DNA from: Patiria miniata | Taxonomy: Eukaryota > Echinodermata > Asteroidea > Valvatida > Asterinidae | Direction of reading: 5' to 3' | Assembly (NCBI RefSeq): GCF_015706575.1 | Contig: NW_024037074.1 | Coordinates: 30,741,334 to 30,805,333 of the forward strand | Length of the DNA: 64,000 bases | Part shown: one piece after another, positions 1-64,000 of the stretch | Layout: every line of letters begins with the position of its first letter | Position numbering within the stretch: the stretch's first letter is position 1 | Made by a program: the position numbers and the translations under genes | The notes under the pieces: generated by a model | Databases searched by the model: none | What the model saw: the letters and a program-made list of their open reading frames with translations, nothing else | Told to the model about the DNA's origin: nothing

Positions 1-1417
1 TTTGATCAATTCGCACGGTTCTATCTGAACTTTTTTTCTCAATGGCCAGCCATGCAACTGAAATGGATTCTTTAATAACTAGCCCGCGGGCATTTTCACA
101 AGCATGTATGTTATTTTCTTTTATGAGAGTGTCTCATAAACAACAATGTGCAAACATTGTAAGACGTGTATTCTGAGGCAATCTTGTCAGTGTTTTTAAT
201 AAACAGATCTAATAATTTAACCCTAAAACACTTTATAAAGTTAGACACAAATTGATACAGGTTTGCTTTATGAATTTAATGATATATTTCTTCCTGTATT
301 CTCATCTTTGACGTAGCCAAATAATTGTTGACTCACCAGCGGGGCTACTTAACCCTGCGCAGTGTTTACAAAAAAACTTTGCAACAACTCGTCAACTGCT
401 GCCCTTTGGGCAGCAGGTACTTTCCCGCACTACGCAAGACCCTATTCATAGCAATACAACAAAAAGCCACGTGCCAGACAGTGTCCAGACAGTTGCCAGA
501 CAGTGCGCTGGAAAGGTAATTGACTGGCGGCTGTGGTATGCAGTTATGAAGGGAGATGGCTGTGTCAAGTTACAGGTCTTTGTTGATGTTTCAATGGGAC
601 TTGGCAGGAGGCCTGGTCGAAAGTTTGTTGACACGGCCTGGGTGTAGCCCTGGCTGCAAAGTTTATTGAACCAGCTGATTTGGCAAGGGTTGAATGGGGA
701 TTAGATAGGAGGTGAACGTTATTGGCCCTAAACATTTTTTTTTATTCAACAAATTCGGTTACCTGGGGCCCAAAGGGCAGCAGGTCACTCTGTGCCAGGT
801 TAAGGAATAGTTTGACTCTAGAGCCCACTGCTGTTTTGACTAGCATTTGGCTAGCGGACTACCGCAAAAATTGAACCCTAAACTTGACCCATATTGGTAC
901 AACTCTCGTTTTTCAGTTCTTAAGGTGTTTTTTTTTTGATTAAAATGTAACTTCTCCACCCTAAAGTGCTCTTCTTTTAATTCTAATGACTCTATCTTTT
1001 GTAATTTTGAAATAACTTTCGCTTACAGAAATGTGAATTTCTTACGTAGTTTTCAGTTGATGCCATGCGAATCAACGCGGCTTTGCGCATTCACGGTGCA
1101 TTCCCATCCTGTATTTTTTGTGTTGTGTTTTGTTGTCTTCATCATCGTTTTACCAAAAATTGCCCTAAAAAACATCAACACCCTGCCCTCTATCTAGGAC
1201 GCTCCTTGTTTGTTTATCATTGGTAACTTTAGTTAGTTGAGTTACGGACCCTGTTTTTTGTTGTTGAAACAGTGTCCATAACACACCCCCCCCCCCCCCC
1301 CTTTGCCAGCATCTCCAACGTAGCAAAAGTTGGGATTGTTCCCATGAGCGGAAAGCACCCCTCATTTTTGCCTCTATTTGCAACTTTAAAATTGACAAAA
1401 TTCACTGTATAAAATGT
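1..1417. other. Left flank or upstream intron, no gene recognised
   Basis: AT-rich DNA without a convincing exon. It holds a 16-base C tract (1286-1301) and a short box, GGGCAGCAGGT, seen twice (near 409 and 777). Because the first visible exon of the coiled-coil gene starts in mid-codon, this stretch is most likely part of an upstream intron of that gene. Confidence 0.5.
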
Positions 1418-1880
1418 ATGTATAAATATATGTATCGTGCCCAACCTTCTTGTTTTAACCTCTGTTTTACACTAACTTCAAACATTCATTTCTATAATAC
1501 CCGCAGTACTACTAGGAAAAATCATTGTGTTAATTATAGAACAACCTCATTGTCCAAAAATAGTGTTTTCCAACATGGAACTTTATATTGGGATAGTCTG
1601 GGTGACTCTTTTATTAAAATCATCACCCACTCTCTATTTTTGCTAGAAAACTAAAAACTCACTTTTTTAATTGCATACTTAAAAATGTAATAGGGATAAT
1701 AACGGCCTTGATTACTGTCACACTGGTGTCTGTGCTCTGTCTTTCCATGTATGTCTGTCACTTGTCTGTCTGTCCATAGGCTGGGGAACAAAAGCTGATG
1801 CTTCACCCCAGACCTAGATGTTGCCATTTAGTCAAAGTTCACCATTATATCAATTGTAATTATATACATGTATGTATTGT
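1418..1880 (+). mobile_element. 3' fragment of a LINE (non-LTR retrotransposon)
   Basis: The frame from about 1470 reads YNTRS, then a basic stretch, then SVFQHGTLYWDSL. This matches the usual pattern at the C-terminus of the reverse-transcriptase protein of CR1/Jockey-type LINEs: a YNTR-like motif, basic residues, a WNSL-like motif and a last helix. Only this tail and a possible 3' untranslated region are present; no reverse transcriptase core is visible. It is a 5'-truncated dead copy, the normal fate of LINE insertions. The family call rests on motif memory only. Confidence 0.45.
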
Positions 1881-1884
1881 CAAT

Positions 1885-2311
1885 TTAAAGAAGTTGTGGA
1901 ATGCTCGATGACATTTCCGTCATTTTTCGGGTATATGTAGCCTAAGGTGTGATGAAATAAAAACGACTATTGTGTCTGTCATGAAATGAGTACAAAAGGT
2001 ACTTTTGAGAGCTGTTTTTCAGGTCCTGTTTCGACCCGAACATGCAATTTGTGTAAAAGTCGTCGTTGGGGGCAGCAAACAAAACATAGTAAATCGTGAC
2101 ATAATAAACAGGACTCGTTTGTACTACGCTGCATTGGACGCTACGCTACAAATTGCACGTTCGGGTCGAAACAGAACCTAACAGCTCTCAAAAGTACCTT
2201 TTGTACTCATTTCATGACAGACACAATAGTCGTTTTTATTTCATCACACCTTAGGCTACATATACCCAAAAAATTACGGAAATGTCTTTGAGCATTCCAC
2301 AACCTCTTTAA
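1885..2311. mobile_element. Foldback MITE with TTAA ends
   Basis: Two arms of about 160-180 bases (about 1889-2067 and 2148-2307) are near-perfect reverse complements. They include the string TTTCATGACAGACACAATAG and its complement. TTAA stands at both outer edges (1885-1888 and 2308-2311), as expected for a TTAA-targeting (piggyBac or Kolobok-like) non-autonomous element. No coding capacity. It lies 66 bases upstream of the first visible exon. Confidence 0.75.
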
Positions 2312-2377
2312 TTATGTAACATTATGTATCATACTTTATGGCAGCATTGAAATAATGTATTATTAAATTGTTCACAG

Positions 2378-2636
2378 CCACACCCTGTCCAACTCACAAG
2401 GCCAAGCCAAGACCTCCCCCCGCCCACTCCACTCCTCACCCCTCCTCCACATCGACGTGGATGCCAGCCCCTCCCGCCGCGGTGCCAGGACCCCCGCCCC
2501 TCACTCTGCCGAGGAACCCTGGAGTATGTCCTCCACCTCGGGGGCTCTCAAGAATCTTCAAGACGGGATGTATGAGAGCGAGCAGAGACGGCTGGCGTTG
2601 GTGGAGAAACTGCGAGAGGCTCATGAGACGCTTCAG
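2378..2636 (+). CDS. Coiled-coil gene exon 1 of those visible
   Basis: Acceptor TTCACAG, donor GTGTGT. It begins with the last base of a split codon, so at least one exon lies to the left. It encodes about 45 residues rich in Ser, Pro and Arg (TSPRPLHSSP, SPSRRGARTP), then the first coil ending in EKLREAHETLQ. Confidence 0.8.
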
Positions 2637-5600
2637 GTGTGTTCCTTGTTTGACGTCGCAAAATGCAAAGCAATTGAGTGCAATAGACCATTATCATGTT
2701 GAGGCGATCTATATTCTTTCCCATATCAATGTCACCAAAGCAAGGCTGGAAGGAAAAATAGTCTGGTTCCATTTTGCACAAAACATTATCATTCAGTACT
2801 GTTTATTAGATACAGGGAACATGACTGAAATGGTAGCAGCAAGATAAAGGTCTATGCTGTATTTTGCTGATTTTCAAATGAACCACAAAAAGGGAAACTG
2901 ATATGGTGCATAATGATACTTTCCAAAGTTGAACAAAGAAATTGACTGGAGCAGGGTTTGAACCTGCGACCTCCGGATTGCCGTTCCAGAGCTCTACCAA
3001 CTGAACTATCCAGACACAAGTTTGCAGTTTTCCCAATTTAATTTGTCAATATCTTTGTTCAAGGGCGTATATGCCATGTAGCCAGGGATCCCGCCAAAAT
3101 TTAAAAATGCTTGCAACAAAGCACAGATTATTTTTTTTATACAAACACTTGTTTTTGCTATACAAAATTTAACAATGCAAGGTATTTACTGTACAAAATC
3201 GGTCATTGTTTGTGGCTAGTCTGAACATTGTCTAAAAAAAAAACACACTTTTGATCCTAAATATCTCTGTTGTTTACATGTAAACAAGGCATGACAAATA
3301 CCATGGAGCGAGTTTCTTCAGCTTTGTGCAAGAGGGTGAGATTTAAACGCCATACAAAAAAATATTCACTTTCAGAATCTGCCACTTTCGACTTGGCGTC
3401 ATCCAATGTCGATACAGCGCTGGAGACGGTGGCGGAAGGCGCGAGCTGCAGCCGAAAGCTTCTGAAGGAATGCAGGATCACCCCTGATGTCATTGCACAC
3501 CTCCTCGATCGTTTGGCGCAACACACGATCAAGGAGGTGTGCAATGACATCAGGGGTGATCCTGCATTCCTTCAGAAGCTTTCAGCCACAGCAGGTGCCT
3601 TCCGCCACCGTCTCCAGCGCTACATCAACATTCTGAAAGTGAGTATTTTTTTGTATGGTGTTTAAATCTCACCATCTTGTACAAAGCTGATGAAAGTCGC
3701 TCCATACAATTTGCCATGCCTTGTTTACATGATCTTCAATTTTGGTTTAATTCCATTGGTAAACAACAGAGTTATTTACATGTATTTACATCAAAAGTAG
3801 GACATGTTTTGTTTTGACACGTAGTATATTTCTAGTGAGTTAATTTTAGTGAAGTGCCGTACAACAACAAAAAGAACATCACACCAACGGTTTTTTTTCT
3901 AATTGGTGGATATTTTTTTGTTGTTCAGCGACAGACTGAAAGATTGTGTGATAGCGAAGCCAAGCTGAACGACAGCCACTACACCATTGAAAGTCTCTCC
4001 ACAACGAATGAGGTACTTTTTACTTGAATTTAATAGAATTCTCCAATCTCCATTGGGAAACAGAATTCGGCTGGTGTTATATAAAAAAAAATACAAGGGT
4101 TTTGAATTTTTGAACTCCTTCTATTGATTGATTTTATTTAAATGATGTGGCAGTGGTAAAATTTGTTTAGTTTGTGTACCCCGGGCACTTAACACTTGCT
4201 TAGTGCCAAAACTCTGCCAAACTTATGAAATCAATTCACATTTTTAGCAACAAAAATGTTGAAAACCAACTGTTCAATCATGACTACCATTCAAAAAATT
4301 TGTCACTTGAAATTTTCATTCTATGGACGGATCCATTAATTTTTTAAAGGGGTGCTTCACCCTCTTTTTGGAGTCGATTTTCGAATAAATTCTTTAGAAA
4401 AAAAATTATTTTGTGAGTTTGTAATGACAAACTTTTTCTAAACAAGGAAATATTTCAGACTCCGTACAAAAAAATTATTTGTAATTTTGAAAAGATGGAA
4501 ATACAGGTAAATTGTTTTCAAGGAAACACACCCTTGACAGCAAATGGTGTGGGCTATACATGTACACGTGGCATCAATGCGGCGTGCATTGCGTGCTAGT
4601 GCTTTGTTCTTTTCTTGTGAGATAATTTGCACATTTTTATTAAACATTTCAAGGTAAATTTTTTCAATATTTGAATGTGGAATTTGTTTTCTACTTATTA
4701 TTGGCAAAGTAAATGAGACTAGTAGTCAAATAAAATTCTGTATCGTGAAATATCGTCATATCGAACAGGCTTATATGGTAGGTTTAAAATGTACCATTAT
4801 CCGCATCCATCCCCCTAGCCAGTTAAAACGGCCGAGCACATATTTATTCCCTTAGTCATGATAACTTTGGGCATAAACAACTGTAGTCCGAGCGTGTCGT
4901 TTAAAGGAAAATTTGTCATCCATTTCTGAATTTAATGGAAACAGACTGCTTCTATGAGGGGTCTATTGACGGATGATAGTACAATTTTTGACTCTATTCC
5001 AGGACTTGCACAAGAAAGTTGCCGGGCTTCAGCGGGAGAAAGACAGGACAGTGGAAGGCCGACAAGAGATCATTCATCAGAACGACAAATTACAACAAAG
5101 GTTTGTATTATTTTGTTGCTATTGGCTGACTGCATGAAAAACCAAGGCCGCACTCGGGTTGATCTTTTGACGACATAGAACTATCGGAGACTGACTTTTC
5201 AGGATCAAGCTGCGTCTGAGCTTCGACCATCGGGAACATGTCAGTTGCCAATTTTTTTGCGACCTGAGTGTAATTGCGAAGATATTAACCCATTACTGCC
5301 AGGTTTTTACTCCTCACTGCACAGGTTTATACGCATCACTGCACAGGAGCCTCTGCACAGCAGTGGCAGTAGCAGTAATGGCACTGCACAGTAGCAGCTG
5401 CTTAGCAGCTTCCCACAGTATCAACACTAAAAATATCTACAGTTGCAAAAGTAGAAATATTTCAACTTCTGCGCCACGACGGAATGTGTTTCCGACAGGT
5501 GGGAATCAAATGCAGTGGACCTTTCTGAAGTTAAGACGTCATTGGCACATCGGAATCATCTTATTTCATGGTGTAGCCAATCAGCGTGCGGCAAAAATCA

Positions 5601-8600
5601 TTGAATGAACAGACTTGGCCGTGGAAGATCGTTTGATTGTTATCAGCATGCGCACTGCCATTTTGAAGACGTTACATGATCTCGTCTATGCTGAGCTATC
5701 GTCGCCGCGTCGTGGGTGACGTGAGCATGGTTGAGATTATTTTGTATCGAGATGTAGCTTGTTCCACGGGAATCACATGATCTCTCAGTTTTGCGACTTG
5801 AGCATTACTTTTCTGCTTGCTGTTCTGTCGCGGTTCCGTCACGGCGCAAGCAAATCGCAGGTCGACCTGAGGCCGCCCTAAGACATGTCTCACAAAGAGT
5901 CATTTGTTTTAACATGATTTACAATTAAAGGCAGTTGTAATAAGTCTGTTTGAACCATAAAAGTGTGTAGGGAAAAATGTTTTTCCCACTGCATCACGCC
6001 TACAGTGTCACAGACGCTGATTGAAAACAAACCATCAAAGTTTTCCGTCAAACAGTTTTTCTGAAGAATGTAAATAAACACAATCCCCCAAGTTATAATT
6101 TTTTGAGTAGGAAAAAAGCCCAGAAACTTTTTATTTTTTGACCTTTTTTTTTCAATTCTGGGGACACATGTTGAGGGTTTAAAAAACGATTTTAAGAAGA
6201 TTTTTTGTTTACACGTTTTGTGTTTTGTGTGATGTGGAAGAACAGGGGCCGTACTAAAGAAGTTACAAAGGAAGTTTTTTGTTCACGCTGTACTGGTTTT
6301 TTTTGTTAAGTGGAAAATCAGTGGCCCTAATCAAATAAATATTTTCTGTGCACATTTTAAACTTCAAAACCAACCATATTTCATCGTGAGTGGTATATTT
6401 TTGGGGGTCCTTTCAGGGTTGATGACCTGTACCAAGAATTGAAACGGACCAAGTTGTCTCAGGAAAGCCTGCAGGCCGAGCAGCGCAAGCGAGATCAGAT
6501 CGTCGAGCAGACCTCCAAGGCCTTGGATATGATGGAAGAAGAGAACAAGAATTTCCAACAGGTAACCAAAAAAACATTAAAAATACACATGTATGGGCTC
6601 CGTGCGCCAACGAAAGGGGGCGCCCTTTTACCTTTTACAACGACGTCCCATGGGCGGGACATTTAGCTGGTTGACGCGCACCGTTCCTTGTGTGTGACGC
6701 ACGTACACCAGGGGATTTGTACTATGTACACGCAGTGGTAGGGCCGACCTACGCGTCACGGCAAAATTGCAGTCAGGCAAGATGGCGTCGGTTGGTCACC
6801 CCCAACTGTACTTTCTTTGCCTGTGAGGGGGTACTTCCAACTGCGCATGCACATAATGATATGGGTCACAGGTCATTCGGGATAATCGAACGCCCATCGA
6901 AGGCGCGTGAACGCGCAGGGAGGCGGGTGCACGACGCTTGCGTGTTAATTACGAGCAGAACGGGTATTCGCGTAACATCGCGTAACATCACATCAGCGAT
7001 TTTACTCTGAATGACATTTGACCTAGACTAATACCGAACTGGCTTATTCTGCAAATACAGCATTGTTAAAGTTGCGTTCCCCGTGCTATTTTTTTTAGTA
7101 TCGTTCCGAAAAATAGATTCCTTTTCTAAATTGCTCTTTTTATGAAGCAATACAAAAGTTATTCATTTTTGAATGAGACATCGACCAAATCAAATCGGCC
7201 CTTGTGTATTTATTGAATTATTACTTTACAATTTTGAAGCAATACTTCTGACAATAATTCTGTTCTTGCGGGATACGCTCTTTGCTGCCCCATAATCAGT
7301 ATTGATAGTGTACAGATTGGAGCTAGTCTGTTGGACTAGGGGCTAGACGTTGTTATGGTTTGATAAGCGATAACCCGTCACCGCGAAGGGGCATTATCAC
7401 GACCAAATATCACTCATGAACCCTTTGGAACAACGTCTAGGGAAACTTGTATCGGTTGTGTAATGCGCGTGCACCTGTTTTGCCTAATATGTGCAGCGCG
7501 CATTCAGAACATTTCATTGTACAGTCGGCTCCCGTTATAGCGAAAACGGCTAGAACGAAATTCCGGTTATTACAAACAAATACCTTCGGTCCCGGCAAAA
7601 TTGTGCACATGTCTATGGGGAAAATTTCGCTTAAGACGAAAACGGACAGTACAAAATTCCTGTTAAAGCGAAAGGTTTTGGCGACCCGGTTGCGTAAAAA
7701 TGCATTGTCAGCGACCCATTTATAACGAAAGGTGAATCCTGGCACACGGCTTTTTTTCGTTCGACCGAAGGTATTTGAAAGCAGTACAATGTATTAGTAA
7801 TCAGCAGGTGTCCGTCTTGCGTGAGTAGTTTCATGTTGCCGACGTAGATGTATTCAGATGGAGGTGCTAATCGGTTTGCCGGCGCACAGTCAAGTTAATC
7901 TCGCGCTGCGGTTAGGCCTGTCATCGCAGTGTTGCAAAGACGCGTGCCAGTCACCCAAGCCACTTGCACATCGCCATTGTGCCATTAATCAAAAACGTAC
8001 TTCAACCTTTGTGAATGGGCTTTCCCTATTTGTACCTAATTCTGCCGGTTAACAACAAAGGCCCATCATCAAAGTGTTCCGATGACGAGTGCCAGTCACC
8101 CGCACCACTTGCACATCGCCATTGTGACATTCATCCAAGACGTGACCTTTGTGAATGGGCTTTTCCAATATGTACCTAATTCTGTCGGCTTGCATTAATG
8201 AAAGGGAAACAAAAGCTCAGATTGGTCCAGCGTAATTACGATGTCTTTTGTCATCGAGTCGGGCAGATATTGGATATAAGGGGTGTAGAATATGACAAGT
8301 GATCATTACGATTATCGTACTTCTGAGCTGACTACTGATACTTTTGAGCTGACTACTACAATCCTAGACAAACAATCCTAGACTATCCCAAAATTCTCCA
8401 AAACGTAATTTCATTCAAAATTATTCACGACCTCCCGTAAATTACTCCCCCCTCCCAAAAAAATAAATTTTCTTAAATTATTTATTTAAATTATAATCAA
8501 AACTTTGCCAAAATTGTCTTATTACAAAACGTATTCATTTGAGCACCAGCACAAAATACGTTAAGCTATTTTGTAACTTTTAAAAAAGCTGGGACGATAA

Positions 8601-11600
8601 GAAACTGATCACCATCAACGCTGGACATTATGCATACATATGCAAAGCTATGAATAAATGAACTGGTGCACGCCAATGAGCTCGTCCGCTTGCGTGACGT
8701 TGAAATCGTCTGACGTTAATATCCAATCCAATGTAAGATTATGAGATCATCACTCATTAGGACACTGACTCATGAGGGCGCTCTACCAATTTGTAAAATC
8801 TACTCAGATCACGGACGGACCGGAAAATCTGGAACGTAAATGACAAAGGTTTCTCGGCCATGTGCTTGAAAACGCTTATCACATTGTCACATTGAAATCT
8901 GCAAGACGAAAGGACAATACAATTTAAATGTCTCTCCATTACACAATTTGTGCTGGAGAGATTACTTACTTTGAACATCGAAGTGATCCAGGTCATCCGC
9001 CGTTGACTTCTTCCTCATCGATGATCAAGCAATGAAACGTCAGATCTTCGCTTCGTAATGTTTATTTTATTTTCGTTTCGTACATTAAACATTTTTTTTT
9101 CACTTGACACAATGAAACATTTTAAACATTATTTTTTATTTGACAAATCACATCACAGAGAGCATGTTCTTCATGGCTTTCAAACAGAAAAAGTCATTGG
9201 TTACATTACATACGTTCACAAGCGTGCACAATAGGGCCAATTCAAGGTGAACAATGGACGGGAAACATTGATCGGATATTACGAAATTCGGATACAACGA
9301 AGATTTTGGCCGGTCCCGTGGTTTTCGCTATAACGGGAGCCGACTGTAGTTCCCAACCAAACTCTTAAATTTCTTCCAGTAGTATAAAAGATGCACCAAG
9401 ACTTTTGTGCAACTTCACTGATCAGCTCTTTTGTTGTGTTTAGCATGTGTGGGACTGAAAATGGACTGTAATTGCCTGCAGAAAAAGCGCATGCGCTCTA
9501 GTTTCCCCCATTGTTCGGGGAGAGATTTTACGACTTTCCCTAGACGTTGTTCCTAACAGATTCGTGGGTGATATTGGTTAGTCTGGATAATGCCCTCTCG
9601 CGGCGGTGGGTTATCGCGTACCAAACATATCAACATCTAGCCCCTAGACTAGGGTCACATATGTAACATGGGACAAACTATGACATGGGAATGCCTTTGT
9701 CAGGCTTCCAGAACTACGGCTACGACTTTTGAGCCGAGTATGAGCTAACCTTGACTCGGGTCGGATTTGAACCCACGACCTCCTGCTTACTAGTGCAGAC
9801 GTCGTACCCACTGGACCACCGAGCCTGCTGGGGTATGTTGGTCGTTTCAAATCTGATGTAGCAGCCATGAGCAATCAATCTTTTTCGTGGCATTTTCAGA
9901 TGAAAGAGAGCATGATCAAGGAGACCAAGGCCTTACGAGAGAGCCTACAGATGGCCAGAGCCAAGGCGGAGAAACTAGAACTGGACAACAAAGAGCTGGA
10001 CAAGATTGCGGAGGTAACTGATGTCACTGTTTTAATTAGGCCTGTGTCAGGCCTCACCATGAAACCTTCAAAACATACAAAACCAATAAAAACCTAAAAT
10101 TTAAATTGGGAACCTACATTTTTATTCTGCCATATATACATTTTAAAAAGAAAATAAAAGATATTTTTTTTAAACGAGTCTGAACAGAACTCGTAACAAA
10201 AATACTGGTAGAGGTGTCCTAAAGATAAGGATTACCCAATTTAATAGTAATCCTAACGTCAACATAACCACATTGCAAATATACCTCTCCAAGATTTTTT
10301 TGCAAATGTTTCCGAATTTGGCAGTTTGAGGTTAGCAGTTCCTTGTATTTCTGCTACCTCGTGCTGAAACATTTCACAGTTGTGCACCCCTCAAAACCTG
10401 TGAATGCCTACGTTTTGGCACTTAAAAGGGCCCATGCAATGTAGTTTTTAATGCTTTCCTTGAAAATGAACATTTGTGTCCCATATGCCCCCTTGAAACT
10501 TCCGGTTACACCTCTATGTTCCGACACCCCTATGTTCCAACTGCACATATTCGTATTCCTAACCCTAACCCTAACCGGGAGTAACACAATCTAGGTAGTC
10601 GGAACATAGGGGTGTCGGAACATAGAGCAGTCACCGAAACTTCCATTTAATCAATTATTCTAAGTTACTTTGGTGTCGCAAATCAATTTGCAGAAGCACG
10701 AGTTACTGGCTGCCCAGAATGCCGAGCTGAACAGCCAATTACTGGAGGAGAGAAGAGCGAACACTGACCTGGATCACCAGGTGGACCTCTTGAGGGCGGA
10801 CTTCATGAAAGCCAGAGAGGTGAGAACGTTTTCTTCTTTAAAAAAAAAAAAAATCAGTTTTGATTTGAGCTACGAGGAACATACATGTAGTCTGAGTCCT
10901 AGTTGACCAGATAGGAATTTGTTTTACTTAGTGCAGCCAGTCGCTTGCTGCCACCGCAGTTGTAAATCGGGCTATCAAATCCGATTAATCAAATCTAGTC
11001 TTGGGAACTTTGGCACTGAGACCCGCGAAATTCTGAGCATGCCTAACAAGCTACATTCAGACCTACTTGTATGCTCGAACTCGAGGTCTGCTCAGAATTT
11101 CTCGAATTTTCAATAATTAACGAGTGCCGCATTATTTGCAGCCTGACAACAACTTGGTTCTCACAGGGTACTGGTTCCTGCCCTCCTCTCAGAATCAATG
11201 ATGTGGGGACCGGAAACCAGTCTTACTCGTTTGTGGGAATAAAAGCAACCCAGAAAAGGAAGGCTTTTTTTCAGATGGAAATAAAATAGAAAAAAGTAGG
11301 TTTTTTGCTGTGGATGAGCAGCTCTACAAGTACTCATGTCTCTCTGTGAGTCCGTAGGTTAGTTAGTTAGTAACAAACATTGGAATGCGCACGTGTGCAC
11401 TATAACTCACCTTAGCCAGCTCCTGCTTGAGGCCCTGTGTCAGTTTTATGCCGTCAAGGGAGGGCAGACAGACTTGCATTATCGAGGTCAAGTGTGACGT
11501 TCAACAAATGGGAAATCCTTAATTTCAATGCCAGAGACATGCAAGAGCTCATCTATATTATACAGACGGGGCAGAAGTGTTCACATGTATGAACCCAAAC

Positions 11601-14600
11601 TGATTGGCCCGCAGCTTCTGAGATCATTTCAAGCTTGTTTTCTCTTTAAAAGAAAGACAAACAACCTGAAAAGTCATTTGGAGAAAGTATGATTGTTGAA
11701 GAGTACGATTAGTACATCTTTAAGGCACAAAAGGAAGACTTTCAATGTACAATGAAGTTACACTAGAACATTTTGCTATAAATATGGAAATGGTTTGGAA
11801 AAGTCTGATGTATGACAATAAGTCAAACTTCTACCTTCCTTTCAAATAAAACTCTTTCTTGAGAGAATTATTCAGATTTGGTCTTTTCCTGAATTCTCTC
11901 AACACCGTTTTAGGAGCGTGAGGTTTTCCAGAGTCGCGCCACCCAACTGGAAGAGAAGTGTGCCGACCTGAACGCCAAGTGTGTCAGTTCCTCCGCCTCC
12001 AAAGAGAGACTCTTGCAGGAGAAACTGGACCTGCAGCAACTCCTCAATCTTGCCACCCATGAAAAGGAACAAATGAACAAGGTAGTATAAGTAGTTTGGG
12101 CTATTTTTATATTTATTCCAAAAAATGCCCATGGCACTGTAGATTTGCAAGCCTGAAGATATCTGTGGAGAAAAGACAATCAAAAGATATTCAGTTTTAG
12201 AGGTGGTACGAAAGCCAAAGGCAAGTATCTTGAATCAGGCAGGGGCTGAAAACCCAATCCACATGTCGGCCTGGATGGAATTCAAACCTGGGACATTGGT
12301 GGTATGCTTGGAAAATCCCAGACTGGGACCTGGAGTGCTCTGAAACTTGCAAAACTAAATCAGGCCAACTTTACTCACTCTTTAGTCAGCAAATTTCTCC
12401 AAAAATGCCATTGGGCAACGAAAAGGTCCTCAGTATTTCACCAACCAAGTTTGCAGACTTAATTCAATTGTTAAAGGAGACATTTCTTCAATATTTTGCA
12501 CATGAGAGAGAAGTCAGGTAATTTTTAAAATAAAGTAGAAAGATTGCGGGTAACGCCATGTGGAAAGTAATCTCTTCTTGGAAGTATGGTTCTGAAAAGA
12601 ACCGGTTGGTTGAGTGTAGAACTCGACATTTCGGACAGTGTGCTCTGTCCGTCTTCAGGATTTCAAAATGAGGCTAAACACTAGATTGGTACATGTATAA
12701 CCATGGTCCAAATATTTGAACAGACTGACCTCATTCAGTGTCATTAGTCTGGTGGCTGACTATGGAGAAATGTGTAGAAATAGAGACTAGTTCCTGGTTC
12801 ATGCCACATGTTTCTTTTGGTACAGTTGATTGATGCAGTACTGAAGCGGTGTTGGACTGGTTGTTTCATGTGCCAGTCTATTTTCTTGCATTGCATGTTT
12901 TCAATACCTTAAGTTTTTTTGGACTCTCATACATGTATACAGTATTGAGAGTTCAACATTTTGGACTAGGGAAATCCATGTGCACTATTATCACCTATTT
13001 TATGTAAGACACATTGCAGTTGACACAAGTCAATCGCCAGTCAGTTTAAAGTGTCCATGCGATGAATTTTTCTTTGGAACACATTTTGTGCAACTTTCTA
13101 CTCCTCTTAATAAATGTATGAAAAGTATTGGACGTCTCTTTCTGGTTAATGTTTACTGAAAAGTGCAATTCTTTAGATAACTTTAAAATGTCCCTGCTTT
13201 TCTGGACAGCTGAGGGCACTGTTGCTGTGATGTCATTCCAGGAAGACACTGTTCAGATCAGGAATTTTCTGTGTATATTGTGAACCCACAAGTTTGCTCA
13301 TTGAAAACATTTGTGGAAAAAGTTTGCTTACTGGCTTACTGCCATATACTTACACACAGCAAAAAAATCACCAAAGAAAAAAATCTATGACAGGAAAATA
13401 TCCAAAATGCTAGCAACTTTTGGTGCTGTAATAGCTGTAACATTGAGGTTTCTGCCTGGAATGACATCACAGTTTTGCTCATGAATATGTAAATTTGCAT
13501 TAGCATTAAAATCAAAAAGGCACCAAAATACCCTTCAAAATGGCAAAACACACATTGAAAATATGGTTAAATGGGACACAAACGTGCATTTGTATTAAAT
13601 AAATTACATTGTATGGGCCTTTTAAAATAGCAGAAACACTTCAAAGATTGCTGCTGAATCAAAATGGTCTGTAGCAGCTTCCATGGAAATAAAATTGCTG
13701 CAAACTTAAACTGACTGAATTGACCTGAAATTCGAATCATAAAGTTATTAAGAAGGCATGATCCTAGCTGATCTCAAAGACAAACAAAAATGAAACTTAA
13801 AACTGAAATGGATTTAGCTTCGGCATAATCATAGTCTTGAATTTCCTCTTTCTGGTGTTTTTGTTTTTTATCGTGTTCTCTTCAGACGAGACAAACCCTT
13901 GAGGGGAGATTGACGGAGCTCCAACTGGAAGTGACGCAGAGCAAACTGATGGTGGAGAAGAAAGAAGAAGAGATGGATAAAATGATGGAAGAACTCAACG
14001 CTGTCAAGAAGGTTTGATCGGCTTGATGTAAAGTTGTAGTTGAGACTTAAAACGGAATAAAACTTCTGGATTATGAAAAGTATTACATCTCTTCTTTATC
14101 CCTTTTAGTTTCACCACTTTATCCCTTTCTCACAAATGTTTTCAATGAGCAAGTTTTGGGTTCACAATTTGAACAGAAAACCCCTGAACTGAACAGTGTC
14201 TTTCTGAAATGACATTAACTCAACAGCTCCCTCAGTTGTCCGGAAAAGTATGGAAAATGTTAAATAAAGAAGTGCACCTTTCAATAAAATTAACCAAAAA
14301 GGGATGTCAAATAGTTTTCATACATTTAAAAGGAGTAGAAAGTTGCACAAAATGTGTTCCCAAGAAAAAGTCATTGCATGGACCCTTTAGTAAAATCAGT
14401 TTACCAGCCAAATTACAATGCAATGGCTATTACTCTTAGCTGGCGCTCAGCTGATTTCTTCTCAGCACATAAATTTGCTGAACAACACTTTCTGTTAATT
14501 TTGCAAATCGCCTCCTGGTTCACAACCTGCTTGTGTTCTCGTCATGTCTGCTGTTAGGTTAGCGAGGTGCTTTCCTTGGAGCTGGCAGCTGCTAGGACCA

Positions 14601-17600
14601 ACCTCGAGAAGTCCCACGAAGACATCAAACAGTTGAGCGCTGACAAGCGGGCAGTGCAACAACAGCAGACGTACTGGGAGAACGAGGCTAAGAGACTGTC
14701 GACGGAGAAAGACGCACTGGACAAGGTAGGTCAGGGGGGAGGTAGGAAGCAGACCTAATAATCAGAAACCTCAATATCATTGTTCCGTCCACTAAGAAAC
14801 ATTCTGTGTTGCAGTGGAGGTTTGTGATGGATCACAAGTGCATCACAAGTCCAGTCACAAGTAAATGTCAAAAAATCCCAAGTCCAGTCACAAGTACTGG
14901 GGAATGAACAGTAACAACGGAATACCTTTGTCAGTTTCACTTGAATAGCTTGTGAGTTGACTTGGGACGGAATGACTTGTGATGACTTGTGATGATGACT
15001 TGCGATCCATCACAAGTACCTCGACTACAACACTGCATATTAAGAAAATAGAACGTTTAACCCTCCTATGTTAACATACATTCTGTGTCAAGCAGTCCTT
15101 TCAGTCAAAATCATTCAAGTGACTGTTTTCAACAGTTAAGAATTCCCAGCCTACATAAAGCAGGATTGACTGGCTGTGACTGTTTATGTAACTCGATACA
15201 GCTTATGGCTGTGGGTAACTGATAAGCCATGCAGCTGCGCCCACAACTAGCCAGCTTTGTCCGTTCTTGGTCTGTTGACTGAGTTTGACTAGTCACAGTG
15301 CTTGCTTGACATGTGTTCTGACTGCTGGTGACTAGCCTGTGTTAAAAGAATAGCAGGGGAAATGGTTGGAAATTTCGCCACATGACCAAATGGCACTCCG
15401 TACCTCAAATTGTGCCTGGATACTTCTGAAGCACTTTTCTCAAATTTTTGTAATGGTAACACTATGAATAAAGTGCACCATTAGAACGATCTGAAAACAC
15501 TCTTTCAGCTGGTATATGGTTGATGTATGGGCAGCCAAACATACCAACATGCCAGCTTGCTGAAAAGCAGTGAATAAATCTGTGTTGAGGGTGTTGTGTG
15601 TGTGGTTTCCTGTTCGACGAAAGTCGCCAATGGTAAGCAGCAGGGGGTAGTTCCTTGTCGACAAAAGTCGGCCCAGTAAGGCAAGGGTTAATTGAAGATT
15701 TGTGATTCTCTGGTTCTCTGGTTGAATGACACAGGCTCTGGAACAGCACAAGCAGGAATTCATGAGGGAGCGAGAGCAGTTGGAGGAACAGCACCAGACA
15801 ATGAAAGAGAACGTGAAGGAGATCCGAATGGAGAAGAACAAGATGGCCTCCAAGTGCCAAGAACTGGAGACTGTAAGTCACAAACAAACAAACATCCCAA
15901 CAAACAGACTGATAGACAGACAAACAAAATGGCAGGCCCTGTCTGAAATACTCAATTAGTCGATTATTTCCAGCCAGCAGTAACACACATGTCTATGTGA
16001 AGCAGTGTTGTAGTCGAGTACTTTTTTCCGAGTACCTGTTTTTTTCCGAGTACCTTACCTGTTACCATGACGTGAACAGTCCTCTTAAGACCAACCTGAC
16101 CGACCATATAGGCTACTCGGGTTGGGACACACCATTTTGGGGAGCCTGCCCTGGGGGATTAGGATATTCATAAGCACTTATCCTATAACTGGTTCCCATA
16201 AAGGAGCAAAGGTCACTCTGCCTGAGAGATTTCAAGCATAATACTTCGTTTCTAAATTCAATCTGTCCGCTGACAAAAGTATTATCATAATGATGTACCT
16301 GAAATGTTGACTTATTTTATATTTTGAACGGTGAAAATCGGTGAATAAACAGCCGAGAACAATCTTTTCACTGTGGCCGTTTGTGCTGACTCTCGACCGC
16401 AAACTTGCAGTTCCAGAAAGCAGTGTGGCTAATAACAGGTGGTAGTTCATTTAACCTTCAAGTGATTTATGTGCAACAGTGGACTGGGGATCAGAGTTTG
16501 TTTACTTAAGGACCCCCCACAGAGGTCCAAAATGGTGCGTAAAACAAGAAATTTCTTAAGAGGGCTGTTTTCATCATGCCCTGTAGCGCCCTAAACTTTT
16601 CTGCCTGTTACTCCCTGTTCCGCCCCGTACCGCCCCAAACTCTATGGTTTAATAGATTCATCACAGATTAAATACAATGTAAATACAATGTAATACAGTT
16701 ATTAATTGGTAAACTATCGGTCATTGTTAGATGCTTCAACGTGCCAACGATGACCTGCGAGACAGCAGTCTCCAGCATCAGGACGAGATGGAGGAATGGA
16801 AAGCATCATCGGAGCGACTGACCGCCTCCTTGAACCGCAAGGACAGCGAGATCACAGCACTGTCGGAGAAACTTGAAGAAGCACAGGAAAAAGTAAATCT
16901 AGAATTCCTTTTTCTTAAAAAGAAGTTTTTAGTGCAGCAATTTTTCTAGATAGCTTGAAGAGTTCACGCAGCGCTTGTTTCATGCACAACTTGTCACTTG
17001 TGACTGATACCAGGCTACAGGGCGAGTCAAAAAAAGGAGAACCCAAACCCCAAAAATGATATTTCATATTTAAAAAAAATATGTAGCACCAAAAATAATA
17101 ATGCCAATTTCTTAAGCTATTTTTCGATGAAAAAAAATTACTGAAATTGCTCAATCTGAATATCACCATTTAAACGCAATGTCCCTAAACCTGTTTCGTC
17201 AAAAAAAAAGCAATTTATTGTGTATTCTAACTGTTTGGAACAACAAAGAAAATGACACAGAATACTTGTTTCCACAACTGTCAACAACTGTAGTACACAA
17301 TATCTCTATTAACAACCCTGGTTAGGCAAACACTATGATTTATAAAATCAACTTTTTTGAAAAGACAAACCTTCAAAAGGACTATGTTGAATATGTTTAA
17401 CTTTTAAACTAAGGTTTTATCACTGGTAATGTTTGAAGACAATTGCGATGATGATCCTTGAAATTGCATTTTGAACAAAAGAGGTTTTAGGATCATTTTG
17501 TTTAAAGGGTGATATTCTTTGAAGGGATTGAGGAATTTCAGTAATTTTTCATCTAAAAGTAATATGAAATTGGCTTTCCAGTCATTGTTTTTGGTGCTAC

Positions 17601-20600
17601 ATACTTTTTTGAAATATGAAATATAATTTTGGGGGTTTGGGTTCCACTTTTTTAAAACTCGCCCTGTAGTTTATGCGCGTTGGGACCAGCTTCACTAGGC
17701 TTACGCGATCTTGTGGTTTTGTTTACAGTATGTACAACTGAAGTCGGAGCTACAGACAGCCAGGATCAAGCAGGAGCAGTATGCAGAGTACCGCGAGGAG
17801 GCGGATCGGCTGAGAGAGGAGAACAAACAGCTAGCTCAGGATCACGCAGAGGATCAGCAAGTCATACATCTCCTGGAGATGCAGAAGAATATCCTTTCAA
17901 AGGGACAGGTAGGCGAAAAAAAAGGAAGAAACACTATTTACCAAAACAAAAAGTAAGGACGCCAATGCTTAAACTCTCATTTGGAACACTTGATGATAGA
18001 CTCTGCAAAAGTACCCCCTCAACGGTTACACAAGGGAGAGTTTGGGGAGACCATCATATTTGCTTCATCATAAACATGTATCCAAAAATGTTAGTGTTCA
18101 CTTTGGTAGTCTCATTAAGTAGATTAATTTCTTTGTTTTCTTCAGAAACATGTAAACATTGGTACACACACATGCTGGAAATTGTATCCTCGTTGAGTCA
18201 TTTCTTTGTTTTCGTGTACTAAAATTTTGGAATGTGAAAATCTAGTTTCAAACTGCTCCTATTTTACCAGAATTAATTCCTTGGCTGAAATTCGGACATA
18301 ATATCCCTTACATAGAATACTTCAATTTGAAACGATCAACACACCTTGGAAATTCCTAGTATTTGAGTAACATCCATATATCTATTTCGTGAAAACCTTG
18401 TGGAGACGTATTCACCTATAGAAATTGCCCTGTGGAGACCTTTACAATCTTTTGTTCCCTGTTATACACATGTCTCCATGGAATCTCAAGATCTATTTGT
18501 TCCCAGCTTTGCATGAAAATTTGAGTGCACCATCACATGTTTGACCAGGGGCGAAAGCCCGTTGTGAATTACCATTGTACTTTGGCTTCAGGTTATTTTG
18601 TCAGCACCTTGCCTTTTTTTTTTAATCAAAAGAGGGCCTTCAAACAGTTTTTATTGAAATAAAGTTGATGTCTCTTTTTGCCATATTGAATTGTCTGGCA
18701 CTAAGGCAGTCGGCTTACTTTTGGAAATGTAACTATTGCAGTAAATAGCCTAGTGACATAATTTGTTTGATGTTAACAATTGAAATTTTGCTTTAGAGTC
18801 CCGGAGGTCAGCGGATGACAGCAGAGCAGCTCCAAGCTCAGGTAGACCATCTCAGAGCTGAGCTGGGATTAGCAGAGTAAGTACAACTCATATAATAGAG
18901 GGGCTTAACCTTAATCCTTTCCTAATCTGATCAGGGGTTCTCCCCCATGTTCCTTTGCATTTAATTTTTGTTTTTCTTGTCCCAAGTCTCAGTGAGTTTC
19001 TGGCTGAAACACATGCCTGAACACCCATCTTTGTAAACACCGGCAATCGTGGACCCCCTATATATTGTCCCTTATCCTCATTCCTTTGTTTGTACTCTAA
19101 CTTTTTAGCAACAGCTCTCATTGGTTTTGTACAAGAATTTCAATCGTGGACTATCGGTCAATCGTGGACCCTTTTTGCCCTAACCTTTTTGTCCCTAGTC
19201 CATGATTGCCGTTGTTTACATACTCACCCATACTTGTTCCATAGTTGTGGAGACTACACACGAGTTGTCCCATGGTACTATGGGGACCGAAGCGCTATTG
19301 GGACAGCAGAAAGTCCCCATAACTCGGTCCTAATTTTGCCTGACAATAAAAAACTTTCCCGGTGACGGCCCGCCCACACGCTTACTTACCATCTTTACCT
19401 ACTGTGGGACATTCCTTTGTATTTGTGTAAAAAAAAGTCTTTTTACTAGCACTGTAAACACTCTTTCAACTCGAATTTTTCGATCATGATTTCTTTGACT
19501 GTTCCTCTTCATTTTGCGACGGATAACCCTGACCCCAAAATGACTCTAAAACTGTTTTTCAGAGAGGGGGAAACGTTGTGTGGACGTGGGCAAGTCCACA
19601 AAACGTTCACGCTTCCTGCACCCTGTGGACCTCTTTTGTTCACAGGCCCACGAAGAGTCTGCAAAGTTAGAGCATCAATTTCTTTGTGAGATGTCAAAAA
19701 AATGTATTAATTCATTAAACTTTTATTTATTTTGCGTTAGGGATAAAGTAAACGAGTTGAGAGAGGAGCTAGCCAGAGAGAGAGCCCAGGCCTCCCTGGG
19801 TCTAGACATGACGGACGGAGTCACCAGACGGTCTGCTAGGAGTACGCCCGTACCCTGCCACAATTGCCAAGAACTGGCTGATCAAATCCTGAAACTACAG
19901 GAACTCAATTCCTTGCTGTCAGAAAGGATCCAAAGAGTGAGTTACGTCCGTTTCAGTCCGAACTTTTCCAAATATTTCAATTATTTTGAAGTTTAAAACA
20001 GTTAGTAGCAACTGCACCGGAAAGATCGACTGTTGTAGACATTTGAAACGAGTGTCAACATTTACCAATAATGCACTGCAAATTTTAATCTCTTGGAGGC
20101 GCTCTCTATTTTGAATCAATTTTTCAGGGTGAAAATTGAAAGTAGGAAAGGTAGTGATCGTTACACAGCCAAAAAGAACAAAATCTTAGTAAAGTGCCAG
20201 GAAAAAAATTAGTTTATCAAAAAGAAATAGACATAAATTTGTGTTAATTTAAGATTGTTCTTTTGGAAAGGGATATGCAACATTTGCTTTTGCTGTAATT
20301 TTCAGAAATCGATGGATTTGGAGGGTTAGTATTTTATACCAAAGATTTGTTACACTGACTTGTTTGAAGTTTGATGTTCGTAGATGCTGGCAAAACCAAG
20401 AAAAACAGTCATGTTCCTGTAGTCTGGTTCAATTGACCCCACGTAAGATGAAACAGAGCAATTTATAGTTGTCGGGGAACTGTAAGGTCAGGGAAGCAGT
20501 CTATAGCTGGCTTGTACCTGTTCATACATGTAGGTGTTTAATCGATTGCAAACAAAATGCGGACTAACTAATATGGTAAATTAGGGGTTAGGGTTAAAAA

Positions 20601-23600
20601 AAACCCACAGTTTTTTCCAACGTCGGTCGGCCAACCAGCTTGGAAATTGATACAAAAATACCACTTTTCTTGAAAATGACAGCACACCATGCCATGATTT
20701 TACAGGATGCTTTAGACTGTCATTCACTAACAGTCCAGTAAAGTATTTCATAATAATTTGGTAGTTTTGTTTTTTGATGTTTGCAAATGTTGTATATTCC
20801 CTTTAAATCTCAATCTGATATAAATTATGTGTGTTGTCAGAAATCCCTTGACTGCTTTGACCCTAACTTCCTAGCATGATTTACTAGGAATCATACCCAT
20901 TCGGCAGATTCCAACACCATATTGGAAACTGCACACACATATTTTTGACCTTGATTCTTGAGGTGTGCCAACCCAGTGTAAAAGACTGTTAGTTTAGGGG
21001 TACTGTACCCATCCTGACAGATTCCAACAAAACCTGCCGTTGGGGTTTGATGGGTTGAGTTCTGTTAGGGTGAACAACGTTTTCACACTGAAGCAACAAT
21101 ATGTTTTTGTTTTATGATATTCTTTTAATTTTGTTTATCCACACTCAGATGGAGAATGAAAGCCATCAGACTTCCCTGCGGTCCAAAGCCGTCTCCGATC
21201 TTCAAGACAAATGCCGACACCTTGGCGAGAAGTCGCAATCCCTGGAGGAAGGCAACCGGCAACTGTCGGCCAAAGTCACGCACCTGGAGACCGAGAGACG
21301 CAACCTGCAAAACCAGGCCATGGACTCTATGTCAAAAGTCGAATACGACCAGTAAGTATGAACGCAATGTTTCTTTAGGCTGATTTTCATTCAGCCGCCG
21401 AAAGCCGCTCTGGGGTCGACCTTGCGAAGACACAGAACAGCCAGTTACTGACTTTTCAGGAATCAAAATGCACCTGAGCTACGTCCCTCAGGAACATTGT
21501 TTGCAACCTGAGTGTAACTGCGATGATATTAATATGATTGGCATCAGAGTTGTAGTCGAGTACTTTCCGAGTACCAGCTTGATGGCTACCAGAGATTATG
21601 ATGATTTGGTATGGAGAAAGCTGCATAATGCAGACACTGAACAGTAAATCCCCACCAACAGAAATTAAACACTTTAGACAATCAGAATCTTGTATGAACT
21701 AACCTTTTTAAGACAAAAGTATTCGGAAAGTACTAGCCAAGTACTTTTCAAGTACTTTTAGGTTACTTCTGACCCAAAAGGTTAATTCAAAAAGGGTTTT
21801 ATGTAACCAAAGTCTCAAATTAATTTGTTCTCTAAAACTGACTTAATTTTGCTGTCTACTGTCAATGTTTCTCTTGCGTTGTTTGCAAGAAACAGCTCAA
21901 TACTTGGTAATATAACAGAAGTACTCGGAAAGTACTCAGAAAGTACTCGGAAAGTACTCGGAAAGTACTCGACTACAACTCTTGTTTGGCATCAGTTGGT
22001 GCTCACGAAAATTAACAGTTGCAAGAGTAGAAAAATGTCAACTTCTGCATTGTGACAAAACGTGTTCCCGACAGGCGGGAATCAATCACAGTAGACCTGT
22101 GTGAAGTTTCGACGTAGTGCGAGCATCCGGAATCAGGCTAATTTTATTGTAAATCGTCATCGCGTCATGGGTGACGTGAGAATGGTTGTGAGTTTTCTGC
22201 GTCAAGAAACCACTTGTTCCACAATAATCACACAATTGCTCAGTTTTGTTACCTGAGCATGACTTTTTTGGTTGATACCAATGGTTTTGTCACGGTGTAA
22301 GAAAAACGCAGGTCGATTTGAGGGTGGCTTAAGCCGAAAAAATGTGGGAAAAAAAATATGTTAAGCATAATATGATATTTTGGCTAGTAACCTGTTTTTG
22401 TTAACAAGTCTTTATTTGGGAAAAAAAAACGAGTAACCTTAGCACCTTTTTAGCTTAACCTAAAGAAAATAATGTGAGAAATAAGAAATTCCACGAAAAC
22501 TGTGACAATTTTTCTACGCTGCGCGCAGGATGGAGAGGGAACGAACACGGCTCAAGCTGGATTACGAACGGTTGAAGTCGGACTACAACGAGCTGGAAGG
22601 GCGCCACCAACGATTCGTCACAGATCACTTATCGAGGACGCTGGACAGCACGGGCCTTGGTGCGTCGCTGTCTGCACAGGATCACAGAGGTACATGTACA
22701 ATAGATAGGATTGCCTGATTGTGCACCCTCAAAACAATATCAAGCAAGCTCGTCAAATTAAATTAAGTTTTTGCCCTTCACCGAAGTATAAGCACTGTAT
22801 ACTCAGTGTGTTACCTCCCGAGTGAAAGTTGGAAAAAATCACTCGGGTGGGACTCGACCACCAAGCTAACAAGATCGGTTGGCTGGTTCGAATCTGATGT
22901 ACATAGCAGCGGGTACCGCATTAACTATTCACAAGATGGAATTTTTGCGTCGGGGTGATGTGAGTCAAATTAGGTTTTGCCCTTCACCGACGTATAAACA
23001 CTGTATACTCAGTGTGTTACCTCCCGAGTAACAAATAAGCTGCAATATTTTGGGGGGAATGATTCATCCAATCAGGAAAGATATTTATTACACAACGACC
23101 AATTGAAACAAGTGCTGCTTTTTCATTATGTCTACAGTCTTAATTTGTCATTTATTAGGAGTGTAGTGAATTTGGGGTGAGGGTAGTTTTGCTTTCTTTG
23201 ATGTTTTAGCTTTTCTTTATTTGGTTCCTTCTACGTTTTGCAACAATGGTCATTTCTCTTTTGGAAGAGGGAGTGGCTTGATATTGCTTCTTAGATATTT
23301 ACTGTGCTGCTCTGTTCTCACCCCTTGTTCTCATTGCTACAGTCACTGTGGACAAAAATTTAAAAAACAGTGTCTTTGTTTTATGGAGTACTGAAGTGTG
23401 ACGTCATTTAGAACCAGAAAGTGTAGGGCAAACGAATGGAGTACTCGGGCGTCTTGGTTCTCGGGCTGAATCACGCGCTAATGTGTTTTACACACATTTT
23501 GTGCGTGTGCACTTTGGTACTCCATTACTTTCAACTCAACAAGTCTTGAACCAATTAAAATTATGTTTGCGGTATATTAAAGCTATAAAATTAAGGTTTT

Positions 23601-26600
23601 TGGACAAATCAAAATATAATTTGACACGTGCTGTATAAAGCTGTAAAAAAAGAAAGAGGTGCTTCATAGGGTTCCGGTTTTGTTTTTTGTTTTTTGGGGT
23701 TTTTTTTTTGGACACCCTGTTTAATACTTCGGCATAAAATTTCCAACAGATCAACTGGAATCGGAAATCCGCAAGCTCCAGCTGGAGAATGAATCTCTGA
23801 AGCGACAGATAGACCATCTGAACAGCCAAGCGCTACTGGCTGACAACGCCAAGAAACGATCAGAAGATAAAATACGTAAGACCATTCGCTTTCAGCTCGC
23901 ACCCATCACTTACACCTTATAGTCACTAGTTTGTCTACTTCATATTGAAAACTGATCTTTTCTGTGAACGTGAGTCACATATCACCAGAGGCCAAGTTCA
24001 CGGAGTAGACTGGTTCCCGCTCCCATAATATGGGGACCGGTAGTGAGTTCCCATTTAAAGCCATTGATTGGATCGTCTGAGCGCGTGCGCATTATGATTT
24101 TTCCCCACAAATGGCATTCAAAACCTTTCTTTTTCATTGTCTGAGAAGTTACTTATAGTCATTTGTTAAATTGGTATTCTTGGTACTTGGTACTTGGTTG
24201 GTTCTTCTCCTAAGGACTTCCACAAGGGAGTATAACTAGGAGGCCAGAAACACCGGGGCAAACCGCTTCTCTTAGCGATAAGTGGTACTGGGTTCTTTTA
24301 CTTGCGTTAGGCCTTATACAGCACAGGGGACCTCCGGCTTAAAGTCCCATCCGAAGGACGAAGCAATAATGGTTAAGTGCCTTGCTTAAGGGCACAAGTG
24401 TCCGGGCCTGGGCTCGAACCCACGCCACTGTTGCCTCTGAAACACCAGAGCATGAGTCCGGTGCTCTTAAAGGTATAGTCCATCATTTGTAATTTGTGCA
24501 TTTTGTTCGTTTGAAGCAACAAATGTGCTTAAAATCTAAAGAAGGGTGCTGAACAACTAACCTGATGAAGTTTCAGCTTAGCTTCAATTGTATATTTCAA
24601 GAAAACCAACATTCTAGGACCTCGATTTCAAATCAAAAGTTGCTGAATCATGTTTTGAATTGGGCCTGAATTCAGCGTCCTAGACACGTTCTCACTGAGC
24701 TGATTGCAGCTACGCGATGTCGCGTACCGATCTGACGAATAATAGCAACCGCGCGCACGTGTGCATCGTGTCAACGCTTGCGCGCCCTTCGCCGAATAAA
24801 AAAACGAACTACTAACGGAAATTTCCAACGGTGCTTCTTAAGACGCACCGTTGGAAAGGCCTTCTTTCGTTGATTTCTGCAAAATGACAGCTTGCCAGAA
24901 AGAATAATTTTACAGGGAGTTTAATCCCCTTACTATCTTTCAACCAAGTACGTTTTTAAACAATAATTGTGCCAGTTACTTTTTGGATAGTTGCAAATGA
25001 TGGACTATCAGGCCTTGAATTTGGGAATTTTTAGGGCAAGGCCACTTTGGCCTTGAATGAAACAAAATTATAGAGGGCACCAAGGCCAGTAGGGAGGGCA
25101 CCAATGCCAAACTAAATATCTGCAGAAGGGGCACAGAGGCCGACAAAAAAAAATGCGAATTTATATCGGCGATTATGTAGTTTAGGGCCCCTCTTTAGTT
25201 TCGATCAAATTTGAGTCAAAGGTGTTGTTATCATTCAAAAAATTACTTTTCAACCTAAAGCAGACTTCTCTCAGCTTAAATGACACCTATTTTGTAATTT
25301 TGAACAATTTTGGGGGGATAGAAATTACGTTTTTTGGAAGCGGTTTTGTGGTTGGTGACATGCGATCGCCATCTCTGAAGTATTTTCATGTTGCGTTTTG
25401 TCGTTGTCATGACCTACCTGCATGTTCTTAATGTGGATTAAAAGTTGATTTTGTTCTCTTAGGGAATCGGGCCCATAATTAATACACGATTGCCATTTCC
25501 CCGTTTGACAATCGAAACCATGTGCACGCGTGTTTTGACTATGCCCCGAGCTCGTTTGCCTCGTACACGAACATCAATGCGTTCTGTACTGCGCATGCAA
25601 GCACTGAGAAAAAGAAAGTCGGTTGACTGCACGTAAGATCTGCCGTACGTACTCCTGCTGGTATGTGTGTGTACGAATACAGACATATATTTTTGCAGCG
25701 GGAGTGTCGCTACTTGAAGTATCGGCGCATACAGGAACTGGAGATTCATGCAGTTGTGTACGTGTGTGTACATCGTACAAATGTACATGAATGCAGTGGG
25801 GATCGGAATCGCAGGTGTTTGGCCACGGCCGTACTGTGATTGATTCAGCGAGATTTTGAGACAACTGATCGGGCTGGCATGGCATCGAAATACATTGTCA
25901 ATGTGTGGAAAACAACTGAAATCAAGGATTGTAGTGGTTTTAATAGGCTGATAGATGTTTTTGCAGAAAGGGCACGACGGCCAAGGTAAATATGGGGCAA
26001 GGCAAAACTGGCCGTGAAGAAGGGGATTTTTTGTGGGGCACCTCGGCCAGTAAGAAGGCAACGACGGCACTGGCCGTCGTGGCCGTCGTTCAATTCAAGC
26101 CCTGGACTATGGCTTTAACCGCTAGGCCATGACACTCCACTAAATATATACTGTATACCCGATGCCATATTCTGGAACCCGTTACTGACATCAGCGGTCG
26201 GGTACTATGGTACCCAGTTTCGGTGCACAGCAATAGTTCCATCTTTGCTGTACATCAAGTTTGTTTGAAAAAAAAGTTAAGTCTGAATATTTAACCTCCC
26301 TCAGATAAATTTTAAAGGTTGATTTGACTGAAAGAGTGAATTTGACTGAAAGAGTGATTTTTTTTATACTAAATTTTGTAGCCGTAATAAAACAAACTGT
26401 TATGAGTCTCATGTTGATGTGTTTGTGCCATATTCTCGTCGTTTATTTCAATCACTCATGTTCCTTTTAATTTCTCTCTTTAACTTTGCCAAACTGTGTA
26501 GTATTAGGTAAGTTTCTGTTAGCTCAATTTCCATTTTCCTTTCTTGAATGTTTCTTGATGTGTGTTGTGAGAATTGTTCATACCATGGATTGTTTTTAAT

Positions 26601-29600
26601 TTCTAGTAAATGCATCAGAGTAATGCATAGGCCTACAGTGGGTTTAAAAGTAGGTTTGTTAATAACTTCAAGAATGACAAACCAAATGTACAAAAATAAA
26701 ATGTGGAAAAGCAAATTTGGGGGCTATTTTTTTATGCATATTATTCAAAAACTCATTGTGGGCCTTATTATTTCATCTCAAATTGAATCCATCGTAATGT
26801 TGTCTGTTGTTTAATCACCTCTCTGCTATTTCGTGTGCTTTGTGTGGCTCTTTTGCTTTTGTTTTTATCTTTTAACTGTCAAAAGTTAGAAGTTGAAATA
26901 ATGAATGGTATGATCTTGTTTTTTGGTCATGTGTTATGTACAAGGTGGTGTGAGTAGCACGTTTTCAATAAAATTTGTCAAAACTTGACATGTTTATCAT
27001 TTCCTCTTTCTTACTGGTTTTTTTTTCCAATCGAACACAACCAGCTGAAAATTTCAGTTGGAGCGAGTTCAACTGGTTTCCATTGGTTTCAACTGGTACA
27101 CGTTTATATAAACTGAAACTGGATGACTGGTTTTGAAGTGGTTTAACTGTTTTTGAACTGGTTTTGAAATGGTATAACTGGTTTTGAGCCAGTTAAACCA
27201 GTTCAAACTCTGTTAAACCAGTTCAAAACTTGTCACCAATTTCCACTTGAACTGGTTTCAACGGGAATTTTCACCTGGGCATAACGGGATCAGCGGTTGT
27301 TGGCTATTTCAACTACCTGCCGCCTCTTTGCAAAAGAGGGGATCAGGTTTGAAATAGTCAGCACCCGGGTACCAGAAGTTGAATATTGCACTACTGTCCC
27401 TGAAACCATGCTGGAAGCGGTGTACTGGACTTTCCGTCTTTATCATGAGGTTAACAACATGTTTTTTTTGGTATTATTTCATCTGGAATTGCAGGAATTT
27501 TGGAGAAGGAAGCACATGAGATGCAGGCAGAGCTGACCAAGCAGAAGTGAGTTTATTCATTGGAATGGAATGCAATTAAGACTTGAGTAATTTTTATTAT
27601 TAAGGGAATAAATGTGTGTTTGGGAGATATTAAGACCGGTTGGAGTCTGGATGGGTGATAATTACCCGAGGCGAAGCCGAGGGTAATTATCAGCACTCCA
27701 GACTCCAACCGGTCTTAAACAGAGTGTTTAATACCGACCAAGCACATATTTATTCGCATTCAGAAATACCTTTTTGGGACAAAAAATAATCTTTTCGGTC
27801 CAAAAACCAAAACAAGTCAAAACCTAGACGTTGCCAACCATTTTGTTTAACAATTTTACTGCATGTTTTATGAAACACCCCTCTGACTCTAGTATGGAAT
27901 GTCCCTCTACAACTCCTTACCTTATAAGGAGATTAACGCGCAAGTCGCGCGTACTGCGCAATGTCGCGCAGAATGCACCTTGGGCATTGCATTGTGAATT
28001 TAGGACCATAAAATACTGACTCACTCGTAGTATTGCGCATTCCTACGTGAGGATTGTGAACGTTTAACCAATAAAACGGATAGAGGCACTGGATTTTTAG
28101 GAGTCCAAATTTCATGTGACACTGGAAAAGTGTTTAAGACCAGCTAGCCATGTCTTTATCATTGGCTTAAGACCAGCCACGTGACGGGCTCTCGACCAAT
28201 AGGAATGCGTAAACGGTCTTACGTATTTATGAATTATTATTCATCACTTGGCATTTGTGACTCGTCTGGATTCTGCAGAACAAGAGCTTTCTAATGGTAT
28301 ATACATATAAGGGTGCTGAGTTGAGTAACAGAAATATAAATTGCCAACTAAATTGACATTGCACAAGTTATTTAAAAAATAATACCATTTCAAATATCAT
28401 GCTGTTGTATTCCAGTATAAATGAACAGTCAGCTAGTAAAATGGGATGAAAAGAGGTTTTAAAGACGTTTGATTGATCAAATACAACGGGGAAAAGTTGA
28501 ACAGGACTTAAAAATGGAGGTTCACCAGAAAACGAAAGTTGACCGTCCCTTCAATTTTGGCTTTGCCCCACTGTACCGCAAATGGCAATTTCTGACTTTG
28601 TGCTCATTTTGGAGTGACATAACTTGTTTGGTTGGGTATGCCCATGGAAGTCTTCCAAATTTTTTCCTGGGATTCCTTGGCAGAAGATGGAAGAAGGAAA
28701 TTACAGTTTATTCCAGATGGGAGGAAAACCCCCAGAATGACATTCTAGAAAAACCCATGGAATCAGGTAGGGACCGAAAACCCAGTCCACATGTCATCCT
28801 GGGCAGCACTTTACTAAAGGAACCACCCAGATCTTCTTTGAGGCTCTCTTAAACAAAGAATCTCTGGCGCATCTTTCAGGCGCAGGCAGTCCCCGACTCC
28901 AGATGGAGAGTCCACCCTGAGGTCCCAGCTCTTGGAGCGCAGCCACACTATCAACCAGCTCCAGGCCGAGATAGCCACCAAGAACATCGCCCTGGAGTCC
29001 ATGAGGCAGGGACTGGATGCTCGGGTGGACAGCAAGAACCAGGAGATCAGTGAGCTGATGAGAGAGAAGGAGGAGCTGAATGAGACAAGGAGGAGACTGG
29101 AGCAGGAGAAACTAGTCCTGGAGATCAAGGTGAGTTGGGTCTTAACAGACTATTCGTCTTAGATATCGGGAAGCATTGGGTCAAACTAGGATGAGACTGG
29201 AACAGGAGAAACTAGCCCTTGAGAGAAGAAACTCTTAACTAGTTAAAACCAGTTTTGTAACCAGCCCTCGCTGTTTATACCAGTTGGGGCCAATTTCACG
29301 GCGCTGCTAAGCACAAAAATTTGCTTAGCACAAAAAAAGTCTGGCTTATAAAAGCAGGTTACCAGCCAAAACTCCATGTGATGTATATTGCTCTTGAGTA
29401 GTATTGAGCTGTTGTTTGCTATAGCATGAAAATCACATGGAGTTTTGGATGGTTAACTGCTTTTATAAGCCAGACTTTTTTGTGCTAAGCAATTTTATTT
29501 TGCTTAGCAGTGCCGTGAAATTGGGCCCTGGTTGATAAGCAGAGGTCAGTGATAACCCTTGAGAAAAGAAACTCTTTACTAGTTTAAACCATTTTTGTAT

Positions 29601-32600
29601 CCAGCCCTCTTTTACTTATTAGGTTGATAAGCAGAGGTCAGTGAAAGATAAGCCTTGAGAGAAGAAACTCTTAACTAGTTTAAACCAGTTTTGTAACCTG
29701 CCCTCTTTTACTTACCAGGTTGATGAGCAATGGTCAGTGATACATACACCTTGAGAGAAGAAACTCTTAACTAGTTTAAACCAGTTTTGTAACCAGCCCT
29801 CTTGTCCTTACCAGGTTTATAAGCAGGAGTCAGTGATAGATCAGCTTCGAGAGAAGAAACTCTTAACTAGTTAAACTAGTTTTGTAACTAGCCCTCACTG
29901 TTCTTACCAGGTTGATGAGCATGAGTCAGTGATAGATCAGCTTCGAGAGAAGAAACTCTTAACTACATTAAACCAGTTTTGTCTTTGACCCTACCAGGTT
30001 GATGAGCAGAAGTCAGTGATAAACCTGTTGCGAGAGGAGAAGCCTCGTATAATGGAAGACAAGGATACCAAGATTGCGGAGCTTCACGCTGAGTTCATCC
30101 AAGCCGATCGAAATGCAAAGAAACTGGAAAATGACCTTATGAACATGCAGGTAATATTTTAAGATCAAGGTCAATATATTTAAGTTTACTCCCAGGCAGT
30201 TATTGAAAGTCCAATATGTTTTCAATGTGGTCTCATCTTTGTAAAGATGTTACATTTAAGGCATAGAAGAGAAGTTGGTAGTTCCACATATAAATGTTGA
30301 GTCCGATATAACTTTTATTCTTTAGGAAAAATTGTTTGAGAAAGATAGCGAGCTGGTTTGTCTCCGTCTCCAACAAACCACCGAGCTTGAGAGTGCCCAA
30401 GAGGGCACCCTCAAACAGGTGAAGGACCTTCAGAGTCTCATCCTGAAGAAGGAGAGCGAGCTGGCCGACCTCCGGCAAGAGCTCCAGGCCAAGAGTAAAG
30501 ACTTCCGGGAGCTCCTCCAAGCCAAGACCCGACAGGACTTAGAGCTGGAGCACATCCGGGATGAGCACGCCCACCGAGTGGAGCAGCTGACCAACGCGAA
30601 CAAGCGCCAGGAGGAGGAGATCGTAGCTCTGCGGGAGGAGCTCAACAACCTCAGGGATCAGCTCCGGAGGTTGCGGGAGAGCCAGGACTCGGACGCCGAG
30701 AACCTGAAGGAGAAACTCAGCGAGACGGCCAGGGAGACGGCTCGGCTGAAGGAGAGCCGGGAACGTGAGGTGACGGACCTCCAGGCAGAGCTGACGAGGA
30801 AGGAGTCTGAGATTCAGAAGCTCCTGTCGCAGAAGGGGTCAGAAGTGGAGGGCTTGGAGGAGCAACTTGGAGACATGTCCAAGGAGCTGTCTCGCTACCG
30901 AGACAACAAGGAGAAAGAGGTGATGGACTTGAGGAATGAGCTGACCAGGAGGGAGGCGGAGCTTGTCAAACAGATTGAGAAGAAGGAAGGCATCATCATG
31001 GCATTAGAGGAGGAACTGGATGATGAAAAACACAGGAAGCCAAGACTCATGAAGGTAGGGCATCTTGATCTATATTCCCAGAAATTCAGGCCCAGATTAT
31101 TCAGACAATGTCTTGCCAAAGAGCAACTGCTCTAATGAGGCTTTAAACTCCCAAATGCAAGACTCCCAGTTCCATCATGTTTTCTGATCTTAGAAAGATT
31201 AACCTCTAGGTGGTCAGGCTAGATGTGAGGCTTGAGGAAGGCCTGATGGCAAAACACATGTGAAGTCTTGTTTATATTCCATTAAAGGCACATACAGGAC
31301 CATGTACATTTATCCCAAAAGTGACCTACCAAATTATTATCAAAAAGTTACTTGGATTATAGATGAAATACTGGTACAAAACACCGTGTGGAATTATTCT
31401 GTCTGGCTTGCTGTCATTTAGAAGAAATCAAGAAATGTAGGTGATTTTAATACAGAAACTTACAGAAAAACTATAATGAAATGATGTTTTGGAAATTTTT
31501 CAGCAATCTATGAACGCAGTGGAGGAAGAGCTAGCCTCAGTCAAGGGTGAGCTGCAACGGGTCAATGGAATGATCGACATCAAACAGACGCAGATTGACG
31601 AGCAGAACAGCCGAGTCAGGGATCTGGAAGCAAAGGTCAGCCAAGACAAAAAAATGTACCATTGTTGCTTGAGTGTTGAAACATTTGATCACCTTATTGC
31701 ATGTGTGCACAAGTTCTGTCAATTTTGATGACTATAATAATCGACCAAAGGATTTGGAGGAAAAAAAATGAAAATTTTGTTCAGTTATTTTCTGTTTAAT
31801 ACTTACATTGTACCCATTCTGTCTTTCCCGTGTTCACAACATTTAATGCCTTGTTTAAAGGGAATATACATCATTTGCTTTTGCTGTAATTTTCAGAAAT
31901 GGATGGAATTGGGGGGTTGGAAATATGTAGCAAATATAGTTACACTGACTTTTTTGAGGTTTTGGGTTCGAAAATGCTATAAAAACCAAAAAAAACAATC
32001 ATTTTCCTGTAGTCTGGTTCCCTGACTCCATATAAGAAGAAACAGAGCAGTTTACATACATTGGGGAATTGTAAGGTCAGGGAACCAGTCTAGCTGGCTC
32101 GTACGCGTTCATAGGTTTGTAATCGATTGAAAACAAGTGCGATGGTCAATTGGGGCCAGTATTTGAAAAAAAGCCAGTTTTTTCCAACGCTGATCGGCCG
32201 ATCAGCGTTGGAAATTGATACAAAAATACAACTTTTCTTGAAAATGACAGTATACCAGGTGCCATGATTTCACAGGATGCTTTACACTGTCATTCACTAA
32301 CAGTCCAGCAAGGTATTTCAAAATGATTTGGTAGTTTTATTTTTTGATGTTTGCAAATGTTGTATTTTCCCTTTAATGCTAATAGTGGGGCATATAGGGG
32401 AAATATTTGTGGGAATTGTGCCTTTGATGATACAAGCATGACATTTGGCACACAGAGTATGTCATGAGAAAGGGCCATCGCAGATTTGTCCTTTGAAAAA
32501 ATATAGGTAATGAATGAAAGGTTTGCGGAAACACCATGTGGGAATAATTTCTCAAACTAAGAGAATGGTTCTTGAAAGAACCAGAGGTATAAACTCTGGG

Positions 32601-35600
32601 AGTTATTTCCACATTGTGTTTCTGCAAACCTTTCATTCATTAGTATCTCCACCATGCAAAGAATCAAATCTTACTTAAAATATAGGTAGAATTACAAGCA
32701 ATTTTCAAATTGTTCAAAATAGCTTCCATTGCTTGTTATTCCACCTGTATTTCTTCAAAGGACAAATCTGCAATGGCCCCATAGCCAAATATCTTTCTCA
32801 TGACATACTGTGTGCCAAATTCCATACTTGTTTCATCAAAGGCCCAATCCCATCACCTATATGCCGTAACATGCGCACTTAACATACGCTGTAAAGATTT
32901 CTTTATTTTTAATTTTTTTTTTAATCTGTTTATCTCTTGATTTACTTTAAACCCATGCACATCATCTGCAACTTGCACTTTTTAAAAGACACATTTTTCT
33001 TCACTAAAACACTCCACAAGAAGCCAGTGTTCTCTAAGGTTTGACAACCGAACATCACTTAACCCAAACAGTGCTGAATCCTCAAATTTTAAAATGATTT
33101 TTTTTCCACATATTCTAGGGAGTGTGAGAGAATATATCTTTATCATGCTGCCACCATTTCAGTCATGTTCCCTGTGTCCAAAAACAGTACTGAACAACGT
33201 TTTTTTTTTTTTTTGCAAAAAGGAACCAGACTATTTTTCCTTCCAGCTTTGCTTTGGTTATGTTGATTTGAATGGAAAAAATCAAGATGGCCGCAACATG
33301 ATAATGGTCTATGGGGCTCAAAGTCTGCTTTATTCATTGGTATTAAAATCTCAAGGCTTGATTTTGAGGCTTTATTCTCATTGATCAATCCTGCTTTGTC
33401 TTTCTGTTTCGTAGAAAGAGGAACTTCAAAGAGACAAGACAGATATGAGACGAAAACTTGAGGCTGAACTTGATGAAAAGTGAGTCTTTTACACATATGT
33501 ATAGTCATTTCAATCCCTTTCCTTACGGGAGAATATGAAATTAAAGGTAGCGTCCATCATTTGTAATTTGTGCATTATGATCGTTTGAAGCATCAAAAGT
33601 GCTCAAAATCTAAGAAGGGTACTGAACTACTAACCTGATGAAGCTTCAGCTCAGTGAATGCTGTATATTCCGAGAAAACAACATTCTAGGATCTCTATTT
33701 CAAATCAAAAGTTGCCGAGTCATGTTTTGAATTGGGCCAGAGTTCAATGTCTGAGACATGTTCTCACTCAGCCGATTGCAGCTACGTGATGTTGCGTACT
33801 GAACCGCCGAATTATAGCAACCGCGTGCATGTATGCGTTATGTCAACGCTTGCGCGCTTCGCCAAATAAAAAAAACGAACTACTAATGGACATTTCCAAT
33901 GATACGTTTAAACCAAGTAATCTTTTCAACAATAATTACGTCAGTTACTTTTTGGATAGCTGCAAATGATAGACTTTACCTTTAACTAGGTAATTCAAAG
34001 TTAAGGGTGAGTGTGGCCAAGTGGTAAAAGGACTCATGATCAGAGGGTCAGGGGTTGGAGTCCAGCTACTGGCCATGCGTTGTGTCCTTGGGCAAGCCAC
34101 TTCATCCTCACTTGCCTCTCTCCACCCAGGAGTATAAATGGGTACCGGCATTAGCTGGGGAGTAGCCTGCGATGGACTGGTATCCCATCCAGGGGGAATA
34201 GAGATATTCTGAGTCATTTCATGCTAGGGAAACTGGAGATAAATGCCGGCCTGATGGGCCATGTTGGCTCGTGACAGAGTTTACTTTACTCAAGGTTTAC
34301 CTTGTTGTTTTATAAAGTTCTACGGGATTTGACGGAGTACCTCAAGGTTCCACCTTGAGGTACCGCTTGTTTAACCCTAACCTTCCCAAGTCCTCCAAAA
34401 TCCTCTTTGCAAAATGGAGGATTTTGCAGGATTGAGGCTATATATGGCAAAAATGTGTGGCTGAGTTTTGGAGGATGCACTGTGTCGAGGTCTTGGGCCG
34501 GACTTTGTGTTGTTTATGCTCAGCCGTACATACATTTAGGCCTAGATTATACTTGAAATCCTACGCACTGCTCCAGGATGTCACTGGCTCTGTCTCGACA
34601 TATTGACAGTGATTGCTGGAGGAGTTTGCAGGATGGAGCCAGTGGTCACCCGTCCAAGGACCACTTTCAAGAAATAACAGAGCATTTTGCAGGATTGAGG
34701 CTATATGCAATTTTTACATGGAGGCAGTTGGAGGATTTTGCAGGACAGAGATTTTATCATAGCAAAAATGCTTAGGGAGTTAGGGTTAATGTCTCATTCT
34801 TCTCTTTAGATATAGAGAAATAAGTAAGATCAATTCTTAAAAAATGCAGTCATTGAGTGAGTGTTATACTAAATGTTTAGAATGATCTTCTTTTACCTTC
34901 CGCAGTAAATGTAGAGACCTATGGACGCCGTGCACAAATAGAATGGTGCTTTCTGACCATTTGTAAAAAAATTTCCTTTTCCTGTACTTTGCTTTTATTC
35001 CTCTTCTAGCATGGACACCATCAGAGACTTGAACCGGAGAATCGATCAACATAAAACGGAAGTGGAACTCATGAAAGAGAAGTGTAAAGCCCTGGAAGGC
35101 CAGGTAGGTTGGCCAGCATTGTCCCGTTCATTTTATCACCGATGATCGTCTGTGTTTCAAGATCACTGCGCGACCTGCTGCTCGCAAATGAGATCGCCTC
35201 TAGCAAACGCTGATGTTTCTAAGCATGTTCTTAGAACATGCTCTAGATTTCAGACAACTTCAGAGACAAATTCAGGTTTTGTAAAAAAAAAATTCCAAAG
35301 CATTTCACCCAATGGATACTCTGCATTGCTCCATGCTAAGTTATGGAATAATTACGTCACACAGTTTGAATTATTTAAAACATAAAAGCCTTTTGTAGAA
35401 GGTTGCAGATGTCCAAAATTGGGGGAAGTTTATTTTGTTGGGGGGGGGGGGCTTGTTAAAATGAAACATAAAATTTGGAAATTTATCAGAATAAAACAAT
35501 TGAAAATATTGAAAGCATGAAATATCTTTAGAGAGAGTCCCATCTTATTAACTAGTTTGCGCCAGATGACATGTACCGTATATACGCAACGTTTTTTTGC

Positions 35601-38600
35601 TGTATTCGGAACGGATGACGGATAAACGCTCAGGGAGCGAGGCCGGAAATATCTGTCAGCGACCCGCTCGCTGCGAGCGAGGCCGGAAATATGACTTTGC
35701 TACCCGAGGGTGATGGCTTCAACCCACCTGGCTTGAGGTCGAGTGAAAAGTAATCCTGCACCTTGTTCCGTTCTTGCAAAATAATCCCGGCGCAAACTGG
35801 TTAAAAGAGTTATTGGCAAACAGAATTTGGCAAATTTTGTCTCATCTTGTGGAGCAGGTCGCACATTATAGTTTAGCATCATTTGCATGTCGTTCAGATA
35901 TCGTTTGCACCCATGGTTTGATTTTGTGTGTGTTTATCAAAGTTAGTCAGAATAGCACATTTTCATGTACATGTAGGTAGTAGAGTGCTTTAGAAGCGAT
36001 TAGCTCCACTTTTCACATTGTAAATGCACTTTTTGGTTTCATCCTCAAAACCATTTGAATGGTCAAGCGTTAAGACATGTACATAGGTTGTTCTATAAAT
36101 TTAGGGTCCACTTTTTTTCTTTCCCCTATTACATCTGACATCTATGATTGTATAATTCTGATGCACTCCTTAATGCAGTCATCTTCCAAAAGTGATTATG
36201 AACTACCTACCCAACAAAAACAATAATTTGAAGTCATGCTTGAATGGCAAATTACAAAGTACCAAGGTAACATCATGGACAGAAAAAATGTCATGCAAAA
36301 TTTATGGAATGACACTGATATAATAGCTGTGTCTGCTTCAAAATTGTTGAAAAGGAAAACACTGCAGATCTTAACTCATACACTTATTAATATTTCAACC
36401 ATAGAAAATTTATTCTCCTGATTTGTAAACACTTCAATTTGTGCTTCCACACGTGACTCCTTAATTGCCTTTTTGTCGAATATGGTCACGCTGTTTTGAT
36501 GTTAACAGTCCAAAAGTTTCGTTTACTCAAACTCCCTTCTTAGTTTGACTATTAGTAGAAGACCATATCCGTCAAAATCCATCAATCTGCTTCACATAAA
36601 GCTTCAGGACCAAATCCATCGAAATCCACCACTGGTGCTGGTGGATTTTGATGGACTTGGTACGGTACACATGGCTTATCTGCTAAAATCCCCCAAAGTG
36701 GGGGGATGGATTTTGATGGAGTTGGTAAGGTTAGGGTTAAAGAATATTTTATAACAGCAAAACCAAACTCCCCTGCCCCTCTCCCCCCCCCCCCCCATTT
36801 ATAAGCAAGTTTCTCAACTTGATGCCAAAAACTTAAACAATAAACAAACAAAAACCTGTATTAGAATAAAAACCAGCATGCCATGTTTACTTTTACCAAG
36901 ATGGCTGCCTGCAGTGGTTGCTATGGTAAACCATCTGTAAAAAACAGATAACATACATGTATAAGCATTTCTGAAAGAAACTACCTCTAAAATATTTGTT
37001 ATTTTTTGCTGTACGTGTGTTGCACTTCCATTTGCATGTTTAACAACCAGGTAATGTGATCCCACAAAATGAGTCTTAAGGACGTTTGTCATTATGTGCC
37101 ATGTGCATAGGAAAGAGCATACCCTAGCTCTCCATTTTGATTTATCACTCAGTTTGTCATTTGGATGCATATGGACAAAAGTGTGAACGATTTTGCAAAT
37201 GCCTATAACTCAAAATGGGTTTTTGCCTCTATTTTATCGGGCATGGTCACATAATGTGACCCAATGCAACAAAATTGTTGTGGAAAAAAAATTGTCTTTA
37301 CGACTCATTTCTTGGGATTTTATTGCTCTTAATTTTTTACATTTTGAAATGATTGTGCGTGTGTAATTATTTCCGATTGTTGTGTGTTTTTTGCATGTTT
37401 CATCATGTAACCATCAACATCATCATTTGCATCATACCCATCCTTAATACATCTCTGTACTCCGTAGTCTACTGACAACAGTGCGGTAGGTATTTTAAAA
37501 AAAGATAAATTGCATACATTTTTTTAAAAGTTTATAAATTTTTTTTTTAATATTGTGCTGTTTTGTGCTGTATACTTGATCCTATACTTTGTTGTAATTT
37601 TATGCTTCTACTCCTTTTAACTGCTATTTAACCATTTTTAATTCCTGTAAAGTGTAAACGTGGTTATATCAGCGACTCTTTTGTGGCTGCCTACCTCGTG
37701 TGTTTATATGAATAAACCAGAATAATAATAATAATAATGAAAAAAAATAAATTAGCGCCGAAATCTATGTTGGCAATGACTGGAAGACAAAGAGTTCTCG
37801 TTGTCCTTTAACCTTAACTCCCCAGCCTAATTTACTAGGAACCACACCCATTCTGGCAAATTCCAACATCCACATGGGAAATCGTGCACACACAATGTTG
37901 GACTTAGTTTCTGGAGGTATGCCAACCCCAGTGTAAAAGACCATCAGTTTAGGGGTACTGTACCTATCCCAACAGATTTAAACAAAACCTGCTGTTGAAC
38001 TTTGATGGGTTGAGTTCAGTTAGGGTTAATGGTTGAGATAAATATGAAATTCATCTGAATGTACTTTATTGATTTCTTTTGGAAGTTTTTGGTAAATTCT
38101 TTTTGTTTCAACGTTTAAGTAGTTAGCAAAAATCATTCTCAACAACAAATTGCCAAATTTTTGTAAGGGGCAGTATGTTTGTTCTGTGTTTAAACACTGG
38201 TTCTTACCTAAAAAGTCATCTTCTATGTTTTTTCTTTCTTTATGTTTTACAGCATGGGGATCGTGATGAATTTTCCAAAAGGTGAGCTAGATTGTAAACT
38301 ACCTTTTTTTTTATTTCCAGTTGAGAAATCTACTAACAGACATCCATTGGTTTTGATGTGAAATGTACTTTTGGGGGGAAGGCTTATGTCAAGTTGGAAC
38401 AAAAACCTAGAATCTAGCTGGGAAATTGTCTTTTCATGTGAGGCGTTCTGGCAAAATGAGACAGAACTGGGCATAGGTCCAAATGAGGGTTGTTGCACTT
38501 CAATCAGACATTCAGTTGAGAAGTTATGGCTGTTTTAAAGGGAAAATACAACATTTGCAAACATCAAAAAATAAAACTACCAAATCATTTTGAAATACCT

Positions 38601-41600
38601 TGCTGGACTGTTAGTGAATGACAGTGTAAAGCATCCTGTGAAATCATGGCACCTGGTATACTGTCATTTTCAAGAAAAGTGGTATTTTTGTATCAATTTC
38701 CAACGCTGGTCGGCCGACCAGCGTTGGAAAAAACTGGCTTTTTTTCAAATACTGGCCCCAATTGACCATCGCACTTGTTTGCAATCGATTACACACCTAT
38801 GAACGGGTACAAGCCAGGTAGACTGGTTCCCTGACCTTACAATTCCCCAATGTATGTAAACTGCTCTGTTTCTTCTTATATGGAGTCAGGGAACCAGACT
38901 ACAGGAAAATGATTGTTTTTCTTGGTTTTTATAGCATTTTCGAACCCAAAACCTCAAAAAAGTCAGTGTAACTATATTTGCTATATATTTCCAACCCCCC
39001 AATTCCATCCATTTCTGAAAATTACAGCAAAAGCAAATGATGTATATTCCCTTTAAAGTTTGCATTTATCGACATGTTGAACAAGCAAAATACCGAGAAA
39101 CAGGCCTATTTAAAGTTTCAAGTTTTGCAATGGTTTTTTCCTTTAAAACACTTGTATTTTTATACTATTTCTTTAACCCTAACCCCCTTGAGTGATTTCC
39201 TAGGAACCTTCCTCACACTTGCAAAATCCAACACCACATGGTAACTCAACATCCAAACGGGCTCGATATGCCTTTTCTGTGTCCACCTGGATTTGACTAT
39301 GACGTGTGAAGCAAGATCATGAATATTTATGAGATAAACCTCTTGCTTGTGTTTTCCCTCGTGGTAAAAGGTTAGAGGTCAAGATCCAGACCCAGGAGGA
39401 GGAGTTACATATGCCCTGATCCGATTGGTCAGTGGTCATGAATATAAAAGATCCTATTGCTTGTGTTTTTCCTCTGGGTCAAAGGTTAGAGGTCAAGTTC
39501 CAGAGCCAAGACTTACATGCCCACAACTGATTGGTCCATGATCATGAATATATGTATAAGGCAATGAATATGTATAAGGTGAACCCTTTGCTTGTGTTTT
39601 CCCTCTGGTTCAAAGGTTAGAGGTCAAGATCCAGACCCAGGAGGAGGAGCTACACGCCCTGAACCGACTGGTCACCGATCTTCAAAACCGCAACAAGAAG
39701 CTTGAGCAGACTCGAGACACACTGCAGGAGAACGTGGAGACGTATCGGGGGCGGAATAAGAAACTTGAAGATGTGGAGAAAGCGCAGAAGAAAGAGATGG
39801 AGACGCTGAAGGAAACGGGTAAGAAATATAGGAGAGAATTGACTGGAATGGGATTACAACCTGCCAGCTTTGAACAATTAAAATAAGGGAATAAATGTGC
39901 GCTTGGCGGGTTTTAAACACTCTGTTTAAGACCAGTTGGAGTCTGAAAGCTGATAATTACCTGAGCTGAAGGCGAGGGTGATTATCAGCATCCAGACTCT
40001 AACCTGTCTTAAACAGATTGTTTAATACTGGCCAGGTACCTTTTTGGTTAAATAATCAAAACTTTTCGGTCTAAAAGTCCAAACAAGTCCAAAATTATAA
40101 ATTTCCAACGTTTTTTGTTCAACAAATTTACCTCATGTTTTTCAGAACACCCCTCTAGCTATATTATGGACTGTCCAATCTCGCGAGTGCAGTGTCATAA
40201 GCAACTCCTTATATTGAGATTGGCGTGCGCGGCACATGTACTTCGTGATGTGGCGCACAACGCATCTGTGCCGGTGTATTGTGAATTTAGGACTATCAAA
40301 TTCTGACTGGTAGTATTGCGCATGCTGTGGGTGAGATTTGTGAACGTTCAACCAATAAAACGGTAAAGGCACCGGATTTCATAGGAGTCCAAATTTCATG
40401 TGGCACTGGAAAAGTGTTTAAGATCAGCCAGCCGGTCTTTATCAACTGTTTAAGACCGGCCACGTGACGGGCTTTTGACCAGTATGAATGGGTAAACTGT
40501 CTTAGGTATTTATGAATGACAGCTTAAGTACGAGTTCAACCAGACTCCTTCACAAATCATTCACAAATCAATCACAAGTCCATTAATTATTCGTCTTTTA
40601 TATAACTGACATGCAGATCCTTGTCATTTGATTGGTGGAACTCACATCTAGTGACATTCGTTATTGCTCCCATTCACGCCGGGGCTCAAAAAGTCCAATT
40701 CGTCCATGGGGAATGGGAAATACCATTCAACAGTTAAAATCATTCTTGTTCCATGACGCGGTATTTTTTGTGCAAATGCATGCTGGTGTGCGTGTTCAGC
40801 GTTGCGTGTATTGCTCCAAAGAGCCAGCGCTACAGAGTTGGGTTCAAACATTTTTCTTGAAGGGGTGGTTTGGAAGAGAGAAATACATTTTCCCCCAATT
40901 TTGTATTGAAATCAAAGTTCAAATATATCAAATGACAATGATCTGTATGTCAGTTATATAAAACAAATACTGAGTGGCTTTAAATTGTGGAATGGGAGGA
41001 ATATTACCGCTCGGTAAAATCTGGACTTTTCAAGTTCACTCGGCTTCGCCTCGTGAAATGGAAAAGTCCCAATTTTCCTTTGCTATAATATTCCTCCCAT
41101 CTCACTCTGAGCCACTCAATATTTGTATACTAATACAGCGCTTCTTCGTTCTGGTTGCATGCTTCTGTGTATTATTTCAACTGTTTGCCGTAGCCGGAGC
41201 CAAGTGCACAAAGTGCAGGCGTCTAGAGGCTCAGTACGAGGAGGTGTTGGGAGAGAAAGAAAGCCTCGAAGAAGAGAACGAGGAACTGCATCAAGAAGTA
41301 GAAAACTTGGAAGGGCTGCTGAATATCCAGACACAAGATGCCAAGAAAAGGTGAGAATATGCTGGGGCGGTGTTGGGTTGGGTTCGTTCAGTGTACTTGA
41401 ATTGTCTCTCATTTCTGGACAGTTTTGAAGTTGAGTTGATCACTGTCCCTTTAAAATGAGATTTGAAGGTTTGCATGGTGGAAAGATACTAAGACAAGAT
41501 AAGTTTGCGGTAGCACCATGTGAATAAATCTCTTTTGTGAGTATGTGTGGTTCTGAAAAGAACCGGAGGGACTCAATGTTTCAAACAGTACGCTCTGCCC

Positions 41601-44512
41601 GTAGTCAGGAGAAATGGGCAGAGCATACTGTTCGAAACGTTGAGTCCCTCCGGTTCTTTTCAGAACCACACATACTCACAAAAGAGATTTATTCACGTGG
41701 TGCTACGACAAACTTATCTTGTCTTGTCCCTTTAAAGTCGGTCACAAGTCAATCATTCAGTCCCAACTTAAAGGTCATACACAACTTTGCTTTTGCTGGG
41801 TTTTTTTCAGAAATGGATGGATTTGGGGGTTACTATTTTAAAGCAAATATTGTTACACTGATCTGTTTAAAGTTTTGTGCTCATAGATGCTGGAAAAAAC
41901 CTGTTCTTGTAGTCTGGTTTCCTGATCCTACTTCAGACGAAACGGAGCAATATATAGACGTCAGGGAATTGTCGGGTCAGGAAACCAGACTAGCTGGCTT
42001 GCGCCCGTTCACGGATGTGTAACTGATTGCAAACAGAATATGGACTAAATTTGGTAAATTAGGGGCAGTATTTGGAAAAAGTCCATTTTTTCCAACGATT
42101 GTCAGCTGATCATCGTTGGAAATCGATACATAAATTCCACTTTTATTGAAATGACAGCACACCAGGTGCCATGATTTCACAGGATGCTTCGACTATTATT
42201 CACTTACGGTCTAGTAAGATATTCCGTAATAATTTGGTAGTTTTGTTTTTTGATGTTGTAAATGTTGTATATTACCAAAATACACATTATTCAAATGAAT
42301 CATGACAAAAGGCATTCTTCTGTATGTTGTTATTCTATCACAAATTTGTTATTTTATCACATCTTGTTTTATTGGGAGTCTGCTGAAAAGATAAGAAATT
42401 TGATTTTGTGGCAGCACATTGTGGTCCCTGAAATTAAACACCCATGCTTGACTTTATTTGGAGACTGACTTTTGAGAGCTTTTCTCAACTATGTTTAAAA
42501 AGAATTTAGCATTTCCTTTTCTGCAACCCCTAGTCAAATGAAACCCAAGGAGCCAGTCAAGAAATCCCCGGTGAAAGAGGAGATCAGCATCACCCAACAA
42601 ACCCCAACCGAATCTAAGAGACCCGGATCAGGGTCTGGCTCCCCGTCCCCCCGCGGTGCGTCCCCAGTGCCCAAGAAGGTCGCCAATCCCTTGGAGCTGG
42701 CCGCCGCGTTGAAGAGACTGTCCAACAAGACGGCTGCCGACGCGGCCAAACGTCGGGGTTCGGGCGATTCCCCGGACTCCAAGAGAGGCTCGCAGGATCT
42801 GGGAGCCTCCTTCGAGGCCAGCGGGGCGTCCATTCGCGGGATCCCAGAGGCAGGGCGTTACGACCAGAACAAGCGCGCCTCGCTGAACTCCATGGAGGCA
42901 CGTCTGCAGGCTTTGAGGAGCTCTAGCCAGGTCAAGCCGGTCAAGGGAATCCTGGAGAAGAAGGATCTTGGTGCGTCCGGGGAGCAGCCCAAGAAGCAGG
43001 CACGCTTTGTCCTGCCGTCCAGCCGGAAGTTTGATAAACCACAGGTGGTCGGGACGAGAGATGACATGTAAGGGAATTTGAATACAAATCTACCGTAAGT
43101 GTGTAAAAAAAAATAATAGTCGACATGGTTTCGTATCGGTCCCAAAACACCTGGTAAAACTGATGACAAATGTATCTTTCCTTTGCCTTTAATAAAAGTT
43201 GTGTGCGAATCCTTCGAAAATAACATTGTTTCTCATGAAGGAGAAAAAAATGTCCTACCTTTCTCGCCTTTTCCTTCCAAATGCCTTGGAATTGAAGGGT
43301 GCAATTTCTTATTATCTGAAGTTTGAATTTTTGTTCTATTAACGGACTTCCTAAATTCAATTTTTCTCCATCCAATACCTAAAGAGTACAATCTGTTGTC
43401 ACACTTTGATAAAAGATACATCATGACTTAGAAATTCAAAAAGTTGATCTTCAGTCCTTTTGTTTTTAGGTTTATAATCTGGCTAAACTCGCTCATATTT
43501 TGGATAAAACTAGCGTACAGTGATTATTAGTATGAACAGGTTTTGAATCAAAATTGTGTTCATGAAATATTTCCTTTTATATGACTGAAATGCAGATCCT
43601 TATCATTTGATTGGTGGAACTCGCATCATGTGACATTTATTATTGCTGCCATTCACGCCAGGGCTCAAAAAGTCCCATTCACCCACGGGAAATATGGGAA
43701 ATGCTATTGAACAGTTAGGATCATTCTTGTTTCATGACGCGGTATTTGTGTTCAAATGCATGCTGGTGTGCGTGTTGCGCACACCACGTATTGTTATACA
43801 AATATTGAGTGGATCAGCGTTAAATGGGAGGAATATTATCGCAAGGTAAAATCTGGACTTTTCCATTTCACGAGGCGAAGCCGAGTGAACTGGAAAAGTC
43901 CAGATTTTACCTCGCGATAATATTCCTCCCATTTCACAATTTAAAGCCACTCAATATTTGTTTTATATAACCGACATATAGATCCTTGTCATTTGATATG
44001 TTTGAACTTTTATTTCAATACAAAATTGGTGAAAAATGTATTTCTCTCTTCCAAACAACCCCTTCACGAAAATGTTTGAACCCAACGCTGTAGCGCTGGC
44101 TCTTTGGAACAATAGGCGCTACGCACAACGCTGAACGCACACACCAGCATGCCTTTGCACACAAATACCGTGTCATGGAACAAGAATGATCCTTACTGTT
44201 GAATAGTATTTACCATTCCCCATGGGCGGATAGTACTTTTAGAGCCCCGGCGTGAATGGCAGTAATAACGAATGACACGTGATGTGAGTTCCACCAATCA
44301 AATGACAAGGATCTGTATGTCGGTTATATAATCCCAACTATTGTTTAGAACCAAAGGGCTTTGCCTCATGACATTTATAACAAAAAGTCCAGATTTTACC
44401 TTGCGGTAATGTTCCTCTCATTCCATATTTTTATAACTATCTTTTAAAAATGGTTCTTTATTTCTCATTTGTTTTCTTTTGCAGTCCATCTGATCAGGCG
44501 CATGCTGTGTAA
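2378..44512 (+). CDS. Long coiled-coil protein gene (31 exons, 5' end outside window)
   Basis: Spliced coding region of 5041 bases: one leftover base, then 1679 codons and a TAA stop. All 31 exons have AG/GT borders and every junction preserves frame, which is strong evidence that the model is right. Visible residues 1-50 are Ser/Pro/Arg-rich; about 50-1490 is heptad-rich coiled coil full of E, K, Q, L and R; about 1492-1679 is a basic Ser/Pro/Lys tail ending in HAV. CxxC motifs sit at residues 676-679 (CHNC) and 1445-1448 (CTKC). No kinase, motor, GRIP or transmembrane segment is visible. The layout of an SP-rich linker followed by coil faintly recalls rootletin/CROCC, and centrosomal or cytoskeletal scaffolds in general; this is inference and no orthologue is assigned. 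It converges on the ARB2A homologue, 9.2 kb between stop codons. Confidence 0.85.
2665..2865 (+). repeat. Dispersed repeat, copy 1 (inverted relative to 33125-33330)
   Basis: The stretch including AATAGACCATTATCATGTTG and GGGAACATGACTGAAATGGT reappears as its reverse complement at about 33130-33320. The two copies are in opposite orientation in two introns of the same gene. Family unknown; no coding sequence. Confidence 0.6.
2943..3015 (-). tRNA. tRNA-Ala(GGC)-like sequence, probably a pseudogene or SINE-type copy
   Basis: On the minus strand a 73-base cloverleaf can be drawn. The acceptor stem is GTCTGGA/TCCAGTC with one mismatch, the D arm has the A-box-like GTTCAGTTGGTAGAGC, the T arm is GCAGG-TTCAAAC-CCTGC, and a 5-bp anticodon stem closes the loop ACGGCAA. 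The triplet in the anticodon position is GGC. C replaces the invariant U33, and GGC-Ala is not a normal animal cytosolic tRNA, so a functional gene is unlikely. No intron or oligo-T terminator is seen next to the 3' end. Confidence 0.5.
3271..3740. repeat. Large inverted duplication containing exon 2 of the coiled-coil gene
   Basis: The left arm (about 3271-3505) and right arm (about 3520-3740) are reverse complements around a centre near 3512. The right arm carries exon 2 with its acceptor and donor; the left arm carries the same exon and flanking intron in reverse. The innermost arms are nearly identical. The left arm has an extra 29 bases in the exon copy, so that copy is out of frame. No terminal motif or target duplication marks it as a transposon. 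Confidence 0.8.
3576..3638 (+). CDS. Coiled-coil gene exon 2
   Basis: Acceptor CCTTCAG, donor GTGAGT, 63 bases, phase 0 at both ends: 21 residues, exactly three heptads, including AFRHRLQRYINILK. It is placed in the right arm of the inverted duplication because only this arm gives an open 63-base exon on the plus strand. Confidence 0.65.
3929..4012 (+). CDS. Coiled-coil gene exon 3
   Basis: Acceptor TTGTTCAG, donor GTACTT; 84 bases, phase 0 at both ends: 28 residues (four heptads), starting RQTERLCDSEAK. Confidence 0.8.
4013..5002 (+). other. Intron 3, no element recognised
   Basis: About 1 kb of AT-rich intron between exons 3 and 4. I see no inverted repeat, tRNA-like box or tandem repeat here. 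Confidence 0.5.
5003..5100 (+). CDS. Coiled-coil gene exon 4
   Basis: Acceptor TATTCCAG, donor GTTTGT; 98 bases, ends two bases into a codon. It encodes DLHKKVAGLQREKDRTVEG and then QEIIHQNDKLQQ. Confidence 0.8.
5145..5880. mobile_element. Non-autonomous inverted-repeat DNA element, copy 1
   Basis: The ends are imperfect inverted repeats (GGCCGCACTCGGGTTGATC against GGGCGGCCTCAGGTCGACC). A second copy at 21402-22333 shares the whole layout, including GACTGACTTTTCAGGA near the left and GGGTGACGTGAG near the right. The middle third differs between copies. No transposase is visible; superfamily not assigned. Confidence 0.6.
5881..6416 (+). other. Remainder of intron 4
   Basis: T-rich intron without recognisable repeats; the last 20 bases give the exon 5 acceptor. 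Confidence 0.5.
6417..6561 (+). CDS. Coiled-coil gene exon 5
   Basis: Acceptor CCTTTCAG, donor GTAACC; 145 bases. Its first base completes an Arg codon from exon 4. It encodes VDDLYQELKRTKLSQESLQ and continues in the same coil. Confidence 0.85.
6586..6860 (+). repeat. GC-rich dispersed repeat with a YY1-like box, copy 1
   Basis: About 260 bases match the reverse complement of 58110-58345. Shared pieces include GACGTCCCATGGGCGGGACA, GTACACCAGGGGATTTGTAC and GGCAAGATGGCGTCGGTTGG. The box AAGATGGCG matches the core of the known YY1 site. Origin unknown. Confidence 0.6.
7336..9647. mobile_element. Outer inverted-repeat element hosting a pogo-like insertion
   Basis: About 110-base inverted repeats at 7336-7441 and 9537-9647 share TAGGGGCTAGACGTTG, GCGATAACCC and GGAACAACGTCTAGGG. 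What remains between the arms, apart from the inner element, is about 270 bases of non-coding DNA, so this is a non-autonomous element. No clear target duplication was found. Confidence 0.65.
7522..9346. mobile_element. pogo/Tigger-like DNA transposon, degenerate or non-autonomous
   Basis: The terminal inverted repeats CAGTCGGCTCCCGTTATAGC and its near-perfect complement are flanked by TA on both sides (7520-7521, 9347-9348). CAGT-start repeats containing CGTTATA and a TA target site are typical of the pogo/Tigger group. Inside, about 110 bases around 7935-8045 are repeated at about 8085-8190. No frame longer than about 80 codons is open, so no transposase is encoded. It sits inside the element of 7336-9647. 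Confidence 0.75.
9752..9825 (-). tRNA. tRNA-Thr(AGT)-like sequence, probably a SINE head or pseudogene
   Basis: On the minus strand the acceptor stem GGCTCGG/CCGAGTC pairs fully (one G.T). The loop CTAGTAA matches that of animal tRNA-Thr(AGT), and the T arm contains GGGTTCAAATCC. One extra base beside the anticodon loop spoils the arm, so this is probably not a working tRNA. The adjoining about 80 bases show no tail that would identify a SINE family. Confidence 0.5.
9900..10013 (+). CDS. Coiled-coil gene exon 6
   Basis: Acceptor CATTTTCAG, donor GTAACT; 114 bases, phase 0 at both ends: 38 residues beginning MKESMIKETKALRESLQ. Confidence 0.85.
10512..10627. mobile_element. Short hairpin MITE with a telomere-like core
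   Basis: CTCTATGTTCCGACACCCC and its complement form arms at 10512-10538 and about 10601-10627. The loop holds three CCCTAA-type units at about 10559-10577. The CCCTAA run is part of this short repeat and not a telomere. No coding sequence. Confidence 0.6.
10694..10819 (+). CDS. Coiled-coil gene exon 7
   Basis: Acceptor TTTGCAG, donor GTGAGA; 126 bases, phase 0 at both ends: 42 residues, six heptads, starting KHELLAAQNAELNSQLLEE. Confidence 0.85.
10820..11913 (+). other. Intron 7, no element recognised
   Basis: About 1.1 kb of intron. Short open frames occur but lack support. A fragment GGGTACTGGTTCCTGCCCTC with a partly complementary GGGGACCGGAAACCAG near 11165-11220 may be a small decayed hairpin repeat. 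Confidence 0.45.
11914..12081 (+). CDS. Coiled-coil gene exon 8
   Basis: Acceptor CGTTTTAG, donor GTAGTA; 168 bases, phase 0 at both ends: 56 residues, eight heptads, starting EREVFQSRATQLEEKCADLN. Confidence 0.85.
12117..12330 (-). mobile_element. SINE, family B, decayed copy
   Basis: It shares GCACTGTAG, GCAAGCCTGAAGA, ACAGTTTTAGAGGTGG-like and AACCCAATCCACATG blocks, in the same order, with 60155-60392, where a tRNA-like head is readable. Read on the minus strand, the head region near 12260-12310 is too mutated to fold. Confidence 0.6.
12535..12665 (+). repeat. Half of a hairpin repeat (GGTTCTGAAAAGAACCGG family)
   Basis: It contains GCCATGTGGAAA and GGTTCTGAAAAGAACCGG as in the complete hairpin at 41500-41718, but the second arm is missing. 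Confidence 0.55.
13046..13625. mobile_element. MITE with TTAA ends, in intron 8
   Basis: The left end TTAAAGTGTCCATGCGATGA and the right end CATTGTATGGGCCTTTTAA are imperfect inverted repeats. TTAA is present at both edges (13046-13049, 13622-13625). The left 250 bases recur in inverted orientation at 14128-14391, on the other side of exon 9; a related end fragment lies near 10420-10500. No coding sequence. Confidence 0.65.
13886..14011 (+). CDS. Coiled-coil gene exon 9
   Basis: Acceptor CTCTTCAG, donor GTTTGA; 126 bases, phase 0 at both ends: 42 residues, six heptads, starting TRQTLEGRLTELQLEVTQSK. It lies between two inverted copies of the same MITE. Confidence 0.85.
14128..14391 (-). mobile_element. 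5' half of the 13046-13625 MITE family, inverted
   Basis: The reverse complement follows 13050-13320 closely (GGAACACATTTTGTGCAACT, GAACCCA, GAAAGACACTGTTCAG). Only this half is present; the other end is missing. Confidence 0.65.
14558..14725 (+). CDS. Coiled-coil gene exon 10
   Basis: Acceptor CTGTTAG, donor GTAGGT; 168 bases, phase 0 at both ends: 56 residues, eight heptads, starting VSEVLSLELAAARTNLEKSH. Confidence 0.85.
14804..15035. mobile_element. hAT-like MITE of the GTTGTAGTCGAG group
   Basis: The right end CTCGACTACAACACTG matches the end of the well-preserved element at 50311-50815; the left end CTGTGTTGCAGTGGAGG is a decayed complement. The interior is built of CACAAGTC/GACTTGTGAT units. 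No clear 8-bp target duplication. Confidence 0.55.
15735..15872 (+). CDS. Coiled-coil gene exon 11
   Basis: Acceptor GACACAG, donor GTAAGT; 138 bases, phase 0 at both ends: 46 residues starting ALEQHKQEFMREREQLEEQH. Confidence 0.85.
15873..16730 (+). other. Intron 11
   Basis: Contains one decayed end of the hAT-like GTTGTAGTCGAG group (about 16005-16055, with repeated CCGAGTACC) and otherwise unassigned intron. The opposite end of that element was not found. Confidence 0.45.
16731..16892 (+). CDS. Coiled-coil gene exon 12
   Basis: Acceptor ATTGTTAG, donor GTAAAT; 162 bases, phase 0 at both ends: 54 residues including SSERLTASLNRKDSEITAL. Confidence 0.85.
17018..17666. mobile_element. TA-flanked inverted-repeat transposon (mariner-like ends), non-autonomous
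   Basis: Long inverted repeats (over 100 bases, with A/T-run differences) start CAGGGCGAGTCAAAAA and end in its complement. TA flanks both sides (17016-17017, 17667-17668), as in Tc1/mariner elements. Only non-coding DNA lies inside. The element at 51841-52593 has related ends (CGAGTCAAAAAAA, AACCCAAA). Confidence 0.7.
17729..17908 (+). CDS. Coiled-coil gene exon 13
   Basis: Acceptor GTTTACAG, donor GTAGGC; 180 bases, phase 0 at both ends: 60 residues including EYREEADRLREENKQLAQDH. Confidence 0.85.
17909..18796 (+). other. Intron 13, no element recognised
   Basis: About 0.9 kb. Open frames here are read-through of exon 13 in wrong frames. Confidence 0.5.
18797..18876 (+). CDS. Coiled-coil gene exon 14
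   Basis: Acceptor CTTTAG, donor GTAAGT; 80 bases, ends two bases into a Glu codon. It encodes SPGGQRMTAEQLQAQVDHLR, a break with Gly and Pro followed by renewed coil. Confidence 0.8.
18877..19740 (+). other. Intron 14, no element recognised
   Basis: About 0.86 kb. A box ATCGTGGAC recurs three times (19047-19170) and TCCATGATTGCCG lies nearby inverted; perhaps a decayed repeat, too weak to classify. Confidence 0.45.
19741..19936 (+). CDS. Coiled-coil gene exon 15 (first CxxC)
   Basis: Acceptor GCGTTAG, donor GTGAGT; 196 bases. It encodes DKVNELREELARERAQ, then a non-helical stretch GVTRRSARSTPVPCHNC, then EL..QILKLQELNSLLSERIQR. The CHNC motif (residues 676-679 of the visible protein) sits at the break between two coil segments. 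Confidence 0.85.
20268..20806 (+). mobile_element. TTAA MITE family A, copy 1
   Basis: Shares the full layout of family A: CATTTGCTTTTGCTG near the left, AGTCTGGTT, an imperfect internal hairpin AACGTCGGTCGGCCAACCAG, and ATTTGCAAATGTTGTATATT at the right. The right edge has TTAA (20803-20806); the left edge has decayed. Four other copies lie at 31855, 38535, 41768 and 44633. Confidence 0.75.
20857..21074 (+). mobile_element. CCCTAACT family MITE, copy 1
   Basis: About 218 bases shared with 37808-38029 and 62833-63049: TAGCATGATTTACTAGGAA, GTGCCAACCCA, TTTAGGGGTACTGTACC and ends CCCTAACTTCC/GAGTTCTGTTAGGG. The better-kept copies have TTAA flanks; this one has lost them. Confidence 0.7.
21149..21351 (+). 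CDS. Coiled-coil gene exon 16
   Basis: Acceptor CACTCAG, donor GTAAGT; 203 bases, ends inside a Gln codon. It encodes MENESHQTSLRSKAVSDLQ and a further coil through DSMSKVEYDQ. Confidence 0.85.
21402..22333. mobile_element. Non-autonomous inverted-repeat DNA element, copy 2, with nested hAT-like insertion
   Basis: Second copy of the family at 5145-5880. Ends GCCGCTCTGGGGTCGACC and GGTCGATTTGAGGGTGGC are inverted. It is longer because a 440-base element (21545-21984) has inserted. Confidence 0.65.
21545..21984. mobile_element. hAT-like MITE with 8-bp target duplication
   Basis: Ends CAGAGTTGTAGTCGAGTAC and GTACTCGACTACAACTCTTG are inverted. The flanks are ATTGGCAT (21537-21544) and TTTGGCAT (21985-21992), a 7-of-8 match as expected for an aged hAT target duplication. 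The right part is an array of GGAAAGTACTC units. No coding sequence. Confidence 0.75.
22529..22689 (+). CDS. Coiled-coil gene exon 17
   Basis: Acceptor GCGCGCAG, donor GTACAT; 161 bases, ends one base into an Asp codon. It encodes MERERTRLKLDYERLKSDY and then a Ser/Thr/Gly-rich part DHLSRTLDSTGLGASL. Confidence 0.85.
22753..23031 (+). repeat. Pair of about 68-base direct repeats in intron 17
   Basis: The block with TTTTGCCCTTCACCGA and ACTGTATACTCAGTGTGTTA occurs at 22753-22823 and again at 22962-23031. Between them is a tRNA-like T-box (GGTCGAGTCCCACC on the minus strand). It could be a decayed repeat with short direct ends; not classified. Confidence 0.5.
23032..23749 (+). other. Remainder of intron 17
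   Basis: No repeat or exon recognised; ends in a T-rich tract and the exon 18 acceptor. Confidence 0.45.
23750..23875 (+). CDS. Coiled-coil gene exon 18
   Basis: Acceptor TCCAACAG, donor GTAAGA; 126 bases, split codons at both ends. It encodes QLESEIRKLQLENESLKRQ and further coil. Confidence 0.85.
24477..26118. mobile_element. TTAA MITE inserted in the SINE head
   Basis: Ends AGGTATAGTCCATCATTTG and CAAATGATGGACTAT; TTAA duplicated at 24477-24480 and 26115-26118. Removing it restores the SINE string GGTGCTCTTAACCGCTAGG. A complete relative lies at 33541-33985. Its right tip is interrupted by the element at 25009-26102. Confidence 0.8.
25009..26102. mobile_element. hAT-like non-autonomous element nested in the MITE
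   Basis: Starts CAGGCCTTGAATT and ends AATTCAAGCCC. The 8-base direct repeat TGGACTAT flanks it exactly (25001-25008 and 26103-26110), the hAT signature. The termini carry repeated GGCACCAAGGCCA-type units. The longest open frames show no transposase features. Confidence 0.8.
26141..27040 (+). other. Intron 18 middle part, no element recognised
   Basis: AT-rich; short open frames on both strands have no support. Confidence 0.45.
27041..27279. mobile_element. Short MITE filled with AACTGGTTT units
   Basis: Ends CCAGCTGAAAATTTCAGTTG and its approximate complement (CAACGGGAATTTTCACCTGG). The interior repeats AACTGG or CCAGTT about 15 times, changing orientation midway, so it can fold back. No target duplication seen. 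Confidence 0.6.
27495..27546 (+). CDS. Coiled-coil gene exon 19
   Basis: Acceptor AATTGCAG, donor GTGAGT; only 52 bases, split codons at both ends. It encodes ILEKEAHEMQAELTKQ. Confidence 0.8.
27601..28245 (+). mobile_element. Palindromic repeat family P1, copy 1
   Basis: Begins AGGGAATAAATGTGTG, then a roughly 70-bp stem (27640-27720, GACCGGTTGGAGTCTGGATG and complement) with apex at 27664-27684. It continues with a unique-looking half containing GAACGTTTAACCAATAAAACGG, AAGTGTTTAAGACC and CACGTGACGGGCTCTCGACCAATAGGAATG. Other copies: 39887-40520, 48610-49266 and 57147-57773 (the last two inverted). Confidence 0.75.
28680..28805 (-). mobile_element. SINE, family B, partial copy
   Basis: Shares GGGAGGAAAACCC, CCAGAATGACATTCT, GGTAGGGACCGAAAACCCAG and GTCCACATG with the family B copies at 12117 and 60155. 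No head is readable. It ends about 75 bases before exon 20. Confidence 0.55.
28880..29129 (+). CDS. Coiled-coil gene exon 20
   Basis: Acceptor CTTTCAG, donor GTGAGT; 250 bases. It starts with a basic, proline-containing hinge (RRQSPTPDGES) and continues LRSQLLERSHTINQLQAEI through LEQEKLVLEIK. Confidence 0.85.
29190..29995 (+). repeat. Tandem array of acceptor plus partial exon 21 copies
   Basis: About five units of roughly 95 bases (starts near 29529, 29621, 29717, 29813, 29908) plus a leading partial unit. Each carries CAG then GTTGATGAGC..GTCAGTGATA, resembling the start of exon 21, followed by AACTCTTAACTAG and an intron-like tail. Units soon reach stops and lack donors, so they look like pseudo-exons. 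Confidence 0.8.
29286..29528. mobile_element. Hairpin MITE inside the exon 21 array
   Basis: Arms of about 100 bases start GGGGCCAATTTCACGGCGCT and end AGTGCCGTGAAATTGGGCCC. They contain TGCTTAGCA and AGTCTGGCTTATAAAAGC with complements. It interrupts one array unit, so it inserted after the duplication began. Confidence 0.75.
29998..30150 (+). CDS. Coiled-coil gene exon 21
   Basis: Acceptor CTACCAG, donor GTAATA; 153 bases, phase 0 at both ends: 51 residues, VDEQKSVINLLREEKPRIM then AELHAEFIQADRNAKKLEND. It is the only member of the array with a complete exon and donor. Confidence 0.85.
30326..31054 (+). CDS. Coiled-coil gene exon 22 (largest exon)
   Basis: Acceptor TTCTTTAG, donor GTAGGG; 729 bases, phase 0 at both ends: 243 residues of unbroken, very charged coiled coil. 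An internal duplication is visible: REREVTDLQAELTRKESEI resembles KEKEVMDLRNELTRREAEL about 52 residues later. Richer in G and C than neighbouring introns. Confidence 0.9.
31504..31635 (+). CDS. Coiled-coil gene exon 23
   Basis: Acceptor TTTTCAG, donor GTCAGC; 132 bases, phase 0 at both ends: 44 residues starting QSMNAVEEELASVKGELQRV. Confidence 0.85.
31855..32376 (+). mobile_element. TTAA MITE family A, copy 2 (best preserved)
   Basis: TTAA at both edges (31855-31858, 32373-32376). Ends AGGGAATATACATCATTTGC and GCAAATGTTGTATTTTCCCT are inverted. The centre has a perfect palindrome around GATCGGCCGATC. About 520 bases, no coding sequence. TTAA plus AGGG tips fit Kolobok or piggyBac-type non-autonomous elements. 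Confidence 0.8.
32500..32640. repeat. Hairpin repeat with GGTTTGC arms
   Basis: GAATGAAAGGTTTGCGGAAA and its complement face each other around GGTTCTTGAAAGAACC. Related to the hairpin at 41500-41718. Confidence 0.6.
33125..33330 (-). repeat. Dispersed repeat, copy 2 (see 2665-2865)
   Basis: Reverse complement of the repeat beside exon 1: ACCATTTCAGTCATGTTCCC and CAACATGATAATGGTCTAT. It has a T-run at 33201-33215. Confidence 0.6.
33415..33479 (+). CDS. Coiled-coil gene exon 24
   Basis: Acceptor GTTTCGTAG, donor GTGAGT; 65 bases, ends inside an Asn codon. It encodes KEELQRDKTDMRRKLEAELD. Confidence 0.8.
33541..33985. mobile_element. TTAA MITE, intact relative of 24477-26118
   Basis: TTAA at both edges (33541-33544, 33982-33985). 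Ends AGGTAGCGTCCATCATTTG and GCAAATGATAGACTTTACCT are inverted. Internal strings AAGTTGCCGAGTCATGTTTT and CGCTTGCGCGC are shared with the split copy. Confidence 0.8.
34005..34290 (+). mobile_element. tRNA-derived SINE, family C
   Basis: The head has a tRNA-like A box (GTGGCCAAGTGG) and B-box-like GGGGTTGGAGTCC. The body contains TTGGGCAAGCCACTTCATCC, CTCTCCACCCAGGAGTATAA and ATGGGTACC, motifs common to SINE families of many marine animals. It ends near TTTACTTTACT. A minus-strand fragment lies at 59698-59805. Confidence 0.7.
34371..34789. mobile_element. piggyBac-like MITE (TTAA-CCCTAAC ends)
   Basis: TTAA at 34371-34374 and 34786-34789. Ends CCCTAACCTTCC and GGGAGTTAGGG are inverted, with CCC/GGG tips as in piggyBac elements. 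GGAGGATTTTGCAGGA-type units repeat inside. Confidence 0.65.
35010..35103 (+). CDS. Coiled-coil gene exon 25
   Basis: Acceptor CTTCTAG, donor GTAGGT; 94 bases. It encodes MDTIRDLNRRIDQHKTEVEL then MKEKCKALEGQ. Confidence 0.85.
35104..35547 (+). other. Intron 25, left part
   Basis: No element recognised except a 12-base G tract at about 35441-35452. Confidence 0.45.
35548..35804. mobile_element. TTAA MITE with GAGCGAGGCCGG boxes, copy 1
   Basis: TTAA at 35548-35551 and 35801-35804. Ends CTAGTTTGCGCC and GGCGCAAACTGG are inverted. Inside, GAGCGAGGCCGGAAATAT occurs twice. Copy 2 lies at 62527-62780. Confidence 0.75.
35805..37467 (+). other. Intron 25, right part
   Basis: Mostly unassigned. Around 36545-36740 GGATTTTGATGGA and complements recur and can fold, ending in GGTTAGGGTTAA, so this is probably another decayed MITE. 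A C tract of about 15 lies at 36783-36797. Confidence 0.4.
37468..37485 (+). CDS. Coiled-coil gene exon 26 (microexon, putative)
   Basis: Acceptor CTCCGTAG, donor GTAGGT; 18 bases, phase 0, encoding STDNSA. Leaving it out also keeps frame, so it could be alternative or spurious. The GT-AG borders are good but evidence is otherwise thin. Confidence 0.45.
37600..37745 (+). mobile_element. Probable LINE 3' tail with (AAT)n end
   Basis: A stretch with GTGGCTGCCTACCTCGTGTG and ATGAATAAACCAG runs into six AAT units (37722-37739). Such tails are common for CR1/L2-type LINEs; no coding part is attached. Confidence 0.4.
37808..38029 (+). mobile_element. CCCTAACT family MITE, copy 2
   Basis: TTAA at 37808-37811 and 38026-38029; same internal sequence as copies at 20857 and 62833. 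Confidence 0.7.
38253..38281 (+). CDS. Coiled-coil gene exon 27
   Basis: Acceptor TTTTACAG, donor GTGAGC; only 29 bases, encoding HGDRDEFSK and two bases of an Arg codon completed by exon 28. Needed to keep frame between exons 25 and 28. Confidence 0.7.
38535..39056 (-). mobile_element. TTAA MITE family A, copy 3 (inverted)
   Basis: TTAA at 38535-38538 and 39053-39056. The reverse complement follows copy 2 almost base for base, including the central GGTCGGCCGACC palindrome. Confidence 0.8.
39343..39615 (+). repeat. Two tandem copies of the exon 28 acceptor and exon start
   Basis: GCTTGTGTTTT..CCTC, then AAAGGTTAGAGGTCAAG, then a decayed match to the first about 60 bases of exon 28 occur at about 39350-39440 and 39465-39545, followed by the true exon at 39616. 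Unit length is about 110-135 bases. The copies carry stops and have no donor. Confidence 0.75.
39616..39818 (+). CDS. Coiled-coil gene exon 28
   Basis: Acceptor GTTCAAAG, donor GTAAGA; 203 bases. It encodes LEVKIQTQEEELHALNRLV and coil through KKEMETLKET. The third and only complete member of the local acceptor array. Confidence 0.85.
39887..40520 (+). mobile_element. Palindromic repeat family P1, copy 2
   Basis: Same order of blocks as 27601-28245; apex at 39959-39979 (stem changed, see findings). It contains CACGTGACGGGC and CAACCAATAAAACGG. Confidence 0.75.
40590..41138. mobile_element. Palindromic repeat family P2, copy 1
   Basis: Contains CATTTGATTGGTGGAACTC, ATGCATGCTGGTGTGCGTGT, then a long stem formed by GAGTGGCTTTAAATTGTGGA and complement with apex at 41037-41055. 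Two more copies lie at 43560-44430. Confidence 0.7.
41194..41350 (+). CDS. Coiled-coil gene exon 29 (second CxxC)
   Basis: Acceptor TTGCCGTAG, donor GTGAGA; 157 bases. It encodes AGAKCTKCRRLEAQYEEVLG and coil with heptad leucines to NIQTQDAKKR. CTKC is residues 1445-1448 of the visible protein. Confidence 0.85.
41500..41718. repeat. Near-perfect hairpin repeat (GGTTCTGAAAAGAACCGG family)
   Basis: Arms of about 84 bases (41500-41583 and 41635-41718) with GTGAGTATGTGTGGTTCTGA and complement; the loop holds ACGCTCTGCCCG. Half copies at 12535 and 32500. Confidence 0.75.
41768..42277 (+). mobile_element. TTAA MITE family A, copy 4
   Basis: TTAA at the left edge (41768-41771); the right end GTTGTAAATGTTGTATATT is decayed. 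Same internal order as copy 2. Confidence 0.75.
42534..43067 (+). CDS. Coiled-coil gene exon 30 (basic Ser/Pro tail)
   Basis: Acceptor ACCCCTAG, donor GTAAGG; 534 bases, ends inside an Ile codon. It encodes a non-coiled tail: KEPVKKSPVKEE, SGSGSPSPRGASPVPKK, a short helix ELAAALKRLSNKT, then VKPVKGILEKKD and ARFVLPSSRKFDKP. High Lys, Ser and Pro are usual in microtubule- or chromatin-binding tails and in Cdk targets (several SP sites); binding is inference. GC-rich. Confidence 0.85.
43560..43968. mobile_element. Palindromic repeat family P2, copy 2
   Basis: Stem AATGGGAGGAATATTATCGC with complement; apex at 43869-43887. The left part contains CATTTGATTGGTGGAACTCG. Confidence 0.7.
43969..44430 (-). 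mobile_element. Palindromic repeat family P2, copy 3 (inverted)
   Basis: Runs in the opposite direction to copy 2 and abuts it: GAGTTCCACCAATCAAATGAC near the right, CATGCCTTTGCAC inside. The stem part at about 44375-44430 is decayed. It ends 55 bases before the last exon. Confidence 0.6.
44485..44512 (+). CDS. Coiled-coil gene exon 31 (stop)
   Basis: Acceptor TTTTGCAG. After one base completing Ile it encodes PSDQAHAV and TAA. The short last coding exon is supported by frame, acceptor and a T-rich tract. Confidence 0.75.
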
Positions 44513-44632
44513 ATGCAGATCTCATGATGCAAGAACAGCCGATGGATCATCATTTACCAGATCAGCAGGTGATATAGTACGCTGTATGTAAGTTGCTGTA
44601 TTTATGGTGTGCTCTTAAAGACTATGCACAGC

Positions 44633-45162
44633 TTAAAGGGAATGTACATCATTGGTTTTTGCTGTAATTTTCAGAATTGAACTATTTGAGAGGTTAGTAT
44701 AATAGATCAAATATTGTTACACTGACATTTTTGAAGTTTTGTGTTCGAAAAGGTTGGAAAAACCAAGAAAAACAAAAATGTTCAAGTAGTCTGGTTCCCT
44801 GACTCCACAAACGATAAAATGGATCAATTTATAGATGATGGAAAATTGTAAGGCAAGGGAACCAGTCTAGCTGGCCTGCACCCGTTTATGAACATGTAAC
44901 CAATAGCAAACAAAATTTGGACTGAAAAAATGGTAAACTCGGAGCAGTAGTTGAAAAATAGTTACGTTTTTCCAACGCTGGTCGGCCGACCACCGTTGGA
45001 AATATTTACAAATATACCATTGTCTTGAAAATGACTTCACACCAGGTGCCATATTTTTACAAGATGCTTGAGACTGTCATTTACCAACATCCTAGTAAGG
45101 TATTTCGTAAAAACTTGGTAGTTTTATTTTTCGATGTTTGCAAATGTTGTATATTCCCTTTA
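44633..45162 (+). mobile_element. TTAA MITE family A, copy 5, just after the stop
   Basis: TTAA at 44633-44636 and 45159-45162, with the central GGTCGGCCGACC palindrome. It lies 120 bases after the coiled-coil stop codon, so it may be transcribed in the 3' untranslated region. A candidate polyadenylation signal AATAAA is at 45894-45899, unproven. Confidence 0.75.
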
Positions 45163-45217
45163 ATATGCCATAGAGGCAATTCCAGCGTTATGAAAGAAGT
45201 GTTATGTCCATGACAGA

Positions 45218-46893
45218 GTCAATTAACCATGAGATTGTAATGAAAATAGCCCCTCGTCATTACCTTCCTCCCAGCCTTCTACTTTTTGGTTTAGCCTGCC
45301 CCTCTCATCCATCACACCCCTGAGCTGAGTGTGTATCAGTCCAGCCAGGCATGCATTTGCATAAAAGCTTTTGTTAGCCCAATGTGCATGGAATTTAAAA
45401 ATAGTCAAGTGTGCTTCAGTCTGCTGGGTGCTGTGCTAGAAATAGGGTGTCTGTGGAAGTCTGATGATTATTGAATGACAGGCAACAGCCATGGATGCAC
45501 TTTAGCAAACTTGACGCATGTTTGACTGAAAGCCAGAGTATCATGACCTATGACCTTAAGCAGATCACATGGAATATGGACCCCATCGTGTTTGTTTCTG
45601 CGCAAAAGCCGTCCCCATTTTGCCCGAAATTACAGGATAACTACATGTCTGAAGGTACGGAATTCAATTTTTTGTGTGTGCTAATAACAGATTATTAAGT
45701 GACAAAACAGTCCCGATCTCGATTTTATTTTCTGCTGCCCAAGCAAACAGACCTTTTCTCCGAAATAGTGTATATTGCTTTGTGGCTCTACATACGGAGG
45801 AAGTTCAGCATTTGAGCCACATTTATGTGGCTACCGTGGGTTTAGCCCCATAAATATGGCCAATTTACTGGACTACTTCAGTAAATAAAGGCCACACTTT
45901 AGGAATTAACTCAGAACGTGAGGACTTGTTACCAAATTTAAGTTAACATTCAGACTGCGTGCATCGTTGATTTATGCTTTCAAAACACACTCACCCTGTT
46001 AATAACAAATTCAGAATTTGCCGCATTTGTCAGTTGTCCAGCTTTTGCGTAATTTCCAGCCAAATGTGGATGTTTCTTGGCATCTGTTTGTTTGTAACTC
46101 AATTGCAACCGTGTTCCAACTGAACAATGCCCTCGCGCAATACATGATGGGATACGTGGATCGTTCACCTGTCAATCACGCGGCGCGTCGCAGGCCCGGT
46201 GGCTGTTGCCTGCCTTCAGTGAATCCTTCCTGTATAGTGCGCCCTCATGCGTGTACCATCGGCCAGCTAGCCGTACGACGTACGCGCGTGATCCCATTTG
46301 CCTGCGGTATATCGTGTGCAGCCTTTTTTACTTCCTCACAATTAACTGCTTTCCTTGCATTTGTTTCTACAACAAATTCCTTGATTAATTACCTTAATTA
46401 CTTAACTGAAATTTTAGCCCTAAGGTGCCCCTAAACTTGGAAGTAATTAGAATATTAAAGTACATGTAGATGGACCCACTTTTTTAATAAATTAATTGGA
46501 AAAATTCCCATATCTGGCCATCAGTAATGTTTCCCTTTTTTAACCTATCAACCATCAGAAAGTGATAATATGTCATAAAAAGTCAAAGTTAGCAGGAACA
46601 AATTTTGAATTTTTACTGAGAAAACACAGAAATTTTCAGACCAGTCCCATAGGGTTTGTGCACAGGGTGACAAGTGATGGCCAGATATGGGATCTCTCCA
46701 AGTAATGTACTTGCAATTGGAGCCTGTAAAAATATTCTCTCTGAGTAGCGTTAGTGTCTCGCTGCGGCCACTGACCATTCTACAATTGGTGGCAGCAGTG
46801 GGATGGTTGAGAGGGCCAGGTCTAAACCAAAAAGTAGAAGGCGGGGAGGAAGGTAATAATGAGGGGCTATTTTCATTAAACAATCAAATTGAC
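45218..46893. repeat. Fossil element with inverted ends; possible LTR/primer-site relic
   Basis: About 110 bases at 45218-45330 recur inverted at about 46770-46893 (TCTACTTTTTGGTTTAG, GAAAATAGCCCCTC). Near 46785 the string TTGGTGGCAGCAGTGGGATG resembles the primer-binding site next to a retroelement LTR. Either two facing LTR-element fragments or an inverted-repeat element. It looks broken and old. Family uncertain. Confidence 0.35.
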
Positions 46894-46989
46894 GATTCAG
46901 AGAAAAGATGCAAAAAATCCTAGTCTGTAATCTCCTTGACCATTACTAGATGATGGATGTATAAGATTTGAAAAGTACATTTGCAGGTT

Positions 46990-47372
46990 TAGGCAAAAAA
47001 AAAAATAAGTCGGTCTCTGGTCAGCGCGCACGTCGATTTTAATCATGCGCGTCGATCTTTTTTTTTCCAAAATGTTCCGCGGTAGATCCAACAGCGCCCT
47101 CTATTTCCCTACCTCCTCAATTTTTTTTTACCAAAGAGCACCAAGGAATGGGAAATTGCACCAAGGCAAACGATCGAAAGCACCAAGGCAAATTATGGAG
47201 GACACCAATGTACATGAGGACACCAAAAAAGCAAAATAGTACCCCACCTTGTCTGTACAATCCAAGCTTGAAGAAGAAAAAAAAAAAAAAAAAAAAAAAA
47301 AGACGCGTGGCCGCGTCAATTCCGGAACTTTGGTCTGACCAGAGACCGAATTTTTTTAATTTTTTGGCCTTA
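46990..47372. mobile_element. MITE with TAGGCCAAAAAA ends, copy 1
   Basis: Left TAGGCAAAAAAAAAAATA followed by GGTCTCTGGTCAG; right GACCAGAGACC and TTTTTGGCCTTA. Inside, CACCAAGGCAAA units and a 24-base A tract (about 47278-47301). The same end pattern recurs at 51957-52330. Confidence 0.65.
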
Positions 47373-48609
47373 TTCACTGAGCTCTTAAAAGCTCAGTCAC
47401 GGACATACATATTTCTGGAATTGCCCATATTGGTATTTTAAGCAAAAGAATCCCTCCAACTTTCAATAATTAATGGTGCGTTTAGCTTCAGTAATCAGCT
47501 TTCTAAAGTAAAGGTGCTCTTGTGATTCAAATTTTGCTACCATTTTCAATATTGTATGAAAAAAAAATTGTTTGAATTTGAATACGTGTAGAGGAGTTTT
47601 GTAAATATATTATTTGAAATAAACAAGCATTATTTTTGGAAATTTCTCCGTCCAATTTTTCTAAATTTTTTATTAATAATGATTTACATGATTGAAGTTC
47701 CAAGAAATTGACGTTAAGACCTTTTGCATAGTGTTGGATTTGGGTAAATTTTAGTGTCAGAAAATTTGAATCATGTTATTTTCATGATCAGATTTGCCGT
47801 CCATTTTTAACTGTGATCAGGGAAGTGTGATTTTAAACAAATGTTTCAAAACTAATTTTTCATCATTCCAGTGGTGAACAGTTTATTCTTATATAAATCC
47901 ACGTTTCCCGAGCCTGTAGTTTATTTACCTTTGCATCTTTGAGAAATTTCTGCCAATTTTATCTTTGTATGACGTTATTGAATAACAAATTGCCGTGTAA
48001 ATCTCTTAAACTATATATACAATTGTAAATTTTATTTTCAATTTGCATTAGACATTAGAATCAATTCGTGTGTTGTTTTGAAATATTTTCAGCCGAGTGA
48101 TTTCCATACAAAATTATGATGATACTTGTATTGTTGAGTAGCAAAAATATAACAAGTTTTAGGTGAGTAAACAAAGCATTAATCATGCAAAATAACAAGA
48201 ACATCACTTTAGAAAATTAGCTTCAGACATGTCAGAGATGTACAGATAAAATATAAAGTGTTCAGTCATTTTCGTTCAATTTCAGACTCATTTTCTATTC
48301 AAGACATACTATGCATTGTACGAAAAAGAAAAGTAGTAAAACTCGTATTCAGTATTTTTAGTTCTTTCATATTTTTATACTTAAACTTTTATACTTTTTT
48401 ACAGAGGTTATCCTTAAGACTCCACTTTTGTAATATTCATGGTGTGTGGACCACAGTAAAATGTTTAAGACTTTTCTTACATCATCTTGAAGTTTGTACA
48501 CCGTTCAAACTTCTATGCATAAGACATGAAAACTTTAAATACATTGTAGATCAAAAAGATATTTATTTCACTGATATTCCAGTTAAAGAACGTATTCACT
48601 ATTATGTAT
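47373..48609. other. Intergenic, nothing recognised
   Basis: AT-rich. A 119-codon open frame (48258-48617, plus) has no recognisable motif, no GC rise and runs into the P1 repeat, so I treat it as chance. Confidence 0.5.
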
Positions 48610-49266
48610 ATTCATAAATACCCAAGACAGTTTGCCCATTCCTATTGGTCAAGAGCCTGTCACATGGCTAGTTTTAAACCGACATTTATAAATACCTAAG
48701 ACAGTTCACGCATTCTTATTGGTCGAGAGCCAGTCACGTGGCCGGTCTTAAACGAATGATAAAGACATAACTGGCTGGTCTTAAACACCTTTCCAGTGTC
48801 ACATGAAATTTTGACTCTCATGAAATCTGGTGCCTTTTAACGTGTCATTGGTTGAACGTTCACATTCCTCTCGTATGCATGCGCAATACTTCCAGTGAAT
48901 CATGGCGCAGTACGCGCGACGCGCACGCCAATGTCCTTATAAGGTAACGAGTTGTGGAGGGGCATTTCATATTATAGTCAGAGGGGTGTTTTGTAAAACC
49001 TGAAGTAAAATTGTTGAACAAAATGGTTGGCAACGTCTAGTTTTTGGCTTGTTTTGATTTTTGGACCGAAACGATTTTGTTTTTTGACCGAAAAGGTATT
49101 TATGAATGGGAATAAATATGTGTTCGGTCGGTATTAAACACTCTGTTTAAGACCGGTGGGAGTCTGGATGGGTGATAATTACCCGATGCGAATATCACCC
49201 ATCCAGACTCCCACCGGTCTTAAACAGAGAGTTATAATACCTCCCGAACACACATTTATTCCCTTA
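48610..49266 (-). mobile_element. Palindromic repeat family P1, copy 3 (inverted)
   Basis: Contains TCACGTGGCCGGTCTTAAAC, TTGGTTGAACGTTCACA and the stem GACCGGTGGGAGTCTGGATG. The left border segment (ATAAATACC..CCTATTGGTC) is present twice. The apex is truncated. Confidence 0.7.
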
Positions 49267-49662
49267 GTAATATATGACTGGGCTCTGTGCCACATCACGC
49301 AGTACACGCGCGCCAATATCCATATATAAGGAGATTTGTAGCACAACGCGTGCGAGGCACATACATGTACATGTACCATAGACATGGCCAGAGGAGTGTT
49401 TCACAAAACTTGAAGTAAAATTGTTAAACAAAATTGTTGGAAATGCATAATTCTTGACTTGTTCTCCATCTTTGAGCAAAAGGTATTTATGAATGGGAAT
49501 AAATATGTGCTTGGCAGGTATTAAACAAGAATATTTTTAAAACGGGCTAGGGGCCTGGACACAGAAAATGGTCCGAGTCGAATCTACGTCCAGGTCCCTA
49601 GCTGGTTTTAAAACGTACTTGTATAAAACCCGCCAAGCACATATTTATTCCCTTATTTATAT
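49267..49662 (-). mobile_element. P1-related fragment fused to another hairpin
   Basis: Begins with P1-like CACATCACGCAGTACACGCG and TGGGAATAAATATGTGCTTG, then a different stem (AACGGGCTAGGGGCCTGGAC and CCAGGTCCCTAGC) and ends CAAGCACATATTTATTCCC. Confidence 0.55.
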
Positions 49663-49916
49663 ATGAGACTAGCAATCACACCGTCCAATTTTGAAATAAA
49701 AATATGCTTCTCATTTAGACAAACAATGACCTCTTCGTTCTTTAAATTCTGTTTAGTTTTCATTCCTGTGTGTGGGTTTTTTTAACTGGAAAACTAGGAG
49801 AGTTCTGGGTTTTGTAAATACAATGTATTATTAATTATAAAAGGCACTGTTATCATCCGTCATGAAAAGTGACACCGCTAACCTTCCCCCCCCCCCCCCC
49901 CCTCCAAGGAAAACAA

Positions 49917-50860
49917 GTGCGAGTGTACAATAAGCTCTGGCGAAACATGCAACGCCGATGGAACATACGGAACACAATACTTTTAGTCAATTTTTGGGAC
50001 AGACTGACCAACCACCAAGTGACATGTAAAAGCTCTTCCCAGAGCTAAAAAAATTGCACCGGGCCCACATTTTGAGGACATTTCCTCCTGGATACCGTCC
50101 AACCACTTCACAAAATGGCGTCCACCTTGTTCGAGGAAGATATTGTACAGCGCAAGTGCGAGTGCACAGTAAGCTCTGGCCGTGTTGCAAGTAGTCGTGC
50201 ATGAAATCAATCAAAATGATCCCTGCCAGAGCTTAAAAATGCCACGCCGATGGCACATATGCAACACTTTCTTCTGGTCAAGTTTTGCCGACAGACAGAC
50301 CACCAAGTGGCAGTGTTGTAGTCGAGTCACCAATGTCGAGTCCGAGTCGCGAGTCTCGAGTCTCGAGTCCGAGTCCAAGTCTCGAGTCACAAGCCTCGAG
50401 TCTGAGTCCGAGTCACGAGCCACTTGTTCTTAGTTGTTCACCAAATTAATCTATTTGTGTGGTTTTTTTTATTCCCAACCCTAAAAACCCTCCTTTTTGA
50501 CATGACACCGGGCCCTGCATGGTGCTCATTGTGCAGGCGCTAGGCGTGCACGCACTGCCCCTAAATGTTTTGTCTATGGAGTAAAAAAGGAATGCTACGT
50601 TCGTCGCACAAATACGTAACGTTATGTTTTTTCTTTTGATGAATATACATGACTCGAGTCACGAGTCACCCAAGCTCGAGTCCGAGTCATCATGGTCGAG
50701 TTCGAGTCCGAGTCATTTTCCAATGTGACTCGACTCGAGTCGAGTCCCGAGTCACGAAAAATGTGACTCGAGTCTGACTCGAGTCCAAGTCCTGGACTCG
50801 AGTCCTACAACACTGCCAAGTGGCATGTAGCAGCTCCTGCCAGGGCTTAAAAAAGGGGGA
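49917..50860 (+). repeat. Tandem duplication, about 240-base unit, second copy interrupted
   Basis: Unit 1 (49917-50155) and unit 2 (50156 to about 50860) share GTGCGAGTG, TAAGCTCTGGC, ACGCCGATGG, ACAGACTGACCAACC/ACAGACAGACCACC, CAAGTG and GCTCTTCC/GCTCCTGCC. Unit 2 holds the hAT-like element 50311-50815. A C tract of about 16 precedes unit 1 (49887-49902). Confidence 0.7.
50311..50815. mobile_element. hAT-like MITE with perfect 8-bp target duplication
   Basis: Ends CAGTGTTGTAGTCGAGTC and GACTCGAGTCCTACAACACTG. Flanks CCAAGTGG at 50303-50310 and 50816-50823. The interior is full of GAGTC/GACTC units (GAGTCCGAGTC), largely without codons. Related ends at 14804, 16005 and 21545. Confidence 0.85.
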
Positions 50861-51048
50861 CAAAAATATATAAATAAATCTAGACTTGCTACCTGGTACA
50901 AATGTGTCATGAAACATGCAATACAAGTTTTCTCTTACAATTTCCTTTGGAATTTTTTAATTTCAACTTTCCTTACAAATTGTCATCATTTTTCCAATGA
51001 TTCATTCATATTTTTTGCACATCTTTATTTTGCTTTAATGCAACAATA

Positions 51049-51470
51049 CAGTGGAACGTCGCTATACCGAACACCGCTATACCGAACATTTGGCTACACC
51101 GAACACCGTCCGTGGCTCTTGATTTTTGTGTACAAAATGTACCGAATATTGCTGTTGAAAAATGTCAACAGAAGAGTGAAAAGTGGCTATTATTTCCCCA
51201 CGGAATAGAAGGCGAAAGCCACCCATTGCTGTAGGTACCGGTAGTAAGCTCATAAACTGTGTAATTACATTATTCAATAGTCGGCATGTGTTCAAAGTCA
51301 TCTTTCAGTAGCTAGAAGTACCAGGGCGTGCAGGGTGAAGTTCTGAAGGGCGCTGTTTATTGAAAAGTGAGTACCGGAGCACCGGCAGCTTAAAATCGCT
51401 ATACCGAACGATCGCTATTACTAACAATTTCTGTGGATCCCGCGATGTTCGTTATAGCTGCGTTCCACTG
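51049..51470. mobile_element. pogo/Tigger-like MITE
   Basis: CAGTGGAACGTCGCTATACC and complement (GTTATAGCTGCGTTCCACTG), flanked by TA. CGCTATACCGAAC is repeated near both ends. Non-coding. Confidence 0.75.
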
Positions 51471-51840
51471 TACAAGCAAAGTTTGTACTGTTTACACTTG
51501 ATTTTAACTTGTCGAATGCGTTCCTTTACAAGGTTTAAATCAAGAAGTATTGCTTTTCTTAACTGCAAAGCTACTTTCTAAACTAAATTTCAAGTTGTGG
51601 CGCTTTCAAAATGCAATTTATAAAATTGGTTGCACAGAAAGATATAGGGTTTGTAATTAATGAAGATTGCACTTCATATTTGATTTCTCTTAAAGACTTC
51701 TTCACCTTTTGTGTTAATCCATTGTATGATTAGGAATTGTCTAGGACAAAGGGGCTTCTACATGTACCACCTTTCAAAAGTAAAATGTCTAAAAGTGAGC
51801 ACACGTCAAATTTTGGATCAAAGTAAGTTTGATCAAAATA

Positions 51841-52593
51841 CAAGCGAGTCAAAAAAAAGAAGAAACCCAAATGTTGGGACCATTGTTTTAGGGAAGTTCA
51901 GCATGTAGCATCGTCAAAATCTAGGATATGAAAGCCCAATTCATTTAGCTTTCTTTTAGGCCAAAAAAAAAAAAGTCTCCGGTTTCTGGTATGGAGCTTG
52001 CCCAAAAAGTGGTGCAGTGACGCGTTTTTTTTTTTTTTTAACCTGATTTTTTTGCCTCAAATATCGGCTGATGACTGCAAATGGTGCCCGACTAAACTTA
52101 GTGTAAATATATGGGAGTCCATAGAGGCCACCTAAATCTTATTCTCGATCATAACCCCTTCCAAAAACACATTAAAATTGTGCAGCAGCAGGATTCCAGT
52201 CAAACCAGTGAGTTTGGCGGTTTTGAGACATCATCTTTCATTGAAAAAAACAATTTTCATTTTGCCGACGCGCATGGCTACGGCGACGCGCGCGCATACC
52301 AGAAACCAGAGACTTTTTTTTTTGGCCTTAGTACAATAATCATTCAAATAACTCATGTACCTTTCAAGTTACGGAATTTTAAACACAACCACCGTTTTAC
52401 GGTTCTGTCCACGGATCACAAAAAAGTTCAGTGTTCTTTCAGCAAAACGAAAACAAATCACACAGGGATGTGTGTGAATTGTTTTCGTTTTGCTGAAAGA
52501 ACGCACACCTTTTGAAAATGCTACATGCAGAACTTCCCTAAAACAATGGTCCCAACATTTGGGTTTCGTTTTGTTTTTTTCTGACTCACCCTG
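51841..52593. mobile_element. TA-flanked inverted-repeat element hosting another MITE
   Basis: Left CAAGCGAGTCAAAAAAA and right TTCTGACTCACCCTG, with TA outside (51839-51840, 52594-52595). Both arms contain AACCCAAATGTTGGGACCAT and TAGGGAAGTTC. A second, inner palindrome (GTTTTCGTTTTGCTGAAAGA, 52433-52501) lies right of the nested element 51957-52330. Confidence 0.7.
51957..52330. mobile_element. MITE with TAGGCCAAAAAA ends, copy 2, nested
   Basis: Left TAGGCCAAAAAAAAAAAA then GGTTTCTGGTATG; right CATACCAGAAACCAGAGAC and TTTTTGGCCTTA. Same end pattern as 46990-47372. Confidence 0.7.
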
Positions 52594-53019
52594 TACATCA
52601 ATTAAATAAATTACAGTTGCATATCTTATTAAATCACTGAAAATACCACTACACTGTATCTTTTACAAATTCATGGGAAAAGATGTACGTGCTCCAAGTA
52701 TTAGATGATAGTAAACTGTTTCAGCAGCTTTTACTAAAAAATATACAGTAATTTTGATCACATAGTGATTTGATTTATATTTCAGTAGAAGAAAGTTGCA
52801 AAGAAAAAGACTACACTGCAAGTATCACAAACTCTTGCTTCTTAATTTTTTTATCAAAACTTGGGGTCCTTGACCCACTGCAAAGACACGAATATCTCAG
52901 ATCTTCACTATTTTGTTAACAACTGTTAAAACATTCCGATTAAAGAAAAGTAAATGTAGTTACTCTACCTTATGTCCTTATTTGGGTGTTGCAACACTGT
53001 CTAAATAAATACAGCATCA
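52594..53019. other. Intergenic or ARB2A 3' flank, nothing recognised
   Basis: AT-rich, no repeat found. The polyadenylation site of the minus-strand ARB2A gene is not evident here. Confidence 0.4.
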
Positions 53020-53745
53020 CAGCCCTGTCTCGCATTGTTATTACACTGAAATAACTCTGTCTCGCATCTCCTTAACACGCTCACATCCTCATGATTGTCA
53101 ACTCAATTTTTACGTCCTCGTTTCAGTATCAAGTCCTGTGAAAACCCTGTCTCGTATCCTTCATACATTCAAATGTAATTAGTGTCATATTTCTAATGTC
53201 CTCATTACACTGTGAGGTCCTCATTAGTGTTATAACTCTAAACGTCTTCTTACACTGTAAGGCGGGTCCTCGACCATTTGTGTTGTAACTCTAATGTCCA
53301 CATTTCACAGTGAGATCCTCATTAGTGTTGTAACTCTTAACGTCCTCATTACACTGCAAGGTCCTTATTAGTGTAACTCTAATGTCGTTATACTGTGAGG
53401 TTGTCATCAATATTTGTCTAACGTCCTCATTACACTGAGGTCCTCATTAGTGTAACTCCGTCTTCATTACACTGTGAGGTCCTCCTTAGTGTTGTAACTG
53501 TAACATCATTACATGGTGAGGTCCTCAGTAATCCAGTATCATTACTCTGTCGTGCCCTCGATACATTTTACATTCTCAGTAACTCCTAACGTCCTCGTTA
53601 CATTAACAGTGTTACTCTAACGTCCTCATTAGTATCATTACTCCATCTCATGTCCAATACATTCTCTTCAATTGTGTTAGAAATCTAATGTCCTCTTTAC
53701 ACTGCGATGTCCTCATTAGGGTCATACTTCTGTCTCGCGTCCTCC
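53020..53745. repeat. Degenerate minisatellite overlapping the ARB2A 3' end
   Basis: About 15 imperfect units of roughly 40-60 bases with CCTCATTACACTGTGAGG, TCCTCATTAGTGT and AACTCTAACGTCC. Its upper end runs into the last ARB2A codons (stop at 53722-53724). Confidence 0.75.
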
Positions 53746-54005
53746 TATTTCCGTCTCTTGCCCGCCAGTCTCCGGTGGCTGCAACGGCTGTGTCTCAGCA
53801 TTCCGAGCCCCTGATGCCTCCTCACTTTCAACGTCCTCTTGTCCCGGACCGTCCTCTGTACTCATGGAATCTCCTGCTGGTTCCGATGCCTCGGATGCAA
53901 CAGGGTCCTCAACTTCTGGGCGCTTCACTTCTTCCTCTTTGGTACTCAGAAAGTGAAAGATAGAGTGGAAGCTGTACCACGAGGTTTCTTCATGTCTCGT
54001 TGTAC
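53722..54005 (-). CDS. ARB2A: ARB2A exon 8 (3' terminal)
   Basis: Acceptor TTCCGACAG. It encodes [19 protein letters not shown], matching the vertebrate RHELTSWKSFPSIFKFF region, then an acidic tail ([30 protein letters not shown]) and TGA. The tail lacks the basic end of the vertebrate protein. Confidence 0.85.
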
Positions 54006-54462
54006 CTGTCGGAACAAACCAGCCATGTGAAATAGACAATTTTTAAAGAAATCTTCCAAAAGCAACTTTGTGGCTCATTTCCCTTACCTTTTCAGCTTTT
54101 TGTTTCAAATTCACAATTGAGACAATTTTCACTTCCTTTTGCTAAAGTCAATTTCCAAATTCAAACTAAAGCAGTAATGGCATTTCAAGTATACGTTTCT
54201 TTTACTAAGGGGCCATTCAGAATTTTCAGTGTTTTAAAATTTCGATCTTTTTTCCAAATTGTGGGTGGGTGGGTCAAGCTAAATAATTGAAAATCGAAAT
54301 TCACTTTCCATGGGAAAAAAAGATAAAAAACAAAGAAAGATAGATCTTTTGACTTGCCTGAACTACGCGCAAACGTTCCGATATCGCGATGCGTGTTTCT
54401 TTTCCAACTTCGTCCCCTGTATGTACTGTCAGTGGCATAGCCAGGAATTTTTCAGTGTGTGT

Positions 54463-54520
<58 letters not shown>

Positions 54521-57500
54521 CGTCAATGATAATTTTTTTCGAAACTCAAAATCTCAGTGGGGGAGGCGACTGGGGGTGGGCGACAAGGTTTCATGGGGGG
54601 GGACTGTCGCCCCCCCCCCCCCCCCCCCCCCGCTACGCCACTGCAGGTCATACAGTTAAAGTTTATGTAAACGTAACTCTCATGATCTATTTGACACCAA
54701 GTTTGTGTTAACTTGCCGGTAATGCCCATGTACGTAATGCAAGTGCATGTACATGTACAGTCATGTTCAGTTTTTTATTAATCGAAATTAGGGGGGGGGG
54801 GGGGTGGGTGGGTCAAAATAATTTGGAAAAAAAGTCGAAATTTTAAAACATTGAAAATTCTGAATGGCCCCTAATACATCAGCACCAATAGTTGCCAGAA
54901 TCTGGGTTTTTTTTAGCACTGTATATTGTGTCTGTATTTCAATGTTGATTTGGAAGATAGCAGCTAGTAATAGCAAACTAACCTGTTGCAATGAGCAACA
55001 TGTCATTTTCATTATCAGTACAGAAGATCAAGGTACTGTGAAGTGATTACCATAATATGATAAGATCATCTTGTCATAAGTGTTGTGGCCCTCTGTTATT
55101 GTTCATCCTCTGTTACACCTCGTTCCCACTTGAATTGGAAAAAGGTGGATCAAGATCCGGCATTTTGGTGTGATTGTTATCTTACCCGCAACGAAACCGC
55201 AAGTCGCGTTCCCACTTATGCTTGATCCACCTTTTCATACGGAAGTGTCGAGTCCAAAAGGTCACCGAGTTCGGAATTACGCGAGCTCTGTGGGAGTGCC
55301 GGTGTTGCATGCTAGGCCAGGACGGGTCAGTTTTCAAACAGCACTATCAGTATCAGAATTCACCGACAAAAATTACGCACATTCACCGACATAAATCACA
55401 GATCCGTAGAGGATCCGTGCGTGCATAAATTAACTGGTAAAATCGAACAGCACCGCTCATTGTGTGACATCACGGCAGAAACCAATGCATCGATAAGGGA
55501 TTCCCTGGTTCTGGAGCTTCTCATTGGTTAGAAATGGTCACATGATATACTACCACATCATTTTCCAATTTTTTATAATCAATACTACAGATTTGTCACC
55601 TCCGTACATACTGCGTTATCGGCACTATTCTCATCTCATACTCGTAAGCTTTACAGTGATTCTGTGCCAAAGTGAAGTGTTTTGGTGAGTGCGGACTCAG
55701 AGTCATTTATGGATGGAAAAATAAGTAAAATTTCACGAATAAAAAAGGTTTAGAAAATGGACGAATACGCAACGAAAATGGTAAAAGGCCTAGTGTAGTT
55801 TTAGGATATACCACGTGCGCTGCATGCATGCGATATGCATGCATCGTGCATGCGCGGTGATTTACTTTAATGATAGACTTGCGATGGACCTCGCTATAAC
55901 ACTTGATCATACCTGCTGATACCCTTGTACAGTCATAACCTCTATCATCCACAACAGTCCCTAGCGGCTTGTGAGATGACACCCAGTTGACTGCATTCTA
56001 AAGGGATATTCAAATTACATATATATATACTCATTATCCAGACAACAGTGCAATAGTTATGTACTCATTTACAGTGCAATATAATCACTACGGCAATACT
56101 GCAATATGCTCAGTGCAACAGTGCAATATACTCAGGGCAATATTGCAATGCACTCATGAGGGCAACAGTGTGATATATTCATGAGGACAAAAGTGCAATA
56201 CACTCATTAGGGCAATAGTACAATACAGATATTAGGATAATAGTGCAATGCATGTATAGTCATAATTAGGGCAACTATGTAATATACTCCAGGCAATAAC
56301 TGAGTGCAATATAGTCATTAGGGCAATTGTGCAATATACTCGGGGCAAAACTCAGTGCAAAATATAATGAATGCAGTATAGCGCAGTGTATACTAGTGTA
56401 AACAGTGTATACTAGTGTATACTCATAAGGGCAATAATGCAATATAGTCATCAGGTCAACGTTGTAATATACTCATTAGGACAACAGTGCCATGTAGTCG
56501 GGGCAATAGCGCAATATACTCATTAGGTTAATAGTAAAAAATACTCCTAAGAGAAATACAGTAAAACACCGCTATAAAAAAACACTTCTATAACAACCTT
56601 TTGGCTATAACAAACATCCTCTTTGGCTCCCAAAATAGTAAATATAGTAAATGAACTTTGTTATGGACCCAATCATGTTCGTTATGGCGATCTGCTGTAA
56701 GTGCAATATATTCATTAAGGCAACAGAGCAATATACTTATTAGGGCAACAGTTCAATATATTCATTAGGGCAATAGTGTAATAAACTCATTAGGGCACAG
56801 TGAAATATACTCTTTAGGGCAATTATGCAATATAGTCATTTGGGCAACAGTGCAATATACTCGGGGAAATAGTGCGACACAAATTGGGTGTTAGATTTTG
56901 GACTATTTTGGATGGCGAGGGCTACAATTTAAGAGAAACTTACTTGAGTAAACAAGGCGTGAAGAGCATCGTCCATGTCATAGTGAAGGGAATGGACTGA
57001 ATCCGTGAACGCCACAGCAAAAACCTTCTTCATAAAACTCTCCGTTCTCTTCACAGCCTGTAGAAAGGATCATAGAAGTGGGGAAGTATAAAGTGAGATA
57101 TTGTGATTTAAGAAAAATGAGCAGTGTTCATTGATTTGTAAGTCATAAATACCTCAGACAGTTTAGCCATTCCTATTGGTCGAGAGCCCGTCACGTGGCC
57201 GGTCTTAAACGGATGATAAAGACATGGCTAGCTGGTCTTAAACACTTTTCCAGTGTCACATAAAATGTGGCCTCCTAAAAATCCAGTGCCTCTTGCCGTT
57301 TTATTGGTTGAACGTTCACAGTCCTCACGTAGGCATGCGCAACACTACCAGTGAGTCAGAATTTTATAGTTCTAAATTCAAAACGCAACGCCCCAGGTGC
57401 GTTCTGCGCGACATCGCACAGAACGTACCACGCACGCGTCATTCTCCACAAAAGGTTGTTTACATCTTAATCGCCAGCTGAACACTCCATTATTTAGCTA

Positions 57501-60500
57501 GAGGGATGTTTCAAAAAGCATGAAGTGAACTCGTTGAACAAAATCGGATTTTTTGACCGAAATATTATATTTTTTCGACCGAAAAGGTATTTATGAATGG
57601 GAATAAATGTGTGCTCGGTCGGTATTAATCACTCTGTTTAAGACCGCTTAGAGTCTGGGTGCTGATAATTACCCTCGCCTCCGGCTCGGGTAATTATCAG
57701 CACCCAGACTCTAAGCGGTCTTACATGTAAACAGAGTGATTAAACCTCTCGAGCGCACATTTATTCCCTTAATAAAGACGGGCCGGAAACACATTGATGA
57801 TGGGTTTCTTATTCTGATAAAACCAATGTAGAAGGAACTTACCAAATCGATTGTTACCACCCCTCCGTAGCTGTGCGCCACTATGGCCACATGTTTCGCT
57901 GGAGTTTCGGCGACAAATTTGTCCCAAACGTTGAGACCATGCTCACTCGGACTTGAACTGCCCTGCATGCAGACAAAATTGCCCAGAGATTGTGAGAATG
58001 TAGTTCGGTGCCATTCACTCATGGCAGTGAATTGCGAAAAACAAAGATTCCAGAATGGATTCATCAATGATTGAATACAATGTACATGAAGTATCCGCTC
58101 CGTTCACAAGTACCCCCACACCCAGCAAAGGAAGTACAGTTGGGGGTGACCAACCGACGCCATCTTGCCTGACTGCAATTCATTTGCCGCGAAGCGCGGC
58201 CACTGCATGTACATAGTACAAATCCCCTGGTGTACGTGCGTCACACACAAGGTACAGTGCGCGTCAACCAGCGAAATGTCCCGCCCATGGGACGTCGTTG
58301 CTAGGTAAAAGGGCCCCCTCTTTTGTCTGCGCACGGAGTCCATAGGTGCTAATGGTAAAATACTTAGGTTGCTGAGCTAGTACATGTACAAATAATGCCA
58401 GTGAAGCCCTTTTTTCAACCAAAAACTTGTACATGATTCAAATATCAAGCCAAATTACACTAACAAAATGCACGAAGTCTCTCCGCACTATGTGAAAGGT
58501 ATAGTCGAAGACGTATACATTTACATGTGCTTTTCATCCAATGATGGTGGGTGCAAACAGACACCCCCACCCCCCCCCCCCCCCCCCCCCCACTCCCCAG
58601 CAGATTGACAATCTTATAAATGGATGGATAGCTCAAATTCCCCGGCAACATCCATCTGTATTCTAAGTACGTCATGTCACTATTTACGCCGCCATGTTTG
58701 TTAGCATTGTTTGCCTCGCTTTGATTTTCAAGATGGCGTACATTGTACCTTGAGAAAGGTCTATTGTCCTGTACTATGCAAGGTCCACTATTATATTGAA
58801 TGCGGATACATGTACACACACTCACACCGAAGTCCAAAAGTGTACCAAGTTTGTCTTTTGGGGTGGGATCTGAAGTGCCTCTAATTTGAGCTGGCTCATA
58901 CCAGTTCTTCTTTTTGAGTTTGATATCCTACCTTGATGGAAACTCTGCGCCCATCTGCCAGTGTAGAAAAATTCTCATTGGTGTTCATCACAAGGACTTC
59001 ATAGCCTTCCTACAGCCGAGACAAAATAACAACAAACATGGGACTAAAATATTCATATAATAAATAACAGTGCTGAAACTGATCCTCCAGGTTTGTTTCG
59101 GTTTGGTTCAGTTGTGGTTCAGATTTTTTCCCCGAACATCGGTTCGGTTCAGGTTCAGAAGTACATATACAATGTACAGCAAAAAGCATATATATACATA
59201 CATACATGTACTTTTGCCGGATCACGCCATAAGTTGGCTTTTATAATAAGTCACCATTTCGCTCAAGTCGGCATGTTAATCTCACTCCCCTGCAAAAAGC
59301 ACAACGAAATCCTTTGTGTAGATCGGCATTTAGAAGATCACACATTGGCATCGACTTCCTGCGCTGCGGTTGTGGTAACAAAATACATGAACATACACGT
59401 GCCACCACAGTGCACGCAATCAAAAAGGGGTTTCCCCAGTACACCCAATACTGCATCGTGCGTGAGCAATACCAGTAACCCCTCTAGCCTGCATGCATGC
59501 GCTCTGTCTAATTTGGAGGTCGTCTTGTTGAATGATGCAGTAAATTTTACTTACCAAGCGCGCATTTAATTCGTAAAGTTCTGTAAACGTACATATATGC
59601 ATTACATGTACGTACACGTGGTCTCCACTATAGCAATGCTACGTTGTACGGATTATGACCAATTTTTTTGCAGCAGCTCGAGATTAGCGCATTCTGATCT
59701 CTACCTTCACAGGTACCCATTTATACTCCTGGGTGGAGAGAAGCAATTGCAGTAAAGTGTCTTGCCCAAAAACACAAGCACCATGTTCCCCGTACCAAAT
59801 GGTCTGTCGGTATTTCTGGCAAACCTCTATCTGGCTTTATTCCCCAACAGTTACAACGTAGCATTGATTCTTATGCTTTATAAGATTCCAACTAACACAT
59901 TTTACATGTAGATTTCAGTGGACATGAACTTCAACTTGAAAAAAAGACAAAAGGCATAGGGTCTTTGGGCCAAATTTATTTTTAGCAAATGTTGGCACTG
60001 AAACGACCCCCTTTCCAGGTACATTAAGTAGAAATATCTCTTGTTTTTTTAAAAGCAGTTTTAATTTAACTTTATCAAAAAGTCAAGACTGTAAAATTGT
60101 GGTATTATTAAAACCAATGCTACCGGGTACATGTTATTTCTCAAAAGTGGATTCCTCAAAAGCGCCCAAGGCACTGTAGCTCGCAAGCCTGAAGAAACCT
60201 GTAGACAGGAGACAATGAGAAGCAATTACAGTTTTAGAGGTGGGGGAAAACCCAAGAAGAATATTCTGGGAAACCCACGGACTCAAGCAGGGACTGCAAA
60301 CCCAATCCACATGTTGGCCCAGGCGGGATTCGAACCCGGGTCACAGCGGTAGAAGGCGGGGAAAGTACCGCTAAGCCAGCCGGACTCCCAAATGTAAACA
60401 GACGGATTCCCGTCTGTTTACACCCCCAAAATAGTGTTGTTTAAATTATCCTCAATCTCTCAAACGTATCACCAATTAGATATATATTCTACCTCCATTG

Positions 60501-63500
60501 CTCTCTTGATGTAGGGTAGCTGCGTCCCGCTGTCGAGGCAGTCATTGATGATGAGGCGCCGCGCCCACTGCCCAGCCCTCACCACTCCGCTACCGTGAAT
60601 TAATATCAAGAGCTTATCTGTAGTCTCCAGGGCGTTCTCGCTCATGAAGACGAAGCCTCTGAGTTCATTTTCAGAGTCTCCAAGCTGTAGACAGGCAATT
60701 TAATTAATTTATTATTTATTATTGTTATTAATTGCATGTAAAGGAGAGCATACCCAAAGTGGGTTGATTTGTCGCAAGTGGAAGAGTTTTAGAAAAGGAA
60801 CATTAAGTCCGAATTTCAGCCAAGGAAATTAATTCTGGTTAAAATAACAGCATTTTGAAACAACACTTTCAATATATGATGTCCATAATCAAGTGGTGAC
60901 TGTCATGTATTTAACTTAGGCGTGTTCGTTTTTGTTTGTTGCTTCTTATATATTGTGTGTTTTATTTAATTCAATTTTTGAGGTCTCTTATGTTTTACTG
61001 ATTGCACCTTCGAGATCATATCTCATGTAATTTTTTATGGGACAAAAAAAAACGAATCTTGAATCTTAATTCCGTATATTACATTCTGGAAAAGTTCCCT
61101 CAACTCTGTGGAGAAAAAGTCGTAATAACATATCTAAACATGTGGGTCTAAGGCTAAAACAGAAAAAAAACAATAAATAAATAAAATTACATGTATATTG
61201 AAGTGGGGTTAACAAATGGTGGTACAGTCGAATCTCGTTAGTACAAACTCTGTTAATACAAAATTCTGGTTATAACAAACATAAAGCCTTAGTCCCGACT
61301 GTGCATTTATGTGCACAATGAATGGGACTGATGTTCCTCTTAATACAAAATTCTGATATAAGTTATATATTATAACAAACAATTTGGCTAGGTCTGAAGG
61401 AGTTTGTATTAACGAGACTCGACTGTACTTTCAAATTGTTAGAAATTTGGGGCACATGGAAGGGGCACATGGGAGTTAGGTGGGGTCCTAGTATCACTTT
61501 TGACATGAAGGCAATTTTAAAGCTTGTCATTTTTACGGCCCTTCGAAGGACAAAGTTTCTGGCATAACATAACTGAATTTTCAGAAGGGGGGGGGCATCA
61601 AAGGCTAACTGTAATTGTAAAAAGTTGCATTTATATGTTCCTTCATAATGGGACGTAAAGCCGAAGGTCCCGTGTGTTGTGTAATGCACGTTAAAGAACC
61701 CTGTAACACTTATCGCTATTAAAGAGAAGGGGTTTGCCCCGGTGTTTCTGGCAGTGGCTGCAATATGCGCCGCAGCACCTTGTAAACCCTTATAAAGGTG
61801 CTACATAATGGGTCTCATATTTCTCATAAACTTCATTTACCTGTCTTTCAAAACGGACATAATTACCAGTGCCTTGAGTACCTAATTGTTGGTAGATACG
61901 TGCGCAATATAAGACTCCGGTATTATTATTATTATGAAATTAATCTTGTGGCAGTGTGTAATTATGTCTTTCGAAAATCGATAAGACAATGATTATTTAG
62001 TCCATGTTGGGTTGGAAAGATGCTTGCAAATACAGAAATTGATAAGGGAATCAAGAATGAGAAAATTCATTCATTATGAAATGTGCTGCACAAATTCCAT
62101 AAAAAAGACCCCCTCCCCACTTTAATGACCCAAACTTTTCCAAACCTATTCTATAGGGGTTGCCCATACATACATCTTACACAAAATAACATTAGCAGAA
62201 GAATACACCCTCAAATGCGACTGAAAACTGCACATTAATTAGCACTACTTTGTTTTTAAACAAATTCTTTCCCCTTTGACGTCTTTGTCTGTCACTCACG
62301 TAAACTCTCTTGAGATTAGTCTCCGACTCCAGAAGTTTGTAGACGTGTTGCGTGATGACCTCCCCGAGTGCCTCATAGTGCAGCTGATTGTAACGCATGT
62401 CGCCTTTCTTGACTTCAAACAAGAACGGTTCGCCAGTTTCTGTATGCCTCAACTGACCGCCTGAAGAACAAAAAGTAGATTACGCTAGTGTATTCAAGTA
62501 AGATACAATAACGTACGCCATTTAAGTTAACAAGTTTGCGCCGAATGATTTGTATACACGCAAAGGTTTTGCGGTATTCGGAACCGATGATGGATAAACA
62601 CGCAGCGAGCGAGGCCGGAAATATCTGTCAGCGACCTGCTCGCAGCGAGCGAGGCAAAAAATATGAGTGTGCTGCCCGATCGGGTGATGGCTTCAACCCG
62701 CCTGGCAATGAGGTCGAGTGAAAAGTAATCCCGCGCCTCGTTCCGTTCTTGTCAAAATCTTCCCGGCGTGAACTGGTTAAAGACAAGTACATGTAGGAAC
62801 CTTGGTAACTACATGGAAACGAACCTACTTCTTTAACCCCAACTCCCTAGCATGATTTACTAGGAACCATACCCATCCTGGCAAATTCCAGCACCATATG
62901 GGAAACTGCAAACATATTTCTGACTTTGTTTCTGGAGGTGTGCCAACCCAATGTAAAAGACTGTCAGTTTAGGGGTACTGTACCCATCCTGACAGATTCC
63001 AACAAAACATGCTGTTAGGGTTTAAAAGGTTGAGTTCTGTGAGGGTTAATGAATTTGTATTGTTCCAAAGGAAAGAGTCGTTGAAGTTGGTTTTAAAGGT
63101 GTGTCTGCGGGCACATGAAATTTGTTTCTTTCTTCTTTCAGATACAAAGTACATGTAGGAAACAGCCCTTAAAAAAAAACCTTGCATGAGACCCATTTGT
63201 GTACAACTTTTCTTTTTTTTCTTTTTTCATTTTTGTCCATCAAGATCAAGATCAAAGATCTGTTTCAAAAGATCAAGTTTCTGTTGCTACTTACCTTCAT
63301 TGAATGCATACTTGAATCCTTCCAGCGTGTCCGGAAACGCAACCGTGTCCGGAAACACAAACGAGTCCTCTTCATCCTTGTCAACATCCTCCACGACTGC
63401 CTCCTTGGCCGTTGACTTCTCCACGACTGCCTCCTTGGCCGTTGACTTCTCCACGACTTCCTCCTTGGCCGTTGACTTCTCCGTCTCCTTCTTTGTCTCT

Positions 63501-63955
63501 TCTTGGTCCTGCCCATCACCATTCTCGCCCACCGCTTCGTCGGGTTCCGTTGTCTGTTCTGCTGTGGATGCTGGTGATACCAGGTCGTCAGGGTCATCGC
63601 CGTGGTCAAGTTTGGGCTGTTTTGGGACGGTGGCGTCGCACTCCGGTTTAGAATCGGTGGCGTCGCACTCCGGTTTAGAATCGGTGCCGTCACCCTCCGG
63701 TTTGTAATCGGTGGCGTCGCATTCTGGTTTGAAATCTGTGCCGTCACCCTCCGGTTTGTAATCGGTGGCGTCGCATTCTGGTTTGTAATCGGTGGTGTCA
63801 CCACCTGGTTTCAAATCGGTGGCGTCGCATTCCGGTTTGAAATTGGTGGCGTCACCCTCCGGTTTGAAATCGGTGGCGTCGCGTTCCTGTTTCAAATCGG
63901 TGGCGTCACATTCCAGTTTCATCTCCTCATCCGGTAATTGCTGGGACACCTCCAT
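53722..63955 (-). CDS. ARB2A: ARB2A (FAM172A) homologue, Arb2-domain protein, 8 exons
   Basis: Eight minus-strand exons join in frame to about 564 codons from the first internal Met (vertebrate protein about 416). Recognised by strings shared with vertebrate ARB2[75 protein letters not shown] and [14 protein letters not shown]. The Arb2 fold is an alpha/beta-hydrolase type; AHSYGG forms the nucleophile elbow and IHGSG the oxyanion loop. The vertebrate protein is a nuclear cotranscriptional and alternative-splicing regulator linked to AGO2; fission yeast Arb2 works in the ARC Argonaute complex. Odd here: an acidic repeat-bearing N-terminus, and the charged linker before the SPEEHA-like motif is absent. 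Whether a further 5' exon lies beyond the window is open. Confidence 0.92.
54209..54872. mobile_element. Inverted-repeat element (GGGGCCATTCAGAATTTTCA ends)
   Basis: AGGGGCCATTCAGAATTTTC and complement (GAAAATTCTGAATGGCCCCT) mark the ends. Both arms contain AAATTTCGA and GGGTGGGTGGGTCAA. The middle is occupied by the G-tract element 54430-54643. It lies in ARB2A intron 7. Confidence 0.7.
54430..54643. mobile_element. hAT-like MITE with a 58-base G tract
   Basis: Ends CAGTGGCATAGCCAGGAAT and GCTACGCCACTG, a known hAT-type terminus. A run of 58 G lies at 54463-54520 and a C run of 22 at 54610-54631. The arms can pair G with C. No clear target duplication. Confidence 0.65.
55913..55997 (-). CDS. 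ARB2A: ARB2A exon 7
   Basis: Acceptor CCCTTTAG, donor GTATGA; 85 bases. It encodes [20 protein letters not shown] then YDCTRVSAG, matching the vertebrate NWVSSSEPLDT..CPRVSAG. Confidence 0.88.
56025..56880. repeat. Degenerate minisatellite in ARB2A intron 6
   Basis: Over 20 imperfect units of about 25-30 bases: CAATATACTCATTAGGGCAA with CAGTG variants. Interrupted by the MITE 56559-56697. Confidence 0.75.
56559..56697. mobile_element. 139-base pogo-like MITE inside the minisatellite
   Basis: CAGTAAAACACCGCTATAAA and the right end GTTATGGCGATCTGCTG are imperfect inverted repeats; TA flanks both sides (56557-56558, 56698-56699). Confidence 0.65.
56944..57057 (-). CDS. ARB2A: ARB2A exon 6
   Basis: Acceptor TTTCTACAG, donor GTAAGT; 114 bases, phase 0 at both ends: 38 residues [20 protein letters not shown] then [24 protein letters not shown] corresponds to vertebrate LTDSVH, whose Asp and His are candidate partners of the hydrolase-type site. 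Confidence 0.9.
57147..57773 (-). mobile_element. Palindromic repeat family P1, copy 4 (inverted)
   Basis: Same order as copy 3: GAGCCCGTCACGTGGCCGG, GTTTTATTGGTTGAACGTTC and the stem AGACCGCTTAGAGTCTGGGT with apex 57671-57691. It ends in ATTTATTCCC. Between ARB2A exons 5 and 6. Confidence 0.75.
57843..57962 (-). CDS. ARB2A: ARB2A exon 5 (nucleophile elbow)
   Basis: Acceptor GCATGCAG, donor GTAAGT; 120 bases, phase 0 at both ends: [20 protein letters not shown] then [26 protein letters not shown] carries the Ser expected at the turn after the central strand. Confidence 0.92.
58110..58345 (-). repeat. GC-rich dispersed repeat with YY1-like box, copy 2
   Basis: Reverse complement of 6586-6860, in ARB2A intron 4. 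The minus strand reads GGCAAGATGGCGTCGGTTGG. Confidence 0.6.
58560..58592. repeat. C tract
   Basis: About 24 consecutive C after CACCCCCAC, in ARB2A intron 4. Confidence 0.8.
58932..59009 (-). CDS. ARB2A: ARB2A exon 4
   Basis: Acceptor GGCTGTAG, donor GTAGGA; 78 bases, phase 0 at both ends: [20 protein letters not shown] then RRVSIK, matching vertebrate EGYGVIVLNPNENY. Confidence 0.9.
59698..59805 (-). mobile_element. SINE family C fragment
   Basis: Minus strand: TTGGGCAAGACACTTTACTG, CTCTCCACCCAGGAGTATAA, ATGGGTACC. The middle part of the SINE at 34005. Confidence 0.65.
60155..60392 (-). mobile_element. SINE family B, copy with tRNA-like head
   Basis: Minus-strand head: GAGTCCGGCTGGCTTAGCGG with B box GGGTTCGAATCCC, then GGCCAACATGTGGATTGGGT and the body shared with 12117 and 28680. 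Confidence 0.7.
60493..60684 (-). CDS. ARB2A: ARB2A exon 3 (oxyanion-loop motif)
   Basis: Acceptor TGTCTACAG, donor GTAGAA; 192 bases, phase 0 at both ends: 64 residues with [48 protein letters not shown]. Nearly identical to the vertebrate segment. Confidence 0.95.
60905..61070 (+). mobile_element. Possible LINE 3' end
   Basis: TTTTATGGGACAAAAAAAAACG, then GAATCTTGAATCTT, resembles the short direct-repeat tails of CR1/Jockey-type LINEs. No coding part. Confidence 0.3.
61225..61425. mobile_element. pogo/Tigger-like MITE, 201 bases
   Basis: CAGTCGAATCTCGTTAGTAC and complement, flanked by TA (61223-61224, 61426-61427). Contains CTGGTTATAACAAAC. Non-coding. Confidence 0.8.
61645..61945 (+). 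mobile_element. SINE family A, 3' part with (ATT)n tail
   Basis: GGGACGTAAAGCCGAAGGTC, AAAGAACCC, ACACTTATCGC and GGGGTTTGCCCCGGTGTTTC match the minus-strand SINE at 24195. The tail is TATTATTATTATTAT near 61920. Confidence 0.7.
62300..62460 (-). CDS. ARB2A: ARB2A exon 2
   Basis: Acceptor TGTTCTTCAG, donor GTGAGT; 161 bases. It encodes [16 protein letters not shown] then [20 protein letters not shown] and ETNLKRVY, matching vertebrate QLRHIKTGEPFVF..YEALGEIITKYVYELLE. Confidence 0.95.
62527..62780. mobile_element. TTAA MITE with GAGCGAGGCCGG boxes, copy 2
   Basis: TTAA at 62527-62530 and 62777-62780; ends CAAGTTTGCGCCG and CCCGGCGTGAACTGG. Same internal layout as 35548-35804. In ARB2A intron 1. 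Confidence 0.75.
62833..63049 (+). mobile_element. CCCTAACT family MITE, copy 3
   Basis: TTAA at 62833-62836 and 63046-63049. Same sequence as 20857 and 37808. In ARB2A intron 1. Confidence 0.75.
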
Positions 63956-63969
63956 CTGCGACTGGGACT
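63295..63969 (-). CDS. ARB2A: ARB2A exon 1 of those visible (acidic repeat extension)
   Basis: Donor GTAAGT; last residues [15 protein letters not shown] join exon 2 in frame. The first in-frame ATG is at 63953-63955. A weak acceptor (GAATACAG) would start the exon at 63969, so a 5' exon may lie outside the window. Between Met and the conserved motif are about 200 residues: eleven 9-residue repeats, an acidic stretch ([24 protein letters not shown]) and three 10-residue [10 protein letters not shown] repeats. These parts should be disordered. Confidence 0.85.
63388..63480 (-). repeat. Coding 30-base tandem repeat (three units)
   Basis: Encodes [30 protein letters not shown] in the ARB2A N-terminal extension. 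Units are almost identical at DNA level, so recent. Confidence 0.85.
63614..63910 (-). repeat. Coding 27-base minisatellite (eleven units)
   Basis: Eleven 9-residue units of consensus CDATDxKPE with G/C at position 1 and L, F, Y or S before Lys. The length stays a multiple of three throughout. Confidence 0.9.
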
Positions 63970-64000
63970 CTGTATTCAAGAGACGCGTTTTAAAGATTGT

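What the first reader, a model, noticed from the sequence alone, without database searches (positions are those of the whole stretch)
27664..27684. Conserved hairpin apex with tandem G.A mismatches and a GNA triloop in family P1
The apex of copy 1 reads ACCC-GA-GGC-GAA-GCC-GA-GGGT: GA faces GA as two mismatches, then a 3-bp stem and a GAA loop. In copy 4 (57671-57691, minus strand) the inner stem is GCC-GGA-GGC. In copy 2 (39959-39979) it is GCT-GAA-GGC. The stem bases changed on both sides, yet pairing, the GA/GA mismatches and a GNA loop were kept. DNA minihairpins with GNA loops, GCGAAGC above all, are known to be extraordinarily stable. This looks like selection on a folded single strand, perhaps as a recognition structure, and not simple palindrome decay. 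Only three copies support it here.
Basis: partly seen in the sequence, partly recalled or inferred. Interest (0 to 1): 0.8.

Follow-up and report, generated by a model that had tools for sequence, protein, structure and literature searches.

The report
Shared hairpin tip in two transposons
Two otherwise unrelated mobile-DNA families in this animal-like genome each end in a long DNA hairpin that carries the same unusual 15-base tip, built of a very stable mini-loop and two mismatched G·A pairs, which suggests that the tip itself is what the mobility machinery (or DNA stability) depends on.

Summary
The apex sequences are at the stated coordinates. Within P1 alone the case is thin: only one pair covaries, in one shared state. 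Copy 2 needs T·G pairs. Two further P1 copies (49108-49264, 49495-49653) have lost the apex. Five variable apex columns avoiding six key letters has p about 0.15.

Three results strengthen it. (1) A second palindrome family, P2 (41045 and 43877), has different arms and body but the identical 15-mer CGAGGCGAAGCCGAG. It is the only above-chance similarity between the families. (2) Both families share one anatomy: a terminal palindrome of about 155-170 bp, then a body bounded by inverted repeats. Read palindrome-last, this is the asymmetric-TIR plus 3'-hairpin layout of Helentron/Helitron2 elements. (3) In IMG/VR contigs, two versions of this cap sit on longer stems in 22/203 contexts, against 1/129 for three scrambled caps (p = 0.0002). 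The cap is therefore a recurrent natural hairpin tip and not private to this element.

Best reading: non-autonomous Helentron-like elements whose 3' terminal hairpin tip is conserved as a termination or recognition signal while the stem drifts. This matches Helraiser, where stems can be swapped and loops cannot. Membership is unproven: no 5' hairpin, no RepHel, and the GNA loop lies on the strand complementary to the expected transferred strand.

The parts
27602..27757 (+). P1 copy 1, terminal palindrome (AAGGGAATAAATGTG ... CACATATTTATTCGC)
27664..27684 (+). P1 copy 1 apex ACCC-GA-GGC-GAA-GCC-GA-GGGT
27758..28234 (+). P1 copy 1 body, bounded by ATTCAGAAATACC (27758-27770) and GTATTTATGAAT (to 28234), inverted repeats of about 13 bp; consensus ATTCATAAATACC / GGTATTTATGAAT
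39885..40517 (+). P1 copy 2 (palindrome 39885 to about 40033, body to 40517); apex 39959-39979 with two T-G wobble pairs
48610..49264 (-). P1 copy 3 (palindrome 49108-49264); apex reduced by a 12-nt deletion and inverted relative to the body; 71-74 bp tandem duplication at the other end
49286..49653 (-). P1 copy 5, partial; palindrome 49495-49653 with degenerate apex (CCGAGTCGAAT), directly upstream of copy 3 in the same orientation
57141..57770 (-). P1 copy 4 (palindrome 57599-57770); apex 57691-57671 with GGA loop
43798..44330 (+). P2 copy b: palindrome 43798-43961, apex CGAGGCGAAGCCGAG 43871-43885, body bounded by TATATAACCGACATATAGATCCTTGTCATTTGAT (43964-43997) and its inverted copy (44297-44330)
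40599..41126 (-). P2 copy a: palindrome 40963-41126, apex CGAGGCGAAGCCGAG at 41053-41039 minus, inverted repeats 40927-40960 and 40599-40632
43577..43784 (-). Partial P2 copy (body end plus terminal inverted repeat), inverted relative to P2b and abutting its palindrome
44340..44431 (-). Relic P2 half palindrome that stops at the decayed apex (GAGGC-AAA-GCC)

Best explanation
P1 and P2 are two non-autonomous transposon families of about 530-640 bp with the layout of Helentron/Helitron2-type rolling-circle elements, read palindrome-last: 5' inverted repeat - body - matching subterminal inverted repeat - 3' terminal palindrome. SHOWN: the layout in both families; different stems with one shared 15-nt apex; stems that co-vary along their length; decay of the apex in truncated copies; the same cap preferred on natural stems elsewhere. 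INFERRED: when the end is unwound the palindrome extrudes, and the tip (tandem G.A pairs of the 5'-CGAG/CGAG type, 3-bp GC stem, GNA loop) is the feature read by a trans-acting Rep/helicase as the transposition end or termination signal. The stem is interchangeable. Two families mobilised by the same or related transposases therefore keep the tip and lose all other similarity. Not established: which strand acts, and whether the signal is the non-B fold or merely the sequence.
For: P1 and P2 have the same anatomy but unrelated sequence. The apex is the only P1-P2 match above shuffles (score 17-18 for C1; 40 shuffles, maximum 15). All five intact apices keep GA, GA, G.A and lie on the same strand relative to the body. 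The chance of the identical apex in an independent palindrome is about 1e-7 given paired arms. Eight of 75 pairs are doubly compensated, so hairpin pairing is maintained. P1 copies show no consistent target duplication, and all five palindrome ends read CCCTTA next to A/T-rich flank, as expected of TT-inserting Helentrons. Literature: Helitron2/HINE elements have ATIRs with the 3' one directly upstream of the 3' hairpin (PMC3627910; PMC4067079). In Helraiser the 3' hairpin is a transposition terminator; exchanging its stem kept about 90% activity while changing its loop was as bad as deleting the hairpin (PMC4778049). GNA mini-hairpins are exceptionally stable (PMC4686876).
Against: No 5' hairpin: folding z-scores are -0.43 and +1.57. 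No RepHel partner was identified in 64 kb, and none was systematically searched for. The palindrome is about 150-170 bp, against 5-10 bp in mite HINEs and 19 bp in Helraiser. In palindrome-last polarity the transferred strand carries the TC/TC, TTC-loop face, so the GNA fold would be on the other strand. Only five intact apices from one window. Exact insertion sites are unproven because no empty sites are available.
Confidence: 0.45

Rival explanations
1. Passive inheritance: P1 and P2 descend from one ancestral palindromic end. Arm-to-arm templating (hairpin-primed synthesis, gene conversion) keeps the stems complementary and makes them diverge quickly between families, while the central non-palindromic spacer is out of its reach and is simply inherited. 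The apex has no function.
For: Double changes occur along the whole stem and not only at the apex; within-copy arm identity equals or exceeds between-copy identity for C3 and C4; P1-only conservation is statistically weak.
Against: P1 and P2 stems and bodies show no residual homology while the 15-mer is identical, which an unconstrained spacer should not survive. The inner stem did change with compensation, so the spacer is not beyond change. The sequence kept is just the cap that is also preferred on unrelated stems.
Confidence: 0.27
2. Structural survivorship: long palindromes are cut at their tips, and a compact, nuclease-resistant tip lets them persist. The apex is kept because it protects against tip cleavage or centre deletion, not because a transposase reads it.
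For: Three non-intact copies are damaged at the apex: a 12-nt deletion in C3, degenerate C5, and a P2 relic truncated at the apex. GCGAAGC hairpins are notably nuclease-resistant (PMC4686876).
Against: Other long palindromes in the window (centres 3518, 41607, 52467) survive without the cap. Apex loss left the C3 stem 50/53 paired and still present.
Confidence: 0.14
3. RNA-level function: the palindrome-first strand is transcribed and the apex acts in the RNA hairpin (terminator, processing or Dicer/Drosha substrate).
For: In viral contigs several capped stems are followed by T-runs like intrinsic terminators, for CGAGGCGAAGCCGAG on the cap strand only (5 against 0). Tandem G.A pairs also form in RNA (general knowledge).
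Against: Neither family has an Rfam match. For the second cap the T-runs show no strand preference (3 against 5). No transcript evidence is available here.
Confidence: 0.08

Closest known systems
Helentron / HINE (DINE-1-like) non-autonomous elements
   Same: Subterminal inverted repeats of 12-15 bp (P1: 13 bp), palindrome at the 3' end beyond the 3' repeat, no coding capacity, no consistent target duplication, tandem/partial copies
   Different: 3' palindrome is about 150-170 bp instead of 5-10 bp; P2 repeats are about 34 bp; no microsatellite core found; autonomous partner unknown
Helitron2 (Bao and Jurka 2013)
   Same: Asymmetric terminal inverted repeats, the 3' one immediately upstream of the 3' hairpin
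   Different: The 5' terminal hairpin was not found; the 3' ATIR is 150-170 bp, not 20-30 bp, from the end
Helraiser / canonical Helitron 3' hairpin
   Same: Terminal hairpin whose tip matters more than its stem
   Different: Canonical 5'-TC/CTRR-3' with a 19-bp palindrome 11 nt from the end; here no CTRR and a far longer hairpin with a mismatch-bearing tip
d(GCGAAGC)/GNA DNA mini-hairpins (Hirao, Yoshizawa)
   Same: Same loop class and closing C-G pair; the inner apex GGCGAAGCC contains GCGAAGC
   Different: Here it sits on tandem G.A mismatches on a long natural stem
Fold-back / palindromic MITEs
   Same: Long snap-back palindrome, non-autonomous
   Different: The palindrome is only one end of the element and is followed by a body with its own inverted repeats

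Membership tests
Helentron/HINE | Subterminal inverted repeats of about 11-15 bp, one near the 5' end and one upstream of the 3' palindrome | tested here: met
   P1 ATTCATAAATACC/GGTATTTATGAAT; P2 about 34 bp, longer than typical
Helentron/HINE | Stem-loop/palindrome at the 3' end | tested here: met
   but more than ten times longer than described for mite HINEs
Helentron/HINE | Insertion between T and T, no target duplication | tested here: inconclusive
   No consistent TSD, and CCCT|TA at all five P1 palindrome ends; three of four complete P1 copies read T|TCAT and one reads G|TCAT at the other end; no empty sites
Helentron/HINE | Autonomous partner encoding Rep-helicase-AP endonuclease with matching ends | not testable with these tools
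   Host genome not held
Helitron2 | 5' hairpin formed by the 5' ATIR and downstream bases | tested here: not met
   DNA folding z -0.43 (P1) and +1.57 (P2), 5' ATIR unpaired
Canonical Helitron (Helitron1) | 5'-TC and CTRR-3' ends with a hairpin about 11 nt inside | tested here: not met
   3' end reads CCCTTA directly after the palindrome
GNA DNA mini-hairpin | GNA loop closed by G-C pairs | tested here: met
   C1, C4, P2a, P2b; C2 has a T-G closing pair. Stability itself not measured; model energy is unremarkable
TIR (DDE) MITE | Terminal inverted repeats flanked by a target site duplication | tested here: not met
   One of the two repeats is internal to the palindrome and flanks show no consistent duplication

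The most novel reading that the evidence does not exclude
A eukaryotic rolling-circle transposase recognises a non-B DNA tip (tandem sheared G.A pairs capped by a GNA triloop), so that unrelated element families share only this structure-coded 15-nt tip at the end of very long terminal hairpins.
Probability: 0.2. Interest if true: 0.75.

Novelty: new variant of a known kind. Interest (0 to 1): 0.47.

Why it matters
How rolling-circle transposases find the 3' end of eukaryotic elements is poorly understood. The Helraiser swaps point to the hairpin loop, but natural examples where only the tip is shared between families are what is needed to test it. If the tip is read as a folded shape, these elements make the question directly testable with oligonucleotides. 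The IMG/VR comparison also gives a general result: the GA/GA plus GAA cap sits on natural stems well above chance, whereas permuted caps of the same composition do not.

Tried and rejected
Searching for homologous copies elsewhere: 25- and 34-base patterns gave no IMG/VR match. The single GTDB match is a GC-rich, apparently coding stretch of a prokaryotic MAG and not a relative. The P1 element has no match in phage records. The host genome is not held, so the R-scape-type test asked for could not be run. Literature text search for the 15-mer found nothing. P1-only covariation as proof was rejected. Model folding energy as evidence of special stability was rejected: 0.4 kcal/mol between strands, and a scrambled-tip control of 21 nt folds nearly as well. 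A simple TIR-MITE was rejected because one repeat is internal to the palindrome and there is no consistent duplication. Rfam: no match to P1 or P2. A shared ATTGGT-N10-TCACGTG motif in the 5' parts of P1 and P2 was considered, but its alignment score is within the shuffle range and it is lost in two copies, so it is not used as evidence.

Full report
OBSERVATION. The covariation claim reduces to one pair (G-C to C-G, same state in copies 2 and 4) plus two T·G wobbles in copy 2. Five of 21 apex columns vary and none is one of the six non-Watson-Crick key letters, which happens by chance with probability 0.15. On P1 alone the claim is therefore suggestive but not significant.

WHAT P1 IS. Comparing the copies shows that the palindrome is not free-standing. 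It is one end of a ~640-bp repeat: AAGGGAATAAATGTG ... palindrome ... CACATTTATTCCC, then ATTCATAAATACC - body - GGTATTTATGAAT. The body is bounded by 13-bp inverted repeats, one of which lies inside the element next to the palindrome. Copies: 27602-28234 (+), 39885-40517 (+), 48610-49264 (-), 57141-57770 (-), and a partial 49286-49653 (-) that lies directly upstream of the third in the same orientation. No target duplication is shared by the copies.

A SECOND FAMILY WITH THE SAME APEX. A palindrome scan found two copies of an unrelated palindrome (P2, centres 41045 and 43877) whose apex is the identical 15-mer CGAGGCGAAGCCGAG. P2 has the same anatomy: palindrome 43798-43961, then a body bounded by ~34-bp inverted repeats (43964-43997, 44297-44330), and likewise 40599-41126 on the minus strand. 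Compared end to end, the only P1-P2 match above the shuffle range is the apex (score 17-18 for copy 1; best of 40 shuffles 15). In all five intact apices the GNA loop is on the strand that reads palindrome first. Hairpins with GA/GA tandem mismatches are ten-fold over-represented in the window (5 against 0.45 in simulated first-order Markov sequences).

STEM VERSUS TIP. Across P1, eight of 75 stem pairs have compensatory double changes (shuffled mean 3.6, 0 of 500 reach it; slid partners at most 3), spread along the whole stem. Within a copy the inner arms are, in C3 and C4, as similar to each other as, or more than, they are between copies (C4 52/54, C3 50/53). The stem therefore evolves as a paired unit. 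This may reflect selection, or templating of one arm by the other. Templating would be expected to turn GA/GA into GA/TC, which has not happened in any intact copy. With four sequences these counts are indicative only.

IS THE CAP GENERAL? IMG/VR was scanned for the 15-mer, for the version with the covaried inner stem (CGAGCCGAAGGCGAG), and for three controls (CAGGGCGAAGCCAGG, CAGGCCGAAGGCAGG, CGAGGCAAGGCCGAG). At least three further Watson-Crick pairs flank the cap in 11/92 and 11/111 distinct contexts for the two true caps (1.9 and 1.8 expected from mispaired flanks, P 4e-6 and 2e-6). For the controls the numbers are 1/38, 0/44 and 0/47. Pooled, 22/203 against 1/129, Fisher p = 2e-4 (first version). 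Some of these stems are followed by T-runs like intrinsic terminators. The GA/GA-GAA cap is thus a recurrent natural hairpin tip, which supports the structural reading but also means the apex is not unique to these transposons.

MECHANISM. Read palindrome-last, P1 and P2 match the asymmetric inverted repeat plus 3' hairpin layout of Helitron2 and Helentron/HINE elements (PMC3627910; PMC4067079). In Helraiser, the one rolling-circle element dissected experimentally in the papers read here, the 3' hairpin is a transposition terminator; its stem can be exchanged at about 90% activity while changing the loop is as bad as deleting the hairpin (PMC4778049). Two families that share only the hairpin tip are what such a rule predicts. 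The inference that the tip is read by a transposase is mine. Membership is not claimed: the Helitron2 5' hairpin was not found, the 3' palindrome is far longer than described, no autonomous partner is known, and in this polarity the transferred strand would carry the TTC-loop face and not the GNA face. DNA energy parameters separate the two strands by only 0.4 kcal/mol; the exceptional stability of GNA loops rests on the published measurements (PMC4686876) and not on anything computed here.

RIVALS. Passive inheritance of a central spacer, survivorship of palindromes with nuclease-resistant tips, and an RNA-level role are not excluded. Damage in the non-intact copies lies at the apex (C3, C5, the P2 relic at 44340-44431), which fits tip cleavage of long palindromes.

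VERDICT. Its significance comes instead from the second family and from the cap's general preference for long stems. New variant of a known kind; a genome-wide copy census would decide it.

Noticed in passing
41491-41725: A 110-bp-arm palindrome with histone 3' UTR stem-loops (RF00032, E 1.8e-8) in both arms (41524-41569 minus, 41647-41692 plus), followed by a downstream-element-like AAAAGAGATTT: an inverted duplicate of a histone mRNA 3' end. Helentrons carrying histone fragments are described in PMC4067079.
   Followed up: partly
49495-49653 and 49108-49264: Both P1 copies with damaged apices carry the residual CCGA-NN-CGAA half on the strand opposite to that of the intact copies relative to the body.
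   Followed up: partly
44340-44431: A P2 half palindrome that ends at the decayed apex, 10-20 bp from the end of P2b.
   Followed up: partly
28200, 57175, 48718 (P1) and 44298 (P2): ATTGGT-N10-TCACGTG (CCAAT box plus E-box) about 40 nt from the outer end of both families; the only matches in the window, but within the chance range by alignment score and lost in two copies.
   Followed up: partly
L042 2026-2081, L102 4417-4472, L018 981-1036 (reverse strand of the loci): AT-rich IMG/VR contigs with two neighbouring hairpins both tipped by GCGAAGC on the same strand.
   Followed up: partly
L045, L013, L002, L049, L073, L046: Capped stems followed by runs of T, resembling intrinsic terminators tipped with tandem G.A mismatches.
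   Followed up: no
56075-56885 and 63574-63946: Short tandem arrays of about 25-bp and 27-bp units.
   Followed up: no
2943-3015 (-), 9752-9825 (-): Two tRNA genes or tRNA-derived sequences (RF00005).
   Followed up: no
48610-48753: A tandem duplication of the terminal ~71-74 bp of P1 copy 3, including its terminal inverted repeat.
   Followed up: no
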